A DNA stretch of 39,030 nt from Spirochaetota bacterium (GTDB taxonomy: Bacteria; Spirochaetota; Spirochaetia; Treponematales; Rectinemataceae). Positions 1 through 39,030 of this stretch are shown here, in pieces. Location of the stretch: contig VKGY01000008.1 of assembly GCA_008080685.1 (NCBI GenBank), forward strand, positions 3,452-42,481, given 5' to 3'. The position numbers were made by a program, and so were the translations under genes. Within the stretch, counting starts at the first letter, position 1, and every line of letters starts with the position of its first letter. The notes beneath the pieces were generated by a model. It saw only the letters and a list, made by a program, of their open reading frames with translations, was not told the origin of the DNA and searched no databases.

Positions 1-1424
1 CCCATCTGGATAGCTCGCAGATCCAATGCTTGGCAGGCAGCGGCCAATTCCAGGGCGATGACCCTCTGGGCATTGCCGACGATAGCCCGGGCTTTGCGGG
101 CCGCGATGGTTCCCATTGAAACATGGTCTTCCTGGTTGGCGCTGGAAGGAATGGAATCGACACTTGCCGGATGGGCAAGGGCTTTGTTTTCCGAAACCAA
201 AGCGGCTGCGACATACTGCACTATCATGAATCCTGAGTTTATGCCTCCGGAGATGGTGAGGAAGGCGGGCAGACCTTCCGAGAGGGCGGGATTGACCAGC
301 CGTTCAAGGCGGCGCTCCGATATGTTGGCCAGTTCGGCGCTGGCGATGGAGAGGAAGTCCATGGCCAAGGCGATAGGTTGGCCGTGAAAATTCCCGCCAG
401 AGATGATGTCCCCGGGGTCTCTCCCGTCTTCAGTTGCGATAGAACCCTCGAGCATGAGGGAGGGCTTGGGGAAAATGATGGGGTTGTCCGTGACGGCGTT
501 GAGTTCCCGGGCTAGGACCTGCTGCGCATAGGATAGGGCATCCCGGCTGGCGCCATGAACCTGGGGAATGCATCGCAAGGCATAGGCATCCTGGACCCTC
601 AACTCTCCCTGCCTGGTGACTAGGCGGGAATCCTCCAGCATGCGTCGCATCTCGGAAGCGCAGGCAATCTGGCCCGGCTGCCGGCGCAGTTCGTGTATCC
701 GGGGATCAAAGGCGTCGATAATGCCTCGCAAGGCTTGGGTGGTGAGGGCGGAAGCAAGCTGGGCTGTGGAATAGGCGAGGCAGGCGTCATGGACGGCCAA
801 TGCCCCGATGGCGGTCATGGCCTGGGTGCCGTTTATCAGGGCAAGGCCTTCCTTGGCTTCAAGAACAACGGGCTTCAATCCCGCCAGAGAGAGGGCTGTC
901 GAGCCGGCCATCCTCTCGCCCTTGTAGAGAGCCTCTCCCAGGCCGATCATCACAAGGGCAATGTGGGCCAAGGGAGCCAAGTCGCCTGAGGCGCCGAGGG
1001 AACCCTTCTCCGGCACGATTGGTATGACCTGGGCATTGAGCATGTCGACGAGAAGTTGCACAGTCTGAGGTCTGATCCCTGAGTTTCCCACCGCCAGGGC
1101 GTTTACCCGCAAGGCAATCATGGCCCGAACCACTTCCTGGGCAAGCGGTTCGCCCAGTCCGCAGGCATGGCTCATGATAAGATTCTTTTGGAGGATGGTA
1201 TTCTCTTCCTTGGAAATCACCACATTGCAGAATTTGCCGAATCCAGTGGTGATGCCGTAACGAACCAGTTCCTGATCCACGCAACGTTCTACCACCGCCC
1301 GTGAAGACCTCATCCGGGCGAAGGCCTCTTCATCGATTCCGACCCTCTTGCCGTCTCTCGCGATACGAACAAGATCTTCGATAGTAAGGGAGCACCCATC
1401 GAGCCTAATACCGTCCATGCCCAT
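1..1424 (-). CDS. hutH: Histidine ammonia-lyase, 3' end beyond window
   Basis: Reverse-strand translation from about 1424/1418 gives MGMDGIRLDGCSLTIEDLVRIARDGKRVG...ITTGFGKFCNVVISKEEN...GSLGASGDLAPLAH (MIO prosthetic group motif)...NQEDHVSMGTIAARKA. Open to the window edge, so absent from the ORF track. Confidence 0.95.
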   Translation of the reverse strand, partial: MGMDGIRLDGCSLTIEDLVRIARDGKRVGIDEEAFARMRSSRAVVERCVDQELVRYGITTGFGKFCNVVISKEENTILQKNLIMSHACGLGEPLAQEVVRAMIALRVNALAVGNSGIRPQTVQLLVDMLNAQVIPIVPEKGSLGASGDLAPLAHIALVMIGLGEALYKGERMAGSTALSLAGLKPVVLEAKEGLALINGTQAMTAIGALAVHDACLAYSTAQLASALTTQALRGIIDAFDPRIHELRRQPGQIACASEMRRMLEDSRLVTRQGELRVQDAYALRCIPQVHGASRDALSYAQQVLARELNAVTDNPIIFPKPSLMLEGSIATEDGRDPGDIISGGNFHGQPIALAMDFLSIASAELANISERRLERLVNPALSEGLPAFLTISGGINSGFMIVQYVAAALVSENKALAHPASVDSIPSSANQEDHVSMGTIAARKARAIVGNAQRVIALELAAACQALDLRAIQM

Positions 1425-1465
1425 CAGTATAGACAAAAATCCGCCGCCACGGATAGAGTAGGCCG

Positions 1466-2329
1466 ATGCACCTGACCAAAACGCTCGTGCCCCTCTTCGG
1501 CATTCTTGTGGCAATAATATGGGGCTTAACCTTCATTTCAATCAAAGTGTCCGTGAGGGAGCTGGGCCCTATGAGCCTGGCGCTTTCGCGCTTCCTGATC
1601 GCCAGCCTGATCCTGCCCTTGATCGCCGTGGCGTCGAAAACATCCCTGAAAATCAGGCTCAAAGACCTGCCCCTTCTGGCCTTTTCGGGATTGATGGGCA
1701 TAACGTTTTATTTCTTTTTCGAGAATAACGGGATCATGAAGCTCTCGGCTTCGGAATCCTCTATAATCATAGGCACCATCCCCGTCCTGACCCTTATCGT
1801 GGATTTTTTTATCTACAAGAGAAAGCCTACCACCGCCGTCATGGTTGGGATCTTTTTGTCATTCCTAGGGGTCGGCTTGATGGTGCTCCGCTCCGAGGCA
1901 GCGATGGTCTCTCCCGAGGGCTACTTCTTTATGGTTGGGGCGGCGGTGTCCTGGGTTCTGTACAGTTTCCTCACCAAGCCGCTTTCGGGAACCTATCCGC
2001 TTCTTGCCATCACCTTTTGGCAGATATTCTTCGGCACTCTGGGATGCCTGCCCTTCGCACTGGGGGAACGGCAGGATTATTCACAACTTTCCTTGCTAGT
2101 AATGCTTAATGTGGTGTACTTGGGAGTCCTCGCCTCGGCCTTCGGCTACTGGCTCTACGTGATTGTCCTGGACAACCTGGGCGCGAGCCGCTCCTCGGTG
2201 TTCATCAACCTGATTCCTGTGGTGTCCATCGTTGCGTCCTTCGCGCTTCTAGGTGAGCGGCTCGCGCCCCGTGACCATAGCGGGGGTCTACCTGGCAACC
2301 ACGACGCGGATCGGGCGGAATTAGGATAG
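1466..2329 (+). CDS. EamA/DMT-family permease; C-terminus apparently frameshifted
   Basis: ORF of 287 aa, ten-TM DMT pattern (VAIIWGLTFISIKVSV...). The C-terminal tail RDHSGGLPGNHDADRAELG is polar, while the +1 frame reads VTIAGVYLATTTRIGRN*. Confidence 0.85.
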   Translation: MHLTKTLVPLFGILVAIIWGLTFISIKVSVRELGPMSLALSRFLIASLILPLIAVASKTSLKIRLKDLPLLAFSGLMGITFYFFFENNGIMKLSASESSIIIGTIPVLTLIVDFFIYKRKPTTAVMVGIFLSFLGVGLMVLRSEAAMVSPEGYFFMVGAAVSWVLYSFLTKPLSGTYPLLAITFWQIFFGTLGCLPFALGERQDYSQLSLLVMLNVVYLGVLASAFGYWLYVIVLDNLGASRSSVFINLIPVVSIVASFALLGERLAPRDHSGGLPGNHDADRAELG

Positions 2330-2359
2330 CAAAAAATTGGATCGCCTGGCCATTTGGTC

Positions 2360-4540
2360 CTATTTCTGGCCCATGAGCAGGTGGTACGCCTCGTAGTCGC
2401 CTTTGGCCGCAAGGAGTTTTTCACGGATCACCTCGTCCCCCAGCACTGCGCCCAGGCTTGCCAAGACTTGCATGTGCGGCGCGTCATCCTTGGCCGGACT
2501 GGCTATGAGGGCGATGATCTTGCCGGGGCTTCCGTCCATGGTTCCAAAATCCACCCCTGTTTTATGCACGCCTATCGCCAGAGCCTGAGATTCCACGCCG
2601 GAGGTGCGGGCATGGGGAAGGGCTATCGAGTGTTCCATGCCTGTGCTCATCCTGCTTTCCCTCTCCAACGTGTCCTTCAGTAAGGCGCGGCTATCCGAGG
2701 TTTTCTGCGCGTGGGCCAGGAGATCCACCAATTCTCCTATCACTGCTTCCTTGCTGCTTCCCGAGAGATGCACGGTTACGCACCGGGGATCGAGGATTCT
2801 CCTAAAGCCTGAGTCCACCCGCCCTAACTCGATGTGGAGTTCCGTCCTGGATCTTTCCACATCGTAGTTTTTCTTCAGTGCCTCGAAGCTCGCGTCAAGC
2901 TTGACAAGGACTTCGTGGAGACTCGCGCGGACGAAGGGGATATCCTCCGGGGCGGTCTCTATGCAAAGGCTCTTGCCCTCGGAAACCAAGGAGATGGAGA
3001 TGTCGCCCTTGCGGATATGGCTGATCTCGTCCCGGATGCTCATCAGTTGGACAAAAAACCCTTCCCGCTCAAAATCGTGCAAAAGCGTGGAAGTAATCAG
3101 TTCGGCGATTTCGCCGCTTGGAAAATCGATCCTGATCGACTCAGAGTTGTAACTCTTGACAGGAACCTTGGTTCCCGGGCCCCCTTGAGCCAATACCCTA
3201 TTGAGCAGGGGCGGGGCGATGATGCTGGTGGCCATGATCATGATGATGACGACGCCGAATACGGAGGGCTCCAAAAATTCTCCCGCAAGCCCTATGCCGG
3301 CGATGATGAGGGCTACTTCGCCCCTGGGCACCATGCCTATTCCTATCCGCGTCGCGCCACGGAAATTGAAACCTAGGAAGAGGGCGGGAAGTCCGCATCC
3401 GATTATTTTTGAGGCCACCGCGGCGAAGGTGTACAGGAGGCCGAATACCAGAACGTGTAGGTTGATGATCTGTCGCATGTTTACGAGCATTCCCATGATC
3501 GCGAAGAAAATGGGCACGAAAAAGTCGTACAGCGGCTTGGTCTTGTCTTGGATGAGATAAGCTATGTCGGTTTTTGAGAGACTTATTCCTACGATGTAGG
3601 CGCCAATGATCATGGCAAGGCCTTGAAGTTCGAAGAATCCCGCAAGAAGGAAGGCAAGACCGAGGGCGAGGGTGGGGTAGGTGGTTTCTCCGCCAAGCCG
3701 CTTGAGAAAGGCGGAGATTTTTTTTCCAAATATCAAGCCTACGGCGGTGAATCCAAGCCAGATGGCGAAGGCCTTGGCCGCGATGATCGCGATGGCCCCC
3801 GAGGAAAGCTCTCCCTTGCCGCCTTTTGAGGCGCCACCTAAGACTGCCGCTAGGCCCATGACGACCGCTAAAAGCACAATGCCGAGGACATCGTCGAATA
3901 CAGCGGCTGCGAGGATGGTCACGCCTTCGGGAGAATCCATCTTCTTTCGATCCGAGAGGATTCGGGCTGTGATGCCAACAGAGGTGGCAGTGCTCATGAT
4001 ACCTAGGAACATGGCGCTGGGAGAAAAAAAGCCTCCTCCGGTGAGCAAGGCTCCAAGGCCTGCACCGGCGGCAAATGAGATTATGACACCCCCCAGTCCG
4101 ACGATGGTGCCGGCGACGGAGAAATGGATGAGCATGTCTATGTCTGTCTCAAGGCCAGAAGAAAAGAGGAGGATTATCGAGGCTATGGTGGAGAAGGCGT
4201 AGAGTACGGGGCTTATGGCGAAACCGTCGCCCAGAGGGAAAATGCCCTGGGGAAAACCCGGAAGGGCTATGGCTCCAGCGGCAAAGGGGCCTATTAGCAC
4301 GCCGGCTAGGAGTTCTCCTATCACCGAGGGAAGGCCAATTTTTTGAGCCGCTCCTCCGCCGAGCCGTACGGCGAAGATTATGAATGCCAATTGGAAAACG
4401 ATCAGGGTCATCTGCTCGCCCAGGCTTGACTCCTTGGCTGCTAAGGCGCTATCGGCTGCTGAGGCGCCATCGGCTGCTACTGCGCCGGTCAGGCAGAGGG
4501 CTGAGAAGAGGAGAATGGAGATAAGCCGCGTGACTTTCAT
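2360..4540 (-). CDS. Kef/NhaP-type cation:proton antiporter fused to C-terminal PTS EIIA (type 2) domain
   Basis: ORF; likely start MKVTRLISILLFSALC (signal-like). CPA2 antiporter TM region, then EIIA signature MEHSIALPHARTSGVESQALAIGV. Confidence 0.88.
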   Translation of the reverse strand: MKVTRLISILLFSALCLTGAVAADGASAADSALAAKESSLGEQMTLIVFQLAFIIFAVRLGGGAAQKIGLPSVIGELLAGVLIGPFAAGAIALPGFPQGIFPLGDGFAISPVLYAFSTIASIILLFSSGLETDIDMLIHFSVAGTIVGLGGVIISFAAGAGLGALLTGGGFFSPSAMFLGIMSTATSVGITARILSDRKKMDSPEGVTILAAAVFDDVLGIVLLAVVMGLAAVLGGASKGGKGELSSGAIAIIAAKAFAIWLGFTAVGLIFGKKISAFLKRLGGETTYPTLALGLAFLLAGFFELQGLAMIIGAYIVGISLSKTDIAYLIQDKTKPLYDFFVPIFFAIMGMLVNMRQIINLHVLVFGLLYTFAAVASKIIGCGLPALFLGFNFRGATRIGIGMVPRGEVALIIAGIGLAGEFLEPSVFGVVIIMIMATSIIAPPLLNRVLAQGGPGTKVPVKSYNSESIRIDFPSGEIAELITSTLLHDFEREGFFVQLMSIRDEISHIRKGDISISLVSEGKSLCIETAPEDIPFVRASLHEVLVKLDASFEALKKNYDVERSRTELHIELGRVDSGFRRILDPRCVTVHLSGSSKEAVIGELVDLLAHAQKTSDSRALLKDTLERESRMSTGMEHSIALPHARTSGVESQALAIGVHKTGVDFGTMDGSPGKIIALIASPAKDDAPHMQVLASLGAVLGDEVIREKLLAAKGDYEAYHLLMGQK

Positions 4541-4664
4541 ACGTGCCTCTAGCAATAAATGTAGCGTATTGGTAATAGATGCGCAATACGGCTTCGTATG
4601 CAAGTCTTTGAAATTGAATATCGCTCTTGCAAATAATCGGTCGCTTCTATACCCTAAATCCTGC

Positions 4665-5321
4665 ATGGTAGATCTATTATACGAAGACAAAGAAATCCTC
4701 GTTATCGATAAACCTGCCGGCCTTCCTTCCCAGCCTGGAGAGAGGGTTAAAAGCTCCGTCGTTTCCGTCTGCGAAGCTCAGTTTGGATTTCATCCCTTTC
4801 CCGTCCATCGCCTCGACAAAGAAACCGCCGGTTGCATGATCGTGGCCAAGGACAGCGCCTCCGCCACGCGCTGGGCCTTGAGGATAGGAATGAGGGACAT
4901 ACGGAAGAGGTACCGCGCCATCTGCTTGGGGGCTCCAGGCAAGGAAAAGGGTTCCTACTCCGATGATCTTCTGGTGGACGGCAAGGTGCACGCCGCGTGT
5001 ACCGAGTTTTTCGTCCTATCCCATTTTGGGAGCTTGGACGGGATACAAGGCTATTTTTCCCTTATGGAATTCGAGCTTGGCACGGGACGGATCCATCAGA
5101 TCCGACGCCATGCGGCGATGCACGGCCACCCGATTCTCTGGGACGATAAGTACGGCAATTTTCCCCTCAATCGCAGGCTGAAACGTGAACTTGGCATCGG
5201 AAGACTTCTGCTCTGGGCGTTCGCCCTGGATATTCCTGGATTCCCAACCCTCAGATCCGCCATGCCTGCTCATTTTTCGGCTTTCATGAAGGCATGGGAA
5301 TCCCCTCAGGAGACACAATAA
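4665..5321 (+). CDS. RNA pseudouridine synthase, RluA family
   Basis: Starts MVDLLYEDKEILVIDKPAGLPSQPGE; catalytic HRLDKETAG motif; GRIHQIRRHAAMHGHPILWDDKYG. Confidence 0.9.
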   Translation: MVDLLYEDKEILVIDKPAGLPSQPGERVKSSVVSVCEAQFGFHPFPVHRLDKETAGCMIVAKDSASATRWALRIGMRDIRKRYRAICLGAPGKEKGSYSDDLLVDGKVHAACTEFFVLSHFGSLDGIQGYFSLMEFELGTGRIHQIRRHAAMHGHPILWDDKYGNFPLNRRLKRELGIGRLLLWAFALDIPGFPTLRSAMPAHFSAFMKAWESPQETQ

Positions 5322-5713
5322 TGACTACGGCGAAACTTTTTATCCTTTCCCACGGTGCCGCCTGGGTCCTGCCGGACGGACGGGTGATCAAGATCCCCGG
5401 CTTCCATTCCTCGTGGCTCGCCTCCCACGGGGCGATCGCCGGAGGGGCGACCAATACAGGGGAGTTTGTTAAAAAAACCGGGTGGGTTTCCGCTGTCCTG
5501 CATGAGGAAGGATATCTCGAGCTCATCCTCCGAAGCTCAGCCGATCCTAGGCAGCGCGATTGCTTGTGGGGTATTCTCTCGGCCAACGCCGATTCCCTTC
5601 AGCGGGTAGTGGTCATGGTCTTGGACAAGGACGAGCACAAGACTTTCCTGAAACCCATGCCTGGATCGAGACAGGAATTCGAGGCCGTCATGGCCGGTCC
5701 TTCAGGGGTTTAG
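5321..5713 (+). CDS. Conserved hypothetical protein
   Basis: ORF starting MTTAKLFILSHGAAWVLPDG; start overlaps the upstream stop (TAATG). No recognised domain. Confidence 0.6.
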   Translation: MTTAKLFILSHGAAWVLPDGRVIKIPGFHSSWLASHGAIAGGATNTGEFVKKTGWVSAVLHEEGYLELILRSSADPRQRDCLWGILSANADSLQRVVVMVLDKDEHKTFLKPMPGSRQEFEAVMAGPSGV

Positions 5714-6496
5714 GGACAAATCTTTTATATCCAAGGCGAGCAATCTGGCGTTGCGGGGAGCGTTCGCCTTGGCATGGTTGTTGAACGCTACATACACCCG
5801 CTCGACTTTTTTGGAAAGGGAAATGAGCTTGCGCGCCCTTTCCTTGAGTTCCTTGGGGGAGTAGTCGTAGTCGTAGCGGGAGCTTGCGTTTCCTCCCCAC
5901 CAGGTGGCTTCGTTCCTGCCGTGGAGTCGGTAATAAACCATGGAGCTGGTGAGCCTGTCGGTCTCGGGCGGCAAGCCCTGCAGTTCCGGCCTATCGAGCA
6001 TGGCAAGGCAAATTTTCCTTTTCTGCAGCTCTTCGAAGACGCTTTCCTTGTACCAGGCGGAGTTTCGGAATTCCACCACCAAGGGAAAGGGCGAAAGGGC
6101 GTCGCAAAGCTGACCCAGGTAGCTCCTGTTTTCCGCAGTATAGGCGTAGCTATAGGGCAGCTGGATAAGAACTGCGGCTAGTTTCCCCCGGCTGCGCAAG
6201 GCTTCCGCGGCGAAGGAAAACCGCTGGGCGTCCTTGGTCCAATCCGGTCCTCTCTCGTGGGTGAGACCGCGGTAGGCTTTAAGGGAAAATAGGAATTCCG
6301 CGGGCGTTTGGGAAGCCATGGCTGTGAGGAGCTCTGGCTTAGGCATGGCATACCAGGAGTAGTCAATCTCCACGAAGGGGAAAATGAGGGAATAAAAGCG
6401 CAGGTATTCGGTCTGCCTAAGATCCTTGGGATAGAACAGCTCCCGCCATTCCGCATAGGAGTATCCGCAGGTTCCGACATAGAAGGTTGATTCCAT
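5702..6496 (-). CDS. DUF72 (YecE-like) family protein
   Basis: FYVGTCGYSYAEWRELFYPKDLRQTEYLRFYSLIFPFVEIDYSWY; LPYSYAYTAENRSYL; VVEFRNSAWY; VYVAFNNHAKANAPRNARLL. Confidence 0.92.
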   Translation of the reverse strand: MESTFYVGTCGYSYAEWRELFYPKDLRQTEYLRFYSLIFPFVEIDYSWYAMPKPELLTAMASQTPAEFLFSLKAYRGLTHERGPDWTKDAQRFSFAAEALRSRGKLAAVLIQLPYSYAYTAENRSYLGQLCDALSPFPLVVEFRNSAWYKESVFEELQKRKICLAMLDRPELQGLPPETDRLTSSMVYYRLHGRNEATWWGGNASSRYDYDYSPKELKERARKLISLSKKVERVYVAFNNHAKANAPRNARLLALDIKDLSLNP

Positions 6497-6575
6497 CTGG
6501 CCTCTGGGGCCAGTATATCATGTTGCATAGATTCCATGATATGGATATCTTTTTACAATCCGGAGGTGTAGGACG

Positions 6576-7169
6576 ATGATAATTAGCTTTATTGCCAAGG
6601 TTCTTGGCGCCGCCACGTCTTTTTACATGATCATCTGCGCACTTCGGGTCTTCATGACCTGGATGCCGGGCATGAATGTGGGGCGAGCGGGGGTTTTCGC
6701 AAAATCCATAGTCGATCCCTATCTGTCCTACTTTTCCAAATTCAAGCTTTTCAAGACTGAACGGGTGGATTTCAGCCCCATCGTAGCGCTCTCAGTCCTG
6801 TCCGTGGCAAACAACTTCTTCTCCTCCGTCGCAATATCCGGAAGGATTAGCCTTGGCTTTCTGGCCAGCCTTGTCCTCGGTGCATCCTGGTCAGCCGTTT
6901 CTTTTATACTTTCCTTCCTTGCCTTATGTACCCTGGCAAGGGTTCTTGTCCTGGTCTTCAAGTGGAACAGCTTCCATCCCCTCTGGAACGTGATCGACGC
7001 CATCGTCAATCCTGTCCTCCACGCAATCAACATGAGGATTTATCGAGGCCGAGCGGTGGATTATCTCCAGGGCCTCATCACGGGATTTATTTTCCTGGCG
7101 GTTCTCAGGGCAGCGGGCGGCGCCCTGGTGGGCCTTTTGTCACGGCTTTTGGCCTCCCTGCCCTTTTAA
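6576..7169 (+). CDS. YggT family membrane protein
   Basis: Duplicated YggT repeats (YMIICALRVFMTWMPG; ALCTLARVLVLVFKWNSFHPLWNVIDAIVNPVLHAI). Confidence 0.8.
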   Translation: MIISFIAKVLGAATSFYMIICALRVFMTWMPGMNVGRAGVFAKSIVDPYLSYFSKFKLFKTERVDFSPIVALSVLSVANNFFSSVAISGRISLGFLASLVLGASWSAVSFILSFLALCTLARVLVLVFKWNSFHPLWNVIDAIVNPVLHAINMRIYRGRAVDYLQGLITGFIFLAVLRAAGGALVGLLSRLLASLPF

Positions 7170-7182
7170 GGAGGTAAAGAGC

Positions 7183-7476
7183 ATGCTCGATTCCAAGTCG
7201 CGGAGTTTCTTGACCGGCCTTGCTTCCACAATACCGGCGGGTATCCATCTCGGGAAACAGGGACCGACCGAAGCCCTTGCAGTACAGCTGGCGACCCTGC
7301 TGGAACGGCACGAATTGGTGAAGCTTAAATTTGTCGACTTCAAGGACGACAAGAAAACCATCGCCGCCGATCTGTCCGTTGCCACCGCATCGGAGTTGGT
7401 ACGGGTCATCGGCAACATGGCCATCTTCTATAAGAAAAATCCCGATCCTGACAAGAGAACCATCAGGCTTCCGTAA
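7183..7476 (+). CDS. yhbY: YhbY/CRM-domain RNA-binding protein
   Basis: GIHLGKQGPTEALAVQLATLLERHELVKLKF...TASELVRVIGNMAIFYKKNPD; Shine-Dalgarno AAGGAGG upstream. Confidence 0.9.
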   Translation: MLDSKSRSFLTGLASTIPAGIHLGKQGPTEALAVQLATLLERHELVKLKFVDFKDDKKTIAADLSVATASELVRVIGNMAIFYKKNPDPDKRTIRLP

Positions 7477-9733
7477 CACCTCGCTTGACGAAGAGAGGAT
7501 AGGCCGCGGCCAAGAACTTAAGTCCCTTATAATGGAGATCCGGATCCAACAGGGCTTGGCTCAAGACCAATTCGGTCTGGGGATCCGTTCCTGTCCGGAC
7601 TATGAATCCCGCCATTCCCTTACCTGATTCTCCCTCTTCCCCGAAGAGGGTTTCCACGTCTTTCTGCCACTGCTCCAGGGTCCTGTTGTCCACGATTATG
7701 TCCGAAGCAGTGGATCTGAGCTGGGAAACCCCATCGTTCTCATCTTCCATGAATGCTGAATACAAGGGATAGAATTCCTTGGAAATTTCCATGATCGAAG
7801 CCATGGCGATGACGATTTCATCCGAGACGAAGGCGGGAGGATCGTCGTTCTTGAGGCTTGAGACCAGGGCGGGGAGGGAGTTTTTCGATTTCAGGACTTC
7901 CAGGGCGTAGGCGGCGGAGATCTTCACCCGGGGATTCTTGCTTTTCATGAGTATCGATTCGATGAGGGGTATAGACTCCTCGTCTCCGAGTTGCGCGAGG
8001 GAGATCATGACGCTGCCTTGCAGCATGTAGTCTTCGACTTCCAAGGACCTTCTCAAGGTGGGAATAGCCTCTGCCGTCCCATGCTTGCCCAGTATGCGGG
8101 CGGCCACGTAGGAGGTGGTGAAACTGTGGGTCTCCACTTCCTTAAGGAGAAAGCGTATTACTTTTTGGGATAGATGGGACATGGATTCGAAGGCTCGCAG
8201 AGCTTCCATCCTCACCTGGAACCGCGGTGACCTCAGGTAGTCCAGAAGTTCTTCCTGGGAAAGCAGGCTGGCCTTTCTTCCTAGTTCCTGGATGAGCTTC
8301 ACTTCCTGCTTGGGGTTGGCGCTCCTGTCCAGGCGCATGAGGAGGTCGAAGGCACGGAGATCCCTTAAGGAGAACATGACGCCCAGGGACTGGGTGACGC
8401 TGGCCGAGCCCAATCTCCGCAAGGCTTGCATGAAGTAGATCGAAATGCCAAGGAGGATGCATAGGAAGCCATAGAAGAGGCGGTAGGAGGCGGTGTGGCT
8501 GTATCCAAGAGCGCCAAAGCCGTCCAGCAAAAGCCCGCCGAATCCCGACCCTAGGGATCCTCCCAATCCAAAGGCGAAATAATAGATCACCGATAGGTCT
8601 AAAGTCTTTTCTTTTGGAACCAGGGAAAAATAGTAGGTTTGCCCGGCATTTTCTTCTCCTGCGAATCCGAAGGCGGAGATGAAATGGACACCGGCGAGAA
8701 AAAGAGCGGTTGCGGCGCTGGAAGAGAAGAACGCTGAGGTGCCGGGGATGAGGGCCATAGGCAGGAAGCTTACCAGCCCAATTGAGCTGAAGATGATGAA
8801 GAGGGGCTTCGAGCCCAGGCGGTCAACCACAAGCCTGGATAGGAGTCCCATGACCACCGAGCCCATGCTGGACAGGAGGGCGTAGACCATGACAGCGTCG
8901 TCGCCTTGGGAGAAAACATCCTTCGCGTAAACCGGGAGGAAGGATCTTCCCATGCCCGACACGAAGGACAAGGCCATGAAAAGAAAGATGAAGCGCCGAA
9001 AGGTTGGATCCTTGACGGCTTCCCTGGTGGTTTCCAGAAGAGAACTGCCCGAGTCGGGGTTGTAGTTTGTGGGTTCGGGGGTTTTGAGAAGGTAGTAGCA
9101 TCCTAAATACCCTGACCCTAGGCCGATGCACACACCCAGGGAATAGGACCAAGGCGTGGCGTTCTCGCCAAGGAAAAGGGCTACCAAGAGGCCGCTGGTC
9201 ATGGAGGCCAGGGAATTGATTATGGAAGTATTGGTCATGAATTCGCCGCGGTCCGAGCGGGGTTTTTCCCCGCCTCCGGTGGCGAGGAATCCCACCACGG
9301 GATTGTTGCCGATCAAGGCAATGCCCCTGAAAAAGGCGAATCCCGCCACGCCCGTGATGAGGAGGCCGATAGCGACACCGTTCATGCCCCGGGCGGCGAA
9401 GAGGGGGGCCATCAGGGTTGGGATGAAGGCGGTATATCTTCCAACCCACGCCCACCCGAAGGTCCAGACGATAGGTTTCTTCCTCACGACTTTCTTGCCG
9501 ATGGGCATCATGAAGAAGGTGGCGTAGGCAATGGCGTTTAACACCCCAACCAGGGCGTTGGAAGCGCCCATGCGGATTGCGAAGAGGGTTACGAAGGATC
9601 CTGAAAGAAACACGAAGGAAAAGGAATTTAGAAAATTGAAGGTATAGTAAGCTTTTCTCGCTTGTCCGAGCCTCTTTGGGGAAAGCGGGGAAGGTTTGGC
9701 CGCGCCGCCCCTTCTCTGTTCCTGACTAGCCAT
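7463..9733 (-). CDS. MFS transporter with C-terminal HEAT-repeat domain
   Basis: 12-TM MFS region, then helical repeats (LRSPRFQVRMEALRAFESMSHLSQKVIRFL; AARILGKHGTAEAIPTLRRSLE; GSVMISLAQLGDEESIPLIESIL). Likely start MASQEQRRG. Confidence 0.85.
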   Translation of the reverse strand: MASQEQRRGGAAKPSPLSPKRLGQARKAYYTFNFLNSFSFVFLSGSFVTLFAIRMGASNALVGVLNAIAYATFFMMPIGKKVVRKKPIVWTFGWAWVGRYTAFIPTLMAPLFAARGMNGVAIGLLITGVAGFAFFRGIALIGNNPVVGFLATGGGEKPRSDRGEFMTNTSIINSLASMTSGLLVALFLGENATPWSYSLGVCIGLGSGYLGCYYLLKTPEPTNYNPDSGSSLLETTREAVKDPTFRRFIFLFMALSFVSGMGRSFLPVYAKDVFSQGDDAVMVYALLSSMGSVVMGLLSRLVVDRLGSKPLFIIFSSIGLVSFLPMALIPGTSAFFSSSAATALFLAGVHFISAFGFAGEENAGQTYYFSLVPKEKTLDLSVIYYFAFGLGGSLGSGFGGLLLDGFGALGYSHTASYRLFYGFLCILLGISIYFMQALRRLGSASVTQSLGVMFSLRDLRAFDLLMRLDRSANPKQEVKLIQELGRKASLLSQEELLDYLRSPRFQVRMEALRAFESMSHLSQKVIRFLLKEVETHSFTTSYVAARILGKHGTAEAIPTLRRSLEVEDYMLQGSVMISLAQLGDEESIPLIESILMKSKNPRVKISAAYALEVLKSKNSLPALVSSLKNDDPPAFVSDEIVIAMASIMEISKEFYPLYSAFMEDENDGVSQLRSTASDIIVDNRTLEQWQKDVETLFGEEGESGKGMAGFIVRTGTDPQTELVLSQALLDPDLHYKGLKFLAAAYPLFVKRGVTEA

Positions 9734-11081
9734 TGTGTCGAACTCCGCCAATAAGATTCTTTTTCTTCCACCGTCCGGCCAGATAATACCATGTAGAGGC
9801 TCCGCCTCCAATCATCCATGCCGCGGGAATCGACCACCAGACACCCTTGGATCCCATGCCGAGGACCCTGGTGAAGATGAAGGCCGCGGGTACTCTCACC
9901 AGCCAGAGGGCGACAAGGGTGATGAACATGGGAACCAGGACATCCCCTGCGCCGCGCAGGACTCCGTTGTTGACCATCATGAAGCTGAAGGCGAAATAGA
10001 AGAACCCAACGATCCGGAAGTATTCGTTGCCTATGCGTATCACTTCCGCGTCGGCGGTGAAAATGCCGATAAGGGGGGCCCCCGCGAGGATCACCACAAG
10101 GCCGATCGCTACAGATATGGCGCTGGAGAGTCCTAGGGCGGAGAGATGGCCGCGTTTGACCCTTTCGATTTTACCTGCTCCGATATTCTGTCCCGTGAAG
10201 GTGGTGATCGCTTGGCTCAGGTTCATTGCTGGAAGGGCGGCGATTGCGTCTATCCTGGATGCGGCGGTAAAGGCCGCCATTGTGGTGGCGCCGAATTCGT
10301 TCACTATGCGGGAGAGCACCATCATGCCCAGGGAGACAAAGGTTTGTTGGATTCCGGAGGGCAGGCCGATTTTGAGCATGAGGGAGAAAGAGGGCCTGTC
10401 CCACTTAAGCCTTTTGAACCGGAAGCGCAGGATTTGATTCCTCCTGTCAAGCACATAGAGGCCGCCGAGGAAGGAAATCGCCTGGGCTATCACTGTGGCC
10501 CAGGCTGCGCCCTTTACGCCCCATCCGAAGGAGATCACAAAGAGCAGGTCGAGCACGATATTGGTGAGGGTTGATGCGACCAGGAGCAAGAGTGGGGTCT
10601 TTGAATCGCCTAAGCCGCGCAGCATGGCCGAGACGCCGTTGTAGCCGAAGGTGGTGATCATGCCGGCGAAAATTATCCGCAGGTAGGCGGCGGCGGGCTC
10701 GAAGATTCCCTGAGGGACGGCGAGGGCGCGAAGAATGAAGGGAGTGGCGAGGATTCCTCCTGCTGTCACAAGGATGCCGGCGCTGAAAATGAACACATAG
10801 CTTGTGTCCACCACCTTGGAGAGGCTGGCCAGATCCTTCTTGCCGAAATATTGGGATATGAGGACCGTGGAGCCCATGGCTATCCCCATGATGAGGGAGA
10901 GCATGAGAAATAGGATAGGGAAGGAGGTTCCCACAGCCGCCAGGGCCTCGGTGCCGATGAATCTGCCCACCACAAAGCTGTCCACCATGTTGTAGAACTG
11001 CTGGAATACGTTTCCGAGGAGCATGGGCAGGGCGAACCAGATGAGTTGCCTGGTCTCGTCTCCGGAGGTGAGGTCTTTCAT
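9726..11081 (-). CDS. MATE family efflux transporter
   Basis: MKDLTSGDETRQLIWFALPMLLGNVFQQFYNMVDSFVVGRFIGTEALAAVGTSFPI, classic MATE N-terminus and repeat. Confidence 0.95.
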   Translation of the reverse strand: MKDLTSGDETRQLIWFALPMLLGNVFQQFYNMVDSFVVGRFIGTEALAAVGTSFPILFLMLSLIMGIAMGSTVLISQYFGKKDLASLSKVVDTSYVFIFSAGILVTAGGILATPFILRALAVPQGIFEPAAAYLRIIFAGMITTFGYNGVSAMLRGLGDSKTPLLLLVASTLTNIVLDLLFVISFGWGVKGAAWATVIAQAISFLGGLYVLDRRNQILRFRFKRLKWDRPSFSLMLKIGLPSGIQQTFVSLGMMVLSRIVNEFGATTMAAFTAASRIDAIAALPAMNLSQAITTFTGQNIGAGKIERVKRGHLSALGLSSAISVAIGLVVILAGAPLIGIFTADAEVIRIGNEYFRIVGFFYFAFSFMMVNNGVLRGAGDVLVPMFITLVALWLVRVPAAFIFTRVLGMGSKGVWWSIPAAWMIGGGASTWYYLAGRWKKKNLIGGVRHNG

Positions 11082-11929
11082 TGGCTTTTCGCCTCGTTCC
11101 AAAGGCTGTCCATGCGGGAGAAATATTCAGCCGCCGGTTTCAGGCCTTCTTCCTTGAGGCGCTTTTCAATGAAGCGGAACCGCTTGGAGAATTTTTCATT
11201 GGTTCTTTGCAGGGCTACCGAGGGGTCGATGCCGGAAAACCGCGCAAGATTGACTACGGAGAAGAGGAGATCCCCCATCTCTTCCTCAAGGTGGTCCGTG
11301 TTGCCTGAGGTCTTTTCCTCCTCCGCTTCCCTCAATTCCTCCCTGACCTTCCCCCAGACCTCTTCTTTCGTCGTCCAGTCGAAGCCGACCTTGGCGGTTC
11401 TTTTCTGAAGCTTGTACGCCCTTTCCATAGGCGGGAGGTATCGCGGAACCTCGTCCAGCAGGGAATCTTTTTTCCTTCGCCCTTCCTTGGTTTCCTTTAT
11501 ACTGTTCCACAATTCCACAACCCCCGAGGCGGTGGCGGCCTCCTCGGCTCCAAAGACATGGGGGTGTCGGCGAACGAGCTTTTCCGCCACGCCCGCCAGG
11601 GCGTCGGCGACGGTAAAGGCGGATTCCTGTTCGTACATGTAGGCAGTCATGGTCGCCAAGAGGAAGAGGTCCCCGATTTCTTCGTTAGCGTGGATCTGGT
11701 CACCCTCGCTGATCGCTTCCACCAATTCGTAGGCTTCTTCCAGGATGTTTCCACGAATTGATGCGGGGCTTTGTTCCCTGTCCCAGGGACATCCGTCCGG
11801 CGCCCTGAGGCGGGCGATTATGGTGTATAAAAGTGAAAACGCCTCGGCGGCTTCTTTCGATCGAGGCAGGACCGTCGGGGCGGTCTGTCCGGCGAGTGAT
11901 TCCCGGGAGGGGAGGACGGTGGTTTGCAT
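11078..11929 (-). CDS. mazG: Nucleoside triphosphate pyrophosphohydrolase MazG
   Basis: IIARLRAPDGCPWDREQSPASIRGNILEEAYELVEAI...EEIGDLFLLATMTAYM...VGFDWTTKEEVWGKVREELREAEE...EEEMGDLLFSVVNLARF. Confidence 0.95.
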   Translation of the reverse strand: MQTTVLPSRESLAGQTAPTVLPRSKEAAEAFSLLYTIIARLRAPDGCPWDREQSPASIRGNILEEAYELVEAISEGDQIHANEEIGDLFLLATMTAYMYEQESAFTVADALAGVAEKLVRRHPHVFGAEEAATASGVVELWNSIKETKEGRRKKDSLLDEVPRYLPPMERAYKLQKRTAKVGFDWTTKEEVWGKVREELREAEEEKTSGNTDHLEEEMGDLLFSVVNLARFSGIDPSVALQRTNEKFSKRFRFIEKRLKEEGLKPAAEYFSRMDSLWNEAKSQ

Positions 11930-11991
11930 GATGACCTCTCGCTAAACCACCATAAAGAATACCTTTAAAAGTTACAATAGGACCGAGGCGG

Positions 11992-12741
11992 CTAGGCGGT
12001 AAGCTTGAATTGTCCGCACTTTGCGATGAGCCCTGCCTTATCGATGACATCAAATTTTTTATATACCCGCGAGAGTGTGTTCCGCACCGTGGATTCCTTC
12101 ACGCCGGACTCGATCGCTATGGATTTGATAGTCTTGCCATCCAGGAGACTCCGGAGGTAGACGACCTCCATCTTGGTGAGATTGAGGGTGCTCAAGGATA
12201 GGCGCGGTTTTGGATCCTTGAGATAGATTACCCAGGTATTGCCAAAGGCGAGGATAAGGAATATCAGGAAAATCGTGCTGAACAAGAGGGATACGATTAT
12301 AAGGGCGTAGTGAAGGCCGGAGGTTACTCCGATGAGGATTTGGCAAAGGTAATAATAGGAGACATTAATGATTATCTTGAACTTCCTTTGCGTTTCAAAA
12401 TAACCCAGGCGATGGAGGAGGATTTCAGCGCAGATGAAGAACCCAAGGCTGAGAAAGGAAATGCTGGGATCAGTCATGGCAAGGGGAGTAAGCACGAGGA
12501 GGACTATGGGCTGAACCCCGTTGAGCCGTGGATAGAGGCTTGAGAAAAGGAATGCAGCAGTGGCGAAGAACAAGATGACCGAATTGATGAACATGAAGGG
12601 AAAATCGGGACTTCTATTGTCTCGGAGGAGGCTGATAGAGAGGGAGAGGACGAAAATCACGGCGAAGAAGCAGGTAAAGACAAGGCCAGTCTTTCTAAAG
12701 AGGGTCGCGGCCCGATATTCCGCATCTTCGTGTCCGACCAT
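11992..12741 (-). CDS. Membrane-anchored LuxR/FixJ-type HTH regulator
   Basis: Several hydrophobic segments, then LNLTKMEVVYLRSLLDGKTIKSIAIESGVKESTVRNTLSRVYKKFDVIDKAGLIAKC (LuxR-type HTH). Start MVGHEDAEYR has an AAGGA SD. Confidence 0.85.
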   Translation of the reverse strand: MVGHEDAEYRAATLFRKTGLVFTCFFAVIFVLSLSISLLRDNRSPDFPFMFINSVILFFATAAFLFSSLYPRLNGVQPIVLLVLTPLAMTDPSISFLSLGFFICAEILLHRLGYFETQRKFKIIINVSYYYLCQILIGVTSGLHYALIIVSLLFSTIFLIFLILAFGNTWVIYLKDPKPRLSLSTLNLTKMEVVYLRSLLDGKTIKSIAIESGVKESTVRNTLSRVYKKFDVIDKAGLIAKCGQFKLTA

Positions 12742-12845
12742 ATAGGTTCCTTTTTCCGATAATACCATTTCTATATATCGAATCCTCGGTTCCTGTCAAA
12801 TTAAAACAGTGGTTCAAGCGATTTTTAAAATTTTATGCCATGAAG

Positions 12846-12860
12846 TTCCACAAAGTGGAA
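12846..12860. promoter_or_regulatory. Perfect short inverted repeat TTCCAC-AAA-GTGGAA upstream of the LuxR-type gene (candidate operator)
   Basis: Read directly; lies in AT-rich intergenic DNA about 105 bp upstream of the likely start. Confidence 0.35.
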
Positions 12861-12873
12861 TAAAATTGGCGTC

Positions 12874-12889
12874 GTAGACAAACGTCTAC
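12874..12889. promoter_or_regulatory. Perfect short inverted repeat GTAGAC-AAAC-GTCTAC (candidate operator)
   Basis: Read directly, 13 bp from the preceding inverted repeat. Confidence 0.35.
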
Positions 12890-13029
12890 AAGCAAGTTGA
12901 AGATTGTCTCTTGCGTTTATTTTATATAAAAGCAATCATGAACATGAAACAATAAAATAAGTTGTTTTAATAATTGAATATTTTAAAAAGTGCTAAGTAA
13001 TAATAATCTAAGATTGAGAGCAGTGTAGG

Positions 13030-13072
13030 GCGCGCGAGGGGCACGGATTTATTATCAGCGCCCCTGGCGCGC
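13030..13072. other. Strong GC-rich inverted repeat (13-bp stem, one mismatch, 17-nt loop)
   Basis: GCGCGCGAGGGGC ... GCCCCTGGCGCGC at the edge of AT-rich intergenic DNA, just 3' of the VanZ-like gene; no clear T-run. Confidence 0.5.
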
Positions 13073-13083
13073 TTTCGTTATGC

Positions 13084-13455
13084 TCAGCGATTTTTTTCCT
13101 TTAAGGACAATAATTTAAATATCGCAAGCACCGTGGCCGACCCTAGGATGCCCGCAGCAACATCCAAAAGTTCGAATCTCCTGGAGCGGGAGAAGAGCTG
13201 GAGTAATTCCGAAGCGATGACAAAGCCGAAGGCAATTAACGCTCCGTGCTGAAAGCCGGGAAATTTATGTTTCTCTTTCTTAAATTCAACTATATAGACT
13301 AGGGTGAATATAAAAAACAAACCAAAGTGCACGATCTTATCCATCCCGGTTGGGGAAGAGATCTTGGAGAAGGCGTAGGAAGGGATTAGGAGGGCTGCCA
13401 CGATGGCTAGGGCAATGAGGATGGAAAACTTGTAGGCTTTTATTTGTTCTATCAA
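13084..13455 (-). CDS. VanZ-like family membrane protein
   Basis: MDKIVHFGLFFIFTLVYIVEFKKE...IAFGFVIASELLQLFSRSRRFELLDVAAGILGSATVL, VanZ hallmark pattern. Confidence 0.85.
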   Translation of the reverse strand: MIEQIKAYKFSILIALAIVAALLIPSYAFSKISSPTGMDKIVHFGLFFIFTLVYIVEFKKEKHKFPGFQHGALIAFGFVIASELLQLFSRSRRFELLDVAAGILGSATVLAIFKLLSLKEKNR

Positions 13456-13500
13456 AATATGGATAAAATATCCCCGGAACCTGGGAGGGTCAATCCCTTG

Positions 13501-13533
13501 AAAAAAGCCCGAGCTCCTTGGGGAGCCCGGGCT
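13501..13533 (-). terminator. Rho-independent terminator for the PFOR gene
   Basis: AAAAAAGCCCGAGCTCCTTGGGGAGCCCGGGCT: 12-bp stem with one mismatch; A-run on + equals a T-run on the minus transcript; just after the 13569 stop. Confidence 0.85.
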
Positions 13534-13568
13534 AGGCGCATGACGTTGCGAGGCGAGGTCCGCGGCCC

Positions 13569-16500
13569 TTAGAAGGGGCGGTCCGCCAGGTACTTATACT
13601 CGTTGTACCGGCGCTCAATGAGGCCGCGCTGCTTTTCAAGGAGCATCTTCGCCCTCTCGGCGTTGGCGTCCCGCAAGGACTTGAAGCGCACTTCGGCGTA
13701 CATGTAGGCGTCCAGCTTGGAGAAGTCGGGAGCCTTGGAATCAAGCTGGAAGGGGTTCTTGCCCTGGGCCTTGAGTCTGGGATCGTAGCGGTAGAGGGGC
13801 CATACGCCAGAATCCACCGCCGCCTTCTGCTGGTTAATGCCCTTCATCATGTCGATGCCCTGGTTGATGCAGTGGGAGTAAGCGATGATGACAGAGGGGC
13901 CGTCATAGCTTTCCGCCTCGCGGAAGGCCTTGATGGTCTGGTTCATGTTGGCGCCCATGGCAATCTGGGCCACGTAGACGTAGCCGTAGCTCATGGCCAT
14001 CATGCCCAGATCCTTCTTCATGGTCTCCTTGCCGGAGGTGGCGAACTTGGCTATAGCTCCGATTGGAGTGGACTTGGACGCCTGGCCCCCGGTGTTGGAG
14101 TAGACTTCGGTATCCAGAACCAGGAGGTTGACGTTCTTGCCCGAGGCGATGACATGATCGAGGCCCCCGTAGCCGATGTCGTAGGCCCAGCCGTCGCCGC
14201 CAATTATCCAGACCGATTTCTTTACCAGCCTGTCCGCCACGTTGACGAGTTCCTTAGCCCAGGAGGCGTCCACCTTGGCGAGGATGCCCTTGAGTTTCTC
14301 AACCGAGACCCGCTGGGCGTCCACCTCTTCATCCGAGGCCATGGGATTTGAAAGGAGCGTGTCGGCGAGTTCCGCCGGCACGTCCTTGCCCTTGGCCTCG
14401 AGGAGGAGTTCCTTGGCGTATTCGGCCTGCTTATCCGCCGTGAGCCTCATGCCCATGCCGAACTCGGCTGCGTCTTCGAAGAGGCTGTTGGACCAGGCCG
14501 GGCCTTTGCCGTCCGCCCGGGTGCAATAGGGGGTGGTGGGCAGGTTGCCGCCGTAGATGGAGGAACAGCCTGTGGCGTTGGCCAGGACGGCGCGGTCGCC
14601 ATAGAGTTGGCTCATGAGCTTGAGATAGGGGGTTTCGCCACAACCTGCGCAGGCGCCGGAGAACTCGAACAGGGGGAGCTTCATGGCGATGCCCTTGGGC
14701 AGGTTGAGGTTGAGGTACTTGGCGGGCGTGTCGGGGATGGAGAGGAAGAAGTCCCAGTTGGCCGCCTCGACCTCCCTAAGGGGTGCCTGGGTTTCCAGGT
14801 TGATGGCCTTCCAACCGGCGACGGCTTTGTCATTTATAGGGCAGATGTTCACACAGGCGCCGCAGCCGGTGCAATCCTCGGGAGCGACCTGGAGGGTGGC
14901 CTTGAGTCCCGCCAGTTCTTTGCCCTTGGCCTCGGCGCTCTTGAAGGTGGCGGGGGCTCCTGCCAAATACTTGGGGGCTCCTGCCAAATACTTGGGCTCG
15001 TAGGCTTTGAGGCGGATTACCGCGTGGGGGCAGACCATGGAGCACTGTCCGCACTGGATGCAGATCTCGGAATTCCAGACGGGAATCTTCTCCGCGATGT
15101 TGCGCTTCTCAAACCTGGTGGTCCCGGTGGGGAAGGTGCCATCCTCGGGGAGCCTGGAGACCGGGAGCTTGGCGCCGCGCATGCCGATGATCTCGCCCAG
15201 GGTTTCCTTGACGAAGGCCGGGGAGTTCGCGGGAACAGGGGCCAAAATCTTCGTTGTGGAGTTCGCAGCCTTGACCTCGACCTTCCGGGTTGCGTTCAGG
15301 GCCATGTCGATGGCCACAAGGTTCTTTTCCACCACATCCGCGCCCTTTCTGTGGTAGGTCTTCTCGGTGTACTTCTTGATGAGGCTGATGGCTTCGTCCT
15401 CAGGGAGGACACCTGAGATCTTGAAGAAGGCGGTCTGCATGATGGTGTTGATACGAGTGCCCATGCCGGATTTCTCGGCGATGTCCATGGCATCGATTAC
15501 ATAGAACTTGAGTTTCTTGTCTGCAATGTGCTTCTGGACTTCGACGGGGAGGTGGTCCCAGACTTGGTCGGCGGAGTAGGGACTGTTGAGGAGGAAGGTG
15601 CCGCCGGGCTTGGCGTTGACCAGCATGTCGAGCTTCTCAAGGAAGGAGAACTTGTGGCAGGCGACGAAGTCCGCCTTGGAGACAAGGTAGGGCTTCTTAA
15701 TCTTCTTGGATCCGAAGCGAAGATGGCTGATTGTGTAGGTTCCGGCCTTCTTGGAGTCGTACTCGAAATAACCCTGGGCTGAGTAGTCGGTTTCATCGCC
15801 GATTATCTTGATGGAGTTCTTGTTGGCTCCCACGGTGCCGTCCGAGCCTAGGCCGTAGAAGAGGCACTCCACGGTGCCCTCGGCATTGAGCTCGAAGTGC
15901 TCGTCGTAGGTGATGTTGGTGAAGGAGACGTCGTCCACTATGCCCACGGTGAAGTGGTTCTTGGGCTCGGCCTTGGTGATGTTGTCGAACACGCCCTTGG
16001 CCATGGCGGGGGTGAACTCGAAGGATCCCAAGCCGTAGCGGCCGCCCACGACCTTGGGCCAGGTCTTGAAGGAGGCTTTGCCCGCGGCCATGGCTTCGCC
16101 GATGGCGGTGCGGACATCCTCGTAGAGGGGCTCGCCAATGGCGCCGGGTTCCTTGGTCCTGTCCAGGACTGCTATCGACTTGATGCTGGCCGGGAGGGCG
16201 GCGACAAAGTGTTCCACCGAGAAGGGCCTGAAAAGGTGGACCTTCACCACGCCTACTTTTTCTCCCCGGGCGACCAGGGAATTGACAGTCTCTTCCACCG
16301 TGTCGGCACCGGATCCCATGACGATGACCACGCGCTCGGCATCCGGGGCGCCTGAGTACTCGAAGAGCTTATAGGCGCGGCCTGTGAGGGCGGCGAACTC
16401 GTCCATGGTCTTTTGAACCAAGGCGGGGGTGGCGGCATGGAATTTGCTGGTTGCCTCGCGGCCGGCGAAGTAGACGTCGGGGTTTTGGCTGGTTCCGCGG

Positions 16501-17150
16501 ATGGAGGGATGCTCGGGAGAGAGCCCTCTGTCCCGGTGGGCGCGCACCAGGTCTTCAGGAATGAGTTTCCTCATGGTGTCGTAGGAGAGTTCCTCGACTT
16601 TCTGCACTTCATGGGAGGTGCGGAAGCCGTCGAAGAAATGAAGGAAGGGTACTCTGGTCTTGAGGGTGGCGGCGTGAGCGACAAGGGCGAGGTCCATGAC
16701 TTCCTGGACATTGTCCGAGGCGAGCATGGCCCAGCCGGCCTGGCGGGCGGCCATGACGTCCTGATGGTCTCCGAAGATGGAGAGGGCGTGGGCGGCTACG
16801 GCCCGGGCGGCGATGTGGAACACCGTGGGGGTGGCTTCGCCGGCGATCTTGAACATGTTCGGGATCATGAGAAGGAGACCTTGGGAGGCGGTATAGGTGG
16901 TACACAGGGCTCCCGTGGTGAGCGCTCCGTGCACGGCACCGGCTGCGCCGGCCTCGGACTGCATCTCTACGACCTGAGGAACAGTTCCCCAAAGGTTTTT
17001 CCTGCCCATCGAAGAGAACTCGTCAGCGAGTTCTCCCATGTTGGAGGAGGGGGTGATGGGGTAGATCGCGATGACTTCCGAACAGGCGTGGGATACATAG
17101 GCCGCCGCCGTGTTTCCGTCGATCATCACCATTGACTTGGAATCAGCCAT
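13569..17150 (-). CDS. nifJ: Pyruvate:ferredoxin (flavodoxin) oxidoreductase
   Basis: 1193 aa; MVMIDGNTAAAYVSHACSEVIAIYPITPSSNMGELADE; two ferredoxin-type Cys motifs (CIQCGQCSMVCPH, CTGCGACVNICP); TPP region GDGWAYDIGYGGLDHVIASGKNVNLLVLDTEVYSNTGGQASKSTP. Confidence 0.97.
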   Translation of the reverse strand: MADSKSMVMIDGNTAAAYVSHACSEVIAIYPITPSSNMGELADEFSSMGRKNLWGTVPQVVEMQSEAGAAGAVHGALTTGALCTTYTASQGLLLMIPNMFKIAGEATPTVFHIAARAVAAHALSIFGDHQDVMAARQAGWAMLASDNVQEVMDLALVAHAATLKTRVPFLHFFDGFRTSHEVQKVEELSYDTMRKLIPEDLVRAHRDRGLSPEHPSIRGTSQNPDVYFAGREATSKFHAATPALVQKTMDEFAALTGRAYKLFEYSGAPDAERVVIVMGSGADTVEETVNSLVARGEKVGVVKVHLFRPFSVEHFVAALPASIKSIAVLDRTKEPGAIGEPLYEDVRTAIGEAMAAGKASFKTWPKVVGGRYGLGSFEFTPAMAKGVFDNITKAEPKNHFTVGIVDDVSFTNITYDEHFELNAEGTVECLFYGLGSDGTVGANKNSIKIIGDETDYSAQGYFEYDSKKAGTYTISHLRFGSKKIKKPYLVSKADFVACHKFSFLEKLDMLVNAKPGGTFLLNSPYSADQVWDHLPVEVQKHIADKKLKFYVIDAMDIAEKSGMGTRINTIMQTAFFKISGVLPEDEAISLIKKYTEKTYHRKGADVVEKNLVAIDMALNATRKVEVKAANSTTKILAPVPANSPAFVKETLGEIIGMRGAKLPVSRLPEDGTFPTGTTRFEKRNIAEKIPVWNSEICIQCGQCSMVCPHAVIRLKAYEPKYLAGAPKYLAGAPATFKSAEAKGKELAGLKATLQVAPEDCTGCGACVNICPINDKAVAGWKAINLETQAPLREVEAANWDFFLSIPDTPAKYLNLNLPKGIAMKLPLFEFSGACAGCGETPYLKLMSQLYGDRAVLANATGCSSIYGGNLPTTPYCTRADGKGPAWSNSLFEDAAEFGMGMRLTADKQAEYAKELLLEAKGKDVPAELADTLLSNPMASDEEVDAQRVSVEKLKGILAKVDASWAKELVNVADRLVKKSVWIIGGDGWAYDIGYGGLDHVIASGKNVNLLVLDTEVYSNTGGQASKSTPIGAIAKFATSGKETMKKDLGMMAMSYGYVYVAQIAMGANMNQTIKAFREAESYDGPSVIIAYSHCINQGIDMMKGINQQKAAVDSGVWPLYRYDPRLKAQGKNPFQLDSKAPDFSKLDAYMYAEVRFKSLRDANAERAKMLLEKQRGLIERRYNEYKYLADRPF
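14953..14994 (-). repeat. 21-bp in-frame tandem duplication within PFOR (KYLAGAP x2)
   Basis: 'ggggctcctgccaaatactt' read twice in tandem on the + strand; protein reads EPKYLAGAPKYLAGAPATF. Confidence 0.9.
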
Positions 17151-17421
17151 TGTAGTTCCTTTTCTTGGAGATGGGGATGTTGGAGCTTTCGGCAGAGAGA
17201 CTGTCCGATTTCCTACACCGAGGGCATGAAGAAAAGTGTAGGGCTGTGGTGCTTCAAATGGACGATCGTTCTCGAAAGCTAGGTAATTCTAACCCCTAAT
17301 CGGGATTATTTCAATATCCGGGGCGGGCGCATCGTATATATATGGAGTAATCCTGAGAGGTTCGTATCGAATAGCGGACCGCGGCGATTGACCAATGAAA
17401 CGGTAGAGGTATAGTAGAAAT

Positions 17422-18327
17422 ATGAAATTACTGATTCTGGCCGCGGGCATCGGTTCGCGGTTCGGGGGCATCAAGCAGATTGCCGGCGTCGGCCCCTGCG
17501 GAGAGACTTTGCTGGAGTACAATCTCTTCGATGCCCTCAGGGCTGGTTTTAACGAGGCGGTATTTCTTATCCGTCGGGATATCGAACGGGATTTTCGCGA
17601 GACTGTCCTATCCCGGATCGAGGGTAAGATCCCTGTGCGGCTGGCCTACCAATCGATGGATTCAAGGCAGGGGAGATCCAAGCCGTGGGGGACGGGGCAT
17701 GCCCTCCTTTGCGCCCGCGAAGCCATGGGACGGGAGCCCTTCGCGGTGATCAATGCTGATGATTTCTATGGGCTTTCCGGCTTCTCTGCCGTGGCGCGGC
17801 ATCTTAAAGGCGGCTTTCCCGCAAGCGCAGAGCTATGCCTTGCGGGCTACAGGCTTGGCGGTGTGGTGCCCAAGTCCGGTTCCGTGTCCAGGGCTGTGTG
17901 CGGCGCCGATGAGGAGGGATTTCTTACGAACATCGTCGAACATGTCCGGGTGGAATGGGAGGGGGATTCCCTCATCTCCCGGCCTAAGGGCGATCCTTCC
18001 GTGGCTCTTTCGCCTGAGGCCTTCGCTTCGATGAATCTCTGGGGCTTGGATGAATCGGTTTTTCCGTGGGCGGAGCGGCTTTTTTCGGAGTTTTTAAGGA
18101 CCGACGGAGCGGCGGGAGGGGCTGAGTTTTATTTGCCTTTTATTGTCGGAGAGATGGTTGCGGCCAAGGCGGCTCGATTCAAGGTTCTTCCCGTGCGGGA
18201 GGAGTATTTTGGGCTCACCAATCCCGCGGACATTCAATCCGCCCGGAATTCCATCGCATTGAGGATACGCCGCGGCGACTATCCTTCGCCCCTGTGGATT
18301 CCCGGGGGAGGGTGCGCCGGTGAATAA
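17422..18327 (+). CDS. Nucleotidyltransferase (NTP_transferase) family protein
   Basis: MKLLILAAGIGSRFGGIKQIAGVGPCGETLLEYNLFDAL...SKPWGTGHALLCARE...FAVINADDFYG. Confidence 0.85.
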   Translation: MKLLILAAGIGSRFGGIKQIAGVGPCGETLLEYNLFDALRAGFNEAVFLIRRDIERDFRETVLSRIEGKIPVRLAYQSMDSRQGRSKPWGTGHALLCAREAMGREPFAVINADDFYGLSGFSAVARHLKGGFPASAELCLAGYRLGGVVPKSGSVSRAVCGADEEGFLTNIVEHVRVEWEGDSLISRPKGDPSVALSPEAFASMNLWGLDESVFPWAERLFSEFLRTDGAAGGAEFYLPFIVGEMVAAKAARFKVLPVREEYFGLTNPADIQSARNSIALRIRRGDYPSPLWIPGGGCAGE

Positions 18328-18372
18328 ATCGGACAGATCGGACAGATCGGACAGATCGGACAGATCGGACAG
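18328..18372. repeat. Tandem repeat, 5 x 9 bp (ATCGGACAG)
   Basis: Directly read; starts immediately after the TAA stop of the nucleotidyltransferase ORF. Confidence 0.97.
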
Positions 18373-18402
18373 GATAACAGGATTTTCAGGATTGACAGGA
18401 TC
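18371..18402 (+). repeat. Degenerate CAGGAT-type repeat
   Basis: AGGATAACAGGATTTTCAGGATTGACAGGATC: CAGGAT spaced about every 10 nt, directly abutting the 9-bp array. Confidence 0.8.
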
Positions 18403-18424
18403 ACCACGAGCGCGATGGCTAGGG

Positions 18425-19186
18425 ATGCCGGAGCTGTTTGACCTGGGCGATAGCGCCCATGAAGCCTTGTTCGAGGGAGCGACGGGACCCTGGGAGGCCT
18501 TGGCCGCCCTTGATGCCTACCTGGAAGGCCTCTTCGAGATGTGCAGGCTGAATGGGCGCATCCTCCAGGCCAGGCCGGCCACAGGGGCCTATCCAGCCAC
18601 AAGGGCCGCCGGCTCCTCCACCCCCTCGGGCGAGGCCAGGCTCTACCTGGAGGCTGGCGCCGAGGTGGATCCCCGGGCGACCATCCAGGGCGAGGTTTTT
18701 GTGGGCGCAGGCAGCAGGATCGAGGCTGGAGCCATGGTAAAGGGACCTGCATGGATAGGCAGGGGCTGCGAAGTGCGTCAGGGCGCCTACCTGCGGGGCT
18801 TTGTCCTCGCGGGGGACGGAGCCGTCCTGGGACACGCCTCGGAATTCAAGCACTGCATCCTTCTGGAAGGGTCCCAGGCGCCCCATTTTAACTATGTGGG
18901 AGACTCGATATTGGGGATTCGGTCTCACATCGGGGCTGGGGTTATCCTCTCCAACGTCAGGATGGACAAGCGGCAGGTGCGGATACAACTGCTTTCCCCC
19001 GACGGCCAGCCCGGCCTTGAATATGCCGCTACAGGCCTGGAAAAGCTGGGAGCTATCCTTGGCGACGGCTGCGAAGTCGGGTGCAATTCGGTGCTCAACC
19101 CCGGAACCCTGCTGGGCCGAGGATGCTTCGTGGCGCCGCTTTCTACCGTGAAGGGAAGCCACGGGGCGAGAACGCGGATAGGCTAG
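18425..19186 (+). CDS. Left-handed beta-helix (hexapeptide-repeat) acyl/nucleotidyltransferase-like protein
   Basis: MPELFDLGDSAHEALFEG...; LbH repeats EAGAEVDPRATIQGEVFVGAGSRIEAGAMVKGPAWIGRGCEVRQGAYLRG...GAILGDGCEVGCNSVLNPGTLLGRGC. The ORF-track start at 18320 (GTG) reads through the 9-bp array and is less likely. Confidence 0.75.
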   Translation: MPELFDLGDSAHEALFEGATGPWEALAALDAYLEGLFEMCRLNGRILQARPATGAYPATRAAGSSTPSGEARLYLEAGAEVDPRATIQGEVFVGAGSRIEAGAMVKGPAWIGRGCEVRQGAYLRGFVLAGDGAVLGHASEFKHCILLEGSQAPHFNYVGDSILGIRSHIGAGVILSNVRMDKRQVRIQLLSPDGQPGLEYAATGLEKLGAILGDGCEVGCNSVLNPGTLLGRGCFVAPLSTVKGSHGARTRIG

Positions 19187-19953
19187 GTCGCGGCGGCGAA
19201 CAGCACTTCCAAGCCCTCCTTCGTGGTTTCGGTATGGAATTCCGGCCGCCATTTGAGTTCCGCCAAGGTGTCGGAGACGGAGAAACACGCAGCGATGGGC
19301 ACCCCACGGTGGGCGGCGATGGCGAAGAGGGCTGAAGCTTCCATTTCCACCACCAGCGCTCCAAGATCCCGGAACGCCATGACCTCCAGAGGTGTTTCGC
19401 GATAGATCGCATCGATGGTCCAGGTTGGGCCTGCTGCGTATGCCAGCCCTCGGTTGGACAAGGCCGTCGCGAGACGCCGGGTCAGCGCAGGGTCAGGCAA
19501 TGCGGGGTCTGACCCCGCGATGTAGTGCCGCGAGGTTCCCTCGTCGCGGAAGGCTGAAGTGCAGAGCACCAAGGAACCCGGGGGAAGGTCGGCGCGCAGG
19601 CTCCCGGCTGTGCCCATGGAGACAAAGGACCCCACGCCCCAGGCGATGAGCTCCTCCACCATGACAGCCGCGGCGGGCGCGCCGACCCCGAAGCCCGAAA
19701 CCAGGGCAATTTCCCCGTTTCCTGCCCAGGCTTCGTCTATGTAATGCAGGTCCCGCCCAAAATATCCCTCGGATTCGCGGGTTGAAAAATTCTCCATGAT
19801 GTAGCGCACCAGGCTTCTCTGATAGCCCAAGATCACCCCCTTAGGTGGCGCCTCGTCCTTAAGGGCTCCAAGGGACCTCATGTAGGAAAGGAAATCCGAG
19901 GGATTGAAAAAGGGCGAGGAGGAAAATTTTTCCGGAGTGAGAGGAAAGGCCAT
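19183..19953 (-). CDS. Nucleoside (uridine-type) phosphorylase family protein
   Basis: IALVSGFGVGAPAAAVMVEELIAWGVGSFVSMGTAGSLRADLPPGSLVLCTSAFRDEGTSRHY...GALVVEMEASALFAIAAHRGV. Confidence 0.88.
   Translation of the reverse strand: MAFPLTPEKFSSSPFFNPSDFLSYMRSLGALKDEAPPKGVILGYQRSLVRYIMENFSTRESEGYFGRDLHYIDEAWAGNGEIALVSGFGVGAPAAAVMVEELIAWGVGSFVSMGTAGSLRADLPPGSLVLCTSAFRDEGTSRHYIAGSDPALPDPALTRRLATALSNRGLAYAAGPTWTIDAIYRETPLEVMAFRDLGALVVEMEASALFAIAAHRGVPIAACFSVSDTLAELKWRPEFHTETTKEGLEVLFAAAT
19502..19518. repeat. REP-like palindrome GCGGGGTC-T-GACCCCGC inside the phosphorylase ORF
   Basis: Perfect 8+1+8 palindrome; core GGGGTCNGACCCC also at 24452. Confidence 0.8.
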
Positions 19954-20082
19954 TGCATCTCCTTTTGCGCGTGGACAAATCTCATGCGGGACATATAGAA
20001 TAACACGGATCGAAGGTGCCTGTCGCCGCGATTCCATGCTACACTGCTACCCCGCCCCAATCGGGCGTAAAAAAGGAAGCCC

Positions 20083-20961
20083 ATGCACAGCCAGCACAAA
20101 GTCATTTCCAAGCGTAGGCTCTCGGACGAAGTCTACAAGATGGTCATCGAAGCCCCCCTGGTCGCCAGGGAACGCAAAGCGGGGCAATTTGTCATAGTCC
20201 AGTACGACGAAGATTACGCCGAGCGCATCCCCCTCACTATAGCGGACGCCGACCTAGAGGCGGGAACCGTCACCCTGGTCTTTCAGACCGTGGGTGCCAG
20301 CACGCACAAATTGGCCACGAAGGAACCTGGTGATGGAATAGTCCTATTGGGCCCCCTGGGAAATCCGACCCACATAGAAAAATTCGGCTGGGCTGTCTGC
20401 GTGGGCGGAGGTATAGGGCTCGCCCCCTTGCACCCCATCGTCAAGGCCCTCAAGGCCGCGGGCAACAGGGTGACGGTGATCTCCGGAGCCAGGACCAAGG
20501 ACCTCCTTGTCATGCAGGAAGAAATGTCCGCCGCGGCGGACGAGAACATCCTTGTGACCGACGACGGCTCCGCGGGCCGAAAGGCCTTGGTCACCGAACC
20601 CTTGAAGGAACTCTGCACCCTCTCGCCTTCCCCTGACATAGTCGTGGCCATTGGCCCTCCCATAATGATGAAATTCTGCGCCGAAACCACAAGGCCCTTC
20701 GGCGTAAAGACCCTCGCCTCCCTGAACACCATCATGATCGACGGCACGGGGATGTGCGGGGGCTGCCGGGTCTCCGTGGGGGGCGAGACAAAGTTCGTCT
20801 GCGTGGATGGGCCGGAGTTCGACGCCCACCAGGTTGACTGGGCTCAGATGATGACTAGGCTTGGCGCCTACAAGGCCATTGAAAAGGCCCATCACGACAA
20901 GTGCCACATGGAAATGGAGATTCAGGAAAAGATCGATGCTGAAAAGGAAGGGGCGAAATGA
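20083..20961 (+). CDS. Sulfide dehydrogenase/ferredoxin:NADP+ oxidoreductase small subunit-like FAD/NAD-binding protein (NfnA-like)
   Basis: VVISGARTKDLLVMQEEM-type NAD-binding region, C-terminal MIDGTGMCGGCRVSVGGETKFVCVDGPEFDAHQVDW [2Fe-2S] motif. Confidence 0.85.
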   Translation: MHSQHKVISKRRLSDEVYKMVIEAPLVARERKAGQFVIVQYDEDYAERIPLTIADADLEAGTVTLVFQTVGASTHKLATKEPGDGIVLLGPLGNPTHIEKFGWAVCVGGGIGLAPLHPIVKALKAAGNRVTVISGARTKDLLVMQEEMSAAADENILVTDDGSAGRKALVTEPLKELCTLSPSPDIVVAIGPPIMMKFCAETTRPFGVKTLASLNTIMIDGTGMCGGCRVSVGGETKFVCVDGPEFDAHQVDWAQMMTRLGAYKAIEKAHHDKCHMEMEIQEKIDAEKEGAK

Positions 20962-22377
20962 GCCACATGGAAATGCAGCAGAGCCAGGAAATCGCCCGAT
21001 TGGAATTGGAACGGATCCGCGCCATGACTCTTACGCCCAAGGCGCGGCTAGGGATCCCCGTCCAGGACATGCCAAACCAGAACCCCGATCTCCGCCGGGC
21101 CAACATGGAAGAAGTGGCCACGGGGTATACCAGGGAGCAAGCTATAATCGAGGCGGAGCGCTGTCTGCAGTGCAGGAACGCGCCCTGCGTTGCCGGATGC
21201 CCGGTCAAGATCGACATACCCGGCTTCATAGCCAAAATGAAGGAAGGGGATTTCGCCGAAGCCGCCACGGTGATAAAGCGTACCAACCTTCTGCCTTCCA
21301 TCTGCGGAAGGGTTTGCCCCCAGGAAAAGCAGTGCCAGCTCCCCTGCACGGTGGGCAAGGCCTTGGGCGGGGTGGAAAAGGCGGTGCAGATAGGGAGGTT
21401 GGAACGGTGGGAAAAGGATAGCGGTGGTCGGCGCGGGGCCCGCTGGTTTGACCTGCGCGGTGGATGTGCGCCGGGAAGGCCATGAGGTCACCATTTTCGA
21501 GGCCTTCCACAAGGCGGGCGGCGTCATGGTGTATGGAATTCCTGAATTCCGGCTGCCCAAGGCCCTGGTTGCCGATGAAGCCGGGGTTCTTGAGTCCATG
21601 GGTGTCCGTTTTGAGATGAATTACCTGGTGGGCCGCACGCGCAAGCTTTTAGCCCTGCTCAAGGACGACGGCTACGATGCGGTCTTCATCGGCACTGGGG
21701 CGGGCCTGCCCAAGTTCATGGACATTCCGGGGGAAAACCTGGTGGGGGTCTTTTCCGCCAACGAATACCTCACCAGGGCGAACCTCATGAAGGCCTACGA
21801 CAGAGTGCGGGCCGCGACGCCCATTTATCCGTCCGAGCGGGTCGCGGTCCTGGGGGGCGGCAACGTGGCCATGGACGCGGCCCGCATGGCCTTGCGCCTA
21901 GGGGCGGAGGAGGTTCGCGTGTTGTACCGCCGGACCAGGGAGGAGATGCCCGCCCGGGCTGAAGAGGTGGTCCATGCTATGGAAGAGGGGATTATCTTCG
22001 ACTTTCTAAGAAGCCCCACGAAGGTCCTGGGCGACGACTCAGGGCGGGTGGCGGCCTTGGAGGTCCAGTCCTTCGAACTAGGCCTTCCCGATGCTTCGGG
22101 ACGGCGCCGGCCCATGGCCGTCAGGGGGAGCGAGGAGATCATTCCCTTCGACACGGTCATCGTGGCGGTGGGAAACGAGTCCAATCCTTTGATTTCCCGG
22201 ACTACGCCGGAATTGAATGTTGACAAGTGGGGTCATATTCTCGTAGATGAGAAGCAGAAGACGAGCATGGATCTGGTCTATGCCGGCGGCGACATTGTCC
22301 TCGGCGCGGCTACGGTGATCCTCGCCATGGGCGAGGGCCGCAGGGCTGCCCAGGCGATCAACGAGGTGGTGCAGTGA
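20958..22377 (+). pseudogene. Glutamate synthase (NADPH) small subunit-like / NfnB-like, frameshifted near 21402-21415
   Basis: ORF 20958-21485 carries CLQCRNAPCVAGCPVKIDIPGFI...SICGRVCPQEKQC; ORF 21424-22377 carries VVGAGPAGLTCAVDVRREGHEVTIFEA...GGNVAMDAARMALRLGA. Frame 2 upstream reads GGKRIAVVGAGPAGL, so the parts belong to one gene. Confidence 0.85.
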
Positions 22378-23114
22378 CAAAAGGGCGAGGAATCCTTCGG
22401 TATTGGCTAAGGACGAGGTCCGGCGCTGTAGTTCAAGCGGCCTGTCTTGTCCTGTTGATCATGTCCGCTTCCTTTTCCTTCGCCCAAACCGGAGTTCCCA
22501 ACGCCGCGGAAGAATTTTCCCGGGCTTCGCAGCTCTATGCCCGCGGCCGCCAGCTTGAGGTGGCGGGCAAGGAGGCTGAGGGGGACAAGTCCTTCGCCGC
22601 CTCCCTGGCCATCGTTGAGAAGCTCGTCGCCGCGAATCCCAAGAACGCCGAGTATGTCCATCTTCGCGCCTGGAATCTTTTAAGGCTCGGCCGGCATGCC
22701 GAGGTTGTCTCGACGGTACAGAAGGCCCTTCATTCCATAAAGGACTATCGCCTGGAAGAGGTGATGGCCGAGTCTCTTTATTTCCTGAATCGCAACGAGG
22801 AGGCGCTCCGTTCCTTCGCTTCCTATTTCGCCGCCGCTCCCGCCACGGACGAGCGGATGTCCAGCGCCTACTATTATGTGGGAGAATGCTATATCCGGCT
22901 GAAGAAGTTCGAGCATGCGGACATCGCCTTATCCACTGCCACGATGATGGAAAAATCCATGTTCTATTGGTGGTACAGGCTGGGCTATGTAAAGGAGATG
23001 CTCGGCCAGTACAAGCAGGCCTACGAGATGTACGGCAAGGCTTTGGAATTCAACAAGGGATACAAGTTTGCCCAGGAAGGCCGCGCCCGGGTCAAGGCCA
23101 AGGCAGGCCTCTAG
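22374..23114 (+). CDS. TPR-repeat protein with N-terminal hydrophobic/signal segment
   Basis: AACLVLLIMSASFSFAQT signal-like; helical repeat pattern YLRAWNLLRLGRHAEVVSTV..., AYYYVGECYIRLKKFEHADIALS..., YKQAYEMYGKALEFNKGYKFAQEG. Start overlaps the previous stop. Confidence 0.75.
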   Translation: MTKGRGILRYWLRTRSGAVVQAACLVLLIMSASFSFAQTGVPNAAEEFSRASQLYARGRQLEVAGKEAEGDKSFAASLAIVEKLVAANPKNAEYVHLRAWNLLRLGRHAEVVSTVQKALHSIKDYRLEEVMAESLYFLNRNEEALRSFASYFAAAPATDERMSSAYYYVGECYIRLKKFEHADIALSTATMMEKSMFYWWYRLGYVKEMLGQYKQAYEMYGKALEFNKGYKFAQEGRARVKAKAGL

Positions 23115-23136
23115 GCGATGTGCCTAAGGAAGTAGC

Positions 23137-24444
23137 ATGTCAGACACACTGGTCTCCGAAATTCTTGGATTTGCCCAGGGCTCCGCCGATGCCTTTGACT
23201 GCATCGCCCAGGATATTTGGGAGCATCCCGAGGTAGCCTTTAATGAGGAAAGGTCCTCCCGGCTCTATATGGAGAGGCTGGCTTCCCAAGGCTTCGAGGT
23301 GACTGAGTTCTCCGAGCTTCCCCATTCCTTCATGGCCGAGAAGGGGAGGGGTTCTGGACCTCTCATCGCGTTCATGGGGGAGTACGACGCCTTGCCGGGT
23401 ATGTCCCAAGCCTGCGTGCCTGAGCGCCGCCCCACGGCGGAAGGGGCTCCGGGCCATGCCTGCGGGCATAATCTGTTGGGGGCGGGAAGTCTCGCCGCGG
23501 CGGAAATCCTGGCTGCGGCCATGGAGAGCATGGGGGTTGCGGGGCGGGTGCGTTCGGCCATCCTTACCTGGCATCCCGCGGATGTGAACACGCCCCATCG
23601 GTATCTCACCAGCGCGAACTTGGCGGTGGTTTTTTCCTTCCGTGGCCGCGCCAGCCACGCGGGCATGGCCCCCTATGCGGGGCGCTCAGCCTTGGACGCT
23701 GCCCAGCTCTTCAATATTTCCTTGGAGTTCATGCGCGAGCACCTTGAGCCTGGGGTTATGCTCCACTATGTGGTGTCCGATGGAGGGCAGCGTCCCAACA
23801 TCGTGCCGGAGCGGGCGGCCACCTTCCTCTACATCCGCGCTCCCTCCGCCGCCATGGTCAGGGCGGTGATGAAGCGGGTTTCGAAGGCGGCCCGGGGGGC
23901 CTGCCTCATGACGGAGACTTCTCTTTCCGTCGAGATTAAGCACGGAAAGTGCGACTACCGGCCCAACGATGTCATCCAGGACGCCCTTCTTGAGGCGATG
24001 CGGGTCCTCCCCCTCCCCAAGCCCAGTCCCGAGGAAAGGGAATTCGCCAAGAAGCTTCAGGCCACAGTGGCCAAGGAGGACAGGCCGGCGACCCTCCTGC
24101 CCATCGGGGTCTCTGCGAGCCTTCTTAAGTCTGCGATCCACGGCGAGGTGGGGGATTTCGGCCGGGGCAGGCGCATCGGAGGCTCCCTGGACACGGGGGA
24201 TGTCTCCTATGTCGTTCCTGTGGGGCAGATGAACGCCGCAACCTGGCCTCTCGGGGTGGGCGCCCACACCTGGCAGTCCTGCGCCGCCTCGGGCTCCTCC
24301 TGGGCCTTCAAGGCTATGCGCTGGGCCGGAACCGCGATGGCCTTGGCGGGCTTCCGCCTTGCCTCCGAGCCCGCTCTCCTTGCCGCCGCCCAGGCCGAAT
24401 TCCGCGCCTCTGCAGTCCCCTACCGCTCCACCATGGATCAATAG
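23137..24444 (+). CDS. M20/AbgB-like amidohydrolase (aminobenzoyl-glutamate utilization type), possibly internally deleted
   Basis: AFMGEYDALPGMSQACVPERRPTAEGAPGHACGHNLLGAGSLAAA; FSFRGRASHAGMAPYAGRSALDA; expected catalytic PAEEGG segment absent between AGRVR and SAILTWHPADVN. Confidence 0.85.
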   Translation: MSDTLVSEILGFAQGSADAFDCIAQDIWEHPEVAFNEERSSRLYMERLASQGFEVTEFSELPHSFMAEKGRGSGPLIAFMGEYDALPGMSQACVPERRPTAEGAPGHACGHNLLGAGSLAAAEILAAAMESMGVAGRVRSAILTWHPADVNTPHRYLTSANLAVVFSFRGRASHAGMAPYAGRSALDAAQLFNISLEFMREHLEPGVMLHYVVSDGGQRPNIVPERAATFLYIRAPSAAMVRAVMKRVSKAARGACLMTETSLSVEIKHGKCDYRPNDVIQDALLEAMRVLPLPKPSPEEREFAKKLQATVAKEDRPATLLPIGVSASLLKSAIHGEVGDFGRGRRIGGSLDTGDVSYVVPVGQMNAATWPLGVGAHTWQSCAASGSSWAFKAMRWAGTAMALAGFRLASEPALLAAAQAEFRASAVPYRSTMDQ

Positions 24445-24474
24445 TCAACACGGGGTCAGACCCCATAAATTGAC
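24444..24474. repeat. REP-like nested inverted repeat GTCAA-cac-GGGGTCAGACCCC-ataaa-TTGAC
   Basis: Read directly; immediately follows the M20 stop. Confidence 0.75.
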
Positions 24475-24505
24475 TTTTCTACACGTTCAGGTACTCTCAA
24501 AATAA

Positions 24506-24540
24506 GACAGGGTAACAAGATAATCAGGATTTGCATGATT
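24506..24540 (+). repeat. Degenerate CAGGAT-type repeat, left edge of defence island
   Basis: GACAGGGTAACAAGATAATCAGGATTTGCATGATT, resembles the inverse complement of 33119-33154. Confidence 0.6.
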
Positions 24541-24650
24541 TTTTAGCCACGGTCTTACTCTATTCCCTTCGATGCTTTTGACAAGCGCGGCGTCGCATGA
24601 GATAATCATCCTCAATAATGCCTCAATCAGAAAATGAAAGGAAAGTTTAA

Positions 24651-24923
24651 ATGGCTCGGGGTTGGATAGTCCTCTCCGTCCAGAATCCCTGGAGTGACTT
24701 GATCTGTCGTGGAATAAAGGACGTTGAGAACCGTAGTTGGCCAACCGACTACCGTGGGAAGCTCTATATCCATTCGAGCGGGCGTCCGATGGAATCTGCC
24801 GAAGCCAGGCTGCTCGATGCGGCTATCCCTGAGCAGCTCCAGGCAGTCACCGAGCTCCAAAGACGGCGCGCCCAGGAAGAAGCTCGGCGGCGGCTCTCGG
24901 AAGTACTATGCAATTCTTGCTGA
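24651..24923 (+). CDS. ASCH-domain protein, probably truncated
   Basis: GWIVLSVQNPWSDLICRGIKDVENRSWPTDYRGKLYIHSSGRP matches ASCH N-terminus; ends at 90 aa, short for the family. Confidence 0.7.
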   Translation: MARGWIVLSVQNPWSDLICRGIKDVENRSWPTDYRGKLYIHSSGRPMESAEARLLDAAIPEQLQAVTELQRRRAQEEARRRLSEVLCNSC

Positions 24924-24980
24924 CGTGTGAGGTGCAGTACCGGATGACACTCCCATCATCCAATTCGCGAGGAATAATTC

Positions 24981-25979
24981 ATGGCTGATATAGACCTCCT
25001 TACATCCTTCAGTGAAGTTGTCGCACTAATAGAGCAATCTCGCCAGCGTGCTCTCCAAGCAGTTAACACCGGCTTGATCGACCTCTATTGGCAGGTCGGA
25101 GCGTACATCAGCAAGAAACTCGCAAACGCTACGTGGGGCGAGGGTGTCGTCGACCAGCTGGCGGAATACCTTACTCGAACCCAGCCCGGTTTGCGGGGTT
25201 TTACGCGATCCAATCTTTTCCGAATGCGTCAATTCTTTGAGACGTATAGGAATGAGGAGAAAGTCGCGCCACTGGTGCGACAATTGCCGTGGACACACAA
25301 CCTGATCATTTTAGGACAGAGCAAAGGACCGGAGGAACGCGAGTTCTATGTCAGGATGACTATCCGCGAGCATTGGTCCAAGCGTGAACTTGAGCGTCAA
25401 TACAATGCATCCCTTTACGAACGTAGCGTGCTCAATCCACCGCAGGCCACAGCCGTGCTTGCACAATCCCGGGCTGAGGCGCTTGGCGCATTCAAGGATG
25501 CCTACATGGTCGAGTTCCTTGATTTAGCGCCGGCACACAGCGAAAGCGATCTCCATAAGGGCTTGGTAACCCGCCTCAAGGACTTCCTCATCGAGCTTGG
25601 GAGGGATTTCTGCTATATAGGCTCAGAGTACCCCCTGCAAGTCGGCAGACGAGACTTTGCCCTCGACCTCCTCTTCTTCCATCGTGGATTGAACTGCCTC
25701 GTCGCAATCGAGCTCAAGGTCGGACGTTTCGAGCCGGAGGATCTGGGCAAACTCGGCTTTTATTTGGAATGTCTCGATCGTGACCATAAGAAACTGCACG
25801 AAAACGCGGCGATCGGACTTCTCCTCTGCGCAAGCAAGGATCAGGAAGTAGTCGAATACAGCCTGAGCCGGAGTCTTTCACCCGCATTGGTGGCCGAGTA
25901 TCAGACGAAGCTGCCGGAAAAACGATTGCTCGAGGCCAAGTTGTTGGAGTTCTATACGTTGGAGGCAGCGGATGACTAA
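24981..25979 (+). CDS. YhcG-family (DUF1016) PD-(D/E)XK nuclease domain protein
   Basis: LYWQVGAYISKKLANATWGEGVVDQLAEYL...PWTHNLIILGQSK...FALDLLFFHRGLNCLVAIELKVGRFEPEDLGKLGFYLECLDR (D...ExK core). Confidence 0.93.
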   Translation: MADIDLLTSFSEVVALIEQSRQRALQAVNTGLIDLYWQVGAYISKKLANATWGEGVVDQLAEYLTRTQPGLRGFTRSNLFRMRQFFETYRNEEKVAPLVRQLPWTHNLIILGQSKGPEEREFYVRMTIREHWSKRELERQYNASLYERSVLNPPQATAVLAQSRAEALGAFKDAYMVEFLDLAPAHSESDLHKGLVTRLKDFLIELGRDFCYIGSEYPLQVGRRDFALDLLFFHRGLNCLVAIELKVGRFEPEDLGKLGFYLECLDRDHKKLHENAAIGLLLCASKDQEVVEYSLSRSLSPALVAEYQTKLPEKRLLEAKLLEFYTLEAADD

Positions 25980-27603
25980 ACCTAAACTCGAACTAACCTG
26001 GATCGGCAAAGAAACCCGCCCTCGTCTCGAGCCCCGCATCCTCATCGAGGTACCAGCGAAAAGTCATCACGCCGCTTATCGCGTTGGCGACACCGACCTA
26101 TTCGATAACAAGCTAATCTTTGGCGACAACCTTCTCGCCCTGAAGGCTCTCGAGGATGAGTACACCGGTAAGGTGAAGTGTGTTTTCATCGATCCGCCTT
26201 ACAACACCGGGTCAGCATTTGAGCATTATGACGATGGCGTTGAGCATTCTCTGTGGCTTGGTTTGATTAGGGACCGTCTTGAGATAATCAAGCGATTGTT
26301 ATCCTGGGATGGAAGTTTATGGATTACCATAGATGATAACGAGTGTCATTATTTAAAAATAGTCTGTGATGAAATATTTGGCAGGATTAACTTTGTCGCC
26401 AATTGCATCTGGCAGAAAAAGTACGCACCTGCCAATGATGCGATTTGGATAAGTGACAGCCACGATCACGTACTGGTATATGCAAAACAAAAGGAACAAT
26501 GGCGACCGAACGCGCTTGAACGGTCATCGGACTCGGATGCAGCATATAAAAATCCTGATAATGACCCAAGAGGCAATTGGAAGGCGGGTGACTACACATG
26601 CAATAAGTCCGCCGATGCTCGTCCGAATCTCTATTACCCAATAATACACCCCTTGACGGGCTCGGAAGTATGGCCCAAAAGAACGGCTGTTTGGAGATAT
26701 TCGCAAGAAACACATCTTCGCTACGTCCAAGAAGGACGGATTTGGTGGGGCAAAGATGGGCAGAACCGAGTACCTGCCTTCAAGCGATACCTTTCGGATA
26801 TTGATGAAGGCGTGGTTCCTCAGACGATTTGGGAGTGGACTGAAGTCGGGCATACCCAAGATGGTAAGAAAGAGCAAATAGCGTTAAATCCCCATGACCC
26901 ATTTGGCACGCCAAAACCAGAGCGCTTGCTTCAACGAGTGGTAGAGTTGGGTACCAATCCCGGCGACCTAGTCCTTGACTCCTTCGCCGGTTCTGGCACT
27001 ACTGGCGCTGTCGCGCACAAGATGGGGCGGCGCTGGATTATGGTTGAGCTTGGCGAGCACTGTCACACTCACATTATCCCACGGCTTAAGAAGGTCATAG
27101 ATGGACAGGATCCGGGTGGTATCACTGAGGCTGTTGGTTGGAAGGGTGGCGGTGGTTTTAGGTATTATAAGCTCGCGCCTTCTCTCCTTGAAAAAGATAA
27201 GTGGGGCAATTGGATAATAAATAAGGATTACAACGCCGCTATGCTCGCCGAGGCTCTCTGCAAGCTCGAGGGCTTCACCTACGCTCCCTCGGAGACAGAG
27301 TATTTTATCCACGGGCATTCAACGGAGTCTGACTTCATCTGGGTGACCACGCAGAATCTCGGGCACGAGCAACTCGCCGCCCTTTCGGAGGACGTTGGCT
27401 CCAACCGAACTCTCCTCGTCCTCTGCTCGGCATACCGGGCTGACACCAAACAGTTTCCCAACCTCACTATCAAGAAGATCCCGAACGCTGTCCTCTCGAA
27501 ATGCGAGTGGGGACATGACGACTACAGCCTCCAGGTGGAGAACCTCCCTGCGGCGCCGAAACCGAAGGTAGATCAGCCGGATCTCTTTGGGGGTGAATCA
27601 TGA
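25972..27603 (+). CDS. Type III DNA methyltransferase (Mod), beta-class adenine-N6
   Basis: GDNLLALKALEDEYTGKVKCVFIDPPYNTGSAFEHYDDG then VLDSFAGSGTTGAVAHKMGRRWIMVELG: DPPY before FxGxG. Confidence 0.93.
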   Translation: MTKPKLELTWIGKETRPRLEPRILIEVPAKSHHAAYRVGDTDLFDNKLIFGDNLLALKALEDEYTGKVKCVFIDPPYNTGSAFEHYDDGVEHSLWLGLIRDRLEIIKRLLSWDGSLWITIDDNECHYLKIVCDEIFGRINFVANCIWQKKYAPANDAIWISDSHDHVLVYAKQKEQWRPNALERSSDSDAAYKNPDNDPRGNWKAGDYTCNKSADARPNLYYPIIHPLTGSEVWPKRTAVWRYSQETHLRYVQEGRIWWGKDGQNRVPAFKRYLSDIDEGVVPQTIWEWTEVGHTQDGKKEQIALNPHDPFGTPKPERLLQRVVELGTNPGDLVLDSFAGSGTTGAVAHKMGRRWIMVELGEHCHTHIIPRLKKVIDGQDPGGITEAVGWKGGGGFRYYKLAPSLLEKDKWGNWIINKDYNAAMLAEALCKLEGFTYAPSETEYFIHGHSTESDFIWVTTQNLGHEQLAALSEDVGSNRTLLVLCSAYRADTKQFPNLTIKKIPNAVLSKCEWGHDDYSLQVENLPAAPKPKVDQPDLFGGES

Positions 27604-29477
27604 GCGAAACCGGGCAGGCATTGACGGAGCAGGAACAGCTGTTCGCATCCTTGCTTGAACGGTTGCGGAACGGAGACGAGTGCCACGATCTCGAGGTGAA
27701 ACGCGGTTCCTCCATCGATATAAGCATCATGGAAACAATCTGCGCCTTTAGCAATGAACCAGGGATGGGAGGTGGTTACCTGATTTTGGGCGTTGCGCGC
27801 AGCGACGATCAGTTGTTTCCGGACTACGAAGTGGTCGGAGTTGACGATCCCGACAAGCTTCAGAGTGATTTGGCCAGCCAATGTGCCGATCGGTTCAACG
27901 TGGCGATTCGTCCTCGGATTTGGCGACTCGCCTTCGGCGGAAAGAATGTGCTCTTGGTTTCTGTCTCCGAGGCCCAGTCGGCTGAGAAACCCGTCTATCT
28001 CAAAAGCCGTGGCTTGCCTAGAGGAGCATTCCGGAGGATCGGTTCGAGCGATCAGACCTGCACTGAGGATGATGTCTCACTCCTGTTCCAAGGTCGCGGT
28101 CACAAAGCTTACGAAGACTCGATCCTCGAGGATATGTCTCTCGAGCTTGATATCTCCGCTGAGGCGATCCAGAGCTATCGACAGCGGCGTGAGCATGTAA
28201 ACCCGACCGCGCCGGAGCTTGCGTGGTCGGATAACGAGTTGCTCTTCGCCTTAGGCTCGACCCAGCGAATGAAGGATGGCAGCTTTTCTCCAACGATATG
28301 CGGACTCTTATGCTTTGGAAAGGATACCGCGCTTCGAAGGCTCGCTCCCATGGCTCGAGTCGACTACATCCGCGTCCCGGGAAGAACATGGATCGAGAAC
28401 CCCGACACGCGCTTTGAAACAGTGGAGATGCGGGGCCCCTTGCTGACACTCATCCCTCGGGTCATCGCCGCTATTCTCGACGACCTGCCCCGCGGGTTCT
28501 CCCTGGAAGATGGGGTATTTCGCAAGGAAGTGCCACTTGTTCCCGACGTCGTCATCCGAGAGGCGGTTGTGAATGCGCTCATGCACCGGAATTACCGGAC
28601 AAAACAGCCCGTTCAGATCATCCGCTACAGCAACCGTTTGGAGTTCCGCAATCCTGGGTGCTCGCTTAAGCCCGACGATCAGCTGGGCGAGGCCGGGTCG
28701 GTGAATCGCAATGAGAAGATAGCCGCCATTCTCCACGAATGCAGTCTCGCCGAGACTAAGGGTTCCGGTATCCGGGTCATGCAGGAACTGATGGAAAGAG
28801 CTAATCTTTCAAGCCCTTATTTCGAGTCCAGCAGGGAATCAGACAGCTTCGTCCTTACCCTGCTCACCCACCACTTCATGGATGCCAGCGACATACGCTG
28901 GCTTTCAAGGTTCAAGGATCATCAACTGAGTCCGGAGGAAGCCAAGGCCCTTGTGTTCCTGAAGGAGTTTGGCGCCATCAGCAACGCCGCATATAGGGAT
29001 ATCAACAAAGTCGATACATTCCACGCATCGTCCGCTCTTCGGCGTCTTAGGAATAGCGGCATCTTGGTACAGAAGGGCAAGGGAATGGCGACCTACTACC
29101 AAGGCGGCCCTGAGTTCATGGCATCATTGAATCTCCAGGACTCCGAGGGCTTATCCCCCAACCTCGAGGGCTTATCCCCCAACCTCGAGGGCTTATCCCC
29201 CAACCTCGAGGATCTTCCTCCGGAGCTTCAGGCTTTGGTAGCAGACCTCGGCGCGAGAGCAAAACCCGAAGCAAGCCATAGGGCGATACTCGCATTATGC
29301 GAATACCAAGTCTTGTCCAGGAAACAATTAGCGCACATCCTTGGGCGAAGGGAGGATACTGTCGGAGATCTCCTTAAGGAGTTGCTCGATCGTGGCGAAT
29401 TGGAACTGAGCTTCCCCGAAGTCCCTAACCACCCTCAACAGAAGTACAGGAAGGTAAGCAAGGGGGCAAGACCATGA
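27600..29477 (+). CDS. AlbA_2 (Schlafen-type) DNA-binding / HATPase_c_4 ATP-binding protein
   Basis: ECHDLEVKRGSSIDISIMETICAFSNEPGMGGGYLILGV (AlbA_2); VREAVVNALMHRNYRTKQPVQIIRYSNRLEFRNPGCSL...GSGIRVMQELM (COG2865-like); C-terminal wHTH-like region. Confidence 0.88.
   Translation: MSETGQALTEQEQLFASLLERLRNGDECHDLEVKRGSSIDISIMETICAFSNEPGMGGGYLILGVARSDDQLFPDYEVVGVDDPDKLQSDLASQCADRFNVAIRPRIWRLAFGGKNVLLVSVSEAQSAEKPVYLKSRGLPRGAFRRIGSSDQTCTEDDVSLLFQGRGHKAYEDSILEDMSLELDISAEAIQSYRQRREHVNPTAPELAWSDNELLFALGSTQRMKDGSFSPTICGLLCFGKDTALRRLAPMARVDYIRVPGRTWIENPDTRFETVEMRGPLLTLIPRVIAAILDDLPRGFSLEDGVFRKEVPLVPDVVIREAVVNALMHRNYRTKQPVQIIRYSNRLEFRNPGCSLKPDDQLGEAGSVNRNEKIAAILHECSLAETKGSGIRVMQELMERANLSSPYFESSRESDSFVLTLLTHHFMDASDIRWLSRFKDHQLSPEEAKALVFLKEFGAISNAAYRDINKVDTFHASSALRRLRNSGILVQKGKGMATYYQGGPEFMASLNLQDSEGLSPNLEGLSPNLEGLSPNLEDLPPELQALVADLGARAKPEASHRAILALCEYQVLSRKQLAHILGRREDTVGDLLKELLDRGELELSFPEVPNHPQQKYRKVSKGARP
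29145..29207 (+). repeat. Minisatellite, 3 x 21 bp (GAGGGCTTATCCCCCAACCTC), encodes (EGLSPNL)x3
   Basis: Three perfect copies read directly, plus a diverged fourth (EDLPPEL). Confidence 0.97.
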
Positions 29478-30493
29478 GCGATGACTCCAGTCCTCAGAAC
29501 AAGATAATTCTTTACCAGGCCGAGAATGGAAAGGTTCGAGTCGATGTGGAGTTCGACGGGGATACAGTATGGCTCTCTCAGGCCCTAATGGCCGAACTCT
29601 ACCAGACAAGCCCGCAGAACATCACGCAGCATGTAAGAGAGATATATCGCGACGGAGAATGTTCCGAGGAGTCAACCTGTAAGGAATCCTTACAAGTTCG
29701 CCTTGAGGGGCAACGGCGGGTCCGGAGATCCATAAAGCTCTACAATTTGACCATGATCATGGCGGTTGGATTTAGGGTCAGGTCTGAGCGTGGTGTCCTG
29801 TTCCGCCAGTGGGCCGTGGAGCGCCTGCGTGAGTACGCGCTAAAGGGGTTTGCCCTGGACGACGAGCGATTGAAGGCTGGCGGCGGTGGGCTCTATTTCG
29901 ATGAGCTCCTCGCTCGCATCCGCGATATTCGCTCTTCGGAGAAGATTTTCTGGAGAAAGGTGCTCGACATCTACGCAACGAGCATCGACTACGATCCGCG
30001 TGCCGAAGCTTCGCAGGCCTTTTTCGCCACCGTGCAGAACAAGATGCATTGGGCCATCCACGGCCATACTGCCGCCGAGTTGGTCGTGTCGCGATTAGAT
30101 CCCGAATCGCCGAATCTGGGCATCACGAATTGGCCCGGAACCGCCCTTCGCAAGTCCGATGCCTCGATTGCCAAGAATTACCTGACCGAAAAAGAGCTGG
30201 ATGAGCTGAATCGGATAGTCACGGCCTACCTTGAGTTCGCAGAGCTACAGGCAATGAGTCGGAAACCCATGACCATGGAGGCTTGGATCACTAAATTGGA
30301 TGATTTTCTTAAGTTGTCCGACAGGGAAATCCTGACCCACGCGGGTGCGATCTCCCACGAAGTGATGCTCGGTAAGGTGGACCAGGCATATCAGCGTTAT
30401 CAAGCGCTAATGCGCGATGAACCGACCAGTATGGAAAAAGACATGCAGGAACTGGCAAAGCGGGTAAAAATACCTCGGAGGGTAAATGATTGA
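29474..30493 (+). CDS. RhuM-family protein
   Basis: VDVEFDGDTVWLSQALMAELYQTSPQNITQHVREIYRDGE...YNLTMIMAVGFRVRSERGVLFRQWAVERLREYALKGFALDDERLK. Confidence 0.93.
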   Translation: MSDDSSPQNKIILYQAENGKVRVDVEFDGDTVWLSQALMAELYQTSPQNITQHVREIYRDGECSEESTCKESLQVRLEGQRRVRRSIKLYNLTMIMAVGFRVRSERGVLFRQWAVERLREYALKGFALDDERLKAGGGGLYFDELLARIRDIRSSEKIFWRKVLDIYATSIDYDPRAEASQAFFATVQNKMHWAIHGHTAAELVVSRLDPESPNLGITNWPGTALRKSDASIAKNYLTEKELDELNRIVTAYLEFAELQAMSRKPMTMEAWITKLDDFLKLSDREILTHAGAISHEVMLGKVDQAYQRYQALMRDEPTSMEKDMQELAKRVKIPRRVND

Positions 30494-33101
30494 ACGCATA
30501 GTCAATACCATCGCAGGACGACTCTCCCTGCGCGAACCGCAGCGAAAGTCGCTTGAAATCCTCTCCCGGATCACCGAGCTAGTGAAGCCCTCAAAGGAGA
30601 CTGATCCGGATGTGGCTCTCAAGATCATCCAGTCGGAGTTTCCGCATGTTACTGGATTTGATCGGGATTTCGTATCCCTCTGTTTCGCCCTGGCCACAGG
30701 AGTCGGGAAAACGCGACTCATGGGTGCTTTCATTAGTTATCTCCACCTCGCGCACAAAGTGAACCATTTCTTTGTTCTTGCACCTAACTTGACGATCTAC
30801 AACAAGCTCATCGCGGATTTCACCGCCGGAACGGCTAAGTACGTCTTCAAGGGCATCGCCGAGTTCGCGCAAGACCCACCCCAGATCATCACGGGGGACA
30901 ACTATGAGCGCGCCGACGTGGCGCGGAGCGGGATCCTTATCGAGGGCGGAATCCAGATCAATATCTTCAACATATCGAAGATCAACAGCGAAGTGCGCGG
31001 GGGCAAGTCTCCAAGGATCAAGCGTCTTTCGGAGTACATCGGAGAAAGTTACTTCGAGTACCTGGCAGCCCTGCCCGACCTTGTGCTCCTCATGGATGAG
31101 TCCCATCGCTATCGTGCCAGCGCTGGCGTGAAGGCGATCAACGAACTCAAGCCCATTCTCGGGCTCGAGCTTACAGCGACTCCCTTTGTGGAATCCGGGA
31201 CTAAGAGAATCACCTTCCAGAATGTCCTCTACCACTATCCCCTCGCGCAAGCGATGGCGGATGGCTTTGTCAAGGAACCGGCGGTCGTCACGCAGAAGAA
31301 CTTCCATCCCGACCAGGTCAGTCCCGAGGCACTGGAAAAGATCAAGCTCGAGGACGGGATCCGTGTGCATGAAAACACCAAGGTCCACCTCGAGACCTGG
31401 GCACGGCAAAACGATAAGCCAATCGTGAAACCATTCATGCTTGTCGTGTCAAAAGACACTACCCACGCGGACCAGCTCCAGAAGTTCTTGGAATCCGCAG
31501 ACTTCTTTTCAGGACGATACACCGGGAAGGTGATCCAGGTCCATTCAAACCAATCGGGAGAGGAGAAGGAAGAGGTCATTCAACGGCTCCTCGCCGTCGA
31601 AAGCCCCGACGAGCCTACGGAGATCGTTGTCCATGTGAACATGCTGAAAGAAGGATGGGACGTCACCAATCTGTACACCATCGTGCCCCTCCGCGCGGCA
31701 AACGCGCGGACCCTTGTCGAGCAATCCCTCGGACGCGGATTACGGCTTCCATACGGCAAACGAACAGGCGACCAGGCGGTCGATACCCTCCACATCATAG
31801 CCCACGATTCATTCCAGGCCATCGTGGACGAGGCCAACCGAGGGGATTCGGTCCTCAAGTTCCGAGCCATCGAGCTTGAACCTCACAAGCCTGGCGAACA
31901 ACTGAAGACCGTTGTGACTAATTCCAAGGTTGAGGAGTCCCTAAAGCAAGGCTCCCCCGCTGAACAGAAAATGAAGGAACTGATCTATACGGTAATCACA
32001 GAGAAAAAAGAACTGAAATCCTCCCAGGATTTATACAAGACTGAGGTGAAAGCTGCCATCGTGGCGGAAGCGAAAGCCCGGTTTGGAACCCCCCAAGCCG
32101 AGCTCGAAGGCATGGAGACCATCCCCGAAACGAGCGCACTCGTCGATAGCGTGATCACGAATCTCGTCGAAGGGACTATCGATATTCCTCGCATCATCGT
32201 CCTGCCGAGAGAGGGGAGCACTGTTAGCTTCCGGCCCTTTACCCTTGACCTCCGGAGCCTGCGGTATCAGCCCGTCTCCCGCGATCTTCTCATGCAGTTC
32301 CTGCGGACGAATGAACAACGGACTTTTAGCTTTTCTAAGGTTGGGGTCAAGGAAGCCAGGCTTGAGGATTACCTGGTCCGTGGTCTCATCGACGAGCCTG
32401 ATATCAGTTACGATGACCATGCAGAGCTCCTCTATGAGCTAGCCGGGCAAGTCGTCACCCACCTCCGATCCTACCTTTCAGTTGAGGAGGAGGTTCGCAA
32501 CGTCCTCCAATACCACCAGACCGACCTGGTCGCCTTTATCGCGGCGCAGATGCGAACGCACCGTTCAGTCTCCGATACCGGCTTTGAGGTCAAGGTGAGT
32601 CGAGGCTTTACCCCACTCAAAAAGAGCGCGGTCATAGTCGAGATGGGCTTTGAGTCGGTGGACTATCGACGTAGCGACTTCGACAAGTCCAAGATCGGAC
32701 GTATTCTATTCACAGGCTATCAGCGTTGCCTATATCCGGCAGTTAAGTTCAATTCCGATACCGAACGGCGCTTCTCCGCCATCCTCGAACGCGACGCGGA
32801 GAAGTGGTTCAAGCCTGCGAAAGGCCAGTTCCAGATCGTATACCAGGATGGACATCAGCATAGCGAATACATCCCGGACTTCGTTGCGGAAACCCGTCAT
32901 GTCATCTATATGGCGGAGACGAAGGCAAGGAACGAAATTGCCGATCCTGTTATCATCGCAAAGAAGCAAGCGGCTGAGGAGTGGTGCGGCCATGCCTCCG
33001 AGTACAATAAAAGTCTTGGGAAGAAGCCTTGGAGGTACCTCCTCGTTCCTCATGACCAGGTGCAAGACAATATGAGCTTGGCTGCTTTCGAACAGGCATA
33101 G
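30486..33101 (+). CDS. Type III restriction endonuclease subunit Res (SF2 helicase + PD-(D/E)XK)
   Basis: TGVGKTRLMGAF (motif I), LLMDESHRYR (motif II), MLKEGWDVTNLYTIVPLRAANARTLVEQSLGRGLRLP (motifs V/VI), C-terminal YIPDFVAETRHVIYMAETKAR. Confidence 0.95.
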   Translation: MIERIVNTIAGRLSLREPQRKSLEILSRITELVKPSKETDPDVALKIIQSEFPHVTGFDRDFVSLCFALATGVGKTRLMGAFISYLHLAHKVNHFFVLAPNLTIYNKLIADFTAGTAKYVFKGIAEFAQDPPQIITGDNYERADVARSGILIEGGIQINIFNISKINSEVRGGKSPRIKRLSEYIGESYFEYLAALPDLVLLMDESHRYRASAGVKAINELKPILGLELTATPFVESGTKRITFQNVLYHYPLAQAMADGFVKEPAVVTQKNFHPDQVSPEALEKIKLEDGIRVHENTKVHLETWARQNDKPIVKPFMLVVSKDTTHADQLQKFLESADFFSGRYTGKVIQVHSNQSGEEKEEVIQRLLAVESPDEPTEIVVHVNMLKEGWDVTNLYTIVPLRAANARTLVEQSLGRGLRLPYGKRTGDQAVDTLHIIAHDSFQAIVDEANRGDSVLKFRAIELEPHKPGEQLKTVVTNSKVEESLKQGSPAEQKMKELIYTVITEKKELKSSQDLYKTEVKAAIVAEAKARFGTPQAELEGMETIPETSALVDSVITNLVEGTIDIPRIIVLPREGSTVSFRPFTLDLRSLRYQPVSRDLLMQFLRTNEQRTFSFSKVGVKEARLEDYLVRGLIDEPDISYDDHAELLYELAGQVVTHLRSYLSVEEEVRNVLQYHQTDLVAFIAAQMRTHRSVSDTGFEVKVSRGFTPLKKSAVIVEMGFESVDYRRSDFDKSKIGRILFTGYQRCLYPAVKFNSDTERRFSAILERDAEKWFKPAKGQFQIVYQDGHQHSEYIPDFVAETRHVIYMAETKARNEIADPVIIAKKQAAEEWCGHASEYNKSLGKKPWRYLLVPHDQVQDNMSLAAFEQA

Positions 33102-33118
33102 GGGGAGAGGGTGTAATC

Positions 33119-33154
33119 ATTCCTGTCCATCCCGCCTATCTTGTGAATCCTGTC
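33119..33154 (-). repeat. Degenerate CAGGAT-type repeat, right edge of defence island
   Basis: Minus strand GACAGGATTCACAAGATAGGCGGGATGGACAGGAAT; compare 24506-24540. Confidence 0.6.
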
Positions 33155-33169
33155 AAAATTCCTTCTTCC

Positions 33170-34498
33170 CTAAGAAATCCTCGCGATGTAGTCGGCGCAG
33201 TTGCCGGAGATACGGAGCATCTGGGCGGCGGCCTCGTCCTGGTCGAAGCCTGTCATGCGGCGGTCCTTCACCACGGGGCGGCCGTCCACGTAGACGGAGA
33301 GAACGTTGTGCGGCCTCATGGCGTAAACGATCGTGGAGTGCCAGTCGTAGACGGGCTGGATGTTGAAATCGTCCAAGTCCACAAGGATGAAATCCGCCTT
33401 CTTGCCGGGCTCCAGGGAGCCAGTCTCGGCGCCCAGGCCAAGGGCCTCGGCGCCGCCCAAGGTGGCGGCCCGGACAGCATCCCGCGCCGCCACTATGCCG
33501 CGGTTCCGCTCCCGCACCTTCTGCATCTTGGGATAGACATTCAAGACCCCTTCCATGTCCATGCCGTTGCCGGAGAGGGGACCGTCCGTGCCGAGGCCCA
33601 GGGGCACGCCGGCCCCGGCGAACCTCCAGGCAGGGCAGATAAGCCTTCCCGATTTTGCGTTGGAGGCGGGGCAGTGGGCCACCCTAAGGCCCCGGGCCTT
33701 GGCGAGGCCTATGTCCTCATCGTCCACGAAAAGCATGTGGACAGCCAGAAGCCTGGGTGAAAGAAAACCGGGGATGGAGTCCAGGTAGCGCAGGACGGAT
33801 CCGCCCAGGGGGGCGAACGTTTCCTGCTCCGCGTCCATCTCCGCCACATGCATCATCACATCGACGTCCAGGGATTCCGCTTCCCGAGCGATGATGCCCA
33901 GGTGCTCGGCGTCCACCGTGTAGGGCGCGTGGGGGGCGAAACAAGGCTGGATGCGGGGATGGCCCTTCCAATCCTTGATGAAGCGGCGGGCGTACTCGAT
34001 GCCGCCGTAGCCTTCCGGGGCGTCGGGAGCGGCGTGGCCGAGGATAGTCTCGCCGAGGATGGCCTTAAGGCCCGACAGGTCCGTCGCCCTGGCCACCTCG
34101 TCCTCGAAGTAATACATGTCCGCGAAGGTGGTGGTGCCCGACCTCGCCATCTCGACGAGGCTGTGGAGGGCGGACCAATAGGTGAGGTCCCTATCCACCA
34201 AGTCCCGCTCCATGGGGAAGATGAAACGGGTCAGGCGGTCGGGCATATCCTCGCAGGCGCCCCGGAAGGCCGCCATGGAGATATGGGTGTGGGCGTTCAC
34301 AAAGCCCGGCATGGCAAATGCCCGGGGCGCTCGAACGCGCTGGACAGCCTCGCGCCTTTCTCCCTCGGCCGCGGGCCCCAGGGCGGAAATCCTTCCATCC
34401 TTGACCGCCACGAAACCCGGGGCGAAGACCTTCCACTCGGGATCCACCGTCACCACCGCCGCGGCTTCGACGATCAAATCATCGCGCATCCTGTCCAT
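33170..34498 (-). CDS. Amidohydrolase, SAH/MTA/5'-deoxyadenosine deaminase-like
   Basis: RAFAMPGFVNAHTHISMAAFRGACEDMPDRL...HAPYTVDAEHL...VAHCPASNAKSGRL...GLGTDGPLSGNGMDM. Confidence 0.85.
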   Translation of the reverse strand: MDRMRDDLIVEAAAVVTVDPEWKVFAPGFVAVKDGRISALGPAAEGERREAVQRVRAPRAFAMPGFVNAHTHISMAAFRGACEDMPDRLTRFIFPMERDLVDRDLTYWSALHSLVEMARSGTTTFADMYYFEDEVARATDLSGLKAILGETILGHAAPDAPEGYGGIEYARRFIKDWKGHPRIQPCFAPHAPYTVDAEHLGIIAREAESLDVDVMMHVAEMDAEQETFAPLGGSVLRYLDSIPGFLSPRLLAVHMLFVDDEDIGLAKARGLRVAHCPASNAKSGRLICPAWRFAGAGVPLGLGTDGPLSGNGMDMEGVLNVYPKMQKVRERNRGIVAARDAVRAATLGGAEALGLGAETGSLEPGKKADFILVDLDDFNIQPVYDWHSTIVYAMRPHNVLSVYVDGRPVVKDRRMTGFDQDEAAAQMLRISGNCADYIARIS

Positions 34499-34518
34499 CC
34501 TGCTCTCCTGTCGAAATT

Positions 34519-35499
34519 CTAGGCCGGCGCCTGAGGCTTCAGGCTTCCCTTGGGCAATTTGCCCTCCAGAAGCTGGCGCTTGCGGATAGCTTCCCGTCTG
34601 TCCCTGATCAAGGTGACCACGATGAAACCCAGGATCGTCACAAGGTAGGGCAGAGCCTGGATGAGCTCCGGCGGAAGACCGACATTCTGCAGGTAGGTGG
34701 CCATGGCGTCCGTGAGTCCGAAGATAAGGGAAGCGAAAATGGCGCCGATGGCCGTGCCCCCCGCCACCACCTGGGCCGCGTTCGCCACATAGCCTCGCCC
34801 CGCGGCGATTCCCGAAGTGAAGTTGGACGTATATCCCATGCTCAAGAAGCAGCCTGCTATGCCCGCCAGAACCCCGGAAATGATCAGAGTAAAGAACTTG
34901 ATGCGCACAGGATCGATGCCCGCAGCCTTCGCTGCCTCGAGATTTTCACCCGTCGCCCTGATCCTGCGCCCTATAGTCGCCTTGTTAAGAATGAAATGGA
35001 TGACCACCACCGCGGCGACGGCGAGCCAGACTATCAGGTTCTGCCCCGAAATCACCTTCCCTATCCATGGAATATTCTCGACAAAGGGAATATTTATGAA
35101 GGGAATAATCTTCGAAGGCAGGGAGGAGGAAATCCCCTTGTCCCCTGTGAGGGAATAGAGGACGAACACCGTACCCCCGGTGGAAAAAAGGTTGAGAGCC
35201 ACGCCGCAAAGTACCGCGTTGGCATCAAGCTTGAGGGCGAACAGCCCCAGGATGAGGGCTATGGCCACGGAAGCCAGGATGCCCGCCCCCATGCCCAGCC
35301 AAGGACTTCCCGTCCAGGCGCTGACGATGACCCCCGTCAAAGCGGCCCAGAGCATGGAACCCTCGAGGGCCATGTTCTTAATGCCCGCCTGCTCGGTGAT
35401 CACCGCCCCTAAGGTGACAAGGAGTATGGGCGCCGTGGATCGTAGCACGATGAACCAGTAGTTGGAGGAGGAAAGGACTCCCGCGATGAACTCGATCAT
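34519..35499 (-). CDS. BMP-type (nucleoside) ABC transporter permease
   Basis: MIEFIAGVLSSSNYWFIVLRSTAPILLVTLGAVITEQAGIKNMALEGSMLWAALTGV, typical second permease of BmpA-type systems. Confidence 0.9.
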   Translation of the reverse strand: MIEFIAGVLSSSNYWFIVLRSTAPILLVTLGAVITEQAGIKNMALEGSMLWAALTGVIVSAWTGSPWLGMGAGILASVAIALILGLFALKLDANAVLCGVALNLFSTGGTVFVLYSLTGDKGISSSLPSKIIPFINIPFVENIPWIGKVISGQNLIVWLAVAAVVVIHFILNKATIGRRIRATGENLEAAKAAGIDPVRIKFFTLIISGVLAGIAGCFLSMGYTSNFTSGIAAGRGYVANAAQVVAGGTAIGAIFASLIFGLTDAMATYLQNVGLPPELIQALPYLVTILGFIVVTLIRDRREAIRKRQLLEGKLPKGSLKPQAPA

Positions 35500-36680
35500 G
35501 CCTTCCCTCCTTGGGCTCCGGCGCCAGTGGCGACGTCCCCGCCGGCGGCGACGTCCGCGCGAGCGGCCAAGGCTGTTTCCGCCGCCAGAGCGTTGCGCCT
35601 TAGGCGCCTCGCCTTGAAGTAGTTCGCGATCTTGTCCGACGCCAGGATGAGGATGATTATGCCTTGGAGGAGGGTTATGAACTCGAAGGCCACATCGCCC
35701 CTCCGGGACATGAAGTCGGCCCCCACCCGCAGATAGGCCAGGAAAAAGGCCGAGATGGGCACGAACTTGGGATTCTTCCGGGCAAGCATGGCCACGATGA
35801 CCCCGTCCCATGCGTAGGAGGGATTCATCTGCCAGATGAAGGCACGGTACAGGCCCGACATCTCCACAGCCCCGCCAAGGCCGCCAATGAAGCCCGACAC
35901 GAAATGGGCGTAGATGGCCACCGAAGCCACAGGGATGCCCGCGTAAGCGGCAAACTTGGGATTGGCGCCGGTGATCCTGATCTCATAGCCCCAGCGGGTT
36001 CGGAAAAGGAAGATGGACACGAGGACGACGAAAACCGCGGCGATGATGAAGCCCGCGTGGAGCTGGGTGTTTTCCACCAGCTTAGGCAGGGCGAAGGTCT
36101 TCTGGAAGGGCATGGAGGCCAGGATGGTTTGGTTGCGGTCCCTGAGGAAGTAAAGGATCACGAAGCTGCCGAAGAAGTAGAAGACGTAGTTGAACATCAA
36201 GGAGGAAACAAGCTCGTTGGCCCTCCACTTGATCTTCAGGATCGCGGGCAGCACGCCGATGAGTCCGCCCGTCAGCCCGGCGGCAACCATCGCGACGGCG
36301 GGGTGCCAGCCAGCGGGCAGGGCGAGCTTGACGCCGATGGCCGTGGCGACGATGGCTCCTGTGTAGAAGCTGGAGTCTACGATGAGGCTCGTGTACTTGA
36401 GCTGGTAGATGATACAGAGGGCCAGGCCTGTGAACGTGATGGGCACTATGGTGATGAGAAGGTAGTAGAAGTTGTAGGTTCGAAGCAGGGGCCCGAGGAG
36501 GAAGTTCCTGGTGGATGTGAACGGATCCTTGGATACTATGAAGATGAGGCCAACGCCCATGAGAATCGAGAAGAGGGCCGCCATAAGCGTAATGACCGCA
36601 GGCTCCAGCTTGTCCCGGTCGGTGAAGAAGAGCCTTGCTGAAGCCAGAGGTCCGGGGTGTTTTTTCTTTGCTTCATTCAT
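35496..36680 (-). CDS. BMP-type (nucleoside) ABC transporter permease
   Basis: MNEAKKKHPGPLASARLFF...; TFTGLALCIIYQLKYTSLIVDSSFYTGAIVATAIGVKL...; overlaps neighbours by 4 and 8 bp. Confidence 0.88.
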   Translation of the reverse strand: MNEAKKKHPGPLASARLFFTDRDKLEPAVITLMAALFSILMGVGLIFIVSKDPFTSTRNFLLGPLLRTYNFYYLLITIVPITFTGLALCIIYQLKYTSLIVDSSFYTGAIVATAIGVKLALPAGWHPAVAMVAAGLTGGLIGVLPAILKIKWRANELVSSLMFNYVFYFFGSFVILYFLRDRNQTILASMPFQKTFALPKLVENTQLHAGFIIAAVFVVLVSIFLFRTRWGYEIRITGANPKFAAYAGIPVASVAIYAHFVSGFIGGLGGAVEMSGLYRAFIWQMNPSYAWDGVIVAMLARKNPKFVPISAFFLAYLRVGADFMSRRGDVAFEFITLLQGIIILILASDKIANYFKARRLRRNALAAETALAARADVAAGGDVATGAGAQGGKA

Positions 36681-38196
36681 GGAGCACCTTCCCGATTTCT
36701 TCCGGACTCTGTCGTTTGAGCCCGAGCATGTAGAGTCCCAAATCCTTGTCCGAAGTCGCCGCCGCATCCTCGAAATAGGCGACGATCTTCCCGGAGTTCA
36801 TGACCACCAGGCTGTCCGACATGCTCATGACTTCCTGGAGGTCCGAAGACACAAGAAGCACCGCCTTGCCCTGGTCCCGCATCTCTATGATGCGCCGGTG
36901 GATGAATTCGATGGCTCCCACGTCAACGCCCCGGGTGGGTTGGGCAATGATGAGGATGTCCGCGTCGGCGGTGAATTCCCTGCCAATCACCACCTTCTGC
37001 ATGTTGCCTCCTGAAAGGCTCGAGACCAACTGCTTGGCGGAGCGGCAGCGGATGTCGAAGGTGGCGACGATATCGGAGGCCGACTGGGCCATGGCCCCCC
37101 TCTTGAGGAAGCCCCCCTTGCCGGTGAATTCCGGCTTGAGGTAGCGATCCGCCAACAGATTGTCCTCGATGCTGGCGGGAAGGGCAGTCCCAACGGTCAT
37201 CCGGTCTTCCGCGCTTCCCGTTGGTCACATCCTTGCCCTGCACGCTCACCGAGCCCGACAAGGTCCGCGCCGAGCCGGTGAGGATGCGCACCAACTCGGA
37301 CTGACCGTTCCCGTCCACCCCCACCACCCCAAGGATCTCGCCCTTGCGCAGGGAGAGGGACACGTGATCCAGTGCGGCGATGCCAAAGTCGTCGATGTAG
37401 GAAAGATCCCTGGCGACCAAGACTTTTTCACCCGGAGCGGCCTTCCTTTTCTGTACCGACAGGAGAACCTCCCGTCCCACCATCTCATTGGAGATAGTCT
37501 GGCTGTCCACGTCCGCCACCTGGTGGGTGCCGATCATGCGGCCGTCCCGCATCACCGAGACCCGGTCGCAGAACTTGAAGATTTCATTCAGCTTGTGGCT
37601 GATGAAAATGATAGTGTGGCCGTGGGACCTGAGCTGCTGGAGTTCCACGAAGAGCTCGTCGGTTTCCTGGGGGGTGAGGACGGCAGTGGGCTCGTCCAAA
37701 ATAAGAATCTTGGCTCCGCGGTAGAGGGCCTTGAGTATCTCAAGCTTCTGGCGCATGGAAACCGAGACGTCCACCACCCGCGCGCGGGCGAACACCTTCA
37801 GGTTGTACTTGTCCGCCAACTCCTCGGTTATGGCCACCGCGTTTTCCAAGTCGAAGACCCCGCTTCTGCCCTTGCGTGGCTCCTGTCCCAATACCAGGTT
37901 TTCGCAAGGCTCAAGGAAGGAACCAGCATGAAGTGCTGGTGCACCATCCCTATCCCCGCGGCGATAGCGTCCTGGGAGGACGAAAAGGTGACGGCTTTGC
38001 CGTTTAGGTAGATCGCCCCCGAACTGGGAGCTTCCTCGCCGTACAGTAGCTTCATCAGGGTGGATTTTCCGGCGCCGTTCTCGCCTACCAAGCCCAGGAT
38101 CTCGCCCTGGGCTACGGAAAAGTCCACCTGTCGATTCGCAAGGGTTCCATTGGGGTAGACCTTGCTGAGGCGTTCGGTTCGAAGCAGGTACTCCAC
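36673..38196 (-). pseudogene. BMP-type (nucleoside) ABC transporter ATP-binding protein, two frame disruptions
   Basis: Three minus-strand ORFs in sequence: VEYLLRTERLSKVYPNGT...GLVGENGAGKSTLMKLLYG...VHQHFMLVPSLSLA / ENLVLGQEPRKG...ILILDEPTAVLTPQETDELF...GKDVTN / EDRMTVGTALPASIEDNLLA...LSGGNMQKVVIGREF. GTG start with GGGGAGG SD. Confidence 0.9.
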
Positions 38197-38219
38197 TTCA
38201 TCCTCCCCGGAATATGGAT

Positions 38220-38254
38220 GGTGCCCACGCCCCCTCGCGGGGACCGTGGGCACC
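38220..38254 (-). other. Strong intercistronic hairpin between the BMP gene and the ATPase gene
   Basis: GGTGCCCACG CCCC CTCG CGGGG A CCGTGGGCACC, about 10-bp outer stem plus inner stem; no clear T-run. Confidence 0.7.
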
Positions 38255-38279
38255 GTAGATGCGGCCTAGCCCTAAAGGC

Positions 38280-39030
38280 TTAGTTCTTGGCGGCGTTCAC
38301 CGAATCGCGGAGCTTGTTGATCTCGTCGGCGCTCATGGTGAAGGCCGAGGGGATCTTGACCGAGCCGGCCTTGATCTCGTTCTGGACCTTTTCCAGCTCC
38401 TTCTGAAGGGTAGCGGGAACGGCCTTGTTGAAGGGGGCGTAGGCGATGGCGCCTTCGGCCGCTCCCACGTAGACCTTCTGTCCGCCGAGCTTCTTGCCTT
38501 CCATGAAGGCGTTGACAGCCTGGAAGAGGGTGAGGTCCACGCGCTTCATGGTGGAGGTGAGGATGAGGTTGGCCTTGGCGGGTTCGGTGGCGAAAAGCCC
38601 AGCCTGGTTGGTGTCCACGCCGATGGCGTACCTGTCCGTCTCCACCGCGGCGTCGAAGAGCCCGAGGCCCGCGCGGCCGGCGGCGTGGTAGACCACGTCG
38701 GCCTTGTAGGTCTTGATCTGGATCAAGGCCTGATCCTTGGCCTTGGCGGTGTCGGTGAAAGAGTTGACGTAGTTGTAGATGATGCGGATCGCGGGGTTGA
38801 CCTTCTGGGCTCCGGCGATGTAGCCGACGAAGAAGTCGTTGATGCCCGTGATGTCCCGGCCGCCGATGAAGCCGATGACATTGTCGCCGTTGAGGCGGGC
38901 ATCGCCTGTGGACTTGGTTATGAGACCGGCGAGGGCTCCGGCCAGGTAGCCGGCTTCGGAGTTCTTGTACTGGATGGAGTGGACGTTGGCTATGTCCGCG
39001 GCGATCCAGCCGTCGTACATGACGTAGAGG
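38280..39030 (-). CDS. BMP family ABC transporter substrate-binding protein, 5' end beyond window
   Basis: NSEAGYLAGALAGLITKS...VIGFIGGRDITGINDFFVGYIAGAQKVNP...VVYHAAGRAGLGLFDAAVE...AIGVDTNQAG. Confidence 0.93.
   Translation of the reverse strand, partial: LYVMYDGWIAADIANVHSIQYKNSEAGYLAGALAGLITKSTGDARLNGDNVIGFIGGRDITGINDFFVGYIAGAQKVNPAIRIIYNYVNSFTDTAKAKDQALIQIKTYKADVVYHAAGRAGLGLFDAAVETDRYAIGVDTNQAGLFATEPAKANLILTSTMKRVDLTLFQAVNAFMEGKKLGGQKVYVGAAEGAIAYAPFNKAVPATLQKELEKVQNEIKAGSVKIPSAFTMSADEINKLRDSVNAAKN

What the first reader, a model, noticed from the sequence alone, without database searches (positions are those of the whole stretch)
24651..33101. Five-gene translationally coupled defence-like operon: YhcG nuclease - Type III Mod - AlbA_2/ATPase - RhuM - Type III Res
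Sequence shows consecutive overlaps of 8, 4, 4 and 8 bp (25972-25979, 27600-27603, 29474-29477, 30486-30493), so all five are probably co-translated. Mod and Res are recognisable by motif, but three extra genes are built in: a second PD-(D/E)XK nuclease (YhcG) in front, and AlbA_2/HATPase_c_4 plus RhuM between Mod and Res. A classical Type III system is only mod-res. Inference: the extra components form part of one extended anti-phage system (for example a sensor/abortive or regulatory arm) rather than being passengers. RhuM and AlbA_2 proteins are known to recur in defence islands, but I cannot say from here whether this exact cassette has been described.
Basis: partly seen in the sequence, partly recalled or inferred. 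Interest (0 to 1): 0.85.

Follow-up and report, generated by a model that had tools for sequence, protein, structure and literature searches.

The report
Restriction operon with swappable defence cargo
The five overlapping genes are a horizontally acquired bacterial DNA-restriction system whose two core genes carry extra, interchangeable defence or toxin-like genes between and beside them, so the exact five-gene set looks like one of many combinations and not a fixed new machine.

Summary
In detail: five co-directional ORFs (YhcG, type III Mod, AlbA_2/HATPase_c_4, RhuM, Res) overlap by 8, 4, 4 and 8 bp at the stated coordinates; the operon starts at 24981 (24651-24923 is a separate ASCH fragment). 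It is a low-GC insertion of about 8.7 kb between two genes that are adjacent in two same-family genomes. The reading as one extended five-part system is not supported. In 73 related loci with both Mod and Res, the mod-res gap is either empty (25) or occupied (48), and 43 occupied gaps hold recognisable toxin, abortive-infection or candidate-defence families (RhuM, YhcG, PDDEXK_3, Fic, Abi_2, AlbA_2, Zeta, PIN, HEPN/MNT and others). Near-identical Mod-Res pairs carry different cargo, swapped at the mod stop and res start; cargo changes at least 40 times on the Res tree. Nearest relatives carry part of the set: YhcG-Mod-RhuM-Res, or Mod-AlbA-Res. Several loci keep truncated ends of mod or res beside cargo, apparent recombination scars. 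Best reading: a type III RM core with embedded, exchangeable second-line effectors, a type III counterpart of defences embedded in type I RM and BREX. The cargo's function is inferred, not shown.

The parts
24445..33170 (.). inserted segment carrying the operon, between the M20 peptidase gene (ends 24444) and the amidohydrolase gene (33170-34498, -)
   Evidence: In same-family genomes G020 (L148) and G022 (L149) the sequences either side are adjacent: window 23554-24444 aligns to L148 10142-11032 and 33232 onward aligns from L148 11147. Operon genes GC 0.51-0.555, GC3 0.55-0.67; flanking genes GC 0.605-0.652, GC3 0.78-0.90. Exact edges not resolved to the base.
24578..24606 (+). candidate sigma-70-type promoter (TTGACA-17-GATAAT, TG before the second hexamer)
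   Evidence: 11 of 12 consensus positions; the region gave 6 sites against 4.8 expected by chance, so only suggestive
24651..24923 (+). short ASCH-domain ORF upstream; not one of the five overlapping genes; probably a fragment
   Evidence: Pfam ASCH E=1.1e-05, profile positions 1-62 of 103 matched
24981..25979 (+). YhcG/DUF1016 PD-(D/E)XK nuclease, cargo in the position upstream of mod
   Evidence: Pfam DUF1016_N 1.2e-45 and YhcG_C 2.4e-52; PADLOC PDC-S02; 79% identical YhcG upstream of mod in L001; a 50% identical YhcG between mod 5' stubs in L130
25972..27603 (+). Mod, type III N6-adenine-type DNA methyltransferase subunit (core gene)
   Evidence: Pfam N6_N4_Mtase 1.4e-47; PADLOC MTase_III 3e-218; PDB type III Mod 6k0w 1.3e-50 and EcoP15I Mod 6.9e-33; DPPY at 74, FAGSGT at 338
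26419..26953 (+). Mod target-recognition region (about residues 150-327), swapped relative to L001
   Evidence: 24-40% identity to L001 Mod in residues 151-300, against 70-96% elsewhere; gap in the blastn match
27600..29477 (+). AlbA_2 (Schlafen-type) / HATPase_c_4 protein, slot cargo 1
   Evidence: Pfam HATPase_c_4 4.1e-15 and SLFN_AlbA_2 4.1e-13; PDB 2kyy N-domain 1.3e-38; same gene between Mod and Res in L099 and L002, and directly before Res in L098
29144..29211 (+). in-frame 21-bp repeat, 3 copies, in the AlbA_2 gene (SPNLEGL repeats)
   Evidence: the L002 assembly has a run of N at the same repeat
29474..30493 (+). RhuM-family protein, slot cargo 2
   Evidence: Pfam Virulence_RhuM 1.1e-107; PADLOC PDC-S05 5e-137; only copy in this genome; RhuM is the most frequent single slot occupant among relatives
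30486..33101 (+). Res, type III restriction (helicase-nuclease) subunit (core gene)
   Evidence: Pfam ResIII 1.2e-19; PADLOC REase_III 4.7e-208; EcoP15I Res match 4e-06; helicase motifs in 83 of 83 sequences
30486..30493 (+). cargo/res junction (8-bp overlap)
   Evidence: across relatives the commonest junction is a 4-bp NTGA overlap in which the res start supplies the upstream stop codon (29 cargo and 21 Mod junctions)

Best explanation
This is a horizontally acquired type III restriction-modification operon. Mod and Res are the core. Mod probably methylates adenine in an asymmetric site, and together with Mod, Res uses ATP to find and cut DNA carrying unmethylated sites (inferred from family membership). 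YhcG, AlbA_2 and RhuM are exchangeable cargo in two positions: upstream of mod, and between mod and res. The cargo is probably translationally coupled to the core genes through 4-8 bp overlaps. Most likely each cargo gene is a separable second-line effector, probably abortive or nuclease in type, covering invaders that escape restriction. Cargo is exchanged by recombination at the conserved ends of mod and res. Shown here: gene content, insertion into an otherwise intact site, cargo turnover with edges at gene boundaries, and scars in relatives. Inferred: translational coupling in vivo, RM activity, the cargo's effector role, and recombination as the exchange mechanism.
For: Core conserved across many phyla while the slot varies: 73 loci with both genes, 25 empty and 48 occupied, 43 of the 48 with a recognisable toxin, Abi or candidate-defence family. 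Swaps are precise: L060 (Abi_2) and L072 (PDDEXK_3) share 92-94% DNA identity to within 2 bp of the end of the mod stop codon and again from 1 bp before the res start, with no match between; likewise L007/L008, L012/L027, L020/L068. At least 40 state changes on 75 labelled leaves. Scars: repeated 5' ends of mod between upstream cargo in L012, L031, L052 and L130 (three copies of nt 1-286, 92-95% identical), res 5' stubs in L030 and L045, a mod 3' stub in L045, a res 3' stub in L098. Empty chromosomal site and deviant composition. Published parallels: DarTG2 between hsdS and hsdR (PMC12255303), TgvAB inside hsd acting independently of HsdR (PMC11411939), RhuM and DOC proposed as toxins in RM operons (PMC3710099).
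Against: No experiment. YhcG is at the same place in L001 at 79% identity, so it may be a longer-term partner than the slot genes. The window has no scar of its own. Some cargo families, AlbA_2 and PDDEXK_3 among them, have no toxicity shown in anything I read. The sample is the 80 best of at least 573 Res relatives, many from fragmented MAGs. The RhuM model gave no PDB match at E <= 0.001, so its effector role is unsupported structurally. Cargo retains a little phylogenetic signal (40 changes against a shuffle mean of 47).
Confidence: 0.66

Rival explanations
1. Guarded toxin (PrrC-like): the cargo proteins, or some of them, are held inactive by the Mod-Res complex and released when a phage inhibits or overwhelms restriction, so core and cargo are mechanistically coupled and not merely co-expressed.
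For: EcoprrI/PrrC is the known precedent (PMC3874165, PMC2610378). Cargo families are largely toxin-like. A same-family relative, L099, has an RloC-like protein upstream of Mod-AlbA-Res: AAA_13, Walker A, CxxC, and an R-x3-E-x51-H motif fitting the published RloC triad. Res-proximal, co-translated placement would suit stoichiometric control.
Against: Very different folds occupy the same slot next to near-identical Mod-Res, which makes a specific protein-protein restraint for each hard to maintain. Several cargos come with their own antitoxin-like partner (Fic or Zeta with a small ORF, BrnT-like with DUF2283, MNT with HepT). TgvAB works when HsdR is inactivated (PMC11411939).
Confidence: 0.18
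2. One integrated five-component anti-phage system.
For: Tight overlaps throughout and a shared atypical GC composition; YhcG conserved next to Mod in L001.
Against: Five-gene set not found elsewhere; closest relatives lack AlbA (L001) or RhuM (L098, L099); the slot is empty in 25 of 73 loci; each of the three extra families occurs without the other two in the same slot elsewhere.
Confidence: 0.06
3. Cargo genes stabilise the element: toxin-antitoxin-like genes between mod and res act as addiction modules that keep the RM operon from being lost, with little direct role in phage defence.
For: TA-type pairs in the slot of relatives (BrnT-like + DUF2283, MNT + HepT, UPF0175 + DUF3368, PIN); the operon is an insertion; relatives lie on plasmids.
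Against: The window's own cargo (YhcG, AlbA_2, RhuM) are not classical TA pairs, and PADLOC holds YhcG and RhuM as candidate defence genes.
Confidence: 0.1

Closest known systems
Classical type III RM (EcoP15I/EcoP1I, mod-res)
   Same: Mod and Res subunits with recognised catalytic motifs; mod precedes res; Mod matches solved type III Mod structures
   Different: Extra genes embedded between mod and res and upstream of mod; Res is only distantly related to EcoP15I Res
Type I RM with embedded genes (DarTG2 between hsdS and hsdR, PMC12255303; TgvAB in V. cholerae VPI-2, PMC11411939; C. jejuni rlo/mlo ORFs, PMC5183652)
   Same: A conserved RM core with variable, often toxin-like, genes between subunit genes; the hsdS-hsdR site was itself called a potential recombination hotspot
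   Different: Here the core is type III, the slot is mod-res, cargo edges coincide with gene boundaries in near-identical pairs, and stubs of core-gene ends accompany cargo in some loci
EcoprrI/PrrC (latent anticodon nuclease inside a type IC operon, PMC3874165, PMC2610378)
   Same: A second-line effector gene embedded in an RM operon; an RloC-like gene sits beside the Mod-AlbA-Res operon of L099
   Different: No PrrC/RloC in the window; silencing of cargo by Mod-Res is untested
Genes embedded in Hma and BREX loci (guilt-by-embedding, Payne et al., cited in PMC12255303 and PMC11411939)
   Same: Same idea of defence genes nested inside another defence operon
   Different: Different core systems; I could not read the Payne paper, so whether it covers this type III slot is unknown
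RhuM-like and DOC-like toxins linked to RM operons (PMC3710099)
   Same: RhuM in an RM operon, proposed there as a toxin in multilevel defence
   Different: Described there alongside PrrC-like proteins; the main text has no occurrence of 'type III restriction'

Membership tests
Type III restriction-modification system | Mod subunit with N6_N4 methyltransferase motifs (DPPY, FxGxG) | tested here: met
Type III restriction-modification system | Res subunit with SF2 helicase motifs | tested here: met
   GVGKT, DESH, TATP, QSLGRG in the window; first three in 83 of 83 sequences; PADLOC REase_III
Type III restriction-modification system | PD-(D/E)XK nuclease motif at the C end of Res | tested here: inconclusive
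   PDFVAETRHVIYMAETK at 797 in the window; my regular expression caught only 15 of 83 sequences, so conservation of the motif is not demonstrated
Type III restriction-modification system | ATP-dependent cleavage between two inverted unmodified sites, one-strand methylation | not testable with these tools
   needs SMRT sequencing and cleavage assays
Embedded-defence RM operons | Conserved RM core with unrelated defence-type genes between core genes in different genomes | tested here: met
   48 of 73 loci occupied, 43 with recognisable families
Embedded-defence RM operons | Embedded genes function as defence | not testable with these tools
   no phage assays; PADLOC lists YhcG and RhuM as candidates only
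PrrC/EcoprrI-type guarded effector | HEPN anticodon nuclease with ABC ATPase in the RM operon | tested here: not met
   none of the five window proteins has it; a candidate is present only in relative L099
DISARM class 1 / DrmD-helicase systems | DrmD-type SNF2 helicase next to the methylase | tested here: not met
   present upstream of Mod in many relatives but no such gene beside the window's operon

The most novel reading that the evidence does not exclude
The ends of mod and res are an exchange platform for this type III lineage. Cargo genes are gained and swapped by crossovers at core-gene ends, leaving truncated mod or res ends as scars, and arrays of several cargo units can build up. 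The res start (NTGA) supplies the stop codon and translational coupling for whatever ORF lands upstream, making the slot a plug-in site for new effectors.
Probability: 0.4. Interest if true: 0.72.

Novelty: new variant of a known kind. Interest (0 to 1): 0.52.

Why it matters
Embedded defences are documented for type I RM, BREX and Hma; I found no account, in the papers searchable here, of an equivalent slot in type III systems. A slot with sharply defined edges and scars gives a way to discover new effectors by looking between mod and res, and makes testable how defence operons trade modules while keeping translation coupled. It also warns against naming each gene combination as a separate defence system.

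Tried and rejected
Conserved five-gene system: rejected by neighbourhoods of the 80 Res relatives and by Res searches of 99 relatives and 394 genomes of the order (overlapping sets) and an AlbA search of 296 genomes of the phylum. AlbA-Res fusion in L002: rejected, the 1440-aa frame runs through a run of N at the AlbA repeat, so it is a scaffold gap; for the same reason absence of RhuM there is not certain. RhuM toxin fold: AlphaFold on 12 sequences gave pLDDT 71.8, pTM 0.48; Foldseek's best PDB hit, DdrC, had E=2.8e-3 with TM 0.2-0.3, uninformative. RhuM and YhcG have no solved relatives by sequence. Scars in the window itself: none found. ARMADA/YprA systems: that paper concerns a different helicase family, not pursued. 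A literature search for type III RM with RhuM returned nothing.
Full report
Observation. Five co-directional ORFs lie exactly where stated and overlap by 8, 4, 4 and 8 bp. Pfam and PADLOC confirm YhcG/DUF1016, type III Mod, SLFN_AlbA_2 with HATPase_c_4, RhuM and type III Res. Mod matches solved type III Mod structures and EcoP15I Mod; Res matches EcoP15I Res weakly. Catalytic motifs are present. The region named in the finding begins at an ASCH fragment ORF, not at the operon, which starts at 24981.

The operon is an insertion. In two genomes of the same family, G020 and G022, the M20 peptidase and amidohydrolase genes that flank the window's operon are adjacent. Operon genes have GC 0.51-0.555 and GC3 0.55-0.67, against 0.605-0.652 and 0.78-0.90 for flanking genes. 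L001, from another genus of the family, carries its version next to the same amidohydrolase and transporter genes. G020 and G022 belong to the genus of L001's genome (G012) and lack a Res match, so either the operon is old at this site and was lost there, or it entered the same site more than once; I cannot tell which.

Neighbourhood survey. Window proteins and ORF calls were mapped on these and on extra spirochaete loci. In 73 loci with both genes, the gap between mod stop and res start is bimodal: 25 empty (-7 to 205 bp) and 48 occupied (349-2375 bp). Occupants, from representative Pfam scans and clustering: RhuM 9, YhcG 8, PDDEXK_3 7, Fic 4, Abi_2 4, AlbA_2 3, Zeta 2, PIN-type 2, and one each of BrnT-like, HEPN/MNT, Bro-N and AAA; 5 unassigned. 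Not every member was scanned individually; some labels rest on clustering or tblastn, and loci with two cargo genes were given one label.

Closest relatives. L001 is YhcG-Mod-RhuM-Res, with YhcG 79%, Mod 70%, Res 81%, but RhuM only 45% identical. L099 is Mod-AlbA-Res with 4-bp and 8-bp junctions. L098 begins inside AlbA and runs straight into Res. L002 is Mod-AlbA-[N gap]-Res. None has the five-gene set. Against L001, Mod is also swapped in its target-recognition region (24-40% identity at residues 151-300, 70-96% elsewhere).

Turnover and edges. On a tree of 82 Res proteins, slot state changes at least 40 times over 75 labelled leaves; shuffled labels average 47. Occupied versus empty is more conserved (12 changes against 21). 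Pairs with near-identical Res differ in cargo: L060 (Abi_2) and L072 (PDDEXK_3), 92-94% DNA identity in the flanks, match to within 2 bp of the end of the mod stop codon and again from 1 bp before the res start, with nothing between; L007 (RhuM)/L008 (Fic), L012 (AAA)/L027 (YhcG) and L020/L068 behave alike.

Junctions. Across relatives, res usually begins NTGA; its start codon plus next base supply a TGA stop to the gene upstream in another frame. This 4-bp overlap was assigned in 29 cargo junctions and 21 Mod junctions; the window, L001 and L099 use 8 bp. The script preferred overlapping start codons where there was a choice. This suggests, but does not prove, that coupling is preserved whatever the cargo.

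Scars. Searching each locus with its own mod and res found extra copies mostly of gene ends: 5' ends of mod upstream of mod in L012 (three), L031 (three) and L052 (one); three copies of mod nt 1-286, 92-95% identical, in L130 between cargo genes including a YhcG; res 5' stubs in L030 and L045, a mod 3' stub in L045, and a res 3' stub in L098. A few short interior matches also appeared (L067, L072, L014) and look like chance or repeats. The order stub, cargo, full gene fits single-crossover insertion or tandem duplication at core-gene ends. The window has no such scar.

Mechanism. Mod-Res is most likely a working type III RM system. The cargo most likely acts as second-line effectors. Direct parallels are TgvAB, embedded in a type I operon and protective when HsdR is inactivated (PMC11411939), and DarTG2 between hsdS and hsdR (PMC12255303). 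A guarded, PrrC-like arrangement remains possible; an RloC-like protein beside the L099 operon, with Walker A, CxxC and an R-x3-E-x51-H motif fitting the published RloC triad, shows that this class can join the operon. RhuM has been proposed as a toxin in RM operons (PMC3710099), but my structural test was uninformative.

Novelty. The parts are known and the embedding principle is known for type I RM, BREX and Hma. What I did not find described is the mod-res slot in type III systems, with interchangeable cargo, sharp edges and scars. Literature coverage was limited to open-access papers, and the Payne et al. embedding study could not be read, so this is a claim of not found, not of absence.

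Noticed in passing
L024:3601-8258 and similar loci (27 of 80): A DrmD-like SNF2 helicase of about 950 aa, often with an AIPR/AbiU-like or SMC-type ATPase gene, lies upstream of Mod in many relatives; also annotated on plasmids (L107, L109). Looks like a recurrent larger system; absent from the window.
   Followed up: partly
L099:13839-16469 (-): RloC-like protein (AAA_13, Walker A, CxxC, R-x3-E-x51-H) directly upstream of Mod-AlbA-Res in a same-family genome.
   Followed up: yes
L130 (reverse complement) 2005-8421: Array of three truncated mod 5' ends, each exactly nt 1-286, between cargo genes including YhcG and RhuM pieces; identical ends could mean site-specific insertion or copying.
   Followed up: partly
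L045:8367-8956: Double slot: YhcG, then a res 5' stub joined to a mod 3' stub with a 5-bp overlap, then RhuM and Res.
   Followed up: partly
L106 (NZ_CP100694.1 6419-16247): Salmonella IncF-type plasmids carry SNF2-IS256-Abi-Mod-Res close to floR and tet(A) resistance genes.
   Followed up: no
L104:9256-12281 and L105:8319-11282: Relatives of the AlbA_2 protein (40-42%) sit beside phage-type integrase genes without Mod or Res, so the family also occurs alone in likely mobile elements.
   Followed up: partly
window 29144-29211: In-frame 21-bp triplicate repeat in the AlbA_2 gene; could vary in copy number without shifting the frame.
   Followed up: no
window 24452-24466: Palindromic GGGGTCAGACCCC just inside the upstream edge of the insertion.
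   Followed up: no
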